This document shows, in pieces, positions 1-64,000 of a DNA stretch of 64,000 nucleotides. Within the stretch, counting starts at the first letter, position 1. Each line of letters starts with the position of its first letter. The notes below the pieces were generated by a model. The model made no database searches. It saw nothing but the letters and a program-made list of their open reading frames with translations, and was not told the DNA's origin. The DNA is from Frigoriglobus tundricola (GTDB lineage: Bacteria > Planctomycetota > Planctomycetia > Gemmatales > Gemmataceae): positions 9,486,001-9,550,000 of the forward strand of contig NZ_CP053452.2 of NCBI RefSeq assembly GCF_013128195.2. The letters run 5' to 3'. The translations under genes and the position numbers were made by a program.

Positions 1-556
1 TTGCTGAGGCACTGAAACCTGAATTTCAGAAGGCAGAAACACACAGATGCCTGGCCCTCGAAAAGCCCGACCACGAAGGATCTGAGGTCCCGTGCTTTCC
101 CCGAGCCGATTTCACTGTTTTTCGGCTCACACGGCGTGCGGCGCGGAGTCGGTCTACGAACCCACTGTCCGTCTCGCACCTGCGGACGACTGGCTCCCAG
201 ACGACCAGACTGGCCCGGTCGCGATCTTGAATCCAGGTCTCTTCTGCGGGTTCTGATCCGCTCGCGGGTCATCGCGCCGTGAGTTGATTCGGGTGTAACC
301 GGTCGGGTTCGCCTCGAAAAAAGACAAGGGAAGGCGAATTCACCACGGAGTCACAGAGGGCACCGAGAGCAGAACAAGCCGAGAGCAAGAGGGCCTTTCC
401 CACGGCATTCTCGGCTTCGATCTTCCTCAGTCTTGTTCTGCTCTCGGTGCCCTCTGTGACTCCGTGGTGAATCCGCCTTCCCTTCGGGCTTCCGATCAGA
501 GCGCCCAGCCGGTTACGCCTATCTGATTCATTCGAGCGCGCCGAGGAGCTGTGCCG
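1..556. other. Left-edge intergenic region without a gene
   Basis: No convincing coding frame was seen here on either strand. The stretch holds a short dyad near 13-30, a weak 7-bp hairpin (GAGCCGA/TCGGCTC, 103-128) and the long inverted repeat listed separately. The last part carries the ribosome binding site GAGGAG (543-548) of the response regulator. An open frame antisense across 269-562 only reads through the inverted repeat and shows no protein-like composition. Confidence 0.6.
326..484. repeat. 53-bp inverted repeat with 53-nt loop (REP/MITE-like)
   Basis: The arms at 326-378 and 432-484 are reverse complements over 53 bp with one mismatch (A in the left arm, G in the right, within GCG[A/G]ATTC). 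The core reads ACCACGGAGTCACAGAGGG. Related ACCACGGAG-type words are familiar from dispersed repeats in planctomycetes and other bacteria; that is recalled, not searched. The repeat sits just upstream of a two-component operon. It could be a dispersed repeat, a MITE or a strong transcription barrier. Confidence 0.75.
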
Positions 557-1228
557 ATGCAACTGCTCGTGGTGGAAGACGACCCCGTGATCGGCCAGTC
601 GCTGCGACAGGGGTTTCTAGAAACCGGCGACGGCTGCCTCTGGGCCACCGACGGGGAACGCGGGCTCGAACTCGCGCGGGGCCAGACGTTCGACGCTGTC
701 GTCCTCGACATTTTGCTCCCGGCCCGAGACGGGCTCGCGGTGCTCCGTACGTTGCGGCACGAGGGGAACCAGACGCCCGTCGTGCTGCTGACCGCGCTGG
801 GATCGGAGGAGGAACGGGTCGCCGGGCTGAGGGCCGGGGCGGACGATTACCTCGTCAAGCCGTTCGCGTTTGCCGAACTGAGGGCGCGCCTCGAGGCCGT
901 CAACCGGCGGGCGACGGCGCACCCGACCGCGGTCCTGGCGGCCGGCGACCTCCAGATGGACCTCTCCGCCCGACGGGTCACGCGCGGCGGGCACGAGATC
1001 GAACTGACCCCGACCGAGTTCAGCCTCCTCGAGCTCCTGATGCGCCACGCCGGCCAGGTCGTCACGCGCAAGATGCTTTGTGAACACTTGTGGGAAACGG
1101 ACTGGGAGGGGTCCACCAACGTGATCGAGGTCCACATCACGCGCGTCCGCGGAAAGCTGAACCGCGGGCTCGAGCGGCCGGTCATCCACACGGTCCGGGG
1201 GCGGGGATATGTCGTTCGCGAAGCTTAG
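557..1228 (+). CDS. OmpR/PhoB-family response regulator
   Basis: This 223-residue DNA-binding response regulator pairs with the histidine kinase that follows. The receiver domain fills the first ~115 residues, with the acidic pair in VVEDDP, the phosphoacceptor Asp at about residue 51 in VVLDILLP, and the conserved Lys in YLVKPF. The C-terminal half is a winged-helix domain (LTPTEFSLLELL, VIEVHITRVRGKL, VHTVRGRGYV in outline). A GTG six bases upstream could also start the protein. I chose ATG 557 because GAGGAG at 543-548 is then correctly spaced. The end overlaps the kinase start by 20 bases, so the two are translationally coupled. The signal sensed is unknown. Confidence 0.93.
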   Translation: MQLLVVEDDPVIGQSLRQGFLETGDGCLWATDGERGLELARGQTFDAVVLDILLPARDGLAVLRTLRHEGNQTPVVLLTALGSEEERVAGLRAGADDYLVKPFAFAELRARLEAVNRRATAHPTAVLAAGDLQMDLSARRVTRGGHEIELTPTEFSLLELLMRHAGQVVTRKMLCEHLWETDWEGSTNVIEVHITRVRGKLNRGLERPVIHTVRGRGYVVREA

Positions 1229-2615
1229 GACCGTGTTCGGAACCCTCCGCGCCCGCCTCACGCTCTGGAACACGGCGGTCGTCCTGGTCCTGGTCGCGCT
1301 CCCGCTGGTCGGCGCCCGCGAGGGGCTCCGGCAGATCCTGGTCAGCGGCCTCGACGAGTTCCTCGAAGAAGAAATGGCGGACATCAAGGAAGAAGTGTAC
1401 GAGCGCTCGTCGAAGGGCGAGGACATCAGCACCTGGCTCAACACCAAGGCGCTCAACCACCCGCGCCGGCGCCTGTTCGTACAGCTCTTCTCGCCGTCGG
1501 GGGACCTCCTGTGGTCGAGCGCGCACACGCCCCGCGAGGAGTGGACCCAGCGGTTCCAGAGTGGCACCGCCGGCGCCCCGGTCGTGTGCGGGGAGTACCG
1601 GATGCTGCGGCAGCCGCTCGACGCGCCCCGGCTGGTGATCCGCATCGGCGTCTCCACCCAGCGGGCCTCGCGCGACCTGGCCGATTTCACCTACGCCGTA
1701 CTCGTCATCGGCGGCATCGTTCTGGTCCTCACCCCGGGCGCCGGCTACCTGCTCGCCGGCCGGGCGACGCACCCGGTTTCGCGGCTCATCGATACCGCGG
1801 CCCGGTTGCACCCGGCCCGCCTCGGCGAGCGGCTGCCCCTGAGCGGGACGAACGACGAACTGGACCGGCTCTCCGAAACGATCAACGGCCTCCTCGACCG
1901 CATCGCCCGGTACCTGGAACAGAACCGGAAGTTCAACGCGAACGCCGCCCACGAGCTGCGCACGCCGCTGGCCGCGATCCGGAGCGCGCTGGAGGTGCTG
2001 CTGCTCCGCGACCGGACCGCCGATGAGTACAAGGAAGGAACCCTGGTGCTGCTGGACGAGATCGACCAGTTGCGCGGGCTCGTGAACAAGCTGCTCCTGC
2101 TCGCGGAGGGCGACGCCGGCCAACTGTGCCCCGTCCGCGAACCGACCCGGCTGGACCGGATCGTTCAAACCGCGGCGGACATGTTTTCCGCAGCCGCCGA
2201 GGCAAAAGGCGTGGACCTGTACGTGGGCCGCCTCGACGCGGTGACGCTCGTGGCCGATCCGACGGCCCTCCGGCAGGTCGTCAACAACCTGCTGGACAAC
2301 GCCATCAAATACACGGCCGCGGGCGGCCGGGTGGTCGCCGAAGTGAAGTGTGAGGAGCTCTCGGGCGAGTGCGCGCTGCGGGTGCGGGACAACGGAATCG
2401 GGATCACGGCGGGGGACCTCCCGAACATCTTCCAGCGCTTTTACCGCGCGGACAAGTCACGGGCCCGGGACCGCGTTCGCCGCGGCTCGGGGCTGGGCCT
2501 GAGCATCTGCCAGGCGATCGTCGAGGCGCACGCCGGCACGATCCGGCTGGAGAGCGCGCCCGGAGCGGGAACGGCCGTGACGGTCCGGCTGCCGGCCAAC
2601 GATGTTCCCTGCTGA
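1209..2615 (+). CDS. Two-component sensor histidine kinase
   Basis: A 468-residue membrane sensor kinase. Segments near residues 17-38 and 160-180 look membrane spanning and enclose a periplasmic sensor of about 120 residues. A HAMP linker follows, then the HisKA box AHELRTPLAAIRS with the phospho-His near residue 247. The ATPase domain has the N box (NNLLDNAIKYT), the DNGIGI box, the F box (IFQRFYRAD) and the glycine box GSGLGLSIC. The start lies inside the response-regulator gene, which fits coupled expression. The layout resembles heavy-metal or copper sensors of the CusS type, but no metal-binding motif is evident, so the stimulus cannot be named. Confidence 0.93.
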   Translation: MSFAKLRTVFGTLRARLTLWNTAVVLVLVALPLVGAREGLRQILVSGLDEFLEEEMADIKEEVYERSSKGEDISTWLNTKALNHPRRRLFVQLFSPSGDLLWSSAHTPREEWTQRFQSGTAGAPVVCGEYRMLRQPLDAPRLVIRIGVSTQRASRDLADFTYAVLVIGGIVLVLTPGAGYLLAGRATHPVSRLIDTAARLHPARLGERLPLSGTNDELDRLSETINGLLDRIARYLEQNRKFNANAAHELRTPLAAIRSALEVLLLRDRTADEYKEGTLVLLDEIDQLRGLVNKLLLLAEGDAGQLCPVREPTRLDRIVQTAADMFSAAAEAKGVDLYVGRLDAVTLVADPTALRQVVNNLLDNAIKYTAAGGRVVAEVKCEELSGECALRVRDNGIGITAGDLPNIFQRFYRADKSRARDRVRRGSGLGLSICQAIVEAHAGTIRLESAPGAGTAVTVRLPANDVPC

Positions 2616-2908
2616 TCGAACCGCGGGCGGAGCCGCCACAGCCCCCAAGTGGGCGGCGCGAGTTCGGGCATTCTTCATTTCGCCCGGTCGGTTTGGTTGT
2701 TGCACGGTCGGCCGCCGTGGCCGACAATACTCAACTCCATCTCGGCAGGGCCGGGCGGGCGTTCGTCGGATTCGGGTGCCCACTGCCCACGAACGTGAAC
2801 GCCCGCGGTCCCACTGGCCCGTTCCGCTCCCGACCGGGAACGAGGCGCGGCGCCAACGCAAGCGGTTTGCGTGCGGCTCGCCAACAATTTGAACGCGTGA
2901 GACGACCC

Positions 2909-3667
2909 ATGAAACGGCTCCTCGGTGTGGTGCTCCTGACGGCCCTCGGTCTCAACACGAGCGGTACGGCGAGGGGCGCGGACGAGAAGGACGCGACGGC
3001 CGTCCTCGATACAGCCATCAGGGCCCTGGGCGGCGCCGAGAAACTCGGTGGCGTCAAAGCGGCCACCTGGAAGACCAAAGGCACGGTCACGATCGGCGGC
3101 AGCGACAACGCGTTCGACATGATCACGACCGTCCAGGGCCTCGACAACTACCGCTCGGAGTTCGAGGCCGAGTTCGGCGGCAACTCGGTCAAAGGGGTGA
3201 CGGTCCTGAACGGCGACAAGGGGTGGCGCAAGTTCGGCGACATGGGCGACGAGCTGGACAAGGACGCTCTGGCCAACGAGAAGCGCAACGTGTACCTCCA
3301 GGTCGTTCCCGCCACACTGCTGCCCCTCAAGGGGAAGGGGTTCAAGGTCGAGGCGGCCGGGACCGAAAAGGTGGACGGCAAACCCGCGACCGTGCTGAAG
3401 GTCACGGGTCCGGACGGCAAGGACTTCAAACTGTTCTTCGATCAGGAGAGCGGGCTGCCCGTCAAACAGGTGGCGAAGGTGATCGGCTTCATGGGCGACG
3501 AGTTCACGCAAGAAACGACCTTCAGCGGCTATAAGGAGTTCAACGGCGTCAAAAGGGCCACAAAGATCCAGAGCAAGCGGGACGGAGAAAAGTTCATCGA
3601 GCAGGAGGTCCGCGACTTTAAGGTGGTCGAGAAGGTGGACCCGAAGACCTTCAGCGAACCGAAGTGA
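2909..3667 (+). CDS. Secreted LolA/outer-membrane-lipoprotein-sorting-like protein
   Basis: A 252-residue protein with a clear Sec signal peptide (MKRLLGVVLLTALGLNTSGTA, cleavage near ARG-AD). The mature part starts with an AIRALGG-type segment typical of planctomycete proteins related to outer-membrane lipoprotein sorting proteins. It continues as a beta-rich fold with repeated V-x-G-x-x-x motifs and a Lys-rich end. The frame runs further upstream, but ATG 2909 begins the signal peptide. It follows the sensor kinase after 293 bases and may be a target of that system, though nothing in the sequence proves this. The role could be lipid or lipoprotein binding in the periplasm; I cannot be more specific. 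Confidence 0.7.
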   Translation: MKRLLGVVLLTALGLNTSGTARGADEKDATAVLDTAIRALGGAEKLGGVKAATWKTKGTVTIGGSDNAFDMITTVQGLDNYRSEFEAEFGGNSVKGVTVLNGDKGWRKFGDMGDELDKDALANEKRNVYLQVVPATLLPLKGKGFKVEAAGTEKVDGKPATVLKVTGPDGKDFKLFFDQESGLPVKQVAKVIGFMGDEFTQETTFSGYKEFNGVKRATKIQSKRDGEKFIEQEVRDFKVVEKVDPKTFSEPK

Positions 3668-3759
3668 TCGACCGGACGGGGCGTTATGTAAGAATCGGAC
3701 CCCGCCCGCGTTGAACGGGGTTCGTTCGCGCTCGGCTCTGGCCCGCGCGGGCCGCTCGT

Positions 3760-4959
3760 TCACTTCGCTTTCGACTCGTAGCCGTACTTCTTCGCCTGCT
3801 GCTCGACGTACTGCTTGATCCCGGCGTTCTTCGGGTCCACCATGCCCACGGCCTTCTCGGCCGCCGCTTTTGCTTTGGCCCTTTCACCGCACGCGGCCAG
3901 GGCCGCGGCAACCTGAAGGGTGCCCAGCGCGTCCTTGTCACCGGCCACCGCCTTCTCGGCCGCGGCCACGGCCTTCGGCCCGAACTCCTTCGCCTTGGCC
4001 GTGTTCCCCGCGGCGGCGTACGCCTTCGTCGCCCGGATCAGGGCCGCGACCGTCGGCCCGTCGATGGCCAGCGCCGCCTCGGCCGCCCGAACCCCGACCT
4101 CCACGAGTTTCGGTTGCCCGGCGGCGGCCTCGGCCGACAGCACTTCCGCGACGGCGCTCAGCGCCCCCACGTCATTCCGCTTCGCCGCCTTGGTCATCAT
4201 CGATTCGGCCAATTTTTGGGCGTCAGCGAAACGCTTCGCGGACACGAGCAACCGGATGCGGGCGGCGGTCATCTGCGAGTCGGCCGCCAGTCCCGGCCAC
4301 TTGGCCGAGAACTCCTCCCACTGGGTCAACTGGGCGACCGCGTCGCCCGGTATCGTGATCGCCGCGTAGGTTTCGTCCCACAATTTCTCCGCGGCTTCCA
4401 TTTCGGCCGGACCCTTCACAGCGTCCCAGGTTCCGGCCAGCACCTTTGGGAGGACCTCGGAAAGACAGTACGGGTGCCCGATGTAAGCAATTTTTCCGTC
4501 CTTGCCGATCACGAACGAACACGGGATACCAACCTGCCCGGACGCCGTCATGTACGCGTTGAAAGTGTCCGCGTCGTCCGCAAACGCGATCGTGTACCCG
4601 AGCTTGTCCCGGCGCTTTTCAAGAAACTTCACCACGTGCTCCTGGGTGTTCCCGGACGCGTTCGCGGTGAAGCCGATAATCGTGACCCCCTTCGGCCCGA
4701 GTTGCTCCTGAATGTCGCCCAGGTGCGGCATCATGGCCACGCACGGCCCGCACCAGACGGCCCAGAACTCGATCACATACACTTTACCCGGCTCGAACGC
4801 CTTCACCCCCTTGCCGGTCAACCACTTGCTCACCTTTAGTGGCGGGGGCGCGTCGCCGACTTTCAGGGTCGGCAGTTTATTGGCCGGTTTCGGCTCGTCC
4901 GCGGCCGCCAGTCGCGATCCGCCGAGCGCGAGCGCCAGGGTGAGGAGAACAGTTCGCAT
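3760..4959 (-). CDS. TlpA-like secreted thioredoxin with helical C-terminal extension
   Basis: A 399-residue exported thiol-disulfide oxidoreductase. A signal peptide covers residues 1-20 (ends LAAADEP). The thioredoxin fold follows with the active site WCGPC at about residues 69-73 in FWAVWCGPC and the cis-Pro region GIPCSFVIGKDG. From about residue 180 the protein is Ala/Lys-rich and helical, resembling TPR-like repeats. This is common in planctomycete redoxins and probably a binding scaffold. A longer frame exists upstream, but ATG 4959 is preceded by AAAGGTG and starts the signal peptide. The likely role is periplasmic disulfide reduction; the partner is unknown. Confidence 0.85.
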   Translation of the reverse strand: MRTVLLTLALALGGSRLAAADEPKPANKLPTLKVGDAPPPLKVSKWLTGKGVKAFEPGKVYVIEFWAVWCGPCVAMMPHLGDIQEQLGPKGVTIIGFTANASGNTQEHVVKFLEKRRDKLGYTIAFADDADTFNAYMTASGQVGIPCSFVIGKDGKIAYIGHPYCLSEVLPKVLAGTWDAVKGPAEMEAAEKLWDETYAAITIPGDAVAQLTQWEEFSAKWPGLAADSQMTAARIRLLVSAKRFADAQKLAESMMTKAAKRNDVGALSAVAEVLSAEAAAGQPKLVEVGVRAAEAALAIDGPTVAALIRATKAYAAAGNTAKAKEFGPKAVAAAEKAVAGDKDALGTLQVAAALAACGERAKAKAAAEKAVGMVDPKNAGIKQYVEQQAKKYGYESKAK

Positions 4960-5191
4960 CGGGGCACCTTTCGCACGGGAAAACGTACGGCCACACTTTA
5001 CACCACTCCGCCGGTCGAACGAAATGCAGTTACGGTTCTTTGGGGGAACCGAAATCTCGCGATGCAATCATTCCTGCGTTCGGAGATCCGACCGGAAGCC
5101 AGAGAAACAGATGTGACGAAAAGTGTGGCCCGAATCACGTCAAAGGACGGCCCGCCGGGTTCAGCGCACCAAACCGAGCCACGTGAGGCCC

Positions 5192-5857
5192 CTAGCGGCC
5201 CACGATCAGTTTTTTGCCGTTGCGCTGGATGAGTTGCCACCCCTGCTCGGTTCGCTCGATCGATTTCGGCTTGTACTCCTCTGAGACCGACGCGGCGCGC
5301 ACCACGACGTCCCCCGGCCACGGTTGTCCGGCCTTGCCCGGCGGGGTGACATCGTTCAGCAGCTCCGGTAAGCCCGCGGTCGGGGCGGAGGTCGGAAGCA
5401 CGATCCCCTTGACGTCCACAGCCCGCCTCGCCCCGTCCGATGAGACCGCGAGCACCGGCGTGCGGTACACGAGCTTCACGCTCACGGCGTCGGGTGGTTC
5501 GACCGTCACTCCGTCCACACTCAAGACCCAGGGATGGGCGGAGAACGCGGCCGTCAGGTTCGGAACGAGATCGGGATCGATCGACTGGAACGTGGCCGCG
5601 CCGTCCGCGTTGTACCGGACCTCGGCGAGGAACGCTTCGCGGGTGCAGCCGGGCGGCGGGTCGCAGCGGATGTCGGCGAACCGCACGATATAGCGGTCGC
5701 GCGGGCCAATGTTGCGGCGGGCCTCGTCGCCCAGGCGCGACAGCCCGAACAGGAGCGCCCCCGCGACACCGAGCGTGAGGGCCACCGCGAGAACGGGGCG
5801 GGCGGCCCGCCACCCCGACGGGCCGGGCGGCGGGGCCTTCCGGGCACGTTTCACCAC
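5192..5857 (-). CDS. ftsQ: FtsQ/DivIB-like single-pass membrane protein
   Basis: A 221-residue protein with a basic cytoplasmic N-terminus, one transmembrane helix near residues 21-42 and an extracytoplasmic remainder. The order (POTRA-like segment with the IDPDLVP region, then a beta domain with V-x-V-x-E-P-P-D-A-V and later R-x-V-D-V-x-G) matches FtsQ/DivIB, which links the divisome to septal wall synthesis. It overlaps the end of murB by 7 bases. The murB-ftsQ order is the classical division and cell-wall (dcw) order. No ddl, ftsA or ftsZ follows, in line with planctomycetes lacking FtsZ. Similarity was judged by layout and context, so the name is moderately secure. Confidence 0.6.
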   Translation of the reverse strand: MVKRARKAPPPGPSGWRAARPVLAVALTLGVAGALLFGLSRLGDEARRNIGPRDRYIVRFADIRCDPPPGCTREAFLAEVRYNADGAATFQSIDPDLVPNLTAAFSAHPWVLSVDGVTVEPPDAVSVKLVYRTPVLAVSSDGARRAVDVKGIVLPTSAPTAGLPELLNDVTPPGKAGQPWPGDVVVRAASVSEEYKPKSIERTEQGWQLIQRNGKKLIVGR

Positions 5858-6729
5858 ACGCGGAGCTCCCGTTCGAGAGTCACGCCGGTGCGCTCCTTCA
5901 CCTTCGTCTTCACAAGATCCGCGAGCTGCAGAATGTCGCGCGCCTTGACGCCCGGCTGGACGACGACGTAGTTCGAGTTCCGCTCGCTCAGTTCGGCGCC
6001 CCCGGTCTTCGCTTTTGTCATCTGGGCGCGGTCGATGAGCGTCGCGGCCGTCTGCCCCGGCGGGTTGCGGAACAGCCGCACGCCGGCCTGGAAGCTGAGC
6101 GGTTCCGACGCCTTCCGCACGATCCAGGCCGCCCGCATCCGCTTCAGCACCGCGGCCGGGGCCTCCGCTTCGAGTTCGAACTCGACCGCCAGGATCACGG
6201 GCTCGTCGAGGTCGCTCTGGTGCTCGGAGAACGTGAGTTCGTCGCGCCCGCGGACCTGCACCTTGCCCGCGTCGGTCAGGACGGTCACGTTGCGCACGGT
6301 CTGGCTGATCTCGCCCGAACGATCGCCCACGTTGCAGCGCACGCTGCCGCCGACCGTACCGCGGATGCCGACCAGGGTTTCCAGCCCCCCGAGGCCGTTC
6401 TTGACGGAAAACGCGATGAGGTCGAACAGTTGCCCGCCGCCCCCGGCGGTCACGCGCTTGCCGTCACGCTTCAAGAACGTGAACGCCGGCGCGGTGAGCC
6501 GGACGACCGCGCCGCGCACCGGCTCGTCCGGGATCAGCAGGTTGAACCCGCCGCCCAGCATCCGCACCGGTACGCGGTTAGCCTGGCACGCGGAGAGGAC
6601 GGCGTTGAGTTCCTCCACGCTCCGCGGTTCGGCCAGAAACTCGGCCGGGCCGCCGATTTTCAGGTGCGTGAACGGGGCGAGCGGCTGGTCCCGCTTCATG
6701 ATCTCAGGGAACTGCGCGGCGAGCGGCAT
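5851..6729 (-). CDS. murB: MurB-type UDP-N-acetylenolpyruvoylglucosamine reductase, divergent active site
   Basis: A 292-residue FAD protein of the MurB fold, which in peptidoglycan synthesis reduces the enolpyruvyl group of UDP-GlcNAc-enolpyruvate. FAD-binding landmarks are present: THLKIGGPA (21-29), MLGGGFNLLI (57-66) and GTVGG (124-128). The C-terminal Glu-bearing LERE is also kept. Usual catalytic motifs look altered: YRxS is read as EHQS (169-172), and the GSxFxNP serine loop as GVRLFRNP (216-223). It may be a planctomycete subfamily or a protein with changed activity. It is followed by the ftsQ-like gene with a 7-base overlap. Confidence 0.8.
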   Translation of the reverse strand: MPLAAQFPEIMKRDQPLAPFTHLKIGGPAEFLAEPRSVEELNAVLSACQANRVPVRMLGGGFNLLIPDEPVRGAVVRLTAPAFTFLKRDGKRVTAGGGGQLFDLIAFSVKNGLGGLETLVGIRGTVGGSVRCNVGDRSGEISQTVRNVTVLTDAGKVQVRGRDELTFSEHQSDLDEPVILAVEFELEAEAPAAVLKRMRAAWIVRKASEPLSFQAGVRLFRNPPGQTAATLIDRAQMTKAKTGGAELSERNSNYVVVQPGVKARDILQLADLVKTKVKERTGVTLERELRVW

Positions 6730-6983
6730 GAGTGCCTCCTTGCCCTTACTTTATTGTGCCGGGCGCGCCGCGCGTAGCCGCGATACGCGCCCGCGGTGGT
6801 ACGGGCGCTTCTGCCGAGCCCCGCGCGGCGCGCGGACAACGGTGCGGTGGCTACCGTCTGTGCCTGCTGCGAAGGCGGTTCGGGGCTGGCACGTGCCCCG
6901 CGCCGCGAGCCCGTTTCGCGGCGTGTTCATTTTTCCGACCGCGCATAGGGTACTCACCGTTCCGATCTTCTGCCGAGGTCACG

Positions 6984-8402
6984 ATGACTCCCGACGAGTT
7001 CCGAGAGTACGGCCACAAGCTCATCGACTGGATCGCCGACTACCGCGCGACCATCGCCGCGCGACCCGTGCGCGCGACCACGGCCCCGGGCGAGGTGCGG
7101 GCGGGCCTACCGAGTGAGCCGCCCGCAGAGGCGCAACCGTTCGACGCGATTCTCACGGATTTCGAAGCCAGAATCGTTCCCGGCCTCACGCACTGGCAGC
7201 ACCCGCGGTTCTTCGGCTACTTCCCCGCGAACGCCGCGTTGCCGAGTGTGCTGGGGGACCTGCTGAGTACCGGGCTCGGCGTACTCGGGCTGAACTGGCA
7301 GGCGTGCCCGGCGCTGACGGAGCTGGAAGAACTCACGTGCGATTGGGTCCGTCAGATGGTCGGGCTCTCGGCCGCGTGGAGCGGGGTGATTCAAGACACC
7401 GCGTCCACCGCGAGTCTGCTCGCCCTGCTCTGCGCGCGCGAGCGGGCGAGCGACTTTTCCCTCGTTCGCGGCGGGATGCAGGCGGAAGCGAAGCCGCACG
7501 TGGTTTACGTATCCACCCAGAGCCACAGTTCCATCGAGAAGGCCGCGCTCCTCGCGGGCTTCGGCAGGGAGAACGTGCGGGCCGTGCCGGTTGATGAGAA
7601 GTTCGCGCTACGGGCGGACGCACTCGACGCCGCGATTCGGGCGGACCTGGCCGCGGGAAAGGTGCCGTGTGCGGTCGTTGTGACCACGGGCACCACGGCG
7701 TCCACGGCCCTCGACCCCGTCGCCGCCGTGGCGGAACTCGCCGGCAGGTACGAGCTGTGGTTGCACGTCGACGCGGCGATGGCCGGGTCCGCGATGATCC
7801 TGCCGGAGTGCCGGTGGATGTGGGACGGGGTCGAGCGGGCGGACTCGATCGTCTTCAACCCGCACAAGTGGCTCGGCGCCGTGTTCGATTGCTCGCTGTT
7901 TTATGTTCGCGACACGGAGCACCTGATCCGCGTGATGTCCACGAGCCCGAGTTACCTGCGCACGGCGGCCGACGGCCGGGCCACGAACTATCGCGACTGG
8001 GGCATCCCGCTCGGCCGCCGGTTCCGCGCGCTGAAGTTGTGGTGCCTGATCCGGTCCGAAGGGGTCAGCGGGTTGCAGGCCCGGCTCCGGCGCGACATCG
8101 CGAACGCCAAGTGGCTCGCCGAGCGCGTCGCGGCCACACCCAATTGGCGCGTGGTCGCCCCGGTCCCGCTCCAGACGGTGTGCCTCCGGCACGAGCCGCC
8201 GGGCCTCGCGGGCGAATCGCTCGACAACCACACACGCGCCTGGGCCGAGCACGTGAACGCGTCCGGGGCCGCGTACCTCACGCCCGCCGTTCTTGACGGC
8301 CGGTGGATGGTGCGCGTGTCGGTCGGGAGCCTCACGACCGAACGCGCGGACGTGGACGCGCTCTGGGGCGTCATGCGTGAAGCGGCGGAAACGGCCGGCT
8401 GA
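6984..8402 (+). CDS. Pyridoxal-phosphate-dependent group II decarboxylase
   Basis: A 472-residue enzyme of the aromatic-L-amino-acid/tyrosine decarboxylase family. It has the N-terminal MTPDEFREYG start typical of these enzymes and the substrate-site region HWQHPRFFGYFPAN. HVDAAMAGSA contains the PLP-binding Asp, and NPHKWLG carries the Schiff-base lysine near residue 295. Length matches the family. It removes the carboxyl group of an amino acid, probably aromatic, giving an amine; substrate cannot be fixed from sequence. The frame is open far upstream, but ATG 6984 has CCGAGG just before it and gives the family start. It is divergent from murB across a 254-base gap. Confidence 0.88.
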   Translation: MTPDEFREYGHKLIDWIADYRATIAARPVRATTAPGEVRAGLPSEPPAEAQPFDAILTDFEARIVPGLTHWQHPRFFGYFPANAALPSVLGDLLSTGLGVLGLNWQACPALTELEELTCDWVRQMVGLSAAWSGVIQDTASTASLLALLCARERASDFSLVRGGMQAEAKPHVVYVSTQSHSSIEKAALLAGFGRENVRAVPVDEKFALRADALDAAIRADLAAGKVPCAVVVTTGTTASTALDPVAAVAELAGRYELWLHVDAAMAGSAMILPECRWMWDGVERADSIVFNPHKWLGAVFDCSLFYVRDTEHLIRVMSTSPSYLRTAADGRATNYRDWGIPLGRRFRALKLWCLIRSEGVSGLQARLRRDIANAKWLAERVAATPNWRVVAPVPLQTVCLRHEPPGLAGESLDNHTRAWAEHVNASGAAYLTPAVLDGRWMVRVSVGSLTTERADVDALWGVMREAAETAG

Positions 8403-8532
8403 GGACGAGCGCCGCGCAAATCTGAACGGGAACCGATTGATCTCGTGACCGGTCTCCATAGGAGTTCACATGGGCAGATCTCAAGAGATCGGCCCGGTAC
8501 CGTCCGAATCGTGGTCGCGGAGATCGGTCGCC

Positions 8533-9468
8533 ATGCAACGCATCGCATCGCACGGCTTGGTGAAATGGGCGCTCACCGTGTTCGCCATCGTGGCACCCGG
8601 GGGCGCCGCCCGGGCCGACATCGGGATCATCTCGCCGGCCGAGGCCAAGAAACTGATCGACGCGGCCGAACCGGCGCAGCGGCCGATCGTGCTCGACACC
8701 CGCGGGGGCTACAAGGACTACTTCCGCGGCCACCTCCCGACCGCCCATCACATCAACTTCGACACCCTGCGGGGCACGGACCACGGCGTGCCCGTCCAGT
8801 ACCTCCCGGACGACCTGACCCGGGCGCTGCTCGTCCGCGCGGGCGTCGAGAAGGACCGGATGCACCTGATTTATGCGACCGGCGACAAGCTTCCGAACGA
8901 CGAGATCCTCAGTGCCAGCATGGTCGCTTACGTCCTCGAGAAGTACGGCGTGCAGAACATCCGCATCGTGGACGGCGGGTTGCCCGGGTGGACCAAGGCG
9001 AAGCTCCCGGTCACGCAGGAGTACTTCGGCAACCCGAAGGGGACGCTCCCGGAGAAGGGCGACCCGGGCATCGCCCTGACCGTGGACGACGTGCTGAAAC
9101 GCAAACCCGGCGCGGTCCTCGTGGACGCCCGACCCGCGAACGAGTACCTGGGCGACGACGACATCTGGCTGCGGAAGGGGCACATCCCCGGCGCGATCAG
9201 CTTCCACTGGGCGCGGCTCATGGAGAAGGACAACACCCACGCCTTCCTGCCGTTCGAGAAGGTGAAGGCCGACCTGGCGGCGGCGGGGCTGACCGCGGAC
9301 AAGGAGATCCTCGTGTACTGCGGCACGTCCCGGGAGGGGAGCCTGTTGCGGTTCTACCTGAAGCACGTCGCGAAGTACCCAAACGTGCGGCTCTACGAGG
9401 GCTCGTGGAAAGAGTACGTGGCGCTCAAGCACCTCCCGGCCGAGACGAAGGCCAACAAGCCCAAGTAA
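8533..9468 (+). CDS. Exported two-domain sulfurtransferase (rhodanese)
   Basis: A 311-residue tandem rhodanese. The first ~29 residues form a signal peptide (ends GGAARAD), which decided the start at ATG 8533; an in-frame ATG at 8470 would bury it. The N-terminal rhodanese domain lacks the catalytic loop (ATGDKLPND instead of a Cys loop). The C-terminal domain has VYCGTSREGS with the active Cys near residue 263, so only the second domain is catalytic, as in thiosulfate and 3-mercaptopyruvate sulfurtransferases. It probably moves sulfane sulfur outside the cytoplasm. A PiT-type permease starts 9 bases downstream, so the two are likely cotranscribed and functionally linked. Confidence 0.85.
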   Translation: MQRIASHGLVKWALTVFAIVAPGGAARADIGIISPAEAKKLIDAAEPAQRPIVLDTRGGYKDYFRGHLPTAHHINFDTLRGTDHGVPVQYLPDDLTRALLVRAGVEKDRMHLIYATGDKLPNDEILSASMVAYVLEKYGVQNIRIVDGGLPGWTKAKLPVTQEYFGNPKGTLPEKGDPGIALTVDDVLKRKPGAVLVDARPANEYLGDDDIWLRKGHIPGAISFHWARLMEKDNTHAFLPFEKVKADLAAAGLTADKEILVYCGTSREGSLLRFYLKHVAKYPNVRLYEGSWKEYVALKHLPAETKANKPK

Positions 9469-9477
9469 GAGCGCCGC

Positions 9478-10431
9478 ATGACCGTCCCGGTTCTCGTTCT
9501 CGCCGTCTGTTTCGTCGCGTTCACGAACGGGGCCAACGCCAACTTCAAGGGCGTGGCCTCTCTGTACGGCAGCGGCACCACGACCCTCCGCCGGGCCGCT
9601 CTGTGGGGCACCGCGACCACGTTCGCGGGGTCCGTCGCGGCTCTGTTTATCACGCGGGGGATGTTAGCGGCCTTCAGCGGTCGGGGCATCGTCCCGGACG
9701 CCCTTGTCGCAGCGCCGGAATTTGTGTGTTCGGCGGCCCTCGGCGCGGCGTTCACGAGCTTCCTGGCGACCCGGTTCGGGTTCCCCGTCTCCACGACACA
9801 TGCCCTGGTCGGCGCGCTGGCCGGAGCGGGTCTGGCGGGAAGCGGCGAGGTCTGGTTCGCCGCTCTGGGGAAAAGCTTCCTGTACCCGCTCCTGTTCAGT
9901 CCCGTCGTCTCGGCGGCGGCGGGGGCCGTCGTTTACGCGCTCCTCAAGCGGTGCCGCCTGGCGCCGGACCGCCGCACGCCGCTCCTCGACCGCCTGCACT
10001 TCCTGAGTACCGGGGCCGCGAGCTTCGCGCGCGGGGTCAACGACACGCCGAAGATGGCGGCCCTGCTGGTGGTGATACCGTCGTTCGAGCTGCGCGGGGG
10101 CTTCCTGCTCGTGGCCGTGGCGATCGCGCTGGGCGGCCTACTCGACGCCACCCGGGTCGCGGAAACGCTGGGCAAGAAGATCACCGGGATGAACCCCGGT
10201 CAGGGCTTCGCCGCCAGCCTCGTGACAGCCGGGTTGGTGACGACGGCGAGCCTGCACAGTCTGCCCGTCAGTACGACGCACGTCAGCGTGGGCTCCCTCG
10301 CGGGAATGGGCCTCACTGCAGGCAGGGTGCACGGACGCAAGGTCGCGGAGGTCCTGCTCGCCTGGGTCACGACGGTGCCCTGCGGGGCCGGACTGGCCGC
10401 GGTCGCCTACGAACTCGTGACGCGGTTCTGA
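9478..10431 (+). CDS. PiT-family anion permease (phosphate, or sulfate/thiosulfate)
   Basis: A 317-residue integral membrane protein with about nine or ten hydrophobic segments in the inverted-repeat layout of the inorganic phosphate transporter (PiT) family. The second repeat keeps the signature FARGVNDTPKMAALL. The first repeat reads TNGANANFKG, where classical members have a GAND-type core, so one acidic residue is missing. HALVG and STTHVSVGSLAG correspond to the other PiT motifs. PiT relatives such as Bacillus CysP carry sulfate, and the gene lies 9 bases behind a secreted sulfurtransferase. Sulfate or thiosulfate is therefore a reasonable alternative to phosphate. No phosphate-specific regulator is nearby. 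Confidence 0.82.
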   Translation: MTVPVLVLAVCFVAFTNGANANFKGVASLYGSGTTTLRRAALWGTATTFAGSVAALFITRGMLAAFSGRGIVPDALVAAPEFVCSAALGAAFTSFLATRFGFPVSTTHALVGALAGAGLAGSGEVWFAALGKSFLYPLLFSPVVSAAAGAVVYALLKRCRLAPDRRTPLLDRLHFLSTGAASFARGVNDTPKMAALLVVIPSFELRGGFLLVAVAIALGGLLDATRVAETLGKKITGMNPGQGFAASLVTAGLVTTASLHSLPVSTTHVSVGSLAGMGLTAGRVHGRKVAEVLLAWVTTVPCGAGLAAVAYELVTRF

Positions 10432-10512
10432 TGTCGATCGCGGTTCGACTCGACGACCGATCCGCACCTCCGGCGCCTAGAATGGGAGTGCCCAAGTCTC
10501 TGGAGCCCTCGC

Positions 10513-10977
10513 GTGACACTTCCGACCACGAATGCCGACAAGTCCCGTGTTTCGTCCACCGGATACGACCTCACCCCGCTCGCGGTCGAGGAACGTGACC
10601 GCTTGGCCGCGTCGCTCACACCGGACGAACGACGCGTGTTACTGCACCAAGGGACGGAACCAGCGTTCTGCGGCGGGCTGCTCGGTAATAAGGAAGTCGG
10701 GGTTTACGCCTGCCGGCTGTGTGGGCTCCCGCTGTTCCGATCGGCGGCGAAGTTCGAATCCGGGACCGGGTGGCCGAGCTTCTACCAGTCGTTCGACCCG
10801 GATCACGTGGCGGTCCGCTCGGACACCAGCCACGGCATGATCCGCGACGAGATCGTCTGCGCGCGGTGCGGCGGGCACCTCGGCCACGTCTTCCCGGACG
10901 GACCGGCCCCGACCCGGCTGCGATATTGCCTCAACTCGGTGTCGCTGGCGTTCGTACCGGTCGGGCAACTGGGATAG
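10513..10977 (+). CDS. msrB: Peptide methionine-R-sulfoxide reductase
   Basis: A 154-residue MsrB that reduces the R-diastereomer of methionine sulfoxide in damaged proteins. Zinc-site pairs are visible as YACRLCG and CARCGGH. The core motif FESGTGWPSF is intact, followed by GHLGHVFPDGP and the catalytic Cys near residue 139 in LRYCLNSVSL. Length is normal for a single-domain MsrB. Translation probably starts at GTG 10513, which has TGGAG at 10501-10505. The gene stands 81 bases after the permease gene and may be transcribed alone; an msrA partner is not present. Confidence 0.93.
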   Translation: MTLPTTNADKSRVSSTGYDLTPLAVEERDRLAASLTPDERRVLLHQGTEPAFCGGLLGNKEVGVYACRLCGLPLFRSAAKFESGTGWPSFYQSFDPDHVAVRSDTSHGMIRDEIVCARCGGHLGHVFPDGPAPTRLRYCLNSVSLAFVPVGQLG

Positions 10978-11079
10978 TGAAGACGGCACAATTATGTGGC
11001 TTCCGCACCACACATTAACGCCGAAGCCGAGAGGTGCTCGAGACGCTCCTCGCGGCTTCAGATGTTACCCGATCTTGAC

Positions 11080-11580
11080 TCACGGCTGCTGGGGGGCGGG
11101 ACTGTTTGCTGGAGGGGGTGGGAGCGGGTCCGCACTCGGCACCTGAGCCGGAAAGGCTCTCAGGTTTGCTTCAGGTGCGGGGTAGGGACTGGCGGGTGAG
11201 GGAATGGCTGGCGCTTCTGGCTTCCCGCTGAAGCTATCCATCCGCACCTTCAATTTGTTGACTTTCTCCTGAAGTACCTTCAGCATTGCCTTGTTTTTCT
11301 TCTCTCGCTCGGCGATTTCGTCGCGCGTCTTCTCCATCGCCTCGATCAACTGCTCAATGGTCAGGTCTTCCGGCTTAACCTCTTTGGCCACAGACGCTGC
11401 GGGAACAGATATCGTCGGCGGTACGAATCCGGGTGGAACCCCGCCGTGCGAAGGGGGTGGAAGCGCCACTCCTGTCCCGACTGGATGGACTGGCATGGTC
11501 GCGTTTTGCTGTTGAGCAACCGTGAGCCCGGCGGCTGCCAGCAGAAGGGCCGTTACGACGATCAGGGCACGCTTCTTCAC
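11080..11580 (-). CDS. Small secreted coiled-coil, proline-rich protein
   Basis: A 166-residue protein of unknown function. The start is GTG 11580, chosen because GGGAGG lies just upstream and because it begins a good signal peptide (VKKRALIVVTALLLAAAGLT, cleaved near VAQQQ). The middle (about residues 70-110: EQLIEAMEKTRDEIAEREKK and onward) is a charged coiled coil. Both flanks are rich in Pro, Ala and Ser, and the end is PAPQQP. It looks like a periplasmic or surface structural protein. The only neighbour on this strand is ogt, 131 bases upstream. No enzymatic motif is seen. Confidence 0.65.
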   Translation of the reverse strand: MKKRALIVVTALLLAAAGLTVAQQQNATMPVHPVGTGVALPPPSHGGVPPGFVPPTISVPAASVAKEVKPEDLTIEQLIEAMEKTRDEIAEREKKNKAMLKVLQEKVNKLKVRMDSFSGKPEAPAIPSPASPYPAPEANLRAFPAQVPSADPLPPPPANSPAPQQP

Positions 11581-11711
11581 GTTGGCCTCCCTTCCGAACG
11601 GTGATGCGAGAGATAGAGGATAGCCGTTCGGGCGAAGTGTGTGCAAGGCCGCTTTGAGCCGTACCGGGCAGGCTTCGGGCCGTACGACGCCAAGTCCGCG
11701 CACTCGTCGCT

Positions 11712-12281
11712 TCACCCAGTGGTCGCCTCACGTTCGATCAGGATGCGCTTGCGTTCGCGGCCCCAGCCCTCGCTGATGGTGCCGTCGCTGGCCAGCACGC
11801 GGTGGCACGGGATCACGAGCGCGAGGTGGTTCACCGCGCACGCGTTGCCCACCGCCCGCGCGGCCTTCGGCGCGCCGATCTTCTGGCCGATTTCCTTGTA
11901 CGTTGAGGTCCGTCCCAGCGGGATGTCCCGCACCGCACGCCAGACCCGGTTCTGGAACTCGGTCCCGCGGATGTCGAGCGGCAGGTCGAGGCCGCGCGCG
12001 GGTGATTCGATGTAATCCACCACGCGCTGCACCCGGAGTTTTGCCTCTCGGTCCCCGGCGAAGAGGTGCGCGGCGGGGAAGATCCGCCGGAGATCGCGGA
12101 CGAGTTGTTCCGCGTCGTCGCCGATCAGAATGGCGACAACGCCCTTGTCACTGGACGCGACCAGCACCGGCCCGAGTGAGGACCGCCCCGCGGCGTAGTG
12201 GATCGCTTCTTTCACCGCCACCGCCCGCGCGCGGTTCGGCGATTTCCCGAACGTTTTGGCGGGTCTGTTTCTAATGTTCAC
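11712..12281 (-). CDS. ogt: Methylated-DNA-protein-cysteine methyltransferase
   Basis: A 189-residue repair protein that takes the methyl group from O6-methylguanine onto its own cysteine. The N-terminal part (IHYAAGRSSLGPVLVA, IFPAA) resembles the accessory domain found in Ada C-terminal halves. The catalytic domain has GTEFQNRVWRAV, the arginine-finger region GRTSTYKEIG, and the acceptor Cys at residue 159 in VIPCHRV, followed by a shortened GWGRERKR motif. The start is GTG 12281 with AGGTG just upstream. No AraC-like domain is present, so it is an Ogt-type repair enzyme rather than a full Ada regulator. Confidence 0.92.
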   Translation of the reverse strand: MNIRNRPAKTFGKSPNRARAVAVKEAIHYAAGRSSLGPVLVASSDKGVVAILIGDDAEQLVRDLRRIFPAAHLFAGDREAKLRVQRVVDYIESPARGLDLPLDIRGTEFQNRVWRAVRDIPLGRTSTYKEIGQKIGAPKAARAVGNACAVNHLALVIPCHRVLASDGTISEGWGRERKRILIEREATTG

Positions 12282-12306
12282 GGAGCACCTGCGACCAGTA
12301 GCGTCT

Positions 12307-12990
12307 CTAAATCCGCGTGCCGCATTGGGAGCAGCGGTACGGGCTGGGCGCGTCCGCCCTCTCGCGGCCCCATTCCGTGCGGACGGGGTCCCATCTTCGG
12401 CCCGCCCAGCGGCTCCCGCACCGGTAGCACGGCGTCTGGCCGTAGTGAATCCCCGCCAGGCCGAACACGACCGCCGAGGCTACCAGCGGACCGAACACCG
12501 TCGCCAAGACCCCGAGTTTGGCCCACAGGAACCCGATTCCGAAGAGCGAGCCCCCCCCCCATGCGATCACCCACCGCGTCACCTCATCGAGCCGGGGCAG
12601 TCGAACGGCCGGGGCCATGATCGCCTTGCCCGGCGACCGGAGTGGCGGCGGAGGGGGAACGGGCACAGCCGGCGCCGGCCGCAATTCCGGGATCGGAACC
12701 TGTACCGGGTCCGCGGGCGGCGGTTCGGGCGGCGGGGGCGGGACGATGATCTGCGATCCGCACGTCGAGCAGCGCGCGGTGGCGCCGACCTGCGCGAGTT
12801 CGGCCGCAACCACGATCCCGCACATCTGACAAGGGAAGTTAAAGTAAGCGAGGGGCTGAGAGGAAGCGTTCGGCGCCGGCCACGAGGGGACGTTGCCCGC
12901 ACAGCTCGGACACGGAAACGAGGTGCCTTCGAGGGCGGGCGGCGCGTGAACGGCCCGGTGGCACAGGGGGCAGTCGAACTCCACGCGCAC
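12307..12990 (-). CDS. Zinc-ribbon membrane protein of unknown function
   Basis: A 227-residue protein built from zinc ribbons around a membrane region. Cysteine pairs are CPLC and CPSC (residues ~7-30), CQMC and CSTC (~55-80), and CYRC and CSQC near the C-terminus. A Pro-rich linker (PPPPEPPPADP) is followed by one or two hydrophobic helices (WGGGSLFGIGFLWAKL and a following segment). Such proteins are frequent in Gemmata-type genomes and have no established role. The downstream end lies 25 bases from the ogt start, so ogt may be read from the same transcript. It is divergent from the blaI promoter region. Confidence 0.7.
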   Translation of the reverse strand: MRVEFDCPLCHRAVHAPPALEGTSFPCPSCAGNVPSWPAPNASSQPLAYFNFPCQMCGIVVAAELAQVGATARCSTCGSQIIVPPPPPEPPPADPVQVPIPELRPAPAVPVPPPPPLRSPGKAIMAPAVRLPRLDEVTRWVIAWGGGSLFGIGFLWAKLGVLATVFGPLVASAVVFGLAGIHYGQTPCYRCGSRWAGRRWDPVRTEWGRERADAPSPYRCSQCGTRI

Positions 12991-13218
12991 GCGTCACTCC
13001 TGGGCGCTTCGCTCGTAGCGCCCGGAAGGGGATCTGAACAGGCGTCGACACGCGATTCGGGGCGAGGCACCCGACCGCGGCGACGGACCAGCCTAATCGC
13101 GAACAAGAACGGGGGCAAGCGGACTCTGTTCGACCCACCGCGCCGCGCGCCCCTGCTCCGCGGCCGACCGGTATCCGGCAAGCGGCCCCTGAATCGGTCA
13201 GTTTTTCCGTTCCGTCCC

Positions 13219-13271
13219 TTGACACGGCTCGAACCGGGGGGATATTATCACCTAACCTAATAAGCTAGGTG
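13219..13271 (+). promoter_or_regulatory. Sigma70-like promoter with overlapping operator-like dyad before blaI
   Basis: TTGACA at 13219-13224 and TATTAT at 13243-13248 are separated by 18 bp, close to a consensus housekeeping promoter. Directly after the -10 box lies a dyad, CACCTA (13249-13254) and TAGGTG (13266-13271), with an inner alternative ACCTA/TAGGT. This sits at the transcription start, where BlaI/MecI-type repressors bind, so autorepression by the next gene is likely. The half-sites differ from the TACA/TGTA words of staphylococcal operators. Confidence 0.7.
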
Positions 13272-13292
13272 AAGCCACCCAGGAGATGAGTT

Positions 13293-13679
13293 GTGGAAGG
13301 CGATCCCGCTCCCAGCGAGCGCGAACTCGATGTCCTGAAGGTGCTGTGGGAGATGGGCTCCGGCAGCGTCCGCGAGGTCGCCGACAAGCTCGCGCCCGAA
13401 CTCGGCTTGGCGTTCAACACCGTTCAGACGGTGCTCCGGAACATGGAGGACAAGGGGCTCGTCGGGCACCGGGCCGACGGCCGCACGTTCGTCTATTTCC
13501 CCAAGCACACGCGCGAGCAGGTGACCGCACGGTTCCTGTCGAAGGTCTTCGGCGGGGCGCTGGACCAGTTCGTTCTCAGCATGCTCCGGGCCGCGGACGC
13601 CGCCCCGGACGAGCTCCGCGAGTTGGAACAACTGATCGCCCAGGCGCGGGCGGCGAAACAACGGAAGGGGGGCAGTTGA
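13293..13679 (+). CDS. BlaI/MecI-family transcriptional repressor
   Basis: A 128-residue winged-helix repressor. The N-terminal part has PSERELDVLKVLWEMG and the recognition region NTVQTVLRNMEDKGLV, both typical of BlaI/MecI. The wing follows (HRADGRTFVYFP), then a C-terminal dimerisation helix region. In this family the repressor is cleaved after activation of a BlaR1-like protease, and such a protease starts one base after this stop codon. Translation begins at GTG 13293 with AGGAG at 13281-13285. Beta-lactam response is only one option: in planctomycetes these pairs are numerous and their targets largely unknown. Confidence 0.9.
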   Translation: MEGDPAPSERELDVLKVLWEMGSGSVREVADKLAPELGLAFNTVQTVLRNMEDKGLVGHRADGRTFVYFPKHTREQVTARFLSKVFGGALDQFVLSMLRAADAAPDELRELEQLIAQARAAKQRKGGS

Positions 13680-13680
13680 G

Positions 13681-16488
13681 ATGCCGTGGGACGACGTCTT
13701 CGCGCTCGAGTGGCTGGCCCGCGCCGCGGCGGGCGGGTTCGTCTTGCTGGCGGCGGCGGCGGTCGCCGTCCGGTGCTGCCGGCAGCCGGCCGACCGGGTC
13801 CGCGTCATCGGATTGGCGCTCCCCGGAGCGCTCCTGGTCCCCTGGGTGGCGCTGGTCCCCGGCCTGCCCCGCTGGGACCTCGCTGTTCTGCCCGCCGAAT
13901 CCGTTACGAAGTCTCCGGTGCCGGCACCCAAGCCGGCCACGGCTCCGGCGGAACCCGCGCCGACGTTCCGACCGATGGCCGTCTCCGTGCCGCCGAGCGA
14001 AACGGCCGCGGCGGGCCCGGCGCCCCGATCGGCCCCGGATACCACATTCCCCAGTGAAGGGGCCGAAACCGGCGGCGCTGGGGGCGCTGTGCAGTCCTCC
14101 GCTTCCCAGGAACCCGCGGCCGCGCTCGAGGCCCCTCCCGTGTGGACCGCGGCGCGCGTCGTGGTGTGCGGGTACGCGCTCCTCTCGGGGCTCGCGCTCC
14201 TGTGGCTCGCGGTCGGCCTGGGGCGGCTGTACCTGCTGTGGCGCGGCGCCCGCCCGGCACCGGCCGATCTGGTCGCGCTCTTGCGTGAGATCGGCGGGCC
14301 GGCGGCCGACGGCGTGCCGCTGCTCGTGAGCCCGCGGCTCGACTCTCCGGTGGCGTTCGGCGGGTGGCGCCCGATCATCCTGCTGCCCGAATCCGCTCTA
14401 ACCCCGGACGGGCGCGGGGCCGTTCGGTACGGCCTCGCCCACGAGTGGTCGCACGTCGAGCGCGGCGACATCTGGCGGTGGTACCTGGTCACGCTCGCCC
14501 AACTGTTCCTCTTCTACCAGCCGCTGTTCTGGTGGCTGCGGCGGCAACTGCGCCTCGGGCAGGACTTCCTCGCCGACGCCCGCGCCACCGAGCAGACGGC
14601 CGATCCGATCGAATACGCTGAGTACCTCGTCACCCTGGCACGCCGGCGCATGGGGGTTCCGGGACTCGTTCTCGGGATCACCGATCGCCGGTCCAACCTC
14701 ACCCGGAGGGTCCACATGTTGCTCCTGAACCGCACCCCGCTTTCGCGCCGCTGCCGCCTGGCCTGGACGTGCGGCGCGGCGCTCCTCGCCTTCGGGCTCG
14801 TGACGGGCACCGCCGCCGTGCGGCTCGCCGGCGCCGCGCCCGCGCGCCCCGCCGACCCGCGCGACGACAAGAAGGCCGAAGAGCCGAAGCCGGCCGCCGC
14901 GCCCGCGAAGGGCGAGACGCTGAGCTACACCGGCCAGGTGAAAGACAAGGAGACCGGGAAGCCGCTCGCCGGGGCCACGGTCACGGTCCGGCGGTCGATC
15001 TACGGTGACCCCACGCGTTCGGACACCAACCCGGTTCTTGAAGAAACGAAGCACACGACGAACGCCGAGGGCAGGTACGCCTTCACCATCCCGCCCGAAC
15101 AAACGGCCGAGCGCTACCTGTACATCGAACTGGACGTCGAACACCCGGACCACGCCCCGCAGAAGGGTTTCGGGTACGCCCTGAGCATGATCCGCAAGAA
15201 CGAGAAGCTCGGCGGCCGGCCGTTCTTCGAGTCCGTCGAGTTGCGGCCGGCCAAGCCGGTGACCGGCGTGGTCAAAACGCCGGACGGCCAGCCGGCCGCC
15301 GGGGTGAAGGTGATGGCGTACTCCGTCACCAGTAAGAAGCCGCAGGGGACGTTTGAATACGGATCGTTCGCGGACACCCGGACCGATGCCGAGGGGAAGT
15401 TCCGCCTGGCGCTGGTCAGCCCGGGTTGGGCGGTCGTGTGGGTGCTCCCCGAGAAGTTCGTCCCGACCACGCACGTCGTCAAGGACAAGCGGGGCGACCT
15501 CGGCGCCTTCACGCTCCAGACCGGCCCGCGGCTCCGGGGCGCCCTGCTCGACGCGAAGGGCAAGCCGCTGGCCGGGGTGATCGTCAACGCCGAATCCCGG
15601 GAGCGGAACGAAGAGATCACCGAACCGGTGGCCGACAACATCAACCGCTCGGCGGTCACGAACGAGAAGGGCGAGTTCGAGCTGAACCCGCTCCCGCCGG
15701 GCCAGTATGTGGTGACGCCGGGGACGTACGCCCGCGACGGGTCCGTCGACCGAAAGGCCATTCCGGCGCGCCCGGTGCCCGGGGTCTTCGTCGGTACCAA
15801 GGTCGTCCTGAAGGCCGGCGCCGATCCGGAGAATCTGGAGGTCCGGGCCGTTCCGCACGTCACCATCGAAGCCCGGTACCTCGATAGCAAGGGCCAGCCG
15901 ACGCGGGGGCACAGTGCCGACGTCTTCGGACAGATCGACGGGGTGCCGTGGTTCGGGGAAGCGAAGGTCAGCCCGGACGGGAAGATGGTCGCACTGGTCC
16001 CGCACGGACTGGAACAGGTTCAGTTCAACCTGATGACCAACGAGCACGGCGTGCTGCGGTGGCGCAAGACCAAGGACGGACCGCTCAACAGCTCCCGGAC
16101 GGCGATGCTCGGGACGCTGACCGACGACGTGAAGGGAATCGAGGTCATCCGCTACACCGCGCCCATCCTGCTCGTGAAGGTGCGCACCAAGGACGGGTCG
16201 AAGCCGGCCGACCTCGCGGTCACCGCCGCCTATGCCAAGGATAAGGGGCCGTTCGAGGGCCGCCTCGTCGTCGCGGGCGGGCGGACGTCGGACGTGTCGT
16301 TCGAGCAGCAGGAGGACGGCCGGTTCCGCTCGTCGCAGTTGCTCCCGGACGAAGAGGTGACCGTGACCGGCCACGCCGAGGGGTACGCAGGGGTCTCCCA
16401 GAAGGTGTCACTTGCCGAAGGGACGACGAAGGAGATCGAGATCGTGCTCGAGAAGGCGGCCGAGAAGAAGGACGTCGAGAAGAAGTAG
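13681..16488 (+). CDS. BlaR1-like M56 membrane metallopeptidase with carboxypeptidase-regulatory-like repeats
   Basis: A 935-residue membrane protein. The N-terminal ~390 residues contain hydrophobic helices and the M56 zinc site, with HEWSH at about residue 254 and QDFLADARA downstream. Another helix precedes the extracytoplasmic part. No penicillin-binding sensor domain follows. Instead there are at least three carboxypeptidase-regulatory-like beta sandwiches (GKPLAGATVTV, GQPAAGVKVMAY, GKPLAGVIVNAE), followed by another beta-rich stretch and a Lys-rich C-terminus. It is coupled to the BlaI repressor and probably cleaves it in response to an external ligand. The repeats suggest polysaccharide or protein recognition rather than antibiotic sensing. 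Confidence 0.85.
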   Translation: MPWDDVFALEWLARAAAGGFVLLAAAAVAVRCCRQPADRVRVIGLALPGALLVPWVALVPGLPRWDLAVLPAESVTKSPVPAPKPATAPAEPAPTFRPMAVSVPPSETAAAGPAPRSAPDTTFPSEGAETGGAGGAVQSSASQEPAAALEAPPVWTAARVVVCGYALLSGLALLWLAVGLGRLYLLWRGARPAPADLVALLREIGGPAADGVPLLVSPRLDSPVAFGGWRPIILLPESALTPDGRGAVRYGLAHEWSHVERGDIWRWYLVTLAQLFLFYQPLFWWLRRQLRLGQDFLADARATEQTADPIEYAEYLVTLARRRMGVPGLVLGITDRRSNLTRRVHMLLLNRTPLSRRCRLAWTCGAALLAFGLVTGTAAVRLAGAAPARPADPRDDKKAEEPKPAAAPAKGETLSYTGQVKDKETGKPLAGATVTVRRSIYGDPTRSDTNPVLEETKHTTNAEGRYAFTIPPEQTAERYLYIELDVEHPDHAPQKGFGYALSMIRKNEKLGGRPFFESVELRPAKPVTGVVKTPDGQPAAGVKVMAYSVTSKKPQGTFEYGSFADTRTDAEGKFRLALVSPGWAVVWVLPEKFVPTTHVVKDKRGDLGAFTLQTGPRLRGALLDAKGKPLAGVIVNAESRERNEEITEPVADNINRSAVTNEKGEFELNPLPPGQYVVTPGTYARDGSVDRKAIPARPVPGVFVGTKVVLKAGADPENLEVRAVPHVTIEARYLDSKGQPTRGHSADVFGQIDGVPWFGEAKVSPDGKMVALVPHGLEQVQFNLMTNEHGVLRWRKTKDGPLNSSRTAMLGTLTDDVKGIEVIRYTAPILLVKVRTKDGSKPADLAVTAAYAKDKGPFEGRLVVAGGRTSDVSFEQQEDGRFRSSQLLPDEEVTVTGHAEGYAGVSQKVSLAEGTTKEIEIVLEKAAEKKDVEKK

Positions 16489-16654
16489 CGGATCGGGTGG
16501 CCGAGCCGAGCCTTCGCGGCCCGTCTCGACACCAACTTGTGTACTTGTCGTTCCCCGGGGCTGCGGACGTCTCGCCGCTCTTCGCGACGAGGCGGGCGAG
16601 ACCCCCCCGCCCCGGAACCCGCGATCCACTCGAACGACAACGGGAGAGACGCTC

Positions 16655-19003
16655 ATGTTCCGTTTGACCGCCGTTCTGATCGTGGCGATCGGTTCTCACG
16701 CCCGCGCGGCGGCCGAGCCGGCCCGCGACCCGGTGGACTTCGAACGCCATGTGGTCGGGCTGCTGAGCAAGTCCGGGTGCAGCGCGGGCGCCTGCCACGG
16801 CTCGTTCCAGGGCAAGGGCGGCCTGCGGCTCTCTCTGTTCGGGTCCGAACCGGCCCGCGACCACCTCGCCATCACCCGCGGCGGCGGCGGGCGCCGCGTG
16901 AACACCGCCGAACCCGACAAGAGTTTACTTCTGCTGAAGGCGACCGGCCGGGTGCCCCACACGGGCGGCAAACGGTTCGCCGCCGATTCGTGGCAGGCCG
17001 AGGCGGTCCGCGCCTGGATCGCCGCCGGTGCCCGACACGCGAGCGGGTCCGGCACCGTGACCCGGCTCGACGTGTCGCCCGCCGAACCGGCCCTCACCGA
17101 GCCGGGCGCGACGGTCCAACTCCGCGTGAAAGCGACCTACGCCGACGGCACGACGGCCGATGTCACGCGGTTCTGCGACCTCCAATCGAAGGACGATTCC
17201 GTCGCCGAAGTGTCGGCGCTCGGTGCCGCCCGGGCCGTGCGCCCCGGTGATTCCGCACTCGTCGCCCGGTACCTGGGCCACACGGCCACCGCGCGGGTGT
17301 TCGTCCCGGTGCCCGGCACCGGCACGCCGTACCCAACGATACCCGAAGTGAACTTCATCGATCGCGAAGTGTTCGCGAAGCTCAAGCGCCTCAACATCGT
17401 GCCATCGGATCGCGCGTCCGACGAGGAGTTCCTGCGCCGGGTCACCATCGACTGCACCGGAGGGCTGCCGACGGCGGCCGAGGTCCGGGCGTTCGGCGCC
17501 GACACCGATCCGCAGAAGCGCGAAAAGGCGATCGACCGGTTGCTCGCCCACCCACTCCACGCGGCACTATGGGCGACGAAGCTGTGTGCCATCACGGCGT
17601 GCAACGTGGACGCGATGGACGGCTCGCCCGAGCAGCGGACGAAGCAGGCGCGCATGTGGCACGACTGGGTCCGCCACCGCTTCGCCGCAAACGTGCCCTA
17701 CGATCGGATCGCCCGCGGGGTCCTCACGGCCACGAGCCGCGAGGGGCACGGGCTGAGTGAGTGGCTCGGAGCGGAGATCGAACGCGCGAACAACAACGAG
17801 TCCGGGTTCGACTCCACGTACCGGACCCGAGCGACACTGGACCTGTACTGGCGCCGGTTCGAGGCGGAGGAATTCGTTCCACTGGAGAAACTGGCCGAAC
17901 TCACGGCCACGGCGTTCCTGGGTGTCCGGATCGAGTGTGCCCAATGCCACCGTCACCCGTTCGACCGCTGGACCCAAACCGACTACCGTACGTTCGCCAG
18001 CACCTTCGGCCGGGTCCGGTACGAGAGTTCGCCCGAACTCACTGCGGCCGTGGTCGATCGGCTGGAGGCGCGGCGCAAGGCGCCGCCGGGACGGGCCGGA
18101 CCGCCCATCCCCCGACTGCGCGAGGTGTTCCTTTCGGACCGCTCCCGGGCGCTGCCCCATCCGGAGACGGGAGCCGCCCTCGAACCCAAGGCGCTCGGCG
18201 GCCCGGCGCTGACGGGCACGGATCCGCGCGACGCCCTCGCCGCCTGGCTCACCCGCCCCGACAACCCGTTCTTTGCCCGCGCCTTCGTGAACCGCGTCTG
18301 GGCGCACTACTTCGGATCGGGGCTCATCGACCCGGTGGACGACCTGTCCGCGGGCAACCCGCCCTCAAACGGCGGCCTCCTCGACGCACTCGCCGCCGAC
18401 TTCGTTCGGAGCGGGTTCGACGTCCGGCGCCTGGAGCGCACGGTCCTCACCAGCCGTACCTATCAGCTCTCCTCCGACCCGAACGACTCCAACCGCCGGG
18501 ACCGGACGAACTTCTCCCGCGCGTACCCCCGGCCGCTTCTGGCCGAGGCCGTGCTGGACGTCCTGAACGACGCGCTCGGTTCGGTCGAGGACTTCGGCCC
18601 GGACGCGCCGGCCGGCGCGCGGGCGGTCGAGGTGGCGACGAACCGCGTTCGTTCGACCTACGCCGCCCGGGTGTTCCGCGTGTTCGGCCGCCCGGCCCGG
18701 ACGACCACCTGCGACTGCGAACGCGCGACCGGCCCCGCCCTGCCCCAAACGCTGTTCCTGATGACCGACCCGGATCTGTTGAAGAAAGTGACCTCCGGGC
18801 GCTTGCAGAAGCTCCTGGCCGCAAAAACGGCCGACGCCCGGATCGTCGAGGAGCTGTTCCTGGCGACACTCTCGCGACTGCCGGACGCGGACGAACGCAA
18901 AGCGGCACTCGACCGCGTATCGGCCGCGCCCGACCGCGAAGCGGGCCTGGCCGATGTCCTCTGGGCGCTGATCAACACACGAGAATTCATCCTGAACCAC
19001 TGA
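16655..19003 (+). CDS. DUF1549/DUF1553 secreted protein with Ig-like domain (first copy)
   Basis: A 782-residue planctomycete-type exported protein. A signal peptide (MFRLTAVLIVAIGSHARAAA) precedes an N-terminal domain with CSAGACHGSFQGKGGLRLS. This resembles the planctomycete cytochrome c region, but the Cys spacing is CX4CH rather than CXXCH. A bacterial Ig-like (BIG2) segment follows (TVQLRVKATYADGTTADVT), then the DUF1549 region (FIDREVFAKLKRLNI) with ECAQCHRHPFDRW, and the DUF1553 C-terminal region (NRVWAHYFGSGLIDPVDD). ATG 16655 has GGGAG upstream. The next gene is the usual DUF1501 partner. Function is unproven; such pairs are often linked to polymer degradation or sulfatase clusters. 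Confidence 0.85.
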   Translation: MFRLTAVLIVAIGSHARAAAEPARDPVDFERHVVGLLSKSGCSAGACHGSFQGKGGLRLSLFGSEPARDHLAITRGGGGRRVNTAEPDKSLLLLKATGRVPHTGGKRFAADSWQAEAVRAWIAAGARHASGSGTVTRLDVSPAEPALTEPGATVQLRVKATYADGTTADVTRFCDLQSKDDSVAEVSALGAARAVRPGDSALVARYLGHTATARVFVPVPGTGTPYPTIPEVNFIDREVFAKLKRLNIVPSDRASDEEFLRRVTIDCTGGLPTAAEVRAFGADTDPQKREKAIDRLLAHPLHAALWATKLCAITACNVDAMDGSPEQRTKQARMWHDWVRHRFAANVPYDRIARGVLTATSREGHGLSEWLGAEIERANNNESGFDSTYRTRATLDLYWRRFEAEEFVPLEKLAELTATAFLGVRIECAQCHRHPFDRWTQTDYRTFASTFGRVRYESSPELTAAVVDRLEARRKAPPGRAGPPIPRLREVFLSDRSRALPHPETGAALEPKALGGPALTGTDPRDALAAWLTRPDNPFFARAFVNRVWAHYFGSGLIDPVDDLSAGNPPSNGGLLDALAADFVRSGFDVRRLERTVLTSRTYQLSSDPNDSNRRDRTNFSRAYPRPLLAEAVLDVLNDALGSVEDFGPDAPAGARAVEVATNRVRSTYAARVFRVFGRPARTTTCDCERATGPALPQTLFLMTDPDLLKKVTSGRLQKLLAAKTADARIVEELFLATLSRLPDADERKAALDRVSAAPDREAGLADVLWALINTREFILNH

Positions 19004-19049
19004 CCCGACGGGCACGCGGTGTGCCCGCCCTTTTTCCACAGGTGGCCGT

Positions 19050-20336
19050 ATGCTCACGTACTCGCACGTTAACCGTCGGAGCTTTCTGGGGGTCGGGACG
19101 GCCGGGCTGTTGGGGCTGAGCCTGCCGTCGGTGCTGCGGGCCGAGAGCCGCGGGCCCGGAACCGGCCGGGCGAAGGCCGATGGCGCGATCCTGGTGTGGC
19201 TCGGCGGCGGACCGGCCACGATCGACATGTGGGACCTCAAGCCCGACGCGCCCGAAGAGTACCGCGGCGAGTTCAATCCGGTGGACACGAAGGCGCCGGG
19301 GGTGCGGATCTGCGAACACCTGCCGAAAGTGGCCGGGATCATGAACCGCTGCGCGCTGGTGCGCTCGCTGCACCACACGATCACGGACCACGGCGCGGGG
19401 GCCGCGTACATGGCGACCGGGCACCCGCCATCGGCCGCCCTGCGGCACCCGGCGCTCGGCGCGATCAGTGCCAAACTCCTTACGACGGGCGCCGGGATCC
19501 CCTCGAACGTCACTCTGAACCGCGGGGCCGGTTTCCCCGGCGATGCCGGGTTTCTGGGGGCCGCGTGCACCCCCTACGACGCGGAAGTCGGGGACCGCGG
19601 GGCACGGGCCGGGGTCGCCGGCCTCCCCGACGGGTTCACCGCCGAGCACCTCGCGGACCGCGACCGCCTCCGCGGGTCGTTCGACAAGAAGTTCCGCGAC
19701 CTCGACGCCGCGGACGCTCCCGCCGGGTTGGACCAGTTCCAGAGGCAGGCGGTGGAGATCCTGCGCTCCGACCGGGTCCGGAACGCGTTCGACCTCACCG
19801 CCGAACCGGAGACCGTCCGGTCCGCTTACGGGGCCAGTTCGCTCGGGCGGTGCGCCCTGACCGCCCGGCGGCTGATCGAGGCCGGGACGCGGTTCGTGAC
19901 GATCGGGCTGGGCGGCTGGGACACACACGCCGGAGCCTTCCGGACGCTCCGTCAGCAACTGTTGCCGGACCTGGACCGCGCCCTCGCGGCGCTGGTGACG
20001 GACCTGCACGAGCGCGGGGCGCTCGACCGGACGCTGGTCTACTGCGCCGGGGAGTTCGGACGGACGCCGCGCGTCAACGGGGGCGGCGGCCGGGACCACT
20101 GGCCGCGATCGATGTCGGTGCTCCTGGCCGGCGGCGGGGTGCGTGGCGGGTGCGTCCACGGCAGTACCGACGCCTACGGCCTGGCGCCCGAGGCGGACCC
20201 GTGTTCGCCGGCCGATGTGTCGGCGACGGTCGTCAGCCTGCTCGGCCTCAGCCCGAACCACGAGGTCCGGACCCCATCGGGGCGTCCGGTGGTCCTCTTC
20301 CGCGAGGGCAAGGTTCTCGACGCGCTGATTGGGTGA
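19050..20336 (+). CDS. DUF1501 secreted protein (first copy)
   Basis: A 428-residue protein of the DUF1501 family, related in fold to alkaline-phosphatase/sulfatase-like enzymes. The N-terminus carries a Tat-like signal (NRRSFLGVGTAGLLGLSLP), suggesting export in folded form. Family landmarks are VWLGGGPATIDMWDLKPD, RSLHHTITDHGAGAAYM, GGWDTHAGAF and GEFGRTPRVNGGGGRDHW. It begins 46 bases after the DUF1549 gene and belongs to the same operon. The enzymatic activity of the family is not established. The conserved Asp/His positions suggest metal-dependent hydrolysis, which remains inference. Confidence 0.88.
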   Translation: MLTYSHVNRRSFLGVGTAGLLGLSLPSVLRAESRGPGTGRAKADGAILVWLGGGPATIDMWDLKPDAPEEYRGEFNPVDTKAPGVRICEHLPKVAGIMNRCALVRSLHHTITDHGAGAAYMATGHPPSAALRHPALGAISAKLLTTGAGIPSNVTLNRGAGFPGDAGFLGAACTPYDAEVGDRGARAGVAGLPDGFTAEHLADRDRLRGSFDKKFRDLDAADAPAGLDQFQRQAVEILRSDRVRNAFDLTAEPETVRSAYGASSLGRCALTARRLIEAGTRFVTIGLGGWDTHAGAFRTLRQQLLPDLDRALAALVTDLHERGALDRTLVYCAGEFGRTPRVNGGGGRDHWPRSMSVLLAGGGVRGGCVHGSTDAYGLAPEADPCSPADVSATVVSLLGLSPNHEVRTPSGRPVVLFREGKVLDALIG

Positions 20337-20601
20337 TCCAACGAACGGGCGAGGGCTCCCTCCATGACCGCTGGGAAATGTGGTTTGCGCCCGGCCGAAC
20401 GTTACACAACTCGAACTTGGAGGGTTCTCGCTCACGGCGACTCGGGGCACCGTCCCCGCCGATCCGTCTGAAGGACCGGCCGGCAGTGCGGACGGGCCGT
20501 GAATCGCGTCGAGCGAGAACTCTCGAAAAACCGCTCACAAATCCCTTCCACTCGCGCCGACATTTCGATAAGCTCTTACCAATTCTCATACTCGGCAGCC
20601 G

Positions 20602-21006
20602 ATGGTCCCTCCCCTCCCCTCACAGTTACGCGGCTGGCGAGCGGCTCTGCTGCTCGTCGTGGTCGCGTGCGCGTCCCCGGGCCGCGCAACAGCCGAGTGT
20701 GGAGACCACGTCACGGTCTTGAACCCCCAAGTCGGTTCAAACGAGCACGCGGCGAGCGACGCGCCGGACACACCTGCGCCACTCCGGGCGCCGTGTTCCG
20801 GACCGAACTGCTCGCGGCTCCCCGAACGGCACGCTCCGCCACTCGCTCCCGCGTCCGCGCCCGTGCCGAGCGGGAAAGAAGTCGCACAAATCCTCGGCCC
20901 GCTCGACCCGCCCGGCCTGGAACCGTCCGCTTGCGCGCCGCACGTCACCTCTTTGCGCCCGATCGCGCGGGCGTCTTCGATCTTCCACCCGCCTCGAATC
21001 CGTTGA
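20602..21006 (+). CDS. Small secreted Cys-containing protein
   Basis: A 134-residue candidate with a plausible signal peptide (WRAALLLVVVACASPGRATA) and a mature part starting ECGDHVTVLN. A central motif CSGPNCSRLPE is followed by a Pro/Ala-rich segment. Similar short proteins with a C-x-GPxC core occur in Gemmata-type genomes as far as I recall, which supports a real gene. No strong ribosome binding site is visible before ATG 20602. The gene stands alone in a 1-kb interval, so an accidental frame in GC-rich DNA cannot be excluded. Confidence 0.5.
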   Translation: MVPPLPSQLRGWRAALLLVVVACASPGRATAECGDHVTVLNPQVGSNEHAASDAPDTPAPLRAPCSGPNCSRLPERHAPPLAPASAPVPSGKEVAQILGPLDPPGLEPSACAPHVTSLRPIARASSIFHPPRIR

Positions 21007-21337
21007 TCGCCGTTCCACCTGCCGGTTCTATGCGCTCCCGTGCGCTTGCGCCGGTACGCAGGAGCTGCGCGGACGGGTGACGGCACCTCTCGTTTCCTGC
21101 GCAAATTTCGCGCTCGGTCCGACAACTGCGCGCTCGTGTTCACGCGATCGGGCCGTTCCGGGTTGGCGGGTCATCAGGTCCGGGCTCCGACACAAGTACC
21201 GGGTGCGCCTCACTCGACCGCATGAGACCGCCCGCACGCGGATCGAAAAATTACGGTTCCGTCCCGAAGTCAGAAGGCGCGCCCTCGTGTGCCCCTTCTT
21301 TCGAACCCGTGCCCGAACACCATGTGAGGTTCTTCCG
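21007..21337. other. Intergenic region, no gene seen
   Basis: This 331-base stretch separates the small Cys-containing gene from the deiodinase-like gene. I see no frame with protein-like composition on either strand. It probably contains the promoter of the downstream gene; no clear -35/-10 pair was identified. Confidence 0.5.
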
Positions 21338-23860
21338 ATGTGGAACCGGCTCGTCACCGCTCTGCTGCTCACCACCGTTCTCGGCCTCACGGCCGCAGGG
21401 GCCGACCCGGGCGCCGGGACCGGCAGCACGGGGGTGGTGAAACTCCCGCCACTCGACCCCGACACGCTCGCCGATCCCAAAGAGGCCGCACGGGCCGTCG
21501 CGAAACTGGAGAAGGACTACCCGGAACCGCAACCGGAAGCCGTCCGGATGCTCGTCGCGATTCTCAAAGGCTCGCAGTTGAGCGGGACCGACGGCTGGTT
21601 CGGCCCGGCGCAGACGCGGTACACCTGGCAGTGGCTCGCGGACCGGCACGGCGTCGATCCGAAAACCAAGACCGCCGCGATCGCCCGAACCGCGTTCCGC
21701 GGGCCGGCCGCCCTCTTCGAGGCGCTCGACCGGGACGGGAACGGACAGCTCACCGCGAACGATCTCGACTGGTCCGACCGCAACCCCTACGTCATGCGGG
21801 CGAACGTCGTGAACTACCTGTTCCGGCGGATGGACGCCGGCGGGGACGGGAAACTGACCCGCGAAGAACTCGATGAGTTCTTCAAGCGCGTCGCCGACGG
21901 CAAGGACCATTTGACCGCGGACGACCTCCGCCGTGCGCTGATCCCGCGCGGGCCGGCGGGGTTCGGACCCGGCGACGGCCCCAGCGTGCCCGTGCTGGTT
22001 CGCGGCCTGTACGCCGGCGAGATCGGGTCCATCCAGGAAGGCCCGAAGCTCGGCGCGGCCGCTCCGGACTTCGCGCTCAAGTCGATCGACGGGAAGGAGC
22101 CGATCCGGCTCTCGAAGGAGATCGGGAAGAAGCCGGTGGTTCTCGTGTTCGGGAACTTCACGTGCGGCCCGTTCCGCGGCCTCTTCCCCGACGTGGACGC
22201 GGTCCACGCGCGGTACAAGGACCGGGCCACGTTCATCATGGTGTACGTCCGCGAGGCGCACCCCACCGACGGGTGGAAGATGGAGTCGAACACCCGCGTC
22301 GGGGTCGGGGTGAAGCAGCCGACGACCACGGCGGAGCGGGCGGAAGTGTGCGACCTGTTCCGCAAGAAGCTCAAGCCCGGGATACCGGTCGTGGTGGACG
22401 ACATCGACGACCCGACGGGCAACGCCTACAGCGCGATGCCGGCGCGGTTGTACGTGATCGATCCCAGCGGGAAGGTCGCGTACAAGAGCGGCCGCGGCCC
22501 GTTCGGCTTCAAACCCGGTGAGATGGAGCAGGCGCTCGTGATGAGCCTCCTCGAAGCGGACCCGGCCCCGAAGCCCGCCGGGACCGAGCCCGGCGCGTTC
22601 GTTCCGCTGCCGGGCGATCAGGAGGTGTGGGCGAAACTGCCCAAAACTGAAACGGGCGGCGGGGTGCCGCTGCCGAACTGGGCGAAGGCGATCGCCAACC
22701 ACTTGCCGCGCACCGCGGCGGCCATGCTCGAACTCGATTACGTCCACCGCACGAAAAGCCCGCTCGACCCGGCGCTACGGGCCAAGATGAGGTGGGTGAT
22801 CGCGAAAGCGAACCGGTGCGAGTACGCCCAGGCGACGGCCCTCGCCGATCTGAAGCGCGTGGCCGGAGCGGACGCGGTCCGGACCCTCACCGGGAGCGCG
22901 GACGGGTGGCCCGCGGACGACCGCGCGCCGCTCGAATTCGCCCGGCTCCTGACCGTTGCCGCGCCGACCGTGACCGACGCGCAGTTCGCCGCGCTGCAAA
23001 AGCGGTTCGGCGACACCAGGGTCGCGGCGATGGTGCTGCTGGCGGCCTACGGCAACTTCCAGGACCGCATCATCCTCGGCCTCGGCATCCCGCTCGAAGC
23101 CGAAGGCCCGGTGGCCCCGGTCGCGGTCAAATTCGCCGCCGGCGCGTTCCAGGTCGCCCCGCTCCTGCCCGAACAGAAAGAACTCCCGGGGCTCCTCAAA
23201 TCCGGCGCGACGGTCGTGCCGCGCGACCCGGAGTGGGCGAAGCTCACGTTCGACGACCTCCAGACCCGGATGGAAAAGCAGCGGGACCGCGCCCCGCGGT
23301 TGCCCGTTCCCGATTGGGAGAAGGTGAAGGGGACCCTGCCGCCCGGGTACGCCACCCGGCCGACGAAGATCGTGTGGAGCCTCACGTGCCTCGGGTACGC
23401 GCCCGAAATGGCCGTCACATGGAATGTTGCCACCCGGACCATGTGGGCGGAGTCGAAACAGGACCGCGTCTTCGAGGAGAGCCTCTTCTGGATTCAAACA
23501 CGCAGCATTCAGTGCAACTACTGCATGGGTCACTGCGAAATGTTGTTGGAAGTGGCCGGCCTGGACAAGACGGCCGTGGCCGAACGCACCCGCCGCTTGG
23601 CGGGCGACGACTGGTCGTGCTTCCCTCCGGCCGAGCAGCGGGCGTACGCGTATGCCCGGAAGCTCTCGCGCACGCCGTGGGAACTGACGGCGGGGGATTA
23701 CCGGGTACTGGAAAAGGACCTCGGGGCCGACAAGGCGATGTACACGTTCTGGTGGCTGTGTCGGGGGCTGTACATGACGCGGGTGTCGGACGGGTTCCAG
23801 TTGCCGCTCGAACGGGAGAACGTGTTCGCACCGCCCGCGAAGACCGACGAGAAGAAGTGA
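21338..23860 (+). CDS. Secreted EF-hand / deiodinase-like thioredoxin-fold / AhpD-like fusion protein
   Basis: An 840-residue exported multidomain protein. After a signal peptide (MWNRLVTALLLTTVLGLTAAG) come two EF-hand loops, DRDGNGQLTANDL (near residue 129) and DAGGDGKLTREEL (near 165). Next is a thioredoxin-fold domain with FGNFTCGPFRG (near 274) and VYVREAHPTDGW, a combination typical of the iodothyronine-deiodinase-like family with Cys in place of selenocysteine. The C-terminal half contains two carboxymuconolactone-decarboxylase/AhpD-like regions. The first has ANRCEYAQATA; the second has the redox motif CNYCMGHC near residue 725. The likely role is calcium-dependent thiol or peroxide chemistry outside the cytoplasm; substrate is unknown. 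ATG 21338 begins the signal peptide. Confidence 0.85.
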   Translation: MWNRLVTALLLTTVLGLTAAGADPGAGTGSTGVVKLPPLDPDTLADPKEAARAVAKLEKDYPEPQPEAVRMLVAILKGSQLSGTDGWFGPAQTRYTWQWLADRHGVDPKTKTAAIARTAFRGPAALFEALDRDGNGQLTANDLDWSDRNPYVMRANVVNYLFRRMDAGGDGKLTREELDEFFKRVADGKDHLTADDLRRALIPRGPAGFGPGDGPSVPVLVRGLYAGEIGSIQEGPKLGAAAPDFALKSIDGKEPIRLSKEIGKKPVVLVFGNFTCGPFRGLFPDVDAVHARYKDRATFIMVYVREAHPTDGWKMESNTRVGVGVKQPTTTAERAEVCDLFRKKLKPGIPVVVDDIDDPTGNAYSAMPARLYVIDPSGKVAYKSGRGPFGFKPGEMEQALVMSLLEADPAPKPAGTEPGAFVPLPGDQEVWAKLPKTETGGGVPLPNWAKAIANHLPRTAAAMLELDYVHRTKSPLDPALRAKMRWVIAKANRCEYAQATALADLKRVAGADAVRTLTGSADGWPADDRAPLEFARLLTVAAPTVTDAQFAALQKRFGDTRVAAMVLLAAYGNFQDRIILGLGIPLEAEGPVAPVAVKFAAGAFQVAPLLPEQKELPGLLKSGATVVPRDPEWAKLTFDDLQTRMEKQRDRAPRLPVPDWEKVKGTLPPGYATRPTKIVWSLTCLGYAPEMAVTWNVATRTMWAESKQDRVFEESLFWIQTRSIQCNYCMGHCEMLLEVAGLDKTAVAERTRRLAGDDWSCFPPAEQRAYAYARKLSRTPWELTAGDYRVLEKDLGADKAMYTFWWLCRGLYMTRVSDGFQLPLERENVFAPPAKTDEKK

Positions 23861-24001
23861 CCCGACCTGCACCGGCCGGCCGACGGACGAACGACGTTCT
23901 GTTTCGAAGGTACGGGTTCTTGCCCCGGCCCGGGTAAGATGACCCACGACGTTCGTGGGTCGCAGCCCTCCGGGAGAGCATATTCACAAGGGGACCTTGC
24001 G

Positions 24002-24238
24002 ATGGCGACCGACGACGTAATCGCGAACCAAAAGACGATCCTGGGCAACCAGCAGACGATCCTCGCCAACCAGGCGCGGATCGAAGCCAACCAGGCCCGG
24101 CTCGACAAGCTGCTGGCGAACCAGGCCACCATTCTCACGAACCAGGAAGCGATCCTCGCCAACCAGGCCAAACTCGACAAGGTGTTAGAGAACCAGGCCG
24201 CGATTCTCGCCAACCAGGACAAGATCCTCAAGAAGTGA
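24002..24238 (+). CDS. Small heptad-repeat (ANQ) coiled-coil protein
   Basis: A 78-residue protein consisting almost wholly of seven-residue units with an Asn-Gln pair and Ile/Leu at heptad positions, such as NQQTILA, NQATILT, NQEAILA and NQAAILA. Two units are expanded to ten residues (NQARLDKLLA, NQAKLDKVLE). There is no signal peptide, membrane segment or cysteine. ATG 24002 is well placed behind AAGGGG. It lies 82 bases before an ABC uptake operon. The regular N-Q spacing predicts a parallel multimeric coiled coil. Function is unknown; related short repeat proteins recur in Gemmata-type genomes as far as I recall. Confidence 0.75.
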   Translation: MATDDVIANQKTILGNQQTILANQARIEANQARLDKLLANQATILTNQEAILANQAKLDKVLENQAAILANQDKILKK

Positions 24239-24248
24239 CGCCGCAGCC

Positions 24249-24273
24249 GCCCGTCGGGTCCGTCCCGACGGGC
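24249..24273 (+). terminator. 10-bp hairpin between the heptad-repeat gene and the ABC operon
   Basis: GCCCGTCGGG (24249-24258) and CCCGACGGGC (24264-24273) pair perfectly around a 5-nt loop, starting 10 bases after the heptad-repeat stop codon. No run of T follows, so it is either a weak terminator/attenuator or an mRNA-stabilising hairpin that lowers readthrough into the ABC genes. Confidence 0.45.
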
Positions 24274-24320
24274 ACCGCGGCTCACGACACCCGTTATGGC
24301 ACCAATACAGAGGCTCCCCG

Positions 24321-25484
24321 ATGACCCGTCCGTTTGATCGCTGCTCGCGCCGCACCCTGGTCGCGTCCGTGGCGCTGCTACTAGTGGCCGGTACCGCCGT
24401 CCTCCCGGCCGGGTGCGGCGCGAGCCAGAAGGCCGGCGACGGCGACCCCGGCAAAGTTCGCGTCGCGTACCTCGGGCTGACCTGCGAGGCGCCGATCTTC
24501 GTCGCCCAAGAAAAGGGCCTGTTCACCGAGCAGGGGATCGACGCCGAAATCGTCAAAACGGACTGGGACGGGCTGCGCGAGGGGCTCGCCAGCGGCCAGT
24601 TCCATGCGAACCACACGCTCGTGATGTACATTCTCAAGGGCGTCGAAAAAGGAAGTGATTTCAAGATCACCGCCGGCGTTCACACCGGGTGCCTGCGCGT
24701 CCAGGTCGCCACCGGCTCCCCCATCAAGAGCGTAGCGGAACTGAAGGGGAAGCGGATCGGGGTGCCCACGAACATCGGTAGCCCGCCGGCCATGTTCGCC
24801 AGCCGGACGCTGGCGGCTGCCGGTATTGACCCGTCTGTCGAGGCCAAGGAGGTGACGTGGGTCGCGATGGAGCCGGGCCTGCTCGGGGAGCGGCTCAAGC
24901 AGGGCGAACTCGACGCGGTCGCCACCTCGGACCCGCTCGGCACCATCCTGGAGGGCAACAAGATCACGCGGACCATCGCCGATCAGGCGAAGGACCCGCC
25001 CTACGCCGACGAGTACTGCTGCGCGGTGGTCGTCAACGGGGAGTTCTTGCGGAAGTACCCCACCGCCTCGGCCAAGGTCACCAAGGCCATCCTGAAAGGC
25101 GCGAAGTGGGTACAGGAGAACCCGAGGGCCGCGGCCGAACTGGGCATCGAAAAGAAGTACATCACGGCCAAAGTCGATATCAACACCCAGGCGCTCATGC
25201 AACTGAAGTACATTCCGGGTGTCGCCCAGGGCCGGCGGAGCGTCGAGCAGGCGGCCGAGGACATGAAAAAGGCCAAGCTGCTCGGGGCGTCCACCGATCC
25301 GGCCGCACTGGCCAAGCGGACGTGGGCCGACCTTGATGGGGTCACCGACGAGTGGATCGTCGCGCAGAACGTCGAGCGGATCGACGGCGCCCGCCCGCCG
25401 CGCCTCTCGGCCAAGCTGTTTGCAGCGCTGTTCGACGGCACCAAGGGGAACTGCGTCTGCTGCACCCGCTGCTGCATCGAATGA
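24321..25484 (+). CDS. NitT/TauT-type ABC transporter substrate-binding lipoprotein
   Basis: A 387-residue periplasmic binding protein of the nitrate/sulfonate/taurine group. The signal sequence ends in LPAGCG, a lipobox-like site, so it is probably lipid anchored. The mature protein has VAYLGLTCEAPIFVAQEKGLF and the fold-typical region SVAELKGKRIGVPT. It delivers its ligand to the permease and ATPase encoded next. The C-terminus is unusual: it ends in CVCCTRCC, five cysteines in eight residues, suggesting metal binding or disulfide linkage. The ligand cannot be assigned (nitrate, sulfonates and pyrimidine precursors are family options). The start is ATG 24321 with GAGG upstream. Confidence 0.85.
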   Translation: MTRPFDRCSRRTLVASVALLLVAGTAVLPAGCGASQKAGDGDPGKVRVAYLGLTCEAPIFVAQEKGLFTEQGIDAEIVKTDWDGLREGLASGQFHANHTLVMYILKGVEKGSDFKITAGVHTGCLRVQVATGSPIKSVAELKGKRIGVPTNIGSPPAMFASRTLAAAGIDPSVEAKEVTWVAMEPGLLGERLKQGELDAVATSDPLGTILEGNKITRTIADQAKDPPYADEYCCAVVVNGEFLRKYPTASAKVTKAILKGAKWVQENPRAAAELGIEKKYITAKVDINTQALMQLKYIPGVAQGRRSVEQAAEDMKKAKLLGASTDPAALAKRTWADLDGVTDEWIVAQNVERIDGARPPRLSAKLFAALFDGTKGNCVCCTRCCIE

Positions 25485-25518
25485 GTGTCCCGGCGGCCCC
25501 GTTCAGGAGAATGGTTTG

Positions 25519-26562
25519 ATGACGTCGAAGCTCGCTGATCCTCACGCGCCGGTCGCCGCGCCGGTCGCCCACCGGCGCGGCGCCGGCCCCGCCCGAACGA
25601 TCGTCCCCGTTCTGTCACCGGTCTTCGTCGCGGCCATCGCCCTCGCCTTGCATTACGGTGTCTCCGACGCGCAGCTCCCGCCGCTCACGTGGCTGGGCGC
25701 GCTGCCCGCGTGGCAACACCCATACCCCGTCGGGCTGGTTCTCGTCGCGGGTGCCGGCCTCCTCGTGGCGGCCGGGCAGGCGGCACTGCCGGCCCTGCGC
25801 CCGACGGTGCGCCACGTCGCCCCGCTCGTGGCCGGTGCCATCGGCGTCACCGCCGTCTGGGAGCTCGTCACGACGAAGATGGATTGGCTGCACAAGCCGT
25901 TCTTCCCCGGTCCGGACGAGGTGTTCGGAGCGATCGTCGAGGACCGTGTGCTCCTGCTTGAGTGCGCCTGGCACTCGCTCCGGCTGCTCCTCTCCGGCTA
26001 TCTGACCGGCGTCGCGGCGGGTTTGATCACGGGTACCGTCATCGGCTGGTTCCCACGGGTGCGGTACTGGGCGATGCCCGCCATCAAGTTCGTCGGCCCG
26101 GTCCCGGCTACGGCCCTCATCCACGTGGCGATGTCCATCTGGAAGGACTCGTTCCCGGCCGCGGTCGCCCTGATCGCGTTCGCGGTCTGGTTCCCGATGA
26201 CCATCCTCACCTCTTCGGGCATCGCCAACGTCCGCCTGTCCTACCTCGACGTGGCCCGGACGCTGGGCGCCGGTCGGTTCTATCTGATCTTCCGCGTGGC
26301 GCTACCGGCCGCGCTGCCGACCATCTTCATCGGGCTGTTCATGGGGTTGGGGGCGTCGTTCCTGACCCTCATCGTGGCCGAGAACGCCGGGGTGACCGCC
26401 GGGCTCGGCTGGTACCTGAGTTGGCAGAAGGGGTACATGGAGTACGCGAAGATGTACGGCGTGCTGGTTCTCAGCGGCGTGTTCTTCTCGACCCTCATGT
26501 CGCTCCTGTTCATGGTCCGCGACCGGGTGTTGAAGTGGCAGAAGGGGGTCATCAAGTGGTGA
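25519..26562 (+). CDS. ABC transporter permease (SsuC/TauC/NrtB type)
   Basis: A 347-residue inner-membrane permease. The N-terminal ~100 residues add extra hydrophobic helices before the core found in SsuC/TauC/NrtB permeases. The core has LGAGRFYLIFRVALPAALPT, the EAA-type loop that docks on the ATPase, followed by GLGASFLTLIVAENAG. AGGAGA at 25505-25510 precedes ATG 25519. The stop codon overlaps the ATPase start (GTGA), so the proteins are translationally coupled. The extra N-terminal helices are longer than in typical SsuC proteins. Confidence 0.88.
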   Translation: MTSKLADPHAPVAAPVAHRRGAGPARTIVPVLSPVFVAAIALALHYGVSDAQLPPLTWLGALPAWQHPYPVGLVLVAGAGLLVAAGQAALPALRPTVRHVAPLVAGAIGVTAVWELVTTKMDWLHKPFFPGPDEVFGAIVEDRVLLLECAWHSLRLLLSGYLTGVAAGLITGTVIGWFPRVRYWAMPAIKFVGPVPATALIHVAMSIWKDSFPAAVALIAFAVWFPMTILTSSGIANVRLSYLDVARTLGAGRFYLIFRVALPAALPTIFIGLFMGLGASFLTLIVAENAGVTAGLGWYLSWQKGYMEYAKMYGVLVLSGVFFSTLMSLLFMVRDRVLKWQKGVIKW

Positions 26563-27353
26563 GCAATTCGCCCGGGGCGTCGGAGGGCGCGGTCCTCCGC
26601 GCCCGCGACGTGGGTAAGGCGTTCGCAACGACGGTCGCCCTGGACCGGGTGTCGCTCGAAGTCGGCGCCGGCGAGCTGGTGTCTCTGGTCGGCCCGAGCG
26701 GGTGCGGGAAGTCCACGCTCCTGCGGCTGGTCGCGGGGCTGGACGCCCCGACGACGGGCGAATTGTGGGTCGGGGACGAACCGATCAGCGGGCCGAGTGC
26801 CGAGCGGGGGCTGGTGTTCCAGGACCCGAGCCTGTTCCCGTGGCTGACGGTGCGGCGGAACATCGAGTCCGGCCTCGTGGCCCGCGGCGTCCTCCGCCAG
26901 CGGCGCCACGAAGTGGACGAGTACCTCCGCCTGGTCGGCCTCGACGCCTTTGCGGACGTGTACCCGCACCAGCTCTCCGGCGGCATGGCCCAGCGGGCGG
27001 CACTGGCCCGCGCGCTGATCAACCACCCGCGGGTGCTGCTGCTCGACGAGCCGCTCGGCGCGCTGGACCAGTTCACCCGGATGCGGATGCAGGACGAGAT
27101 TCTGCGGATGTGGGAGTCCCGCGGGACGACCATGCTCCTGGTCACCCACGACATCGACGAAGCGCTCTACCTGAGCGACCGCATTGCGGTGATGTCCCCG
27201 CGGCCGGGGCGGATCGACCGGGTGATGGACGTGGACCTGCCCCGCCCGCGGCACCGCAACGACCGCCGGTTCCTCGATTACCGCGCCCGGCTCCTCGAAC
27301 TGCTCCAACTCACAGGCGCAATCGACAGCCCGTCACCGCACCTCCAGAAGTAA
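26559..27353 (+). CDS. ABC transporter ATP-binding protein (SsuB/TauB/NrtD type)
   Basis: A 264-residue ATPase that powers the preceding permease. Walker A is GPSGCGKST, the Q loop lies in LVFQDPSLFPW, the signature is LSGGMAQR, Walker B is VLLLDEPLGALD, and the switch His is in LVTHDIDEAL. This set is characteristic of the nitrate/sulfonate/taurine import subfamily. Translation starts at GTG 26559, overlapping the permease stop; GTG 26556 is an in-frame alternative. AGAAGGGGG lies at 26540-26548. The operon ends here: the next feature is the tail of an interrupted gene on the other strand. Confidence 0.92.
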   Translation: MSNSPGASEGAVLRARDVGKAFATTVALDRVSLEVGAGELVSLVGPSGCGKSTLLRLVAGLDAPTTGELWVGDEPISGPSAERGLVFQDPSLFPWLTVRRNIESGLVARGVLRQRRHEVDEYLRLVGLDAFADVYPHQLSGGMAQRAALARALINHPRVLLLDEPLGALDQFTRMRMQDEILRMWESRGTTMLLVTHDIDEALYLSDRIAVMSPRPGRIDRVMDVDLPRPRHRNDRRFLDYRARLLELLQLTGAIDSPSPHLQK

Positions 27354-27396
27354 AAAACGCTCCTTCAGTGTGTGCCGGAGTGGTGAGGCCCGACAG

Positions 27397-27671
27397 TTAC
27401 TCCTTGACCATCGGTGCCGGTTCACGTGAATGAGGAGGAGGTGCGGGCGCTTGGGGCGGGGTGGGTGACCACCCGATCAATCTCCAGCTCGCCCAGAGGT
27501 CATTGAGATCCGGTTCTTCGAACGTGAACGCCGCCTGTGCGTTCTGCCCACGCGGGTCACACACCATCAGTGACATCAGGGCCTTATCGGCACGGGCCGA
27601 CCCGATCAGGTAGGCGAGGGACTTCCCATCGGGTGACCACGCCAGCCCAGTTGTCCAGCCACCGTCTTCAT
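27397..27671 (-). pseudogene. Detached C-terminal part of the interrupted ECF sigma/beta-propeller gene
   Basis: This fragment encodes about 91 residues, starting with HEDGGWTTGLAWSPDGKSLAYLIGSA, a TolB/WD40-like propeller blade written here in overlapping pieces: HEDGGWTTGLAW, then SPDGKSLAYLIGS. It ends in a Pro-rich tail (APAPPPHSREPAP). The first three residues, HED, also end the upstream part at 29350, because they lie in the 9-bp target duplication. A chance ATG inside the IS end (encoding MRSYT) could allow translation, but the product would be only part of one blade. Confidence 0.85.
27663..27671. repeat. Target site duplication, left copy
   Basis: CGTCTTCAT abuts the GGGTGT end of the IS and is repeated exactly at 29350-29358. 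Removing the IS and one copy restores a single open frame of the interrupted gene, which confirms it as a target duplication. Confidence 0.93.
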
Positions 27672-29349
27672 GGGTGTAGGACCGCATTTGCGTGCAGTTG
27701 GGGTTGGGCTACAACGGTGGGTGGCAAATCCCACTCTGAAGTTCGCCCCAAGTGCAAGGCAGGACGGCCGATGGCGAAACGCAAACTGACGCCTGAGCAA
27801 TTGGCGGCTGTGGAAGAACTCGCCAAGCAGTGGGGTAAAATCGTTGCCAAGAACGCCTACGGCGAGGGCGGTCCGGCGCGCGATGTGGACTTCGACGAGA
27901 TGGAGCAGATCGCCGCTGCGGCCACGCGGGGGCTGGCCCGAGGGACGCTCGAACACCTCACACAGCAACAAGCCCAACAACTCCCCACCGAGCTCTCGTG
28001 TCCCACGTGCCAGAAGCTCTGTTCGGTCCGAAGCCGATCCCGCGAGGTCGTCGCACGCGGGGCAACGATCACCCTTCACGAACCCGTCGCACACTGTCCC
28101 GCCTGCCGCCGGGACTTTTTCCCCCCAACGAACCAACCTCAAACTTGATGCCCACGGGTACAGCCCCTCGGTACTTGCCAAGATCGTCCACGTCGGGGCC
28201 GTACTCCCGTCGTTCGAGTTGGCCGCCAAGACGCTCCGACTGCTGGCCGAGGTGTCGATCAGTGGTCGGCACGTCGGGCGATTGACCGAAACCATTGGTG
28301 CCGAGTTGGCCGCCCGACGCGACGAACACGCCGAAGCCCACCGGCGGCGTCAACTCGACGCGCAGGTTCCGAACGTGCCGAGCGTGGTGGCCGTTGAGGT
28401 CGATGGCGGTCGCTACCAGCGCCGCGCCGAGGGGCAAGGGTGTGGGGCGCGAGATCCGCATTGGCGCGAGGACAAGGTCGCGTGCCTGGTCACGTTGGAG
28501 GGTCCGACGTGCGAGACCGACCCACAACCCGAACCGCCCGAGTGCTTCCTCGACCGCAAGCACGTCGGGAACATGACGCAGTGCTCAGCCACTTGCGAGC
28601 CCACAATAGGAAGCGCATCCGCTGAATCGAAGGCCGTAGCCCAACCCGATGCGCACGCCTGGCAACCGGAGCGGTTGGTGCGCACGTGCGTGGCGACGAC
28701 GCGCGACAGCGAAGCGTTCGGTCGATTGGTGGGTGCGGAAGCGCAGGCGCGGAACTTCGGGGCGGCGAGTCGTCGTGCGTTCGTGGGCGACGGCCAGGCG
28801 TACAACTGGGCGATCCAGACGCGCTGGTTCGCGGAGTACGTGCCGGTGGTCGACTTCATCCACGTGCTGAGCTACGCGCGGCAAGCGGCGCGTGCGACCG
28901 GTGGAAGCGATGCCGAGCAGTGGGACCGATACGCGCGCTGGATGCGGGGGTGCTGGCAGGGTCGGGTGTCCGAGGTACTCGGGGAGATGGATCGTGAGCA
29001 AGAACGGATCGGCGAGCCACCGGAGGGCGCCGAGGACACGGACGGACGCGTGGTGCTGGCACGTGCGCGTGGGTACTTGAGGAATAACGCGGAGCGCATG
29101 AAGTACCCGGAGTACCGCAAGGCCGGTCTGCCGGTAACGAGTTCGTGGGTGGAGTCGTTGATCAAGGAGATCAACTACCGAGTCAAGGGCACCGAGAAAT
29201 TCTGGAACGAGGACGGGGCCGAAGCGGTGCTGCAAGTGCGCGCCGCCGCGCTAAGCGACGATGAACGGCTCGATAAGTACCTCGCCGCTCGTCCCGGGTC
29301 CCCATTCCAGCGGCGAGCGGCGGCCTGATACATACCCGGTCTTACACCC
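27672..29349 (+). mobile_element. ISKra4-family insertion sequence (1678 bp)
   Basis: The element is bounded by 13-bp terminal inverted repeats with one mismatch: GGGTGTAGGACCG at 27672-27684, and the complement of GGGTGTAAGACCG at 29337-29349. It is flanked by a perfect 9-bp duplication, CGTCTTCAT. Ends beginning GGG with 9-bp duplications fit the ISKra4 family as I recall it. It carries one transposase reading frame in two phases and is inserted in a gene of the opposite strand. The near-perfect ends and exact duplication suggest a fairly recent insertion. Confidence 0.9.
27771..29328 (+). pseudogene. ISKra4-family transposase, split into two reading phases
   Basis: The first phase (27771-28148, 125 residues) starts MAKRKLTPEQLA and holds a zinc-finger-like part with CPTCQKLC and CPACRRDF. 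The second phase (entered near 28122, ending 29328) starts TNLKLDAHGYSP and includes AVEVDGGRYQRR, FVGDGQAYNW, VDFIHVLSYARQAA and VTSSWVESLIKEINYRVKG, which resemble catalytic regions of ISKra4 transposases. The phases meet at a TTTTTCCCCCC run (28116-28126). One C fewer would give RDFFPQRTNLKLD, a continuous product of about 518 residues. It is either a broken gene, a +1 recoding site or a homopolymer error. No other lesion is seen. Confidence 0.8.
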
Positions 29350-31000
29350 CGTCTTCATGGCGCGTGCCTTCCGATACTTCTCTCGTGCGAACGTTGACCA
29401 CACGAACCGCAGGTACGCGCCCCGGCGCTTTGTCCGATCGCGGAGTGGCGTAACCGAGACAGGCGACGAGTCGCCCGTTGGGAGACGGCAACGCCCATGC
29501 GGGGCGCAGTTCGGGGGTCGCCAACCGCTCCGGGTCACCGCCCCGAAATGGTACCCTCGATAGCACAAGGTTTGCCGGTACGTAGTTCTGCGTGAACAGC
29601 CATTCGCCGTCGGGTGAAATCCCGCACAACATCTGCCTAACGTCGATACGGGGCGAGCTGTCGCGATCCCCCAGGCTCGACGTTTTCTTGGTCTCCGCAT
29701 TGAACATGGAATGCAGGACGAACGCCTTCATCGTCATCGGCTCAGCCTTGATGACGCCCTTACCGTCTGGGAGCCAGTGGAACCAGCCGTGCGGATTGAG
29801 CGGAATGTCGGTCGCGGTGACATCCCCTTTGCCGGTGACGTCCTGATAGTGGAGCCTGCATCCGTTAAGCCAGAGTGGCTCTTCGCCAGCGGGCTTGTTC
29901 CTTGGTTCACCAGCCGTCCCGGCGAACATGACCTTCGTGCCGTCGTCGGAGAAGCCGAAGAAGTGACCCGGACAAGCCACCTCCTTGACGTTCGCACCGT
30001 CAAGGTTGGTGCCGGTGACCTTGCCGGCCTTCGGGTCGTAGGTCCAGATCAGACCGGTGCGGGTATCGAGATACGCGTCGCGCGCATTGATTTCCGTCAC
30101 TTTCTTCCCGCTCGGCTTGTACGCGACGAGCTTGTGACGTTTCTCGTGCTTGAGCCAGATCACACCGGGATCGGGCGAGTCCTTGGGTACCGGAGCGGCG
30201 GCGCTCTCGCCCCCACGCCGGCCACCGAACACGAGTAAGACCACCAGTACTGCGAGCGCGGCACACACTTTTAACGTCGCCAAAAGCGTGACCTCCGTCC
30301 CTGAATGAGGAAGCAGGTGCAATCGCGACCCCGGCGGCACCTGTCCGACCGCAGTCGCGACGGTCGCCGCGTGCAGTCGCTCCGGTACTATTGTGACGGC
30401 CACGGCCATTGCTGGTGACACGCCCCGCGATGTCAACCGCTCGGCGAGTTTCTTGCGCGCCGCCGCCAGCCGACTGCTGAGCGTCCCCTCCGCGATTCCC
30501 AACTTCTCCGCGGCCTCTTTCCGGCTGAGCCCTTGCAGTTCGCAAAGGACAACTGCCTCACGGAGCGCGGACGAAAGCGCGGTGATCTCCTCGTCCAACA
30601 CGCGCACCGCGTCGTCCGGCACCTGTGGCGGTGTCGCCGTCTCCGGTACGGCACGGGTCAGCGTTTCGTGCCTCCGGCGCCGGCCGAGTCCGTCACGTGC
30701 CCGCGTGGCCACGTTCACGGCGACCCCGTACAGCCACGGACCGAGCCGGCGCGTGCCGTCCAGCGCATTCGCTTTCCGTGCCAGCACCAGAAACGTCGCC
30801 TGAAACGCGTCGTCCGCGAGATGAACGTCCGGGACGATGCGCCGGCACGTCGCCAGCACGAACCGGCCGTAGCGCGCCACCAGTCGCGCGAACGCCTGCT
30901 CGTCCCGATCCAGCACGAACCGGCGGAGCAGTTCGCCGTCGGTCTCGGGTTGCAAGAGCTGGAGAGCGGTACACAGGCTACCGAATTTCTCTGTGAACAT
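29342..31000 (-). pseudogene. ECF sigma factor with membrane-anchored beta-propeller, truncated by IS
   Basis: The N-terminal ~180 residues are a planctomycete-type ECF sigma factor: region 2 with FARLVARYGRFVLATCRR and DAFQATFLVLARKA, and region 4 with LQGLSRKEAAEKLGI and GTLSSRLAAARKKL. A transmembrane helix follows (VCAALAVLVVLLVFGG), then an extracytoplasmic TolB/WD40-like propeller. The frame stops two codons into the IS (HEDGV, stop 29342-29344). Joined to the fragment at 27397, the intact protein would be about 638 residues. The start at 31000 is preferred for its GAGGG; ATGs at 31027 and 31030 are alternatives. The sigma domain and anchor survive, so a truncated product might still act. 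Confidence 0.88.
29350..29358. repeat. Target site duplication, right copy
   Basis: CGTCTTCAT follows directly on the IS terminus ACACCC and matches the copy at 27663-27671 exactly. Confidence 0.93.
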
Positions 31001-31165
31001 ACCGGCCCTCGCGTGTCCAGCCAGCATCATACTCCCGCGACCCGGCGCGGCGCGTCGGTGAAAACTGGCACCTGCCCCGTGCCCGAATAGTGAAGTGGTC
31101 GCGCTCTGTTGAAACGGGAACCCGATACGAGGAGGCTGAAGACCGACTGCGCCCCGGTTCGGCGC

Positions 31166-32281
31166 TCACGATTTCTTCCGGCAGTAGGCGCGGGCGGCGT
31201 CCGTGACGTGCTGGTGGAACAACCAGCCGTAGCCGTTGCGCTCGTACTGGAGCAGGACGTCGTTCGTCGTCAGGTTGTACTTTTTCGCGATCGACTCCAG
31301 GTTCCAGTCGTGGTCAGCCAGTTGCTTGAGCAGGTACGCCCGCCGGGTTTGTGCGGCCGACAGCCGGTACGTCTTGAGGTACTGGAGGGAACCGTCCGGC
31401 GCGACGATCCGCTCGCCGATGTGGTTCTCGTCGCTCGGGTTCAGACTGCCGATGAACCGTTCGAGCCGGAACGGCCCGGCCTCGTAAACGGTCTCCGCCG
31501 TCACCGGCACGTCCAACAACCCGATCGAAGCGGTGCGTCCGAACGCGGCCCATTCCTGGCGCATCAGTTCCACAGCGGCCCGCAGGTCCGTGAGCGTCCG
31601 GATCGACTCCGGTCGGGCCGGAAAGTCACACGGCGGAAGGCTCGGGTACATCACGGCGTACTGCCAGATCAGTTCGCCGAAGAAGTCCTGCAACAGCGAG
31701 TCGTGAAGCGCGCGGTAGTCGTCCGGGTGCGGCGTCACGAACGCCGTGGCCAGCGCGTCCGCGACGAACACGAGAACGCCCACCTGCCCCTCGTGTATCT
31801 CGAACACGCGCAGGGCCTCGTCGAACCCTTCGAGCGCCCAGCCGGCAACCGAGCGTTCGACCCGCGGGCTCATCCCCCTGGAAATCGCCTCGCGCGAGAA
31901 ATAGCCCCACTGGACCGTTGGCCCGCCGAAGTGCAGCGCGAGGAGCCCCTCCATTGCCAGGTGCAGCGGAAGAAAGCGCAACCGGCGGCCGTCCTGCCGC
32001 TTGGCCATGCGGTGGAACACACCGGCGGGAACCGCGGACTGTGTCCGCACCTTGTTGAGCTGCGCGCCGAGAGAGGCGACCGGGGCCGAGCTATCGGCCC
32101 ACTCCAGGACCAGGGCGTGCGGGATGTAGCTCGTGTAAACCGCCCCGGGCAGCCGCACGGCGTACCCCGATTCCTTCGACAGCCCGAGCCGCAGGTCCGT
32201 GCGAAAGGTCGGGCGCAGTAGCGGCACGAGGCGGAACGCGCCGCACACCTGCGACGGGGCCAGGATCAGGTCATTCAACAT
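31166..32281 (-). CDS. Protein of unknown function, partner of the vWA protein
   Basis: A 371-residue soluble protein that I do not recognise with certainty. It starts MLNDLILAPSQVCGAFRLVPLL and is an alpha/beta protein with no signal peptide or membrane helix. A C-terminal segment (LKQLADHDWNLESIAKKYNL, then TTNDVLLQYERNGYGW) looks like a helix-turn-helix. Its start lies 10 bases inside the end of the vWA gene, so the two are translationally coupled and probably act together. It could belong to the ARPP-type domains described beside TROVE/vWA and ADP-ribosylglycohydrolase genes, but I cannot verify this. A longer upstream frame was rejected because it would run through the vWA gene. Confidence 0.6.
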   Translation of the reverse strand: MLNDLILAPSQVCGAFRLVPLLRPTFRTDLRLGLSKESGYAVRLPGAVYTSYIPHALVLEWADSSAPVASLGAQLNKVRTQSAVPAGVFHRMAKRQDGRRLRFLPLHLAMEGLLALHFGGPTVQWGYFSREAISRGMSPRVERSVAGWALEGFDEALRVFEIHEGQVGVLVFVADALATAFVTPHPDDYRALHDSLLQDFFGELIWQYAVMYPSLPPCDFPARPESIRTLTDLRAAVELMRQEWAAFGRTASIGLLDVPVTAETVYEAGPFRLERFIGSLNPSDENHIGERIVAPDGSLQYLKTYRLSAAQTRRAYLLKQLADHDWNLESIAKKYNLTTNDVLLQYERNGYGWLFHQHVTDAARAYCRKKS

Positions 32282-33650
32282 GATCCGCCTCCGTTCCCGT
32301 CGCAAGGAACTCTTCGGCACGGCGGTCCAGAAACGATTCCAGATCGGCCCGTGTGACGGTTCCCGTTGCGAACCGGGCGAACGCCAGTGCCGTCGGCAGA
32401 CTCTCCGCATCGCGCAGGCCGACGGTGGGCACCCCTTCGGCCAGAGCGCGCGGCGCGTAGTCGCTGGCCGAGAAGACGGGGTTGAGGTGAACGATGGACA
32501 CACGGCCCTTCGGGTCGAGGTGCGACTGCCAGTACTTCAGTACGGCGCTCCCGCCGCCCGGCGGGTCGTTCACCACGGCGTCGCTGACGATCACCAGCAG
32601 TTCCGGAGCCGTGTCCAGGGCGTCGAGGATCGGCGTCGAAAGGTCGGTCGCTCCCCGCGCCGCGGGTTTGACGCCCGGGAACGGGTGGGTCCAGAACGCG
32701 CGGTACTCCCGACTTGCCGCTGCCAGCACGCGATCCACGGCCCACGCGACGCCGAGCGGCCGCCGCTTCTTCTCCTGAGTCCCGGACGCCGAGTAGCTGT
32801 TGTCGAGTACGGCCGATACTTTACCGAGCGACAGCGGCGAACTCCGGAGGAGCCGGACCGTCGCGCGGCTGATGGCAGCCATCACTTCTTCTGTCAGTTC
32901 CGGAAGCGACAGGGCGTAGAGCACCAGCTTCGTGAGTGGCGAGCGGCCGAGGTCGATTTCGACCTCGCCGGACTTCTGCACCCGCAGTTTCTCGGTTTGT
33001 GTCATGCGGGGCCGGATTTTCACCAGGAACTGCTCGCGCGGAATGCGGTGCTTGGCGGCCAGCCCCTCCGCGACCGTGAACGGCAACTCGTAAACGGCCT
33101 CGGCGCTGTGCCACGCCCGTCGCACCTGCTCGAAGAGCGGCGTCTGGAACACGGCCACTCGCTTCTCGAAGAGGAACCGCCCCGCTTCGCCCGGCAGCGA
33201 GAGGTGGTTGTGGCACGCGACCGCCTTGACCTTGTTCCGGTACTTCACGCAGTCGAACACAGCATCACGCCCGCGCATATAGTCGCGCACGATGGCCCGC
33301 GTGCGTCGGTTGTTGATCCCCAGGCGGCGGACATCGCGGAGCGTCTTCCAGGCGCGCTGCGGCGGCATCGTCGCCAGCGCGCGGGCGATCAGCGCCCCCT
33401 CTTTCGGTATGGCCTCCTTCCCGGAGGCCAGGAGCCGGAGAATGATTTGCGACTGGTTGAAGTGGTTAATCCCGACCGCCAGCGAGCGGGCGTAAACGGA
33501 ACGGTAATTTACCAGCACGTACTGGTGGAGGAAGTCGATCGACACGCGCTGGCTGTTGGCGTTCTCGTAGAACTCGCGCTGACCGGTACACGCGTAACAA
33601 GCGTTGAGGAAGTGAACGATGTCTTCACGTTGCGTCCGCTCGGCGAACAT
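32271..33650 (-). CDS. vWA-domain protein, possibly TROVE/Ro60-like
   Basis: A 459-residue soluble protein. The N-terminal ~260 residues are helical and basic (MFAERTQREDIVHFLNACYA, then repeats of short helices with RNNRTR-like basic patches). The C-terminal ~190 residues form a von Willebrand A domain with an intact metal site: DNSYS (DxSxS), the Thr of ATDLST, and Asp in VIVSDAVVND. A helical RNA-binding ring plus MIDAS-bearing vWA domain is the layout of bacterial Ro60 (TROVE) proteins, which bind Y RNAs and structured RNA. I judge similarity by layout only. ATG 33650 has GGAAGGG upstream. It overlaps its partner gene by 11 bases. Confidence 0.65.
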   Translation of the reverse strand: MFAERTQREDIVHFLNACYACTGQREFYENANSQRVSIDFLHQYVLVNYRSVYARSLAVGINHFNQSQIILRLLASGKEAIPKEGALIARALATMPPQRAWKTLRDVRRLGINNRRTRAIVRDYMRGRDAVFDCVKYRNKVKAVACHNHLSLPGEAGRFLFEKRVAVFQTPLFEQVRRAWHSAEAVYELPFTVAEGLAAKHRIPREQFLVKIRPRMTQTEKLRVQKSGEVEIDLGRSPLTKLVLYALSLPELTEEVMAAISRATVRLLRSSPLSLGKVSAVLDNSYSASGTQEKKRRPLGVAWAVDRVLAAASREYRAFWTHPFPGVKPAARGATDLSTPILDALDTAPELLVIVSDAVVNDPPGGGSAVLKYWQSHLDPKGRVSIVHLNPVFSASDYAPRALAEGVPTVGLRDAESLPTALAFARFATGTVTRADLESFLDRRAEEFLATGTEADHVE

Positions 33651-33921
33651 GACGACCCTTCCGGGTGCCGCCCGCCGCCGGGGAGTGACGATGCGACTTT
33701 GAGCTCTCACTTCACAGGTAAGTTCGGAAGTCGCAGCAAAGTCCCGCGACGGCGGGGCGGCTCAGGTAGTCTACACGAGACGTTCATCAGACGCGCCGGC
33801 GAGGGCTCAGGTTCACCGCGCTGGCAACAGACCTCTGTAGCGCGGCCTTTGTTTTCGACACGGGTTTGCTTCTCCCGGCGCGACACGGTCTTGTCGTTTT
33901 CCGTAAATGATTCCGTCCGGG

Positions 33922-34044
33922 TCACCCAACTGCCGACGCAGAACCCGTACTAGGGGTCGCGGTCGTTGTTGGCTTTTCGTCTACCGTGCCGGAACCAGAC
34001 GCGCTCAGCAGGAGTACGGTCGCAAGGAACGTGATCGTTTTCAT
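33922..34044 (-). CDS. 40-residue secreted peptide
   Basis: A very short gene. The peptide begins MKTITFLATVLLLSASGSG, a good signal peptide, followed by a Thr/Ser/Ala-rich tail (TVDEKPTTTATPSTG). The ATG has GAGG at a spacing of eight bases. It starts 25 bases after the ispD stop codon on the same strand, so it may be the last gene of that operon. Signal-bearing peptides of this size are common but rarely annotated in planctomycetes. Codon use fits the local GC bias. Function is unknown. Confidence 0.5.
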   Translation of the reverse strand: MKTITFLATVLLLSASGSGTVDEKPTTTATPSTGSASAVG

Positions 34045-34069
34045 TTCCACTGCCTCGAATTTTCTGGTG

Positions 34070-34822
34070 TCACCACTTGGCGTCGTCGTCGAACGCGCCG
34101 GACGCCGGCCGCGGCGGGGACGCCGTCCGGGCGGCGCGGGCCTTGAGCACCGCGTCCGCGAGTTCGAGATCGTCCTTGGTGGTGATCTTGAAGTTCGTAG
34201 CGGAGCCCGGCACCACGACCACCGAATGGCCGATCGCTTCTAGTAACTGGGCGTCGTCGGTGATGGCCCCGGCGATCCCGCCGCGCCGCGCGTAGGCCGC
34301 GGCGAGCCAGTCGCGGCGGAAGATCTGCGGTGTCTGGGCCTGCCAGACACCGGCCCGTGGAACGGTACCAGTGATTCGGTTGGTCGCGGGATCGACTTGT
34401 TTCAGCGTGTCAGCCACCGCCACAGCCGGCATGGCCGCCCCGTGTTCCTCCGCTGCACAAAGAACCGCGTCCACAAGCGCGCCGGTGACCAGCGGGCGGA
34501 CCGCGTCGTGAACTGCTACGAACGGCACGTCTTCTGGAACGAGGGCCAGTGCGTTCGCCACCGACTCGAACCGCTCAGCGCCCCCCTCGACGATCTCCGC
34601 GTTGGCGAAGGCCAGCAGGTGACCGAACCGCCGGCGGAAGTCGTCGCGATCCTCCTTGGCAAGAACGAGATAGACCCGACTCACGTCCGGGCGCGACCAG
34701 AACGGCTCGGCCGCCCGCTGCCAGACCGGGCGCCCGTCGAGAGTGACGAACGGTTTCTTCTCCAGCCCGCCGAACCGGGACGACCGACCCGCGGCCGGAA
34801 TGATGACAGCGAAGCGCGACAT
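34070..34822 (-). CDS. ispD: 2-C-methyl-D-erythritol 4-phosphate cytidylyltransferase
   Basis: A 250-residue nucleotidyltransferase of the non-mevalonate isoprenoid pathway, which makes CDP-methylerythritol from CTP and MEP. The CTP-binding motif IPAAGRSSRFGG is at the N-terminus. The pathway signatures VAVHDAVRPLV and VWQAQTPQIFRRDWL are present, as is the TDDAQLLEA region. The last ~30 residues are a divergent Pro/Ala/Asp-rich tail. It follows a small coiled-coil gene after 7 bases, and a short peptide gene follows it. No ispF is adjacent, unlike the common ispDF pairing. Confidence 0.93.
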   Translation of the reverse strand: MSRFAVIIPAAGRSSRFGGLEKKPFVTLDGRPVWQRAAEPFWSRPDVSRVYLVLAKEDRDDFRRRFGHLLAFANAEIVEGGAERFESVANALALVPEDVPFVAVHDAVRPLVTGALVDAVLCAAEEHGAAMPAVAVADTLKQVDPATNRITGTVPRAGVWQAQTPQIFRRDWLAAAYARRGGIAGAITDDAQLLEAIGHSVVVVPGSATNFKITTKDDLELADAVLKARAARTASPPRPASGAFDDDAKW

Positions 34823-34829
34823 GAGGCAC

Positions 34830-35162
34830 CTACGACACGGGGGACGTGGTCGCGCCTCTTTGTATCAGATCCTGCCACCGTGCGAACCCTGCCCGCCACC
34901 GCTCCACCGTTGCGGCGCGCTCGGCCAGCTCCGTTTCGACCGATGCGGCCAGTTCGTCCGCCGCCCGGAGCCGTGCGGTCCACTCCAGCAGCCGCGATTC
35001 GAGCCGGTCGAGCACGGGCGGCGGCTCACCCTCCCCGGCCGATGGCGCCACGGCCAGTTCCCACCGCTCCTCGGCGCGGGCCAGTACCCGGGTCGCCGCG
35101 CCGAGCGCCGTTTCCATCTGGTCGAGTGCGGTCTGCCACTGGGCGATCGGGAGCGCGGCCAT
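34830..35162 (-). CDS. Small coiled-coil protein
   Basis: A 110-residue protein, highly helical and rich in Ala, Glu, Arg and Trp (ALDQMETALGAATRVLARAE, then RLESRLLEWTARLRAADELA and VETELAERAATVERWRAG). It has no signal peptide, cysteine or known motif. A GAGAG sequence precedes the start at 35162. It lies 7 bases upstream of ispD on the same strand and is divergent from the isomerase gene at 35397. It is probably a cytoplasmic oligomer; the role is unknown. Confidence 0.6.
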   Translation of the reverse strand: MAALPIAQWQTALDQMETALGAATRVLARAEERWELAVAPSAGEGEPPPVLDRLESRLLEWTARLRAADELAASVETELAERAATVERWRAGFARWQDLIQRGATTSPVS

Positions 35163-35396
35163 CGGTTTTCTCTCGAGTGCGCAAGCTGGGCGCTATTAGC
35201 CCTTTCATCCGGCGGCCACAAGGCGAGTTTTGCGGACTTTTTACTTGCATCAACCCCGGCCGGGTCGGTATCCGGCCCAGTCTGAATTGGGGGCGCTTCA
35301 CCCGCACCGACGGCTTGGGGGCCGGCGACGCGGGATGGGGCGAAACGGGGGACGCGCGTCGGGCGAATTCGCCCGAAGTGCGCGGGGAGACACGCC

Positions 35397-36158
35397 ATGT
35401 TCGTAGCCTGCTCGACGCTCAGCTTCAGCAAGCTCTCACTGGAGGACGCCCTCCGCACGGTCCGCGAGATGCGGTTCACCAAAGCCGATCTGGCCATACA
35501 CGACGACGGGCCGCACCTCACCCCCGCGGAGGTGGCCGCGGACGTCGGCCGCGTTGCCCAGCGACTCAAGGCCGCGAACCTGCCGCTCGCCGCGATCCAC
35601 CTGAGCATCGGCTGCACCGACGCGGACGAGGCCCGCGCCCAGTTCCGCGCCGTCTGCCGGCTGGCGCGCGTGTCCACCGTACCTCTCGTGACCGTACCGG
35701 CCGCGGCGGCGGGGAGCGACTTCGATGCCGAGGTGCGCCGGCTCCAGGCGTGGGTGAAAGTGGCGGAGACGGAAGGCGTCATTCTCACGGTGGAAACCCA
35801 CTCCGCAACGATCACGTCCGACCCGATCGGCGCGACCGAGTTGTGCCGGCGCGTGCCCGGTCTGGCGCTGACGCTCGACCCGAGCCACTACCTCGTCGGC
35901 CCGCACGGCCCGGTCGATTACGACTCACTGTTCAAGTACGTGCGGCACGTCCGGCTGCGTGACACGGGCAAGACCCCGGAGCAGTTCCAGGTGCGAATCG
36001 GCCAGGGCGAGTTGGAGTACGGGAAGGTCGTCTCCCAGCTCGACCGCGTGCGGTACGACTGGGCGCTCACCGTGGACATCCGCGACGTACCGGACAACGC
36101 GTTCCCGATCGAACCGGAGGTGCGGAAGTTGAAGTACCTGCTCGAATCGCTGGTGTGA
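35397..36158 (+). CDS. Sugar phosphate isomerase/epimerase (AP-endonuclease-2-like TIM barrel)
   Basis: A 253-residue TIM-barrel protein of the xylose-isomerase-like family. Metal-ligand positions are visible in ILTVETHSATI, LTLDPSHYLV and VRHVRLRDTG. It starts directly MFVACSTLSF, so it is cytoplasmic; planctomycetes hold many paralogues used in sugar and inositol catabolism. The substrate is unknown. It converges on a second isomerase gene (36496-37335), and a long perfect palindrome lies between their ends. Confidence 0.85.
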   Translation: MFVACSTLSFSKLSLEDALRTVREMRFTKADLAIHDDGPHLTPAEVAADVGRVAQRLKAANLPLAAIHLSIGCTDADEARAQFRAVCRLARVSTVPLVTVPAAAAGSDFDAEVRRLQAWVKVAETEGVILTVETHSATITSDPIGATELCRRVPGLALTLDPSHYLVGPHGPVDYDSLFKYVRHVRLRDTGKTPEQFQVRIGQGELEYGKVVSQLDRVRYDWALTVDIRDVPDNAFPIEPEVRKLKYLLESLV

Positions 36159-36268
36159 GTGTCTAGGAACCGAGATCGCTGTGGAGGGGCAAGAACACCC
36201 GGGGTGAGTCGCGTAAGCAAGCTGGTTCGCTGTGCTGAGTCGATGAGGTCGTTTCTGGCGCCCTGCGG

Positions 36269-36348
36269 CCCTCACCCGGTCTTCAGACTCGCCGACCTCG
36301 CCCCGGCTCGGCGGGGCGAGGTCGGCGAGTCTGAAGACCGGGTGAGGG
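36269..36348. repeat. Perfect 37-bp-arm palindrome between convergent genes
   Basis: The arms at 36269-36305 and 36312-36348 are exact reverse complements with a 6-nt centre (GCTCGG). The left arm begins CCCTCACCCGGTCTTCAGAC. Outside them a weaker match continues (TGAGTCGATGAGG at left against CCTCATCGGTTCA at right). The position between two gene ends suits a bidirectional terminator. Arm length and perfection go well beyond ordinary terminators, so a mobile palindromic repeat is equally possible. Confidence 0.9.
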
Positions 36349-36495
36349 GACTTCGCGATACAACCGAGACCGCCTCATCGGTTCAACACACCACCTGTTG
36401 GTGAGAGCGAGGGGCTTCACTCTGCGCCGCGCTCTCACCAGCCGAATCGCCCCCCGGCGTTCTTCGGGGACCGGTCTCCGAGGGTACCGCGTCGC

Positions 36496-37335
36496 TCAGG
36501 ACGCCAAGCACTCGCGCAAGAAGCGGACGCCGTGCTCGATGTCACGGAACCGTTCTTCCTGATTGCCCACCTCGCGCTCGATGCAGAGCGGACCGCGGAA
36601 CCCGATCCGCTTAAGGGCGTGCACAAACGCCTTGGTGTTCGTCTGGCCCCGCCCGAGCGGCACCTCTTCGCCCCACGTCCCTTTCGTTGTCGGACGGTTC
36701 GCGTCCTTCAAGTGAACGCTCCGGATGTCCGGGGCGAGCAGTTCGAGTACCGCGAGCGGGTCGTCCTTGTCGTACAGCAGCATGTTCGCCGGATCGAAGT
36801 TCACCTTCAGCGTGGGCGCCCGGAGATCATCGAGCGTGGCCCGCAGCAACTGGGCCGACTCCTGCCCGGTTTCGAAGGCCACGGTGACGCCCGCACTCTT
36901 CGCCAGGTCGGCCACCTGAGCCAGCGTATCCAGAAACGGTTTCCGTGCACTCGAACCGGCCTCGGGGATGAACCCGGCGTGGAGCATCAGGTCCGTCAGA
37001 CCGAGTTCCTTTGTGCGGGCGAGCGCCCACTTGAAGCGCTCGAGCCGCTCGGGGCGAGTGGCCGGATCACCGAACCCGCCGGTCTTCTCAATGGTTTGCG
37101 GCGTGGTGTAGTCTTCGCCGGGGAAACCGAGCATGGCCCCGGACATCCGGAACCCGGCTCCGCGCGCCGCGGCCGGCATCGCGTCACCTTCGGACCAACT
37201 CGCGTGGTGCGGGTCGCCACACGCGATCTGAACAACATCAACCCCCAGCCGGTCCATGAAGCCCTTCAGCTCCGGGACGCTGGTCACTTGCAGCGACCAA
37301 CTGCACACCCCGATCGCCAGCGGTTCAATCGCCAT
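36496..37335 (-). CDS. Sugar phosphate isomerase/epimerase, second copy
   Basis: A 279-residue TIM-barrel enzyme of the xylose-isomerase-like family. The start MAIEPLAIGVCSWSLQ is typical, with the metal-site Glu and His residues in VAFETGQES, LKVNFDPANMLLY, VHLKDAN and LCIEREVG. It is intracellular. The two isomerase genes here differ clearly in sequence, so they are not a recent duplication. The closest usual contexts are hydroxypyruvate-isomerase- or inositol-type enzymes; substrate is not assignable. Confidence 0.87.
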   Translation of the reverse strand: MAIEPLAIGVCSWSLQVTSVPELKGFMDRLGVDVVQIACGDPHHASWSEGDAMPAAARGAGFRMSGAMLGFPGEDYTTPQTIEKTGGFGDPATRPERLERFKWALARTKELGLTDLMLHAGFIPEAGSSARKPFLDTLAQVADLAKSAGVTVAFETGQESAQLLRATLDDLRAPTLKVNFDPANMLLYDKDDPLAVLELLAPDIRSVHLKDANRPTTKGTWGEEVPLGRGQTNTKAFVHALKRIGFRGPLCIEREVGNQEERFRDIEHGVRFLRECLAS

Positions 37336-37659
37336 GTTTGGTCATCTCCCAGACGCGTCAGTTCGGCCCATCAGCAAATGTGCCACGGTCGGAGATCGTT
37401 TTATCGACAGGAAGCGGGTGAACGGACTGTGTTCCTGAGGTGATGCGTGCGGGAACACGAACCGCCTGTCCGCAACTCGGAGGACGCGTAAATGCCCGAA
37501 AGACTTAACCAATAATAATTTACGTCGAAACTGTGAAAGTCTGCAGTTTTCCCGCCGAAAATAGACAAATTGGTGCGTTTAACCCCGTAAGAGTCATTAG
37601 CCACGCAAACATTCACTCCCGAACACGCTCCGTTTCGCCCCGGAGCGCGGTGCGGAGTC
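37336..37659. other. Intergenic region with an AT-rich segment
   Basis: No gene is evident. A stretch at about 37497-37605 is much more AT-rich than its surroundings. It contains a possible hairpin, AAACTG/CAGTTT around 37529-37550, and the words TAATAATAATTT. It could be the promoter region of the isomerase gene that starts at 37335. Confidence 0.4.
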
Positions 37660-37700
37660 GAGGGCGGGACGTCGCCCGGGTCGCCCAACGTCCCGCCCTC
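37660..37700 (-). terminator. Hairpin downstream of mlaE
   Basis: GAGGGCGGGACGT (37660-37672) and ACGTCCCGCCCTC (37688-37700) pair perfectly over 13 bp with a 15-nt loop. The hairpin starts 23 bases after the mlaE stop codon. No T-rich tail is seen, so termination is presumed from position and stem strength. Confidence 0.55.
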
Positions 37701-37723
37701 CTCTGCCCGTAACGCCTGTGCAG

Positions 37724-38527
37724 TTAGAGCACCTGCTGTAACGCTTTGATCAGGACCACGAGCAACACATCGGCCGCAAGTACGAGAAGGGAACACGCGA
37801 CCACGCTGTCGGTCGCGGCGCGTCCCACACCCTCCGATCCCTCCCGCGAGTTCATTCCAATAAAGCAACCGGTCACGCCGACGACGAGGCCGAACGCGAG
37901 GGTTTTCAGCGCCGCCGGGATCACGTCTTCCAAAACGAGTTCGCGCAGCGCCGCCGTGTTGTACTTCAGGTACGATGTCGAACCGGTGACCGTTTCGGCA
38001 AGGAACCCGCTCCCGAGTGCGGTCGCGGCAATGAGGACGTGGAGTAGCGGCACCGCCAGTACGCACGCCAGCACCCGCGGCCCCACGAGCCGCCCCATCG
38101 GTGACACGCCGAGTAACTGCAACGCATCGATCTGTTCGCTGACGCGCATCGCCGCGAGTTCTGCTCCCAGGCTCGCGCCCGTGCGCGCGGCGACGATCAA
38201 CCCGGCCCCGACGGGAGCCAGTTCCAGAAGGACGGCGGCCGCGAGAAAAGTCGGAAGGTACTCGACCGCCCCCGTTCCGGTCCGGGCCAACACGTCCCGC
38301 GTGTGCATCCAGATCACAACGCCCAGCGCGAGCCCCGTCACGATCCCGAGCGGCAGGCCGCCGATCAGCACGGCGTACACCGGGCGGACCCACAGGCCGA
38401 TCCGCGGCAGCGCGGCCAGCGCGGCCGGACCCGCGCGCAGCGCGAACGCGGTCACCCGGCCCAGCCATTCCAGAAGTAATACGGCGTTCCACACGTGCGT
38501 TATTACCTCGGCAAACAAGATTGTCAT
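37724..38527 (-). CDS. mlaE: MlaE-type ABC transporter permease
   Basis: A 267-residue permease of the MlaE family, which moves phospholipids or related lipids across the envelope with MlaF and MlaD. Family landmarks are LELAPVGAGLIVAARTGAS, ELAAMRVSEQIDALQLLGV and the PLL segment after PRVLA. No MlaF or MlaD gene is adjacent. ATG 38527 overlaps the transposase stop codon and lies right at the inferred edge of an IS630-type insertion. Before insertion, the ATG probably overlapped the stop of the methyltransferase gene, so its expression may now depend on the IS. Confidence 0.85.
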   Translation of the reverse strand: MTILFAEVITHVWNAVLLLEWLGRVTAFALRAGPAALAALPRIGLWVRPVYAVLIGGLPLGIVTGLALGVVIWMHTRDVLARTGTGAVEYLPTFLAAAVLLELAPVGAGLIVAARTGASLGAELAAMRVSEQIDALQLLGVSPMGRLVGPRVLACVLAVPLLHVLIAATALGSGFLAETVTGSTSYLKYNTAALRELVLEDVIPAALKTLAFGLVVGVTGCFIGMNSREGSEGVGRAATDSVVACSLLVLAADVLLVVLIKALQQVL

Positions 38528-39573
38528 TAATCTGATGAGCAATAGCTGATCTTGGGGTGGAGGAAGTAGCTCATCACGTGTTTGGGGAGCATGAGGAGCT
38601 TGTGCATGAAGCGTTGGACGCGCGATCGCAAGGTCTTGCTGGTGTCGGGCAAGCCGGCGTCATGCACGTTCCCCTTCAGGTCGTTGTTGAGATATTCGTC
38701 GGGGTTCAATTCGGGGCTGTACCGGGGCAGATAAAACACGGCCACGCGTTCCTCATGCTCTTGTACCCACGTGGCGACCGTCTCCGTGGTGTGGGCCGAC
38801 AAGCTATCCACGATCACAAAGATCGCGCCCGGCACGGTCGCCAGCAGCTGCTTCAGGAACGCGATGAACCGTTCGGCGGTCATCGTCCCCGCGTACGTCA
38901 TGAACCGCACCTCGCCCGTGTTGCTGATCCCGGACACCATGTTGATCCGGATGTGCGGATCGGGAACCTGGATCGTCGCCCGTTCGCCCGCGCGGGCGTA
39001 CCCGTAACCGGGATACGCGTCGGCGGCGACCCCCGTTTCATCGCACCAGAAGATGGTGGCCCGTTCCACCCGGGCCAGCTTCTCAATGGCCGGGTACGTC
39101 TGCTCGAGCCACTCCCGCACTTCGTCGGGGTCTTGTTTGCGGGCGTGGCGGGACGGCTTCTTGGCCGTGTAGCCCCAGCGCCGCAGGTATTCCCCCACGG
39201 TGCGGATCGGCATCCGGAGCCCGTACTCCTTGAGGATCAGATCGCGAACCGCGCGACGGTTCCACACCGGCGCGGCGATCCCCAGATCCGCCGGGCTCTT
39301 TGTGTCCAGGAGCTGTTGCAGATGAGCACACTGTGTGTCGGAAAGGGTGCGCCCGGTTCCGACCGGGCGCCCGGTGCGATCCTGGGGCAGGGCGTCCAAC
39401 CCGCCGGTCGTGTACGCCGTCCACCAACGCGACACCGTTTCACCCGCCACACCCAGCACGCGGGCCACATCGGCTTGCGAGAACCCGGACTCGATCGCGT
39501 GCAACGCGCGCACGCGCAACGCCTGCATGACGTCGTCGGACAGCCCACGAGAATCCGGCAAGGTGATCGCCAT
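38527..39573 (-). CDS. IS630-family transposase
   Basis: A 348-residue DDE transposase. The N-terminal helix-turn-helix region is FSQADVARVLGVAGETVSRW, followed by a winged-helix domain with a conserved WGYTAKKPSRHA. Catalytic acidic residues lie in IFWCDETG, IFVIVDSLSAH and LPRYSPELNPDEYLNN (third residue Glu/Asp). Length is normal and no stop or shift interrupts it, so the gene may be active. The stop codon TAA overlaps the mlaE start (TAATG). Confidence 0.93.
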   Translation of the reverse strand: MAITLPDSRGLSDDVMQALRVRALHAIESGFSQADVARVLGVAGETVSRWWTAYTTGGLDALPQDRTGRPVGTGRTLSDTQCAHLQQLLDTKSPADLGIAAPVWNRRAVRDLILKEYGLRMPIRTVGEYLRRWGYTAKKPSRHARKQDPDEVREWLEQTYPAIEKLARVERATIFWCDETGVAADAYPGYGYARAGERATIQVPDPHIRINMVSGISNTGEVRFMTYAGTMTAERFIAFLKQLLATVPGAIFVIVDSLSAHTTETVATWVQEHEERVAVFYLPRYSPELNPDEYLNNDLKGNVHDAGLPDTSKTLRSRVQRFMHKLLMLPKHVMSYFLHPKISYCSSD

Positions 39574-39631
39574 GACACAGCAACCTATCGGACGATGGCA
39601 AGACCCATCAGGGCCTCAATGTGGACTCGTC
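38530..39631 (-). mobile_element. IS630-type insertion element, inferred limits
   Basis: The limits are inferred from TA dinucleotides at 38528-38529 and 39632-39633, because IS630 elements insert at TA and duplicate it. Deleting the segment with one TA joins the methyltransferase end to mlaE as AAC-TAATGACA, an overlapping stop and start. I could not identify convincing terminal inverted repeats; only a weak GATGAG/GACGAG match is visible. The exact ends could therefore be off. Confidence 0.55.
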
Positions 39632-40326
39632 TAGTTTTGAGCAACTTCCTTGCCGAAGTAATACGACCTGATCGCGGACCACGTCCAGTGCCGGTCGGAC
39701 GTTTGCTGGACGGTTTCCGGCCCGTAGCCGAGGCGCGCGACCGCCGCGCGAACCTCGTCGGGCGTTAGCGCGGCGCGCAACGAGGCCGCGAACATCGCCC
39801 GCTGGTGATCGTTCGCTCCCGCCGCATACGTCTGCACGAGCCGGGTCAGCAGTTCACGATCGGCGGGGCGGAACAGATCGCGGACGAAAATCGTCCCGCC
39901 CCGGCGGCAGACGCGGTGCATCTCCGCGAAACAGGCGAACGGATCGGGGATGTGGTGAACGCTCCCGTTGCAGATTACTGCGCCGAATTGCTCGTCGGGG
40001 AAGGCAAGTTGCTTCGCGTCCGCTGGCGTGACGGAAATACGATGAGCCAGGCCGGCGGCTTCAACGTTTCGCCGGGCGAGTGTGAGCATGTGGTCGGCGA
40101 GATCAACGGCCACAACGCACAGGTCGGCACCGGGGTGCTGGCGGATCAATTCGATCGGGATTCGTGCCGAACCCGTACACACGTCGAGAACGGGAGCGGA
40201 TGTGTCCCACACGCGGCAGAAGTCCGCGACGAACGCGCGGTTGACTTCGGCGAAGTCCATCGCGTCGTAGTCGCGAGCCTCGGCCTCGGTGTCCATCACC
40301 TCGGGTTCGAGTTCACGCGGCAGCAT
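39631..40326 (-). CDS. SAM-dependent class I methyltransferase
   Basis: A 231-residue methyltransferase. The SAM motif is VLDVCTGSARIPIEL, followed by VVAVDLADHML, the Asp-bearing VTPADAKQL and the ICNGSVHHIPDP region with IFVRDLFRP. It resembles UbiE/small-molecule methyltransferases; the substrate is unknown. The stop codon TAG (39631-39633) lies at the inferred right edge of the IS630 element. The original stop was probably TAA at the same place, so the protein sequence is unchanged. It starts 11 bases after a small unknown gene. Confidence 0.85.
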   Translation of the reverse strand: MLPRELEPEVMDTEAEARDYDAMDFAEVNRAFVADFCRVWDTSAPVLDVCTGSARIPIELIRQHPGADLCVVAVDLADHMLTLARRNVEAAGLAHRISVTPADAKQLAFPDEQFGAVICNGSVHHIPDPFACFAEMHRVCRRGGTIFVRDLFRPADRELLTRLVQTYAAGANDHQRAMFAASLRAALTPDEVRAAVARLGYGPETVQQTSDRHWTWSAIRSYYFGKEVAQN

Positions 40327-40336
40327 CGGAACGAGC

Positions 40337-40741
40337 TTAATAGGTGAACGCGTCGGCGTAGTCCGGGCACTGGGGGGCCGACCGCTCGCCTTCGCGGAAC
40401 TGCTGCTCCTGGCGACACGCGGCGAGGAGCGCGGAGCGGAGCGCGAAGTCACCGGCCCCGTTTCGGTCCCACGCGAGGATCACCGCGGACGTCGCCGGGT
40501 TCAGCCCCGCCACTTTCGACAGCCACACGACACCGGCCTCGTGGTCGTAGCGGCACGTCCGGGGGTGGTTCCACGCGATGTGCGAGGCGAGGCACCCCAT
40601 CGGCAGGGCGCGCGTAAACGCGCCGTGAACGAGCAGCGGGCTGGCCTTCTCGAGGAGTTCGACAATGCGGTTCAGCCCCGTGTCGGTGACGTTCGGCAGC
40701 CACGCGGCCCGGAACTCAGAGACCGGTTCGTGCGTTGACAT
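40337..40741 (-). CDS. Small protein of unknown function
   Basis: A 134-residue protein, soluble, without signal peptide or metal motif. Recognisable features are only a helical middle (LNRIVELLEKASPLLVHGAF) and Trp-rich stretches. ATG 40741 has GGGGAG upstream. Only 10 bases separate its stop from the methyltransferase start, so it is the first gene of that operon. The frame extends upstream, but that extension has no protein character. Confidence 0.6.
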   Translation of the reverse strand: MSTHEPVSEFRAAWLPNVTDTGLNRIVELLEKASPLLVHGAFTRALPMGCLASHIAWNHPRTCRYDHEAGVVWLSKVAGLNPATSAVILAWDRNGAGDFALRSALLAACRQEQQFREGERSAPQCPDYADAFTY

Positions 40742-41275
40742 GACGGCGACACTCCCCGCGGCACGGCCGCAGACACAAACGAAGCGGAACAGTCTGTAAA
40801 CGCTTATGTGCCGGGATGATAGGTCCGAATCATCGGCACGGTCCGTCCGGGGAGCGAGAGGCAGGACGCGAGCTACGCCCCGGTTGAGTGAGGGCATCAT
40901 AGAAGGCGGTTTGAAGGGCTGTCAATAGCCCGGACGGGCCGGGAGATTCGTCCGCAGATCGGAGCGTCGAGGGCGGTACGCGGTTCCGGCGCGGGGGTAA
41001 GTAGTTATGGCCGAGCCCCGAGACGGATGTCCGCCGGAAAAAAATCTCAAGTCACTTCCGATTTCAAAATACGACTTCAGAAATCGCTTTAGTTATTATT
41101 ATTATCGCTTGTGGTTACTCAGTGTCACTGACCAATGCTAACAACTGAGATTGCTGGGGGTTCACGCGGGCCGCCCGCGCCGGCGGCCGGAAGGGGCCGG
41201 ATAAAGTGAGTGACACCGCGTTGTCACTGTTGATGACAACGCGGTGTCACTTGGGCGCCGGGGGCGGCGGGCCGC
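40742..41275. other. Long intergenic region with AT-rich folded segment
   Basis: No gene is seen in these 534 bases. The part at 41036-41155 is strikingly AT-rich for this DNA. It can fold: AATCTCA (41043-41049) pairs with TGAGATT (41146-41152), enclosing CGATTTC/GAAATCG (41059-41065 with 41080-41086) and TCAGTG-T-CACTGA (41119-41131). The region upstream (40742-40900) probably holds the promoter of the gene at 40741. The terminator of ilvC is listed separately. Confidence 0.5.
41209..41251 (-). terminator. 18-bp hairpin downstream of ilvC
   Basis: AGTGACACCGCGTTGTCA (41209-41226) and its exact reverse complement (41234-41251) form a perfect 18-bp stem with a 7-nt loop, 25 bases past the ilvC stop codon. 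Reading on the ilvC strand, the stem is followed by CACTTTATCC, a weak T-rich tail. It is a probable transcription terminator. Confidence 0.65.
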
Positions 41276-42325
41276 TCACCCCTGCCGCTCGGGCCGGAGC
41301 GCCCGCACCTGGGCGCCGGCCTTCCACATCTCGCTGTCCGCGATCTCCTTCAGCTCCTTCTCGAGCTGCTGGCGGTAGTCCGGCCGGCCGTTGGCCTCCA
41401 GCGTGCGCCGCGCCTCCTCGCCGGTGGCGACCGACTGGTACAGTTGCTCGAAGACCGGCTTGGACGCGTCGCGGAACGCCTTGAACCAGTCGAGCGCGCC
41501 GCGCTGGGCGGTGGTCGAGCAGTTCGCGTACATCCAGTCCATGCCCTTCTCCGCGATCAGCGGGTACAGGCTCTGCGTCGCCTCCTCCACGGTCTCGTTG
41601 AACGCCTCGGACGGCGAGTGCCCGTTGGCCCGGAGCACCTCGTACTGCGCCAGCCACAGCCCGTAGATCGCGCCCATGAGGACGCCGCGCTCGCCGGTCA
41701 GGTCGGAGACCACTTCCTTCTTGAAGGTCGTCTCGAACAGGTACCCGGACCCGATGGCGATGCCCAGCGCGAGGCAGCGCTCGCGGGCGCGGCCGGTCGC
41801 GTCCTGGTGCACGGCGAAGCTGGAGTTGATCCCGCGCCCCTCAAGGAACAGGCGCCGGACGGTGGTGCCGGAGCCCTTCGGCGCGACGAGGATCACGTCG
41901 ACGTCGGGCGGCGGGACCACGCCGGTCTGGTCGTTGAAGACGATCGCGAACCCGTGGGAGAAGTACAGGGCCTTGCCGGCCGTGAGCTTCGGCTTGATCT
42001 TCGGCCACATGTCCTTCTGCCCGGCGTCGGACAGCAGGTACTGGATGACGGTGCCCCGGGCGGCGGCCTCTTCGGGGTCGAACAGCGTCTCGCCGGGCTT
42101 CCAGCCGTCCTCCAGGCAGAGGTCGTACGCCTTACCGCCCGTGCGCTGGCCGACGATCACCTTGACGCCGTTGTCGCGCATGTTGAGCGACTGCCCGCGG
42201 CCCTGCACGCCGTAGCCCAGGACCGCGACGACCTCGTCCTTGAGGATGTGCTTGACGCGGTCCGGCGGGTAGTCGGCGCGCTCGATGGCCTGCTCCACGG
42301 TGTCGCCGATGCGAATCTCTTTCAT
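41276..42325 (-). CDS. ilvC: Ketol-acid reductoisomerase, fungal Ilv5-like type
   Basis: A 349-residue enzyme of branched-chain amino acid synthesis, converting acetolactate or acetohydroxybutyrate to the dihydroxy acid with NAD(P)H and Mg. The Rossmann motif is GYGVQGRGQSLN. The C-terminal knotted domain has NETVEEATQSLYPLI and CSTTAQRGALDW. Segments such as PKGSGTTVR, EGRGINSSFAV and GHSPSEAFNETVEEATQSL resemble the yeast mitochondrial enzyme more than usual bacterial class I enzymes, as I recall those sequences. No ilvBN lies nearby. ATG 42325 is assumed; GTG 42340 is in frame. It is divergent from marR. Confidence 0.93.
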   Translation of the reverse strand: MKEIRIGDTVEQAIERADYPPDRVKHILKDEVVAVLGYGVQGRGQSLNMRDNGVKVIVGQRTGGKAYDLCLEDGWKPGETLFDPEEAAARGTVIQYLLSDAGQKDMWPKIKPKLTAGKALYFSHGFAIVFNDQTGVVPPPDVDVILVAPKGSGTTVRRLFLEGRGINSSFAVHQDATGRARERCLALGIAIGSGYLFETTFKKEVVSDLTGERGVLMGAIYGLWLAQYEVLRANGHSPSEAFNETVEEATQSLYPLIAEKGMDWMYANCSTTAQRGALDWFKAFRDASKPVFEQLYQSVATGEEARRTLEANGRPDYRQQLEKELKEIADSEMWKAGAQVRALRPERQG

Positions 42326-42355
42326 GGGGTCTACTCGCACGATGGGGGAGGAAGT

Positions 42356-42937
42356 ATGCTCTGGAGAGAAGCTACAAAAAATTATCTCGACGTCAAGAAT
42401 TCAAATATGGACACGACAGACGTAACGCAGCCGGCCGAGGCCGCCGCGGCCCGCGACGTGGTGGACCGGATCATCGGCAAGTGGCGCGAGGCGCGGCCCG
42501 AACTGGACCCGTCGCCGCTGGAGGTGGTCGGCCGGGTGATCGTGCTGGCCCAGCACCTGGAGCGGAGCGTGGAGGCGGCCCTGGAGAAGCACGACCTGTC
42601 GCTCGGCCAGTTCGACATCCTCGCGACGCTCCGGCGGCACGGGAAGAAGGGCGGGCTGACCCCGACGCAGCTCCTCGAGAGCGTGGCGCTGTCGAGCGGC
42701 GGCATGACGGCCCGGCTGGACGCGCTGGCCGACGCGGGGCTCATCTCGCGCAAGCCGAGCCCGGACGACCGGCGGATGGTGGTGATCGGCCTGACCTCGA
42801 AGGGCCGCCGCGTGATCGAAAACGCCACCAAGACACGTTTCAAGGAAGCGAAGGACTCGCTCCCGTCACTGGACCCCGCAGAAATGGCGACCCTGACGTC
42901 GTTGCTCCGGCGGTGGCTGGCTCAGGTCGCGGGGTGA
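42356..42937 (+). CDS. MarR-family transcriptional regulator
   Basis: A 193-residue winged-helix repressor. The recognition region is LTPTQLLESVALSSGGMTAR, followed by the wing with SPDDRRMVVIGLTSKGRRV, both typical of MarR. The start at ATG 42356 has GGGGGAGGAAGT just upstream. ATG 42407 is an alternative that would leave 176 residues and remove a non-conserved leader (MLWREATKNYL). A MarR-like palindrome lies between these two starts, so if the promoter overlaps it, the second start is used. The gene is divergent from ilvC and probably regulates itself, ilvC or both. Confidence 0.88.
   Translation: MLWREATKNYLDVKNSNMDTTDVTQPAEAAAARDVVDRIIGKWREARPELDPSPLEVVGRVIVLAQHLERSVEAALEKHDLSLGQFDILATLRRHGKKGGLTPTQLLESVALSSGGMTARLDALADAGLISRKPSPDDRRMVVIGLTSKGRRVIENATKTRFKEAKDSLPSLDPAEMATLTSLLRRWLAQVAG
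42385..42398. promoter_or_regulatory. MarR-type operator overlapping a predicted ilvC promoter
   Basis: TCTCGACGTCAAGA is a 14-bp palindrome with one mismatched pair, centred on GACGTC. It resembles MarR/MhqR/OhrR-type operators. On the minus strand it contains TTGACG (42391-42396), which with TAGCTT at 42369-42374 (16-bp spacing) could be the ilvC promoter. A bound MarR protein would block that -35 box. Confidence 0.55.
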
Positions 42938-42941
42938 AAGG

Positions 42942-43303
42942 TCAGGGAGCCTCACCCGTTCCCTCGTACTCCCAGTGCCCCACCCGGCGCAAATGACCGA
43001 CGATGCGCCCCCAGGTCGGTCCGGTGATCGCAGAAACGAACTCATTCAGCTTCCGGCAGATCTCGGCCGGTTCGAAGGAATCGACCACCAGCAAGCAGTA
43101 AGCGCCTTGCGACTCAACCGCTCGGCCGATCGCCGCGTGGGTGGGGATGCAGACATCAGAATTGTCGGCCCCGTCTGCGCCAACGGGGCCGATTCCGACA
43201 GTAAGTGTCCGAGGCGGTCCCCGAGTTCGGGGCTCTCGGGCGTTACAGAAATCGACCGGTCTGAATTTGGGTCGGGATCGATCCACTTGACTTCTGCGCG
43301 CAT
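42942..43303 (-). pseudogene. Imm8-like small protein, frameshifted
   Basis: Two phases together give one coherent protein of about 120 residues. The first begins MRAEVKWIDPDPNSDRSI at 43303 and continues to ELGDRLG. The second then runs LTVGIGPVGADGADNSDV and on through ITGPTWGRIVGHLRRVGHWE to the stop at 42942. The phases join near 43200-43216 and require a -1 shift, so one base seems to be missing. MRAEV...IGPxGxDGAD resembles immunity-type Imm8 proteins, an identification made from memory and not certain. It starts 8 bases after the small LSm-like gene and converges on marR. Confidence 0.45.
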
Positions 43304-43311
43304 GTCGGCCC

Positions 43312-43575
43312 TCACTCGTCCACCACGTCTTCGAGTTTGGAGATTGCCACCACCTCGCTCCGCCGTACGAACACCCGCTTGCGGTTCCGCTTGATACCGG
43401 TCGCGACCGAGTCGGCGACGTAAAGTTCCCGCGTGGTGTCCGTGTCGCGGAGGTCGTGGAGGTCGGCATTTTTCAGTTCGAAGAAGTGCTCGTCGAACCG
43501 CACCAGCCGGCCGAGACACACATAAGGGCTCACCAGGTCGATCACGACCTTCTGTTCGAGCAACTCGTCGAGCAT
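43312..43575 (-). CDS. Small LSm/SH3-barrel-like protein
   Basis: An 87-residue protein with the pattern of Sm-like barrels: a short N-terminal helix (MLDELLEQK), then strands VVIDLVSPYVCLGRLVRFD, FFELKNADLHDL and, at the end, RKRVFVRRSEVVAISKL, which resembles an Sm2 motif. In Sm-like proteins this fold binds RNA. I infer it from strand pattern alone. ATG 43575 has GGAGAG upstream. The frameshifted Imm8-like gene follows after 8 bases in the same direction, so they form one operon. Confidence 0.6.
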   Translation of the reverse strand: MLDELLEQKVVIDLVSPYVCLGRLVRFDEHFFELKNADLHDLRDTDTTRELYVADSVATGIKRNRKRVFVRRSEVVAISKLEDVVDE

Positions 43576-43775
43576 GTCGGCTCTCCGGAGAGGGGCGTAG
43601 GGCGATTTTAGCCGCCCTGGGAAGTTTGGGGCGACCGGAATATGCCAGACCGGAGGCGCGGGCGCGGCGCGGACGTGCCCGACCGGCCGGCGCGCGGCTT
43701 GACGGCACCGCCCGGCCGGCGCCACCATTGGTAATCATACTTTCATTCCTCACATAACCGAAACGGCCCCTCCAC

Positions 43776-45083
43776 ATGCCCCGCCGACCGGCCAAGAGGC
43801 CCGCTCTTCCCGAACAGCTCGTGACCCACCCGGCCCAGCTCGCGGCCTGTCTCGGGCACCTCGCCCGAGCCCCGCTCATCGGCTTCGACACGGAATTCGT
43901 AGGCGAGGACGCGTACCGGCCCGAACTGTGCCTGGTTCAGGTCGCGACCGCGGAACAACTGTTCGTCGTCGACCCGTTCGAGTGCGGCCCGCTCGACGGC
44001 TTCTGGGACCTGTTGCTGGACCCGAACCGCACAACAATCGTCCACGCCGGCCGCGAGGACGTGCGCATGTGCTACTTTCAAGCGGGGCGCCCGCCGGCAA
44101 AGGTGTTCGACGTGCAGATCGCCGCGGGCCTGATCGGCATGACGTACCCGATCGGCTACGCCGGGCTGGTTCACGACCTGCTGCACCAGCGGATGCAGAA
44201 GGGCGAGACCCTCACGGACTGGCGGAAGCGCCCCCTGACGCCGGCGCAGGTCCGGTACGCCTACGACGACGTGCGGTACCTGCTGCCCGCGCACCGCAAG
44301 CTCACCGAACGGCTGAAGCGGCACAAGCGGCTGGAGTGGGCGGAAGAAGAGTTCGCTTCGGCGGTGCGAAAAGCGGTCGTGGACGACGCGACCGTGGAGC
44401 GGTGGCGGAAGATCAAGGGGATCGGCGCCCTTGATCGGCGCGCGCTGGCGGTGGCCCGCGAGGTGTACGGCTGGCGCGACAAGTTCGCGGAGCGCGTGAA
44501 CCGCCCGCCGCGGTTCCTGATGCGGGACGACCTGCTCATCGAGGTGGCCCGCCGCGCGCCGTCGAAGCCGGAAGAGCTCCACGCGGTGCGCGGGCTGCCG
44601 CGGGGGCAAGAAGAGGCGATCATCGAGGCGATCGCGCGGGCGCAGGCGCTCCCCATGGACAAGTGCCCCGAACAGGAGACCCGGGACAACGACCCGCCGA
44701 ACATCGTCCTCCTGGGCGGCCTGCTCAACGTCGTCCTGAACGACTTCGCGGCCCGCCACCGGCTGGCCGCGAACCTCGTGTCGTCGGGGTCGGACCTGAA
44801 AGCCGTCGTGCGGAGCCGGGCGTACGGCGAGCCGCTCCCGGACGTGCCGCTGTGTCGCGGGTGGCGGGCGCGGGCGGTCCTGCCGGAACTGCTCGCCCTC
44901 CTGTCGGGCGACACCGCCATCCGCGTGGCCGACGTGAAGGCGGCCGACCCGCTGGAACTGGTCGAGTTGGAGCCGGAGGACGGGGACGAACCCGACGGGG
45001 CCGCGGCCGCGCCGGACGAACTTCCGCCGTCCGCGTCGAAACCGTTCGCCCCGGCGCCGCCGACAGGCGGTACACTGGAATAG
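43776..45083 (+). CDS. rnd: Ribonuclease D with long acidic tail
   Basis: A 435-residue 3'-5' exoribonuclease that trims tRNA and other small RNA 3' ends. DEDDy catalytic residues lie in IGFDTEF (Asp38, Glu40), the HAGREDVRM region and VRYAYDDVRYL. Two HRDC-like helical regions follow (about residues 205-290 and 315-395). The last ~40 residues are acidic and Pro-rich (ELEPEDGDEPDG) and not part of the usual enzyme. It is divergent from the LSm-like gene over 200 bases, and the zinc-ribbon protein gene begins 35 bases after its stop, probably in one operon. Confidence 0.92.
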   Translation: MPRRPAKRPALPEQLVTHPAQLAACLGHLARAPLIGFDTEFVGEDAYRPELCLVQVATAEQLFVVDPFECGPLDGFWDLLLDPNRTTIVHAGREDVRMCYFQAGRPPAKVFDVQIAAGLIGMTYPIGYAGLVHDLLHQRMQKGETLTDWRKRPLTPAQVRYAYDDVRYLLPAHRKLTERLKRHKRLEWAEEEFASAVRKAVVDDATVERWRKIKGIGALDRRALAVAREVYGWRDKFAERVNRPPRFLMRDDLLIEVARRAPSKPEELHAVRGLPRGQEEAIIEAIARAQALPMDKCPEQETRDNDPPNIVLLGGLLNVVLNDFAARHRLAANLVSSGSDLKAVVRSRAYGEPLPDVPLCRGWRARAVLPELLALLSGDTAIRVADVKAADPLELVELEPEDGDEPDGAAAAPDELPPSASKPFAPAPPTGGTLE

Positions 45084-45118
45084 TCCGAACCGCGCCGACC
45101 GTCAGGACCGGAACCGCG

Positions 45119-46558
45119 ATGAGCAACATGCTGAAGTGCCCCCACCCGACGTGTCCTTACGTGTTCGACCCGTCCCAGGTGCCGGCCGGGGTCGTGCTCA
45201 GTTGCCCGCGGTGCGGGATGCAGTTCACACTCGGCCCGCCCGTTCCGCCGCCGGGCCACCCGCAGGCGCCGCGCCCGCCCGCCCCGCCGGCCCCGGAGCG
45301 GATCGATCCGGAGTTCGAGGAAGTGGGGCGCGCGGCGGTCGAGGAGCGCGACCCGTACGCGCCGCGCCCCGGCCGCCGGACCCACAAGCTGCAACCGTTC
45401 ATCCTCGCCGGCGTCGCGGCCGTCCTCATGGCCGGAACGGCGCTCGCCATCTTCTTCGCCCTCAAGCGGCGCGAGAAACCCGCGCCGACGGATTCGGCCA
45501 CCGTGCTGAACGACCGCAACATCAGTATCGACGCCCCCCCGCCCGGGTGGACGACCGACGACCGCATGAAGGTCGATCTCGGGTCGCCGTACCTTCTGTG
45601 CTTCAAGCGGGAGAGCCCCGAGGCGCACGTCGCGTTCGGGGCCAACGAACCGAAAATCAAGGGCCGCGCGCCGAACCCGAACGACATGCGCGACGACCTG
45701 AGGCTTCCCCTCCGGAAGCTGTTCGACTCGTTGGACGACAGGATCGAACCGGTCGAGACGAAGTGGCTCGGCGAGCCGATCGCACCGAAACACGGGTTCA
45801 CGTTCCGCGCCCAGTCCACCGACGGCCTGACCTGGCGGGGCGAGGCGTTCACCGTCGCGCACAAGGGGATCGCGTATTACTGGCTGAGCTGGTGCGGGGA
45901 CACTGAATACGACGCGGTCAAGAGCGAGTTTGCCGCGTTCCGCGGCAAGTTCAAGCTGCTCGACACGCGCAAGGACTGGGCCCCGACGGCATCGAGCGGT
46001 ATGGACTACAAGGGCGACAAGGTGCCCTACATTATCACGGACGCCGAGGAGCTGTGGAAAGAAGTGCCGGCCGATGACTACCGGGGGCTGAAGGCCGCGG
46101 AACCGGACCTCGACCGGCGGCTGTACATGTCACGAACGCCGAAAGGGAAGCCGAGGGACCAGCCGGCCACAGCGACCCTGAGCGTTTACATTCTCGAGGG
46201 GGACGGCGACCCGCTTCAGGTCGCCCGCAAGTACGCCGAGGACAAGGAGACCAAGCGAATCGCCCAGGCGAGTGCCGGCCTGGATGCGCCGTACACCCCG
46301 CCCACCTTCAAGGAGCGGACCGCTCCTCCGGAGGGCGACCCGGCGCCGGGTTCGGCACCGGCCACCACGCCATACGTCCGGCTGGGGAGTCAGGTGCCGG
46401 AGGCGGCGGACGCGGCCCGGTTGATCGTCGTCTCGGGCCTCCGCGTGCGGAGCGAAACGGCCGGCGACAAGATCGTGGTCGTCCACTGCTGGTGCGAGTA
46501 CACCAAGCGCGACCTGTTCGAAACGAAGTTCGTTCAGATCGCGGCGTCGTTGCGGTGA
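45119..46558 (+). CDS. Zinc-ribbon membrane protein with extracytoplasmic domain
   Basis: A 479-residue protein of unknown function. The N-terminus is a zinc ribbon (CPHPTCPYVF and CPRCGMQF), followed by a Pro-rich linker, one transmembrane helix near residues 100-120 (PFILAGVAAVLMAGTALAIF) and an extracytoplasmic region of about 350 residues without a known motif. Zinc ribbon plus single helix plus exported domain is a common architecture in Gemmata-type genomes and suggests a membrane sensor or anchor. ATG 45119 lies 35 bases after RNase D. Its stop lies 14 bases from the stop of the convergent lipoprotein gene. Confidence 0.75.
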   Translation: MSNMLKCPHPTCPYVFDPSQVPAGVVLSCPRCGMQFTLGPPVPPPGHPQAPRPPAPPAPERIDPEFEEVGRAAVEERDPYAPRPGRRTHKLQPFILAGVAAVLMAGTALAIFFALKRREKPAPTDSATVLNDRNISIDAPPPGWTTDDRMKVDLGSPYLLCFKRESPEAHVAFGANEPKIKGRAPNPNDMRDDLRLPLRKLFDSLDDRIEPVETKWLGEPIAPKHGFTFRAQSTDGLTWRGEAFTVAHKGIAYYWLSWCGDTEYDAVKSEFAAFRGKFKLLDTRKDWAPTASSGMDYKGDKVPYIITDAEELWKEVPADDYRGLKAAEPDLDRRLYMSRTPKGKPRDQPATATLSVYILEGDGDPLQVARKYAEDKETKRIAQASAGLDAPYTPPTFKERTAPPEGDPAPGSAPATTPYVRLGSQVPEAADAARLIVVSGLRVRSETAGDKIVVVHCWCEYTKRDLFETKFVQIAASLR

Positions 46559-46572
46559 GTGTCCCGCGAAGG

Positions 46573-47202
46573 CTACTGGGCGTAGGTGGAGCGCGGCGGC
46601 GTGTAACCGGGCTGTACGCTCGGCACCACACCCGGCGCAGGAGCGGCACCGAACGGAGCGGGAACCGCAGGCCCGGGGACCGTTGGCCCCGTCTGGGGCC
46701 CCGGCCCGGGACCGACCGGCGGACCGATCACCGAGCCCGGAGTCACCGCGGGCGGCTTGGGCGCCCGGGGCGGCGGTTCGGCCGGGCGCTCCGGCGGGGG
46801 CAGGGCCAGGCCGCGCTGGCGCAGGGCGTCGGCCGCGTTCAGGATGTCATCGGTCCGCGTCTGTGGGGCTTCGTGTAGCTCAATGTAGTACCGGCGGGTG
46901 TCGTGAATGCGGAACGGCCAGATGACTTCGGCGAGGAAATCGAACGGCGGGTAGGCGTACCAGGGCGCGACCACGTGCTGCCGCTTCACAACGCTTTCGT
47001 ACCCCGGGTGCACCACGCGGATCGTGTAATACCCGTAGTAGTCGAACGCCATATAACCGGGGGCGGCACCGATCGACTTGTTGTCGATGTACACTTGGGC
47101 GTTGGGGACGTTGGACTCGATGATGAACTTGCGGTCCACGCACCCCCCGGCGGTCAGAACCGCGAGCGCGCCCAGGAGTCGAACGGTTCGCGCCGTCGTC
47201 AT
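46573..47202 (-). CDS. PEGA-domain lipoprotein
   Basis: A 209-residue lipoprotein. The signal ends in LTAGGC, a clear lipobox. The mature part has a PEGA-like domain (FIIESNVPNAQVYIDNKSIG and GYYTIRVVHPGYESV) followed by WYAYPPFDFLAEVIWPFRIHD, and a long Pro/Gly-rich tail. PEGA domains are usually surface or cell-wall associated. ATG 47202 was chosen because it starts the lipoprotein signal; the frame continues upstream into the region shared with the divergent phosphatase promoter. It overlaps no other gene. Confidence 0.8.
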   Translation of the reverse strand: MTTARTVRLLGALAVLTAGGCVDRKFIIESNVPNAQVYIDNKSIGAAPGYMAFDYYGYYTIRVVHPGYESVVKRQHVVAPWYAYPPFDFLAEVIWPFRIHDTRRYYIELHEAPQTRTDDILNAADALRQRGLALPPPERPAEPPPRAPKPPAVTPGSVIGPPVGPGPGPQTGPTVPGPAVPAPFGAAPAPGVVPSVQPGYTPPRSTYAQ

Positions 47203-47399
47203 GCCGCCAGCCCCCTGCCGCTCGAGCGGTGTTGCTTTTTGCGAGCGGGCGGCATAACAGGGCCGTGAGCCCGGGTCAACGCCACCCGGGGCGCGGGGCG
47301 TAAGTTCTTCTGCGGGTTCGGGATTTCGGGTCTCGTTGCGGCACGGCGGGCGCCGATGACGTAGGATGTGGGCAGCTACCCAATTGGCCGAGGTGGTTT

Positions 47400-48740
47400 G
47401 TGTCGGCTTTTGAACCGGTCCGATTTGCCGCACTGACGGACGTGGGGGTCAAACGCAGCCACAACCAGGACGCGTGCGCCGCCCAACCGGCGGTGGACGC
47501 GGCCGGGTTCGCGGCCCACGGGCACGTGTTCGTCGTGGCCGACGGCATGGGCGGCCACGCGGTCGGTGAGAAGGCCAGTGCGAAGGCCGTCCGGGACATC
47601 CCGTTCCTTTACGCCAAGCACGCCCGCGACGGCATCATCCCGGCCCTCCGCCGCGCGTTCCAGGAGACCAACGCGGGCATCTATGCCATCGGGCAACAGA
47701 ACCCGGAGTTCCGGGGGCTCGGCACCACGAGTACCGCCCTCGTGCTGCGGCCCGAAGGGGCCTGGGTCGGGCACGTCGGGGACAGCCGCGCGTACCGCAT
47801 CCGCCGCGGCCAGATCGAGCAGCTCACGTTCGATCACTCGTGGGTGTGGGAGATCGCCAAGCGCCAGGGCGTGGACCCGGACGAACTCGGCGATTTCAAG
47901 AAGAACGTCATCATCCGCTCGCTCGGCCCCGATCCCACGGTCGATGTGGACATCGAGGGGCCGCACCCGGTCGAACCGGGCGACGCCTTCCTCCTGTGTA
48001 GTGACGGGCTCACGGGCGTCGTCACCCCGCAAGAGGTCGGCGCCGCGGTCTCCACGATGCCGCCGGACGAGGCCGCCCGGTTCCTGGTCCACCTGGCCAA
48101 CCTGCGGGGCGGGCCGGACAACATCACCGTGCTGATCGTCCAGACGCCCGGCGGGAACGTGCCGGGGGCGAGTGGCGGGCCGAAACGGCCGAGCCCGCCG
48201 GCGCGCGTCCTCGCGTGGTGGAACGCCCGCGTGCCGTGGCCGTTCTCGCTGCTGGGCATCGGGTGCACGCTCGCGCTGCTGTCCCTCTCGCTCCAGCAGT
48301 CCGGCATCGCCCTCCTCCCGGGGCTGCTGTTCGGAGCCGCCGCGGTCTTCATCCTCGTCGGCCTCATCGGGCTGCTCGTCCAGCCGCAAAAGGAGCCGCA
48401 ACCGGGCGGCGTCGAACTCGCTCCGGACGGTGCCCCGCGCGAACTCAAGGTGTACAAGCGGCACGATTGCACGGTGACCCCCGCACTGATCGAGCGCTTC
48501 GTCGAGGCCGAGCGGTCGCTCCTGGAGGGGATGCGCGCCCAGGGGACGCCGGCCGATTTCGACGCCCACGCCCGGCTCGCCGCCAGCGCGGACGAGGCCG
48601 CGCGGCGACCGGACCCGATCGCCGCCTTCCGCCTCCGGTGCGCCTCCCTGCTCTTCCTCGCCGAGGCGTACCACAAGGCCCGGCACAAGCAGGAATCGTT
48701 CCGCCCGAACTTCACCCCGCCGGCATCGGGGCCGGGCTAA
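47400..48740 (+). CDS. PP2C-family serine/threonine phosphatase with membrane helices
   Basis: A 446-residue phosphatase. PP2C motifs are KRSHNQDA, FVVADGMGGHAVGE, LGTTSTALVL, GHVGDSRAYRIR, LLCSDGLTG and GGPDNITVLIV, with all usual metal-binding Asp residues. After the ~245-residue catalytic domain come two hydrophobic helices (about residues 285-330) and a helical cytoplasmic tail, so it is membrane bound. It would oppose Ser/Thr kinases, which planctomycetes possess in large numbers; no kinase is adjacent. Translation starts at GTG 47400 with GAGGTGG upstream. Divergent to the PEGA lipoprotein. Confidence 0.92.
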   Translation: MSAFEPVRFAALTDVGVKRSHNQDACAAQPAVDAAGFAAHGHVFVVADGMGGHAVGEKASAKAVRDIPFLYAKHARDGIIPALRRAFQETNAGIYAIGQQNPEFRGLGTTSTALVLRPEGAWVGHVGDSRAYRIRRGQIEQLTFDHSWVWEIAKRQGVDPDELGDFKKNVIIRSLGPDPTVDVDIEGPHPVEPGDAFLLCSDGLTGVVTPQEVGAAVSTMPPDEAARFLVHLANLRGGPDNITVLIVQTPGGNVPGASGGPKRPSPPARVLAWWNARVPWPFSLLGIGCTLALLSLSLQQSGIALLPGLLFGAAAVFILVGLIGLLVQPQKEPQPGGVELAPDGAPRELKVYKRHDCTVTPALIERFVEAERSLLEGMRAQGTPADFDAHARLAASADEAARRPDPIAAFRLRCASLLFLAEAYHKARHKQESFRPNFTPPASGPG

Positions 48741-48865
48741 TGCGCTTTTTCGCTCACACCCCCACTGCGTCCTCCGCTACACTAATTAAATACCCTAATC
48801 CCGCCGCCCGCCACCGAACCCGATCGTGGGTTCTCTCGCTGCCCGCCGCCTTGAGGTGAGTGCCC

Positions 48866-51208
48866 GTGCCTTCTCCCACCGGCTCACACGGCCTGTCGCT
48901 CGCGTTTCTGGTACTCGTCCCCGCGGCCGGCGGCGCCCAGCCGCTGCCGACTAAAATCGACTTCAACCGCGACGTGCGGCCGATCCTCTCGAACAACTGC
49001 TACTCGTGCCACGGGCCGGACGAGAAGGTCCGCAAGGCCAAGCTCCGCCTCGACACGCGCGAAGGGGCGCTCGCGGCCTCCGTCGTGCCCGGCAACCCGG
49101 ACGCGAGCGAACTCGTCGCCCGGCTCACGGCCACCCCCGACGACGCCAGCGTCATGCCACCGGCCAAGACCGGCAAGAAGCTCAGCCCGCGTGACGTGGA
49201 CGTTCTGAAGCAGTGGGTGAAGGAGGGCGCGCACTACTCGACGCACTGGGCCTACGTGCCGCCGAAACGGCCCGAGGTGCCGAAGAGTTCCCCACCGCTC
49301 AAGAACCCGATCGATGCGTTCGTTCGAGCCCGCCTCCGCGCCGAGAACCTGACCCCGTCGCCGGGAGCCGACCGCTACGCCCTGGCCCGCCGGGTCGCCC
49401 TCGACCTGACGGGCCTGCCGCCGACGCAAGCGGAGGCGGACGCGTTCGTCAACGATCAGGCGGATGACGCATACGAAAAACTGGTCGACCGGCTGCTCGC
49501 GAAGCCCGCCTTCGGTGAGCACTGGGCGCGGATGTGGCTCGACCTGGCCCGTTACGCCGACAGCGCCGGCTACGCCGACGACCCGCCGCGCACCATCTGG
49601 AAGTACCGCGACTACGTCATCCAGAGCTTCAACGCGAACAAGCCGTTCGACCGGTTCACCGTCGAACAGCTCGCGGGCGACCTGTTGCCCGACGCGACCA
49701 CCGAACAGCGCGTCGCGACGGCGTTCCACCGCAACACGATGACCAACAACGAGGGCGGCACCAACGACGAGGAGTTCCGCAACGCCGCGGTGATCGACCG
49801 CGTCAACACGACGTTCACCGTGTGGATGGGCACCTCGGTGGCGTGCGCCCAGTGCCACACGCACAAGTACGACCCGATCACACAGACCGAATACTTCAAG
49901 CTGTTCGCGTTCCTCAACAACACCGCGGACGCCGACCGCGGGGACGAGAGCCCGACGCTCCCGTTCTGGCAGCCCGATCAACTCGCGAAAAAGGACGAAC
50001 TCGAAAAGCAGATCGCGGCCACAGAAACGGCCCTCAAAGGCAAGAAGCCCGACGAAATGAAGCCCGAGCGCGACAAACTCGCCGCGCTCAAGAAGGAACT
50101 CTCGGCGCTGAAGCCGCTCACCACCGTGCCCGTGATGCAGGAACTTACAGGCAACCAGCGCCGAAAGACGCGCCTCCAGTTCCGCGGCAACTTCCTGGAC
50201 CTCGGCGACGAGGTGACCGAGGGCACACCGGCCGCTCTTCACGCGCTCCCGACCGGCGCGCCGCGGACGCGACTGGAGTTCGCGAAGTGGATCGTCAGCC
50301 CCGAGAACCCGCTGACCGCCCGCGTGATCGCCAACAAGTTCTGGGAACAGATCTTCGGCACCGGCCTCGTCCGCACCAGCGAAGAGTTCGGCACCCAGGG
50401 CGAGCCGCCCTCGCACCCCGAGTTGCTCGACTGGCTGGCGGCGGAACTGGTTGCTCAGAAGTGGGACGTAAAGAAGTTCCTCAAGCTCCTGGTCACGTCG
50501 GCCGCGTACTGGCAGTCCGCCAGGGTGACACCGGAACTATTCGAGCGCGACCCGGAGAACCGCCTCCTTGCACGCGGGCCGCGGGTCCGACTCTCCGCGG
50601 AAATGATCCGCGACCAGGCGCTCGCCGCTGCGGGCCTGCTCAGCCCGAAGATGCTCGGTCCGTCGGTGCGGCCGGTGCAGCCGAACCTCGGCGTGAGCGC
50701 GGCGTTCGGCGGGTCTATCGACTGGCAACCGAGTACCGGCGAGGACCGCTACCGCCGCGGGGTTTACACCCAGTGGCGCCGGTCGAACCCGTACCCGTCG
50801 ATGTCCACGTTCGACGCGCCCAACCGCGACACCTGCATCGTGCGCCGCGCGCGCACGAACACGCCGCTCCAGGCCCTCGTGACGATGAACGACCCGGTGT
50901 ACGTGGAAGCGGCCCAGGCGCTCGCCCGGCGCGCCATCGAAAAGGGCGGCCCGTCCGCCGCCGAGAAAGCGGCGTTCGCTTTCCGGGCGTGCCTCGTTCG
51001 CCCGCCGACCGAAAAAGAGGTCGAGCGCCTCGTGAAACTCTACGACGACGCACGGGCCAAGTTCACGAAGGACGCCACGAAAGCCGCCCAGATCGCGACG
51101 AACCCGCTCGGCCCGCTCCCCATAGGCACTGACCCCACCGAAGCGGCGGCGTGGACCGTCGTGGCGAGTGTGATTCTGAACCTCGACGAAATGCTGATGA
51201 AGCGGTGA
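48866..51208 (+). CDS. DUF1549/DUF1553 cytochrome-c-like secreted protein (second copy)
   Basis: A 780-residue exported protein. A signal peptide is followed by the planctomycete cytochrome c region with the haem motif CYSCHG (VRPILSNNCYSCHGPDEKVR). Then come the DUF1549 region (IDAFVRARLRAENL, with CAQCHTHKYDPITQTEYFK) and DUF1553 (KFWEQIFGTGLVRTSEEFG, TPLQALVTMNDPVYVEAAQ). GTG 48866 is preferred over GTG 48860, because GAGGTGAG (48853-48860) is then correctly spaced. Unlike the first copy at 16655, the haem motif is canonical and there is no Ig-like domain. The DUF1501 partner follows. Confidence 0.87.
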   Translation: MPSPTGSHGLSLAFLVLVPAAGGAQPLPTKIDFNRDVRPILSNNCYSCHGPDEKVRKAKLRLDTREGALAASVVPGNPDASELVARLTATPDDASVMPPAKTGKKLSPRDVDVLKQWVKEGAHYSTHWAYVPPKRPEVPKSSPPLKNPIDAFVRARLRAENLTPSPGADRYALARRVALDLTGLPPTQAEADAFVNDQADDAYEKLVDRLLAKPAFGEHWARMWLDLARYADSAGYADDPPRTIWKYRDYVIQSFNANKPFDRFTVEQLAGDLLPDATTEQRVATAFHRNTMTNNEGGTNDEEFRNAAVIDRVNTTFTVWMGTSVACAQCHTHKYDPITQTEYFKLFAFLNNTADADRGDESPTLPFWQPDQLAKKDELEKQIAATETALKGKKPDEMKPERDKLAALKKELSALKPLTTVPVMQELTGNQRRKTRLQFRGNFLDLGDEVTEGTPAALHALPTGAPRTRLEFAKWIVSPENPLTARVIANKFWEQIFGTGLVRTSEEFGTQGEPPSHPELLDWLAAELVAQKWDVKKFLKLLVTSAAYWQSARVTPELFERDPENRLLARGPRVRLSAEMIRDQALAAAGLLSPKMLGPSVRPVQPNLGVSAAFGGSIDWQPSTGEDRYRRGVYTQWRRSNPYPSMSTFDAPNRDTCIVRRARTNTPLQALVTMNDPVYVEAAQALARRAIEKGGPSAAEKAAFAFRACLVRPPTEKEVERLVKLYDDARAKFTKDATKAAQIATNPLGPLPIGTDPTEAAAWTVVASVILNLDEMLMKR

Positions 51209-51318
51209 CGAAAACGACCCGTGCCCCAAGGTTTCCCAGGGCGTTGCCCTCGGAGCACCGGCCCGGGAGCGATTCGACCAAAGTCGCTGCGGTATCGCCA
51301 ATCGCAAGGGATGAGACC

Positions 51319-52767
51319 ATGCACCCCGCGCTCGAACGCCTTCAGGCCGTCACCCGCCGCAACTTCCTCCAGAACTCCTCGCTGGGGATGGGTGGCCTCG
51401 CACTGTCGTCGCTCCTATCTGACGCACGGGCGGAAGATCCCAAGCCGGGAAACCCGCTGGCGCCGCGGAAGCCGCATTTCGCCGCGAAGGCGAAACGGGT
51501 CATTTACCTGCACATGTCCGGCGCGCCGCCGCACCTCGACATTTTTGACTACAAGCCGGCCCTTCAGAAACACGACGGCAAAGAATGTCCGGACGAGTAC
51601 CTGAAGGGAAAACGGTTCGCCTTCACCGCGGGCGTGCCGAAACTGCTTGGCACGCGACAAGCGTTCAAGCAGCGTGGGCGGGCGAGCATCTGGATGTCCG
51701 ACGCGATCAAGCCGCTCCACGAGGTCGCGGACGATGTGACCGTGATCCGGTCGATGAGGACCGACGAGTTCAACCACGCCCCGGCGGAACTGCTGCTCTA
51801 CACCGGCTTCGCGCGGGCCGGGCGGCCGAGCTTGGGCGCGTGGACGTGCTACGGGCTGGGCTCCGAGAGCCAAAACCTGCCCGGGTTCGTGGTGCTGATC
51901 TCCAGCGGCGTGCAACCGAGCGGCGGCCAGGGGTGCTGGGGCAGCGGGTTCCTGCCGAGCGTGTTCCAGGGCGTGCAGTGCCGCAGCAAAGGCGAACCGG
52001 TGCTCTACCTCAGCGACCCGCCCGGCCTCGACCGCGACATGCGCCGGCTCGGCCTCGACGCGCTGAAGGACCTGAACGAAATTCAGGAGAAAGACCTCGG
52101 CCACCCGGAAACCCGGACGCGGATCGCGCAGTACGAACTCGCGTTCCGGATGCAGCTCTCCGCCAGTGAGGTGATGGACATCTCGAAAGAGCCCGCGAAG
52201 GTGCTGGAGGCTTACGGCGCGAAGCCCGGGGCCGGGAGCTTCGCCAACAACTGCCTGCTGGCGCGGCGGCTCGTCGAACGGGGCGTGCGGTTCGTTCAGC
52301 TCTTCGACTGGGGCTGGGACTTCCACGGCACCAACGCGAGCGAGGACATCCGCGACGGCCTCACGAAGAAGGCCACGCCGACCGCGCAATCGGTCGCCGC
52401 ACTCATCACGGACCTGAAGGGCCGCGGGCTCCTCGACGACACGCTCGTGGTGTGGGGCGGCGAGTTCGGCCGCACGCCGTTCCGCGAGGGCCGCACCGCG
52501 ACCGGGTCCATCCTCGGCCGCGACCACTACCCCGATTGCTTCTCGTTGATGCTGGCGGGCGGGGGCATCAGGGCCGGTCACACGCACGGCGCGTCGGACG
52601 ACCTCGGCTTCAAGGTCGCGTCGGACCCCGTCCACGTTCACGACCTCCAGGCGACGCTGATGCACTGCCTCGGCTTCGACCACGAGAAGCTGACGTACCG
52701 CTTCCAGGGCCGCGACTACCGCCTCACCGACGTTCACGGGAAAGTGGTCAACGAGATTCTGGCTTAA
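51319..52767 (+). CDS. DUF1501 secreted protein (second copy)
   Basis: A 482-residue DUF1501 protein with a Tat-like signal (TRRNFLQNSSLGMGGLALSS). It has the long form of the family: VIYLHMSGAPPHLDIFDYKP, MRTDEFNHAPAELLLYTG, FVQLFDWGWDFHG, VVWGGEFGRTPF and RDHYPDCFSLMLAGGG. Conserved Asp and His residues resemble those of alkaline-phosphatase/sulfatase-like enzymes. It starts 110 bases after its DUF1549 partner and is probably cotranscribed. It is not a close duplicate of the copy at 19050, so the two modules may serve different substrates. Confidence 0.88.
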   Translation: MHPALERLQAVTRRNFLQNSSLGMGGLALSSLLSDARAEDPKPGNPLAPRKPHFAAKAKRVIYLHMSGAPPHLDIFDYKPALQKHDGKECPDEYLKGKRFAFTAGVPKLLGTRQAFKQRGRASIWMSDAIKPLHEVADDVTVIRSMRTDEFNHAPAELLLYTGFARAGRPSLGAWTCYGLGSESQNLPGFVVLISSGVQPSGGQGCWGSGFLPSVFQGVQCRSKGEPVLYLSDPPGLDRDMRRLGLDALKDLNEIQEKDLGHPETRTRIAQYELAFRMQLSASEVMDISKEPAKVLEAYGAKPGAGSFANNCLLARRLVERGVRFVQLFDWGWDFHGTNASEDIRDGLTKKATPTAQSVAALITDLKGRGLLDDTLVVWGGEFGRTPFREGRTATGSILGRDHYPDCFSLMLAGGGIRAGHTHGASDDLGFKVASDPVHVHDLQATLMHCLGFDHEKLTYRFQGRDYRLTDVHGKVVNEILA

Positions 52768-52940
52768 CTGGGTCGTTGGGGCGGGTGAACCACTCTGGGT
52801 AATTGGGGCCGGTCGCAGCGACCAAACGACACAGCCGCGGGCGAACGCAGGGGCGCGGGCCGAGAAAGATGACGGATTTCTTTCTTCCGGTTTGATCTGC
52901 GTTCTATGCGTTCATCTGGGTTCCTCCTACTGGGCTTCTC

Positions 52941-55900
52941 ATGCGCACAGCGACAATCACACTCCTATCCCTGGCGGTGTGTGTACCCGCCGGGGCCGAC
53001 GACACGTTCACCCAGAAGCCGGTCGTGGCTCCGGCCGTCGCGCGCGGCGACGCGCCGCAGCCGGTCCCGGTCGAGGTCGCGACCGCGGACTGGTCGAAGC
53101 GGTTCACCGTCGGTCCGGTGCCCGTCTGGATCTGGGGCGCGACGCCCGAGAAGAACTACTTCCTCCGCACCGAGTTCGACGCGAGCGGGGTGAAGGCCGC
53201 CAAACTCAAGGTGTCCGCGGACAACCACGTCGTCCTGTACCTCAACGGCAAGCAGGTGGCCGCGTCGGACGAGTGGCAGGAGGGGGCCGAGGCCGACGTG
53301 ACCAAGCTGCTCAAGGACAAGAACGAACTGATCGCGGAAGTGAAGAACGATGACGGCCCCGCCGGCTTCGTGCTCAAGCTCGTCATGATCGATGAGAAGG
53401 GCGCGCCGAAGTACGTCGTGAGCGACGAAAAATGGACCGCCGCCGAGAAGAAGATCGGCGCGGCGGCCCCGAAGGCGAAGCGGATCGGGTTCTACGGCGA
53501 ACAGCCCTGGGGCAAGACGTTCGACATCGCCGCCGTGGCGCAGTCGGGGTCCAAGGTTGCGTCCGGCACGTTCGTCACGCTGCCCGGGTTCCAGGTCGAA
53601 CGGCTGTTCACCGTCCCCGCGAAGGAACTCGGCTCGTGGGTGAACCTGACGGCCGACGACAAGGGGCGGTTGATCGCCAGCGACCAGGACGGAAAGGGTC
53701 TGGTTCGCATCATGCCGGGCAAGGTCGGCACGGACCAGGAGACGAAGGTCGAGAGGATCCCCGCGAAGGTGACCGCGGCCCAAGGGCTGTTGTGGCACAA
53801 GAACGCGCTCTACGTCGTGTGCAACGGCGGGCCGGGCAGCGGTCTGTACCGCGTGACGTCGTCCCGGAACAACGACGTGCTGGACAAGGTGGAGAAACTG
53901 AAGGCGATTAACGGTGGCGGCGAACACGGACCGCACGCCGTGCGCCTCGCACCGGACGGCAAGTCGCTGTACGTGATCTGCGGCAACCACACCCAGCCGC
54001 CGGAGAAGATCGACCACAGCCGCGTGCCGAAGAACTGGAGCGAGGACCACCTCCTCCCCCGTCAGTGGGACGCCGGCGGGCACGCCCGCGGCATCCTGGC
54101 GCCGGGCGGGTACGTCGCGAAGACCGACTTCGAAGGCAAGACGTGGGAGATGGTCACCACCGGGTACCGCAACCCGTTCGACTTCGCGTTCAACGCCGAC
54201 GGCGACATGTTCGTCTACGACGCCGACATGGAGTGGGACATGGGAATGCCGTGGTACCGCCCGACGCGGGTGAACCACGCGACCAGCGGCAGCGAGTTGG
54301 GCTGGCGCAGCGGCACGGGCAAGTGGCCCGCGTATTACGTGGACTCGCTGCCGGCGATGGTCGACATCGGCCCCGGCTCGCCGGTCGGTGTGGAGTTCGG
54401 ATACGGGGCGAAGTTCCCCGCGCAGTACCAGAAGGCGCTCTTCATCTGCGACTGGACGTTCGGCACGATGTACGCGGTCCACCTCACCCCGTCGGGCGCG
54501 ACCTTCAAAGCCACGAAAGAAGAGTTCCTGAGCCGCACGCCGCTCCCGCTGACGGACGTGTGCATCAGCCGGGCCGACGGCGCCATGTACTTCGTCATCG
54601 GCGGCCGCGGCGCCCAGAGCGAGCTGTTCCGGGTGACCTACATCGGGAAGGAGCCGACGGAACCGGTGGAGTACAAGACGGCGCCCACGCCCGAACACAA
54701 GCTGCTCACGGAGATCGAGGCGCTACACGCGCGCGCGGCGGATCCCGCGAAGGCGGTCGCGTTCCTCGTGCCGCTGTTGGGCCACACCGACCGCTTCATC
54801 CGCTACGCGGCCCGCGTCGCGCTGGAGCACCAGCCGGTGAAGGAGTGGCAGTCCAGGGTGCTCACCCTCACCGCGCCGGACGCCGTCATCAACGGCGTGC
54901 TGGGACTGGCCCGCCAGGGTGAGAAGGGAATTCAATCGGCCCTGCTCGCGAAGCTCGGATCGATCGATCTCACCAAGCTCGACGAGCGCCAAACGCTCGA
55001 CCTCCTCCGCACCTATCAGGTCGCTTTCACGCGCACCGGCGAACCCGACAAGGAAACGGCCGCGAAGTTGGCGGCGAAGCTCGACCCGCTGTTCCCGGCC
55101 GGCTCGGACTCCGTGAACCGCGAACTGGCCCAGCTCCTCGTGTACTTGAAGTCGCCGACGATCGTGGCGAAGGTGTGCGACGAGCTGAAGAAGCCCTCGA
55201 AGCCGCTCTCGCAGGAGGGGCTGGACGAGGTGCTGCTCCGCAACCGCGGGTACGGCGGCGACATCGCGAAAATGCTCAAGAACGCCGCGGACCAACAGAA
55301 GCTCTCGTACCTGTTCACGCTCCGCAACGCGACCGTGGGCTGGAACATGGACCGGTGGAAGGTGTACTACGGCTTCCTCGCCGAGGCCCGCAGCAAGAAC
55401 GGCGGCGCGAGCTACCAGGGCTTCCTCTCGAACATCGAGAAGGATGCCTTCGCCAACGCCACCGACACCGACCGGCTGGCGATCGAGGCCGCGAAGCTGC
55501 GCCCGGCGTACAAGGCGAAGGAGCTGCCCAAGCCGATCGGCCCCGGCAAGGCGTGGGCGACGGCCGATGTCGTCGCCCTGGAGGGCAAGCTCAAGAGCGG
55601 CCGCAACTTCAAGAACGGCGAGCGGGCGTTCGCCGCGGCCCGGTGCGTCGTGTGCCACCGGTTCGGCGGCGACGGCGGCGCGACCGGGCCGGACCTGTCG
55701 CAGGTCGCCGGCCGGTTCGGGCTCAAGGACCTGGCCGAATCGATCGTCGAGCCGAGCAAGATCATCTCGGACCAGTACGCCGCGTCCCAGGTCACGACGA
55801 CCAGCGGAAAGTCGGTCACCGGGAAGATCGTCAACGACTCCAACGGGAAAGTCGTCATCGTGACCGACCCGGAGGACTCGTCCAAGACCGTCGAGATCAA

Positions 55901-56048
55901 CAAGGACGACGTGGAGGAGGTGCGGCGGTCGAAGATCTCGCTCATGCCCGAGAAGCTGATCGACGGGCTGAACGAGAACGAGGTGCTCGACCTGATCGCG
56001 TACCTGCTCAGTCGCGGCGACCCGAACCACGCGATGTTCAAGAGGTAG
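52941..56048 (+). CDS. Beta-propeller protein with C-terminal haem-binding domain
   Basis: A 1035-residue exported protein. After the signal peptide there is a beta-sandwich (residues ~40-150, SADNHVVLYLNGKQVAAS). A large propeller follows, resembling the membrane-bound dehydrogenase/PQQ-like family of planctomycetes (FVTLPGFQVERLFTVPAKE, GTGKWPAYYVDSLPAM). A helical HEAT-like part leads to the C-terminal cytochrome domain with CVVCHRFGGDGGATGPDLS and a distal Met in SLMPEKL. It probably oxidises a carbohydrate or other substrate and passes electrons to its haem. It lies 173 bases after the DUF1501 gene. Confidence 0.85.
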   Translation: MRTATITLLSLAVCVPAGADDTFTQKPVVAPAVARGDAPQPVPVEVATADWSKRFTVGPVPVWIWGATPEKNYFLRTEFDASGVKAAKLKVSADNHVVLYLNGKQVAASDEWQEGAEADVTKLLKDKNELIAEVKNDDGPAGFVLKLVMIDEKGAPKYVVSDEKWTAAEKKIGAAAPKAKRIGFYGEQPWGKTFDIAAVAQSGSKVASGTFVTLPGFQVERLFTVPAKELGSWVNLTADDKGRLIASDQDGKGLVRIMPGKVGTDQETKVERIPAKVTAAQGLLWHKNALYVVCNGGPGSGLYRVTSSRNNDVLDKVEKLKAINGGGEHGPHAVRLAPDGKSLYVICGNHTQPPEKIDHSRVPKNWSEDHLLPRQWDAGGHARGILAPGGYVAKTDFEGKTWEMVTTGYRNPFDFAFNADGDMFVYDADMEWDMGMPWYRPTRVNHATSGSELGWRSGTGKWPAYYVDSLPAMVDIGPGSPVGVEFGYGAKFPAQYQKALFICDWTFGTMYAVHLTPSGATFKATKEEFLSRTPLPLTDVCISRADGAMYFVIGGRGAQSELFRVTYIGKEPTEPVEYKTAPTPEHKLLTEIEALHARAADPAKAVAFLVPLLGHTDRFIRYAARVALEHQPVKEWQSRVLTLTAPDAVINGVLGLARQGEKGIQSALLAKLGSIDLTKLDERQTLDLLRTYQVAFTRTGEPDKETAAKLAAKLDPLFPAGSDSVNRELAQLLVYLKSPTIVAKVCDELKKPSKPLSQEGLDEVLLRNRGYGGDIAKMLKNAADQQKLSYLFTLRNATVGWNMDRWKVYYGFLAEARSKNGGASYQGFLSNIEKDAFANATDTDRLAIEAAKLRPAYKAKELPKPIGPGKAWATADVVALEGKLKSGRNFKNGERAFAAARCVVCHRFGGDGGATGPDLSQVAGRFGLKDLAESIVEPSKIISDQYAASQVTTTSGKSVTGKIVNDSNGKVVIVTDPEDSSKTVEINKDDVEEVRRSKISLMPEKLIDGLNENEVLDLIAYLLSRGDPNHAMFKR

Positions 56049-56077
56049 CCGGGCAGGTATGATTCTGTTCGTTTCTG

Positions 56078-56161
56078 TTCGTTGTGACCGGTTCCAGCGG
56101 GTCCGCCGCAAAGCGGTGCCCTCACCATACGCTCCGACCCGCTGAAGCGGGTCACGACGAA
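56078..56161. repeat. Imperfect inverted repeat downstream of the haem/propeller gene
   Basis: The arms at 56078-56103 and 56136-56161 match over 22 of 26 positions (TTCGTTGTGACC at left, GGTCACGACGAA at right). The strongest part is CAGCGGGTC/GACCCGCTG. The mismatches exclude a very recent origin. It may be an older dispersed repeat or an mRNA 3' end structure. Confidence 0.6.
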
Positions 56162-56215
56162 CGAAAGGCCGTCCGCGCCGAGGGTGAAGAAGTCAACGGC
56201 CGGTCCGATAACAAC

Positions 56216-56246
56216 CGAACGCCCCGGACACAGTCCGGGGCGTTCG
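56216..56246 (+). terminator. 14-bp GC-rich terminator hairpin
   Basis: CGAACGCCCCGGAC (56216-56229) and GTCCGGGGCGTTCG (56233-56246) pair perfectly with a 3-nt loop and are followed by CGCTTTGT. It sits 168 bases after the haem/propeller gene and just before the promoter of the radical SAM gene, so it separates the two transcription units. Confidence 0.75.
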
Positions 56247-56256
56247 CGCTTTGTGC

Positions 56257-56265
56257 TGATATAAT
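56257..56265 (+). promoter_or_regulatory. Extended -10 promoter of the radical SAM gene
   Basis: TGATATAAT (56257-56265) is a perfect extended -10 element. No good -35 box is seen, which such promoters tolerate. A start near 56272 would leave a leader of about 34 bases before ATG 56306. It lies directly behind the terminator hairpin. Confidence 0.6.
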
Positions 56266-56305
56266 CTCGGCGTCTCGGTCGTGTCGACTGTTCGAGAGCG
56301 ATGCC

Positions 56306-58174
56306 ATGTTGAACACCGCCGTTCGCGAAGCCGTCATGCGGGTGCTGCCGCGTGTGAAGACGCCCGCCCAGTACACCGGCGGCGAACTGAACTCGGTCGC
56401 CAAGGACCACCGCCAGGTGCGCGGGAAACTGTGCCTGTGCTTCCCGGACGCCTACACCCTGGGCATGAGCCACCACGGGTTGCAGGTGCTCTACACGATC
56501 ATGAACAACGACCCGCAGTGGGCCTGCGAGCGGGCGTTCGCGCCGTGGATGGACTTCGAGCGCGAGCTGCGGAAGAACCGCCTCCCGCTGTACGGGCTGG
56601 AGAACTTCACGCCGCTGTCCGCGTTCGATCTCGTCGGCTTCAGCCTCCAGTACGAGGTGTGCTACACCAACGTCCTCACGATGATCGACCTCGGCGGCAT
56701 CCCGCACTTCGCGAAGGACCGCCGCGTGAGCGACCCGCTCGTCGTCGCCGGCGGCCCCGGCGCGCAGAACCCGGAGCTGCTCGCCCCGTTCGTGGACCTC
56801 TTCATCATCGGCGACGGCGAGGAGTCGCTGCCCTGGGTGATGGAGAAGTGGATGGCGCTCAAGGAGGTCGCGGTCCGCGAGGGCGACCTGTCGCCCGAGC
56901 GGCGGCTCGAGATGCTCGCGGAACTGGTCGGCAGCACCCGGTGGGCCTACGCGCCCGCGTTCTACGAGTTCGACTACCACGCCGACGGCACGATCGCCGC
57001 GGTGAACCGCACGCGCCCGGACGTGCCGCAGCAGATCGAGAGCTGCACCATCACCCAGGACCTCGACGCGATCCCGCTGCCCACGAAGCCGGTCGTCTCG
57101 TTCGTGCAGACGCCTCACGACCGCATCGCGATCGAGATCATGCGCGGCTGCCCGTGGCAGTGCCGGTTCTGCCAGTCCACCGTGATCAAGCGCCCGCTGC
57201 GGGTGCGGTCGGTGGAGACCATCGTCCGGGCGGCACTGGAGAGCTACCGCAACACCGGGATGAACGAGATCAGCCTGCTGTCGCTCTCCAGCAGCGACTA
57301 CCCGCACTTCGAGGAGCTGGTGAAGCGGATGCACGAGGTGTTCGCGCCCCTCGGCGTGAACGTGTCGCTGCCGAGCCTGCGCGTGAACCACCAACTGCGG
57401 AGCGTGCCGCAACTCATGAAGGGCTGGCGCCGCGCCGGCATGACGCTGGCCCCCGAGGTGGCCCGCGACGACATGCGGACCCAGATCCGCAAGCCGATCA
57501 AGAACGACGACCTCATCGAGGGGTGCCGCGAGGCGTTCAAGGCCGGCATGTCGCACGTGAAGCTGTACTTCCTGTGCGGCCTGCCCGGCGAGCGCAAGGC
57601 GGACCTCGACGGCATCGTCGATCTGGCGGAGGCCATCAGCGAGGTCGGCAAGCAAGCGACCGGGCGGTACAAGGAAGTCACCGCGAGCGTGTCGAATTTC
57701 ATCCCGAAGCCCCACACGCCGTACCAGTGGAACGGGATGCAGACCCGCGACTACTTCCGCTGGGCCGGCGACTACATGCACCGCCGGAAGCGGAACAAGA
57801 TGGTGCGGATCAAGCAGCACGACGTCGAAACCAGCCTGCTCGAAGGCATCCTGACCCGCGGCGACCGGCGCGTGTCCGCCGGCCTGTACGAGGCCTGGCG
57901 CCGCGGCGCCCGCTTCGACGGGTGGAAGGAGTGCTTCAAGCCGGAGCTGTGGTGGTCGGCGTTCCGAGACACGGGCATCGATGTCGATTTCTACCGCACG
58001 CGGCAGCGCCCGGTCGGCGAGAAACTGCCCTGGGACCACGTGAACGTGAAGAAGGGCCGCGCCTACCTGGAGAAGGAGCTGGAGCGGAGCGTGATCCAGC
58101 TCCGCGTGATGGCCGAAGCCGTCGGCGAGAGCGGCGGGGACGGGGACAAGCAGCCGACCGGCTGCGGCGGGTGA
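56306..58174 (+). CDS. B12-binding-type radical SAM protein (TIGR03960-like)
   Basis: A 622-residue enzyme. The N-terminal part resembles a B12-binding domain (LCLCFPDAYTLGMSHHGLQ, VAGGPGAQNPELLAPFVD, IIGDGEESL). The radical SAM cluster site is RGCPWQCRFCQST (CxxxCxxC, Cys near residue 290), with the GEISLLSLSSSDY-type motif written here as MNEISLLSLSSSDYPHF. Length and order fit the TIGR03960 family, usually paired with a DUF2344 gene; that partner is not visible here. ATG 56306 has GAGAG upstream. The reaction catalysed by this family is unknown; methylation or RNA/cofactor modification are guesses. Confidence 0.85.
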   Translation: MLNTAVREAVMRVLPRVKTPAQYTGGELNSVAKDHRQVRGKLCLCFPDAYTLGMSHHGLQVLYTIMNNDPQWACERAFAPWMDFERELRKNRLPLYGLENFTPLSAFDLVGFSLQYEVCYTNVLTMIDLGGIPHFAKDRRVSDPLVVAGGPGAQNPELLAPFVDLFIIGDGEESLPWVMEKWMALKEVAVREGDLSPERRLEMLAELVGSTRWAYAPAFYEFDYHADGTIAAVNRTRPDVPQQIESCTITQDLDAIPLPTKPVVSFVQTPHDRIAIEIMRGCPWQCRFCQSTVIKRPLRVRSVETIVRAALESYRNTGMNEISLLSLSSSDYPHFEELVKRMHEVFAPLGVNVSLPSLRVNHQLRSVPQLMKGWRRAGMTLAPEVARDDMRTQIRKPIKNDDLIEGCREAFKAGMSHVKLYFLCGLPGERKADLDGIVDLAEAISEVGKQATGRYKEVTASVSNFIPKPHTPYQWNGMQTRDYFRWAGDYMHRRKRNKMVRIKQHDVETSLLEGILTRGDRRVSAGLYEAWRRGARFDGWKECFKPELWWSAFRDTGIDVDFYRTRQRPVGEKLPWDHVNVKKGRAYLEKELERSVIQLRVMAEAVGESGGDGDKQPTGCGG

Positions 58175-58523
58175 TCGGCGGCCGGACCGGGACGGGGCTT
58201 CGGCGTCGAGGTCTCACCCCCCGCCGTTCCGGGTTCGCCCGCGACGGACCGGTCGGTCGATACCGGCGAGGTGTTCGATAACGGCAACGGCACGAATGAC
58301 GCCGTCGGCGCACGGGCTGGTGACGGCGACTTCGTGCGCGAGTGTCTCGGGCGCCCGTGCCGGCGGGCGAGATCGTCCGAGCACGGCTACAGACCATCGG
58401 TCGGTTGGGAATGGCACCCGCGGCGCTTCGGGTGCGTTTCGTGTTGCCCGCCGCACACTCGTGCCGCACAATCCCGTCACGGGCCGGGTCGGGGAGCTTG
58501 GCCGGCGGTTGTCGGAGGGGCGG
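58175..58523. other. Intergenic region, no gene seen
   Basis: These 349 bases have open frames only by virtue of high GC content; none shows a start signal with protein-like composition. The frame of the next gene continues upstream through this region, but the residues there are Arg/Ala/Gly-rich and lack structure. The next gene has a strong ribosome binding site at its own start. Confidence 0.5.
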
Positions 58524-59198
58524 ATGTTCGGGATCGTATCGTACCTCAAGGCCCGGCAGCGGCGACATGCGGTCAACACCTCCTCGGCGGCGTCCAACCC
58601 GGGCCGGTTGCGCTTGTCGGACGCCAAACTCAAGCGGCTGTGCCCGAGCCTGTTCCTGACGACCGGTCTCGGCGGATTCGCCCGCTGCTTTTTCGGTGAC
58701 GGCCTGGGTACGCGCATGTACGTCCGCGACATGTTGGTCCACGGCGACAGCCGCGCCGCCGTCGTCTTGTCGATTGATCCGGTCCTCGTCGCCTGCTACT
58801 GCGACGACTCGGACGCCGTTTGCGTCCTGGGCTTCCAGAAGACCGAACTCGGCGACGTCGAACTGTGCGTCGGTGACCGGTTGCTGACGGTGCTCAATTC
58901 GATGGCGCTCGGCCGGCCCGCCCGCGCCGGGGAAGTGGCCGGCGACCTGGTCCAGGGCGACCGGGCGAACCCCCACTACATCAACTTCTGGCCGCTGGTG
59001 GCCGAGTTCCTGACGGACGACCGGGACGCGATCGAGCGGCCCAAGGCGGCGATCACGAAGGAGGAGTACGCCCGCTGCCGGGCGCTCGGTCAGGAGCACC
59101 TGCGGCGGTTGCCGGGGGCGGTGCGGGACGGCCGCCCGGACCAGAGTATGCGCCCGGTCCTTGGGCCGTTGCGCGGGAAGGGGTGGTTCGGCTGGTAA
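58524..59198 (+). CDS. Protein of unknown function
   Basis: A 224-residue soluble protein that I do not recognise. A basic N-terminus (MFGIVSYLKARQRRHAVN) is followed by an alpha/beta core with CFFGDGLGTRMYVRDML, VVLSIDPVLVACYCDDSD and LLTVLNSMALGRPARAGEV, and a Trp-ended C-terminus (GKGWFGW). Three cysteines lie in the core. There is no signal peptide or membrane segment. ATG 58524 has CGGAGGGG upstream, which decided the start. Neighbours are the radical SAM gene and a TPR gene, neither closely coupled. Confidence 0.65.
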   Translation: MFGIVSYLKARQRRHAVNTSSAASNPGRLRLSDAKLKRLCPSLFLTTGLGGFARCFFGDGLGTRMYVRDMLVHGDSRAAVVLSIDPVLVACYCDDSDAVCVLGFQKTELGDVELCVGDRLLTVLNSMALGRPARAGEVAGDLVQGDRANPHYINFWPLVAEFLTDDRDAIERPKAAITKEEYARCRALGQEHLRRLPGAVRDGRPDQSMRPVLGPLRGKGWFGW

Positions 59199-59550
59199 AC
59201 GGGTCGCAAAGTGGCCGCGGGCGTCCGTCGCATTTCGTCAGCGCGAGCGGCGGTCTCTCAAACGGCCGCTGATGCACGGGTGCGGCTCGTCCGAGTGACG
59301 GTGCCCTCGGCCTTAACAGCGCCTCGTTTTCCCGCGACAGTACAACCCCCGCTGGCGACGCCGACCGTGAAGCGCCTCGATCACTTCTTCTCACCATCCA
59401 CTTCCACACAGTAACGGACTTTTCTCAACAAATCCCGTTTTGCGGGGACCCCGACGCGGGCGCTCGCGTTCTAGAAGAAAGAACTGCTTGAGGTCGCCCG
59501 TTCGACCGCTTAGTCTATTCTTTACCATTCCACACCACCGGACCCGCGCA
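59199..59550. other. Intergenic region, no gene seen
   Basis: This 352-base stretch holds no convincing gene. The last ~80 bases before ATG 59551 become AT-richer (TTCTAGAAGAAAGAAC, TAGTCTATTCTTTACC) and probably contain the promoter of the TPR gene. Confidence 0.45.
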
Positions 59551-62463
59551 ATGGCCGACGAACCTGTGCCGCTGACGACCCGCTTTCCGAAGCTGCAACC
59601 GGGCCGCCGGCCGGGTAGCGTCGGAGCACCGAACGGCTTCGGAACGAAGCTCCTCGGGCGCCGCGATTACGACGAGGAAACCGGCACATACGTCCTCACC
59701 CATTTCGCCATTGCCCTCCACATTCCCATTTGGGCGCTGGGTGCGTACCGCGTGGTCGACGCCGAGGGCGGCGGGTGGTTCTGTCTGGGCCGTGAACCCC
59801 TGACCTGGCGCGCACGGGGCCTGAACGCGTTCCTGATTCTGGCAATCCTCGGCGCCGTGACCGGCGTCTGGTGGAGCGTTCATACCGGCTCCCCCGAGTA
59901 CGCGGCGGGCCAAAAACTGAAGCAAGCCGAGCGGGCGGCCGCGGCCGGGAACGGCGGCGAGTCGGCGCGACTCTGTCGGGAGGTGATGGACTCGAAGACA
60001 TCGAAAGCGGGGGAGGCACGGAGGCACCTCGCGGGGCTGATCGAGGACCCGCCCGGCGCCCCGGGCGAAGCCGCCGCCGTGTACGAGGTGGCGGTCGAAC
60101 TCCACCGGGACAACCGATGCCCGGTCACGGACCTGTTCGAGAAAGGCAAGGTGCTGGCGGTCCAGTACGCGGCCAGCGACCCCACCGCCGCCCTGAACCT
60201 CCTCGAAGTGATCGCCCCCTACGCGCCGGCCGCCGCCGACGAACTCGCCGTCCGTATCGATCTCCTGGAGAAACTGTTCGCGCGTTCGCCGGACGATCCC
60301 GCGGTCGCGTCGCGGCTGGCCGCAGCTTTCGAGGACCGGGGCGACCGGGACCGGTGCGAGAAGCTGCTGACACCCTTCGAGTGCCGCCTCGGCACGCTCG
60401 ACGGCGCCGCGATCCTCGGCCGCATTTACGCGGCCCGCGGCATGCACGATCGGGCATACGTCCTGCTGGCCCCGTTCGTCGCCGACCGGCTCCCGGCGTT
60501 ACGGAGGGCCGAGCAGGCGTACACCGATCGAATCAAATCCGTCCAGGACGCGGTAGTCAATGAACTGAAAAGTGGGAAAGCGCCCGGGTTCGATTACGAC
60601 CGCGCCAAGGGCCTGCCGGAGGCCGAGCGGGACGCGCTCGTCAACGCCTACCTCAGCGACCGACTGAAGGACGACCCCGCCCTCCGGGAGGGCCGCCGAA
60701 AACTCGTTGCCGAGCGCGGGGTGATCGCCGCGGTTCTGGACCTGGGGATGGTTCAGCTCCAGCGCGCCCAGACGATGGCAGACCCCGCGGCCCGCAGGGC
60801 CGAGCTGAGCGCGGCCGAAAAGACGTTCTTGTCCGTCGGCGGGTTCGTCGGTAAGACCGACGAGTACCGGCTGTCCCTCGGCCAGGTGTACTACTGGCTC
60901 GGGCGCCAGGCCGACGGGAAGAAGCAGTTCGACGAGTTGCTCGCGGATCGCGCGAACTCGACCGAGGCCACACTGCTTGTGGCCCGCACCCTGCGCGAGG
61001 TGGGCGACAACACGGCGGCCCGGCAACTGGCCGAACAGGCTTACAACCGCGAGGCCGACACGGCCAAGAAGCACGCGGCGGCCCGCATGAGATCGGTCCT
61101 GTACGTCGACACGGACGACGAGATCCTCTGGCTGTCCCGGTCCGATCCGAACTCGCGCGACGTACAGGCCTCGTTGTCGACGGCCCGCGGACAAAAGGCC
61201 GAGGCGGACGGCAAAGACACCGAAGCCGCCGACCACTTCCGCCAGTCGATTGCGACGTATGACAAGTTGCCCGAGGGCGATGCCGTCCTCAACAACGCGG
61301 CCCTCGCCCACTTCGCCCTCTTTCGAATCACCCTCGAACCGGAAGAGTTCACCCGGGGGATGGACAAACTGGACCGCGCGATCGCCCTGAACCCCAAGAG
61401 CAGCATCTCCCTCCTCAACGGAGCGAGCATCCTGGTCGAAGCCGCGGCCCGCGAAACGGTCGGCAAAGCCATCGACTTCCGGCCGCTGAAATCGCCGTCG
61501 GCGTGGGAAGGTGTGGCGTACCTGTACCGTACACCCGCCGAGCGCTCGACGGTAACCGACGGGTTCGCCAGGCACCCCGGCGCAGTCAAAGCGCGGGCCT
61601 ACTCCGAGAAACTGTTGCTGCTCGCACCCAAGCGGGACGACGGTTACCAACTGTTAGGAGCGCTGTGTGAGCAGACCGCCGACCTGGACGGGCTGAAAGC
61701 GGTGGCCGATCGAGCGGCAAAAGCGGACCTCGACCACGGGGACGCGGCGCGGAAGTACAAGGAGTACCTGACCGGCGAATCCGACGGCAAGCGGGTGGGC
61801 GAGGCCCGAACACAGGTGTCTCGGACGCAGGCCGCCGTGGCCGCGGCTCGACCGATCGGCGGACCGACGTTCGCAATGGCCGTGGGGCGGTACGTGCGTG
61901 CGAAGACGGTGGCCTGGGCACTCGGCCAACCGGTGGACGCGGACGAACTGGTGACGCTCGCGGAGGAAGCGCACGCGACCCCGTCGGCCGGGTCCGAGTC
62001 CACGCTGACCGCCGCACTGGGGCTCCGCGCCCACCTCGCGCTGGCCCGTGAGGACAAAGCGTACGCGGCCCGGGCCGAGCGAACGAAACGATCGTTCGGG
62101 ACCAGCCTCCTGTACTTCGTCCTGGCCGGCGATGGCCCCACGCGCGCGGCCGGAGCGAAGAACGCCGACGTCAAGCGCCTCGCGGCACTCGCCGAGGAGT
62201 CCTTCCGTCGCGACCCGGAGAGCGCGCACGCGACCGAATGGGTCGTGCTCCGGGCGGTCGGGTCCGAACTCGCGAAACCGGTTGGTGAGAGGGCGAAGAA
62301 CAGTGAACGGGCACGGGCCCACCGCACCCTCGAACGCGCCACGACGCCACACGCGGCAGCGACGGCACTCGGGGAATACTGGCAACTGCTGCTGGACGGC
62401 AAGGACGCCGAAGCGAAAAAGTTGATCGCGAGCCTAGCCGCGCGCGGCGTCCCGGTGCCATGA
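59551..62463 (+). CDS. Large TPR membrane protein
   Basis: A 970-residue protein. The N-terminal ~85 residues include LLGRRDYDEETGTYVLTHFA, a segment I recall from other Gemmata-type TPR proteins. A transmembrane helix near residues 92-112 (FLILAILGAVTGVWW) follows. The rest is a long array of Ala-rich helical hairpins of TPR type, with about 15 or more repeats by eye (for example GQVYYWLGRQADGKKQFDEL and AALAHFALFRITLEPEEF). TPR arrays are protein-binding scaffolds, here outside the cytoplasm or at the membrane. A frame upstream of ATG 59551 exists but has no protein character. Function unknown. Confidence 0.8.
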   Translation: MADEPVPLTTRFPKLQPGRRPGSVGAPNGFGTKLLGRRDYDEETGTYVLTHFAIALHIPIWALGAYRVVDAEGGGWFCLGREPLTWRARGLNAFLILAILGAVTGVWWSVHTGSPEYAAGQKLKQAERAAAAGNGGESARLCREVMDSKTSKAGEARRHLAGLIEDPPGAPGEAAAVYEVAVELHRDNRCPVTDLFEKGKVLAVQYAASDPTAALNLLEVIAPYAPAAADELAVRIDLLEKLFARSPDDPAVASRLAAAFEDRGDRDRCEKLLTPFECRLGTLDGAAILGRIYAARGMHDRAYVLLAPFVADRLPALRRAEQAYTDRIKSVQDAVVNELKSGKAPGFDYDRAKGLPEAERDALVNAYLSDRLKDDPALREGRRKLVAERGVIAAVLDLGMVQLQRAQTMADPAARRAELSAAEKTFLSVGGFVGKTDEYRLSLGQVYYWLGRQADGKKQFDELLADRANSTEATLLVARTLREVGDNTAARQLAEQAYNREADTAKKHAAARMRSVLYVDTDDEILWLSRSDPNSRDVQASLSTARGQKAEADGKDTEAADHFRQSIATYDKLPEGDAVLNNAALAHFALFRITLEPEEFTRGMDKLDRAIALNPKSSISLLNGASILVEAAARETVGKAIDFRPLKSPSAWEGVAYLYRTPAERSTVTDGFARHPGAVKARAYSEKLLLLAPKRDDGYQLLGALCEQTADLDGLKAVADRAAKADLDHGDAARKYKEYLTGESDGKRVGEARTQVSRTQAAVAAARPIGGPTFAMAVGRYVRAKTVAWALGQPVDADELVTLAEEAHATPSAGSESTLTAALGLRAHLALAREDKAYAARAERTKRSFGTSLLYFVLAGDGPTRAAGAKNADVKRLAALAEESFRRDPESAHATEWVVLRAVGSELAKPVGERAKNSERARAHRTLERATTPHAAATALGEYWQLLLDGKDAEAKKLIASLAARGVPVP

Positions 62464-62501
62464 ACGGTTTGACGATGCCGAAGTCGTTTTCGCAAATTAT
62501 G

Positions 62502-62533
62502 AGGCCGCTCAGCCATTCCTGGCCGAGCGGCCT
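62502..62533 (+). terminator. Hairpin after the TPR gene
   Basis: AGGCCGCTC (62502-62510) and GAGCGGCCT (62525-62533) pair perfectly with a 14-nt loop, 38 bases past the TPR stop codon. TGTTAG follows. The next gene starts 12 bases later, so the hairpin may also attenuate it. Confidence 0.6.
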
Positions 62534-62545
62534 GTTAGGTGCGTG

Positions 62546-63337
62546 ATGTCCGACGAAGCCGCATTCCTGGCCGCGCTCAAAGCCAACCCCGCGGACGATA
62601 CCGCGCGCCTCATCTATGCCGACTGGCTCGACGAACACGACGAGCCGGCGAAAGCGGAATACTTACGATGCGTCGTAACTCTCGCCCAGCGCGAGTGGGA
62701 CCTGGCAACCGCTCCCGAGGCGGCACCGTTACTTAATCTGGCCGCGCCACTCCCGGAGGAGTGGCGCGCCAGCGCTGGTGCGCGATTCGCGCTTGTACTC
62801 AGCGGATACACAGACAAACTTCACACGATCAAGTGGTTGCGGGAGATCACGGGCGACGGATTGGGCGAAGCGAAGGAGGCGAGTGAGCGCCTCCCACACA
62901 CGGTCCTTGCCTGTGTCCCATACGAGTCCGCCGTGGAAGCTCGCTCTCGCGTTGGACGCCCGGCTTGCGTCAACACGTTCATTGCACCGAGCGTTTCGGG
63001 GCCAATCCCGATCGACGCAACCTACGACCTCGTCGTCCGCTGTAGCACCTATGCGACCCACGCAACGCGGAGGACCGCGGCTCGACAAGAAGCGTTGCGC
63101 GACGCACGGGCGGCGTTAACCCAATTCCTTGCAGCCGCGCGCAAAGTGCCGGAAGCGGAAGCGGAACCACTTGCGATCCTGGAGCAAGACGTCCCGCTGG
63201 CATCCGGATTGACACTTGATGAGGCGCGGACCCGTCGTGTCTCATTGAACCAATTGATTCCGCCCTACGAGCCCAACCGCGGGTGGTCGATGTGGATTCA
63301 TCGCCGCCATGGCCACACGCCAACCAACCCCGAGTAA
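62546..63337 (+). CDS. TIGR02996-domain protein with L7/L12-C-terminal-like segment
   Basis: A 263-residue protein. The N-terminus matches the TIGR02996 repeat-mini-domain found mainly in Gemmata (FLAALKANPADDTARLIYAD, then WLDEHDEPAKAEYLR). In the middle, LVLSGYTDKLHTIKWLREIT and GEAKEASERLPHTVL resemble the C-terminal domain of ribosomal protein L7/L12 (K-x-x-x-I-K-x-x-R-E, then E-A-K). The C-terminal third is unassigned and Trp-ended. ATG 62546 is used; GTG 62543 directly precedes it in frame. AGGTG lies just upstream. The gene ends 7 bases before the sialidase-like gene. Function unknown. Confidence 0.75.
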   Translation: MSDEAAFLAALKANPADDTARLIYADWLDEHDEPAKAEYLRCVVTLAQREWDLATAPEAAPLLNLAAPLPEEWRASAGARFALVLSGYTDKLHTIKWLREITGDGLGEAKEASERLPHTVLACVPYESAVEARSRVGRPACVNTFIAPSVSGPIPIDATYDLVVRCSTYATHATRRTAARQEALRDARAALTQFLAAARKVPEAEAEPLAILEQDVPLASGLTLDEARTRRVSLNQLIPPYEPNRGWSMWIHRRHGHTPTNPE

Positions 63338-63344
63338 CTCGCCT

Positions 63345-64000
63345 ATGTTCATCTTCGAAAAAGCCCCCTTCCCGTCCTGTCACGCCTCCACCGTCGTGGA
63401 GCACGAGCCGGGCAAGTTGATGGCCGCGTGGTTCGGCGGGAAGGCCGAGGGCGCGAAGGACGTGCAGATCTGGGCCAGCACATTCGACGGCAAAGCGTGG
63501 AGCGAGCCGAAGGTGATCGGCACCGAACCCGGTCAGCCGTGCTGGAACCCGGTGCTGTTCAAGAGCGCCAAGGGCACCCTTCACTTCTGGTACAAGGCCG
63601 GGCCGAAGCCCGACAACTGGACCGGCTTCGCCCGGACGTCCACGGACAGCGGCAAGACGTGGACGAAGGTCGAGATGATGCACGCGGGGTTCTGGGGACC
63701 CATACGGGCCAAACCGATTCAGCTCGCCAGCGGCGTCAACCTCGCCGGGACATCGGTCGAGAGCTTCCGCAACTGGACTCCTTACGTGGACCGCTCAACG
63801 GACGACGGCAAAACGTGGAAGCGCTCCAACGGCTTCCCGGTACCGGAGAAGTTCGACCAGATTCAGCCGACGCTGTTCGAAACCAAGGACGGGCGCGTCG
63901 TCGCGCTCGTGCGCTCAAGTAACCCGCGTTTCATTTGCCGTGCGGAGTCGAAAGACGGCGGCGAGACGTTCTCGGCGGCCGAAGAAACAGTGCTACCGAA
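63345..64000 (+). CDS. Sialidase/BNR-repeat-like glycosidase, cut by window end
   Basis: The first 218 residues of a protein whose end lies outside the window. It starts without a signal peptide (MFIFEKAPFPSCHASTVVEH). Asp-box-like repeats of the sialidase family are visible: STDSGKTWTKV, STDDGKTWKRS and SKDGGETFSAA. The remainder suggests a six-bladed propeller as in exo-alpha-sialidases or related BNR proteins. The catalytic Arg triad and Tyr cannot be judged from this part. It follows the TIGR02996 gene after 7 bases. Lack of a signal peptide is unusual for such enzymes, so an intracellular role is possible. Confidence 0.8.
   Translation, partial: MFIFEKAPFPSCHASTVVEHEPGKLMAAWFGGKAEGAKDVQIWASTFDGKAWSEPKVIGTEPGQPCWNPVLFKSAKGTLHFWYKAGPKPDNWTGFARTSTDSGKTWTKVEMMHAGFWGPIRAKPIQLASGVNLAGTSVESFRNWTPYVDRSTDDGKTWKRSNGFPVPEKFDQIQPTLFETKDGRVVALVRSSNPRFICRAESKDGGETFSAAEETVLP

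Follow-up and report, generated by a model that had tools for sequence, protein, structure and literature searches.

Ro60 is a major human autoantigen. Its primary site on Y RNA is described as a cytosine that bulges from the terminal stem (PMC4030889, cited in part). By 2020, Deinococcus radiodurans was the only organism in which the function of bacterial Ro60 and Y RNA had been studied, according to the cited part of PMC7790460, which also describes rtcBA genes beside Ro60/Rsr of Salmonella. YrlA, a bacterial Y RNA, is characterised as tRNA-like in the section cited of PMC8394870. Proteins of the ARPP type, whose activity is a prediction only and for which an absolutely conserved cysteine is reported, have published gene pairings with HIRAN, WYL and a deacetylase, in addition to their presence in ARG systems (from the portion of PMC9503650 cited here). 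MoxR-vWA systems are found mainly in multicellular bacteria, as stated in the cited part of PMC7159879.

The locus described here lies in a stretch of 64,000 nucleotides (the window) from Frigoriglobus tundricola, contig NZ_CP053452.2. A first-pass annotation had placed two genes with an 11-base overlap in this region (31166-33650), and ORF calls reproduced both on the minus strand. That range ends just short of a structured RNA (Table 1). The element adjoins the gene pair and is what is new here; it is without an Rfam match in the sources searched. We consider it probable that the locus is a three-part module in which an unrecognised Ro60-like ribonucleoprotein has a Y-like RNA of its own and is joined by a partner of the ARPP type. 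Translation of the two genes is likely coupled through their overlap; a GTG 60 bases upstream of the vWA-protein ATG lies in the same frame.

Table 1. Features of the Ro60-like locus (window coordinates; "(-)" denotes the minus strand).
Feature	Position	Strand	Description and basis
Possible -10 hexamer	33768..33773	(-)	TAGACT; upstream of RNA 5' end; sequence
Y-RNA-like structured RNA element	33671..33755	(-)	~85 nt; bulged C in terminal stem, then inner stem and small head; covariance model R1
TROVE-fold vWA protein	33650..32271	(-)	ATG start, 459 aa; ORF calls
Parts of TROVE-fold protein			Predicted helical ring domain (~residues 1-270) and vWA domain with complete MIDAS; AlphaFold2 model, Foldseek/VIA matches to Ro60, invariant residues
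Overlap of vWA and ARPP-2 genes	32271..32281	(-)	11 bases; ORF calls
ARPP-2 partner	32281..31166	(-)	ATG start, 371 aa; PF22549 match; C-terminal HTH-like segment by HTH_8 in relatives

The ARPP-type identity proposed earlier for the second protein was confirmed by its match to PF22549 (ARPP-2; E 8.4e-100, 333.8 bits vs a cut-off of 27). An ARPP gene adjoins the vWA homologue in all 18 loci examined, the window's own included (17 pairs came from one search and the eighteenth, L049, from PF22549 plus a profile); since every locus has both genes, their pairing is not due to chance. A weak 78-residue match (G253) was not counted as a relative. The module is sparsely distributed and crosses phyla. 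The window's branch is referred to as class A, and a sister branch with an ARPP-1-type partner as class B; both class-B partners run against Pfam were ARPP-1 (PF20208), and the three examined (L048, L058, L063) have a C-x-QQ motif in common. No conserved cysteine column is present in ARPP-2, the commonest reaching 6/16 rows of alignment A6 and 6/20 rows of A3. The HTH-like end suggested for the partner held at the family level, Fis-type HTH_8 scoring above the Pfam cut-off in one of 10 partner C-termini and below it in four more, but not for the window's own ARPP-2, whose C-terminus gave no HTH match. The structure model of ARPP-2 is poor (mean pLDDT 66.8), and this low-confidence model matched nothing in the PDB below E 0.001. 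The pair is found on plasmids in Nostoc, and a TerD gene lies near the Alkaliphilus pair.

The first-pass annotation had also suggested looking near the operon for a Y-RNA-like RNA. Such an element is found just upstream of the vWA gene and shows strong compensatory pairing. The window's RNA scores 87.1 bits against covariance model R1, being itself one of the 12 copies used to build the model. R1 finds the RNA in 22/22 class-A loci, 10 of them outside the model-building set. In 21 sequences, the 5' and 3' ends form the terminal-stem pairs in 96.7% of 273 cells; two-sided changes occur in 53 cells, compared with 16.0 in shuffles (0/500 shuffles reach this number), and are seen at 8 of the 13 pairs. 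All 22 RNAs have a single unpaired base in the terminal stem, which is not strictly cytosine across the family (C in 17, including the window's, and U in five), and all have a folding z below -2. At its 5' side, the terminal stem of the window's RNA can be lengthened by a few bases. The quoted counts are from alignments A9 and A10, because A11 includes four antisense rows; both omit L019, whose RNA was found later, and A10 consists of 12 elements picked for equal inner-stem spacing. Rfam yielded no family at gathering scores for five sources, nor at E up to 10 for the window and L060 elements, curated Y RNA families included. Upstream coding was rejected as the cause of the conserved leader: in L008 a single-base indel disrupts the reading frame, and the conserved stretch runs past the GTG.

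Loci with the class-A RNA occur in Planctomycetota, Cyanobacteria, Myxococcota and Actinomycetota. Among 294 genomes of the window's phylum, strong RNA matches were found in five, those with the class-A protein, while a cyanobacterial set of 244 genomes gave 14 RNA places in 12 genomes, all beside the protein gene. As the large genome searches scored the best 15-18 candidates per genome under stricter filters, weak RNA copies may be missed; one copy (G392, 36.1 bits) was caught by a second look only. A weak match found apart from the protein (G250, 32.1 bits) was treated as chance. At a diverged pair in the cyanobacterial set (G586), the class-A RNA model reaches just 15.6 bits, and a locus whose gene is cut by the contig end (G395) stands outside the tally. 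Phage records, and viral contigs searched with one RNA pattern, gave no match.

Model R1 detected no class-A-type RNA at the five class-B loci. Three of these (G246, G054 and G007) have Y-like stems enclosing wholly or partly tRNA-like bodies. Between 3 and 5 units stand together, and four of the 11 (U1, U3, V1 and Wa) are matched by tRNA models. A pattern search for such units in G064 and the Alkaliphilus plasmid found none.

Because the class-A RNA ends ~15-66 nt before the assigned gene start in 21/22 loci, on the same strand (alignment, rather than a start codon, fixed the starts of L047, L052, L054 and L055), it could be a cis-acting mRNA leader controlling translation or transcription, perhaps autoregulated by the encoded proteins, with no stable partner RNA involved. 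Scant space for a separate terminator in most of these loci also counts in its favour. We nevertheless regard this as rather unlikely. Two genomes of the cyanobacterial set (G548 and G381) have two tandem RNA copies each, with differing heads; L019 keeps an intact RNA despite ~390 nt of repeat-rich DNA between it and the gene; the class-B units of G007 lie downstream of the gene pair; and in G233 and G289 the terminal stem is immediately followed by T-runs. Furthermore, a TANNNT hexamer is enriched 9-15 nt upstream of the RNA (15/22 loci); the window's TAGACT sits 18 nt upstream, beyond the range counted. The tandem copies and the -10-like hexamer favour an RNA that is transcribed on its own.

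The TROVE/Ro60-like layout initially proposed for the vWA protein was borne out by structure prediction. The AlphaFold2 model of the 459-aa protein (pLDDT 86.8, pTM 0.84) displays a TROVE-like ring, and its top 11 Foldseek matches in the PDB are all Ro60/TROVE (best E 3.4e-7), with moderate TM-scores of 0.37-0.60 by query and rmsd of 6.7-10.8. A structural match to Ro60 covers 397/459 residues (Z 16.6, rmsd 4.8), whereas the best chain other than Ro reaches Z 11.8 over 159 residues, and three named Ro-like/TROVE proteins rank within the top 12 of a viral library comparison. The MIDAS is complete (D283-x-S285-x-S287, T335, D357), and none of the five residues varies among the 19 sequences aligned, of which the window's is one. 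Alignments A4 and A5 omit L019, in which the vWA gene is split between two frames, and A4 omits L062, which has an internal stop.

Profile alignment against 14 TROVE proteins scored 81.4 (E 1.1e-9), a value reached by 0/100 shuffles of the helical part; a rotated control, with the helical part shifted by 60 columns, scored 79.2, close to the real value. Class A alone scored 57.4, and in an earlier comparison with eight TROVE proteins the vWA part alone aligned. A helical-only profile gave no significance against the TROVE helical domain (E 0.065). This last result and the rotated control make the sequence evidence for the ring weak, so the case for its homology is carried by the predicted fold. 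Pfam TROVE (PF05731) detected 0/19 family members at E up to 1, and the window's genome had no match to it (E up to 0.001). The vWA protein got no family name from Pfam, NCBIfam, PADLOC or PHROGs, and PDB sequence searches with it returned nothing useful. In human Ro60, histidine H187 is required for Y RNA binding. H149 aligns with this residue in the profile alignment, two residues off the invariant H147, and is absent from class B. Taken as a model, the predicted fold supports identification of the vWA protein as a diverged Ro60/Rsr-type ring, HEAT-like helices closed by the vWA domain.

The Ro60 likeness might conceivably reflect a common helical-plus-vWA arrangement, the vWA protein being a peptide-binding co-chaperone of a conflict system with ARPP as the effector. 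The cited part of PMC9503650 reports vWA domains as peptide-binding chaperones in ARG neighbourhoods, where ARPP also occurs, and plasmid carriage in Nostoc and the TerD gene of Alkaliphilus would suit such a role. This interpretation appears improbable given that the full-length Ro60 match is well above vWA-only matches, that a dedicated Y-like RNA is present, and that no third gene such as MoxR is common to at least four genera among the matches listed for 19 neighbourhoods. A toxin-antitoxin-like system, with one of the two proteins kept in check by the structured RNA, would account for a compact, plasmid-borne module of RNA and two genes sparsely spread across phyla; this seems very improbable, as Pfam, NCBIfam and PADLOC give no toxin family for either protein, and the class-A RNA is usually single-copy, with no repeat array. 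That the element is a DNA hairpin (a mobile-element end or recombination site) and not an RNA is scarcely credible: inverted repeats and plasmid carriage would allow it, but the unpaired bulge is conserved, the inner structure is asymmetric, G-U pairs occur, the strand is constant with respect to the gene, and a -10-like hexamer is present, all of which speaks against it.

Computed results are the gene pair, the TROVE-like predicted fold and a conserved structured RNA linked to the two genes; separate transcription of that RNA, its binding by the ring, an activity of ARPP-2 and a part in RNA quality control or defence against invaders are what we infer for the Ro60-like module. The Y-RNA-like RNA would be transcribed from just upstream of the vWA gene and dock on the ring via its bulged terminal stem, which would gate or tether the ring. 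ARPP-2, as the coupled partner, might then act on, or report, RNA captured by the ring, probably damaged or misfolded species such as tRNA pieces, and its HTH tail may pass the signal to transcription. A function in RNA quality control or conflict would fit the context. What appears to be a Ro60-like protein beside its own uncatalogued folded RNA suggests a hitherto unrecognised branch of an ancient machine for RNA handling. Much more tentatively, one could envisage a whole Ro RNP branch, carried from phylum to phylum in part by plasmids and coupled to ARPP, with two RNA solutions (compact stem-bulge in class A, small tRNA-like decoy arrays on Y-type stems in class B), that would sense tRNA or RNA-end damage (cleavage or ADP-ribosylation) in conflicts and answer via ARPP and the HTH tail. 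If true, the module would add a Ro60 branch overlooked by family models, a new RNA family present in four phyla, and a genetic connection that ties Ro-type RNPs directly to ARPP proteins; it would also make the role of Ro RNPs testable in small two-gene-plus-RNA systems.

Among known systems, the MoxR-vWA ternary conflict systems resemble the locus in having a vWA protein, in some cases with an N-terminal helical domain (PMC7159879, part cited); they differ in that no MoxR ATPase or other third gene is common to at least four genera among the matches listed for our 19 neighbourhoods. The partner is a strong ARPP-2 (PF22549) match, although the cited portion of PMC9503650 names neither a TROVE-fold partner nor an RNA among the ARPP associations. 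The class-B units of G246, G054 and G007 are like YrlA, as depicted in the cited section of PMC8394870, in that a large terminal stem carries a tRNA-like domain, but are unlike it in being grouped by 3 to 5 and in matching tRNA models in 4/11 cases; the class-A RNA has a small hairpin head and no tRNA-like domain. Its terminal stem followed by an inner stem is the Y RNA ground plan, albeit outside any Rfam family. In contrast to the rtcBA genes of the Salmonella Rsr operon (PMC7790460, part cited), the window's partner is ARPP-2. The window's protein, at 459 aa, is shorter than solved Ro60 chains (~460-540) and is missed by Pfam TROVE, yet it shares with Ro60/Rsr the predicted helical ring and C-terminal vWA domain with MIDAS, in the same order, and, beside its gene, an RNA with a terminal 5'-3' stem and a bulged pyrimidine.

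The first-pass annotation had placed a vWA gene and an overlapping partner gene in this part of the window, and both are found there on the minus strand, sharing 11 bases. Its candidate family for the partner, ARPP, was borne out by a Pfam search, in which the product matched ARPP-2 with an E-value of 8.4e-100 and ARPP-1 weakly. The vWA protein has no NCBIfam or PADLOC family and drew one below-cut-off model from Pfam; Pfam TROVE has no match in the host genome (assembly of 9.86 Mb). The nearest named relative among those found is the vWA protein of Limnoglobus roseus (Gemmataceae, Planctomycetota), which is 83% identical. Downstream of the pair lies a gene for an ECF-type sigma factor whose C-terminal extension is long, not among the listed pair neighbours common to at least four genera. 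A 40-codon ORF with a signal-peptide-like start, spotted by eye between ispD and the RNA element, is possibly a gene remnant.

Positions of the genes, RNAs and neighbouring features
Feature	Source	Position	Strand	Remark
vWA protein gene	window	33650..32271	-	459 aa ORF
ARPP-2 partner gene	window	32281..31166	-	371 aa ORF; overlaps vWA gene
RNA element	window	33671-33755	-	about 85 nt
40-codon ORF	window	33922-34044	-
ECF-type sigma factor gene	window	29342-31030	-
tRNA array leading into class-B pair	L076 (G246:C74)	5386-11315	one strand	ARAGORN, 25 tRNA genes
Class-B RNA units	L048 (G007)	8316-8841		downstream of ARPP-1 gene; three Y-like or tRNA-like variants, two recognised by eye
Two hairpins	L058 (G064)	1084-1233		upstream of class-B vWA gene
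XisH and XisI genes	L060 (Nostoc plasmid)	9457-10196
XisH and XisI genes	L062 (Nostoc plasmid)	9478-10217
vWA gene with one stop codon	L062 (Nostoc sp. UHCC 0926 plasmid)	8001-9410
TerD-family gene	L063 (Alkaliphilus plasmid)	6147-6914		upstream of class-B pair
Diverged vWA and ARPP pair	L098 (G586)	4552-6911		cyanobacterial set

A structure model of the vWA protein, built from 19 aligned sequences, was confident (pLDDT 86.8, pTM 0.84). When it was compared with solved structures by Foldseek, each of the first 11 matches was a Ro60/TROVE protein, at E-values from 3.4e-7 to 3.2e-3 and moderate TM-scores (0.37-0.60 by query), and three named Ro-like/TROVE proteins stood within the top 12 from a library of viral models. 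VIA-align superposed 397 of the 459 residues on Ro60 (Z 16.6, 4.8 A); the best non-Ro chain, the vWA domain of NorD, gave a Z of 11.8 over 159 residues. The TROVE/Ro60-like fold suggested at first pass thus holds at the level of the predicted model. The link is weaker by sequence than by predicted fold. In a comparison with 8 TROVE proteins the vWA part only aligned. A profile of 14 TROVE proteins gave a 359-column alignment with the family (E 1.1e-9) at a score of 81.4, the vWA part alone scoring 66.1; class A alone (ARPP-2 partner, stem-bulge RNA) scored 57.4 and class B alone (a sister branch with an ARPP-1-type partner) 73.5. Profile alignment of the helical parts alone with those of TROVE was not significant (E 0.065). 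Shuffling the helical part 100 times never reached 81.4 (the highest score was 76.9), and a control with this part rotated by 60 columns still scored 79.2 against the real 81.4. In the 14-protein alignment, K136-Y137 coincides with the K-Y of TROVE, and H149 with the counterpart of human Ro60 H187 (human numbering obtained by counting), a residue required for Y RNA contact according to the available part of PMC4030889. Given the predicted-fold match and the weaker sequence link, we name the product a predicted TROVE-fold protein outside the Pfam TROVE family.

With each species represented by one genome, a scan located 13 loci for a vWA relative in Planctomycetota, Cyanobacteria, Myxococcota/Deltaproteobacteria and Actinomycetota; additional relatives came from other genomes, three Nostoc plasmids and one Alkaliphilus plasmid. 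An ARPP gene neighbours the vWA gene in all 18 loci checked, the window's own among them (17 from one comparison, and locus L049 by PF22549 and a profile). The same holds for the four plasmids and for loci L058, L076 and L095-L099, in a tally that leaves out L052, L054, L055 and L079-L094, whose flanks are short. On the Alkaliphilus plasmid the adjoining gene is a DUF6569 gene, which aligned with ARPP partners and which we take to be ARPP-1. Among the matches listed for 19 neighbourhoods, no other gene beside the pair was common to at least four genera. A tree places class A, with ARPP-2, in 20 rows and class B in 5, divided by one branch with support of 91/97 at which several long branches join. 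The class-B partner was ARPP-1 by Pfam in both loci tested, L048 and L058; for genomes G054 and G246 it is assumed to be so from tree position. XisH and XisI genes lie between the vWA and ARPP-2 genes on two of the Nostoc plasmids, and in one of these (L062) the interrupted vWA gene is missing from the gene table, the ARPP-2 gene is annotated and the RNA scores 92.3 bits. The diverged pair of genome G586, on a very long branch and without the class-A RNA, is perhaps a third class.

In the available part of PMC9503650, ARPP is proposed to act on the ribose of ADP-ribose via a conserved cysteine. A C-x-QQ motif is present in all three class-B partners examined, and the ARPP-2 sequences aligned hold no conserved cysteine; the residues invariant in 16 of them are Q11, G14, P20, P54, G72, P105, W125, F160, E161, Q166, G168 and L233. 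The HTH-like end ascribed to the partner at first pass was recovered as a Fis-type C-terminus in some relatives, with none detectable in the window's own protein. Since it lacks the cysteine and has this end in some relatives, ARPP-2 may act in sensing and regulation and not as a cysteine enzyme.

Just upstream of the vWA gene, the DNA of the window, genome G008 and Limnoglobus is more similar than the flank beyond and holds inverted repeats and one frame-breaking indel. This DNA, near the operon where the first pass proposed looking for Y-RNA-like transcripts, holds a structured RNA element with a bulged terminal stem, whose shared form is G[C/U]GGGACU ... CCG ... UCCCC within a variable stem. 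The window's element has a folding energy of -59.2 kcal/mol, its shuffles one of -43.7 (z -3.96), and all 22 class-A elements fold with z < -2 (mean -4.06), the bulged base being C in 17 and U in 5. In an ungapped alignment of 21 sequences, 96.7% of 273 terminal-stem cells are paired, falling to at most 62% when the partner is slid by 1-3 columns. Two-sided changes occupy 53 cells against 16.0 in shuffles (0 of 500 as high); less striking among the five measures, with shuffles that ignore relatedness, are the 8 pairs with such changes against 5.9 (14 of 500) and the 19 further pair types against 16.7 (82 of 500). Among the 12 sequences whose spacing is equal, 91.7% of inner-stem cells are paired, and 2 of 8 pairs show two-sided changes. 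Rfam gave no match at gathering scores in 5 sources, nor up to E 10 for the window element and a Nostoc element.

A covariance model made from 12 elements matched all 22 class-A sources, including ten outside the model-building set, and no class-B source out of 5; the four weak antisense matches fall on the elements themselves. When 294 genomes from the window's phylum were searched, strong matches came from the five that encode the class-A protein, two of them at elements on which the model had been built, and the class-B genomes G054, G246 and G064 gave no strong match. Genome G250 has a weak match (32.1 bits) without the vWA protein. In the cyanobacterial set the RNA was found in 12 of 244 genomes and all 14 RNA places adjoin a vWA relative, those of G346 and, judged by its identical coordinates, G524 being loci counted already. 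The protein is present in 15 of the 244. Of the three genomes by which this exceeds the RNA tally, G392 has the RNA at 36.1 bits, the G395 locus is cut by a contig end, and at the diverged pair of G586 the model reached only 15.6 bits. In the Actinomycetota set the protein occurs in 2 of 246 genomes, search centre included, both with the RNA. Canonical TROVE loci with short flanks yielded no convincing match (0 of 14; best 16.3 bits). Because the large searches scored 15-18 candidates per genome, weak copies may be missed.

The 3' end of the element lies about 15-66 nt before the assigned vWA start in 21 of 22 class-A loci (in L047, L052, L054 and L055 assigned by alignment, not start codon), and a leader role for the mRNA is possible given this short distance. 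The gap of about 390 nt at locus L019 and tandem copies in genomes G548 and G381, two in each with differing heads, speak for an RNA of its own; a search of 18 genomes or plasmid records found one strong copy apiece. A -10-like TANNNT hexamer precedes the RNA by 9-15 nt in 15 of 22 loci, against 9 in the best such window of 1000 base shuffles, an enrichment overstated because some loci are closely related; three Gemmataceae loci, the window's among them, have it slightly beyond this range, at 18 nt. Genomes G233 and G289 have a T-run directly after the stem.

Class-B pairs are accompanied by other RNAs. In G246 the pair is preceded by the tRNA array, all 25 genes of the 12.5-kb contig lying on the pair's strand and one falling inside a composite unit. 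Five such units adjoin the pair, with GGGACU or GGGAACU after the outer stem strand, GACC-N-GCA before the closing strand, and a tRNA-like or partly tRNA-like body between. Three more, one recognised by eye, lie upstream of the G054 pair, and the terminal stems of the G007 units reach about 15 bp. Models of tRNA match 4 of 11 units (U1, U3, V1 and Wa). The units' own arms pair better than swapped arms (0 of 20000 permutations as good), which supports real stems but does not prove them, because pairing is weak between the arms of V1 (-4.5 kcal/mol), the choice of units was partly by eye, and they may share ancestry. The two long, nearly perfect hairpins at L058 are unlike the other RNAs.

A function in stress or conflict would suit the carriage on plasmids (of the three from Nostoc, two were typed conjugative), the sparse distribution and the TerD gene next to the pair in Alkaliphilus. 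Among the matches listed in the literature searched, in the portions available, the protein-RNA-ARPP module is not described, and earlier notice is possible. By analogy with Rsr and Y RNA, as presented in the available parts of PMC8394870 and PMC7790460, RNA ends would be held by the ring, with the Y-like RNA lying on its outer face or tethering a partner; ARPP-2 could be this partner or signal what state the ring is in. The class-B layout is similar to that of YrlA, a stem plus a tRNA-like domain in the available part of PMC8394870.
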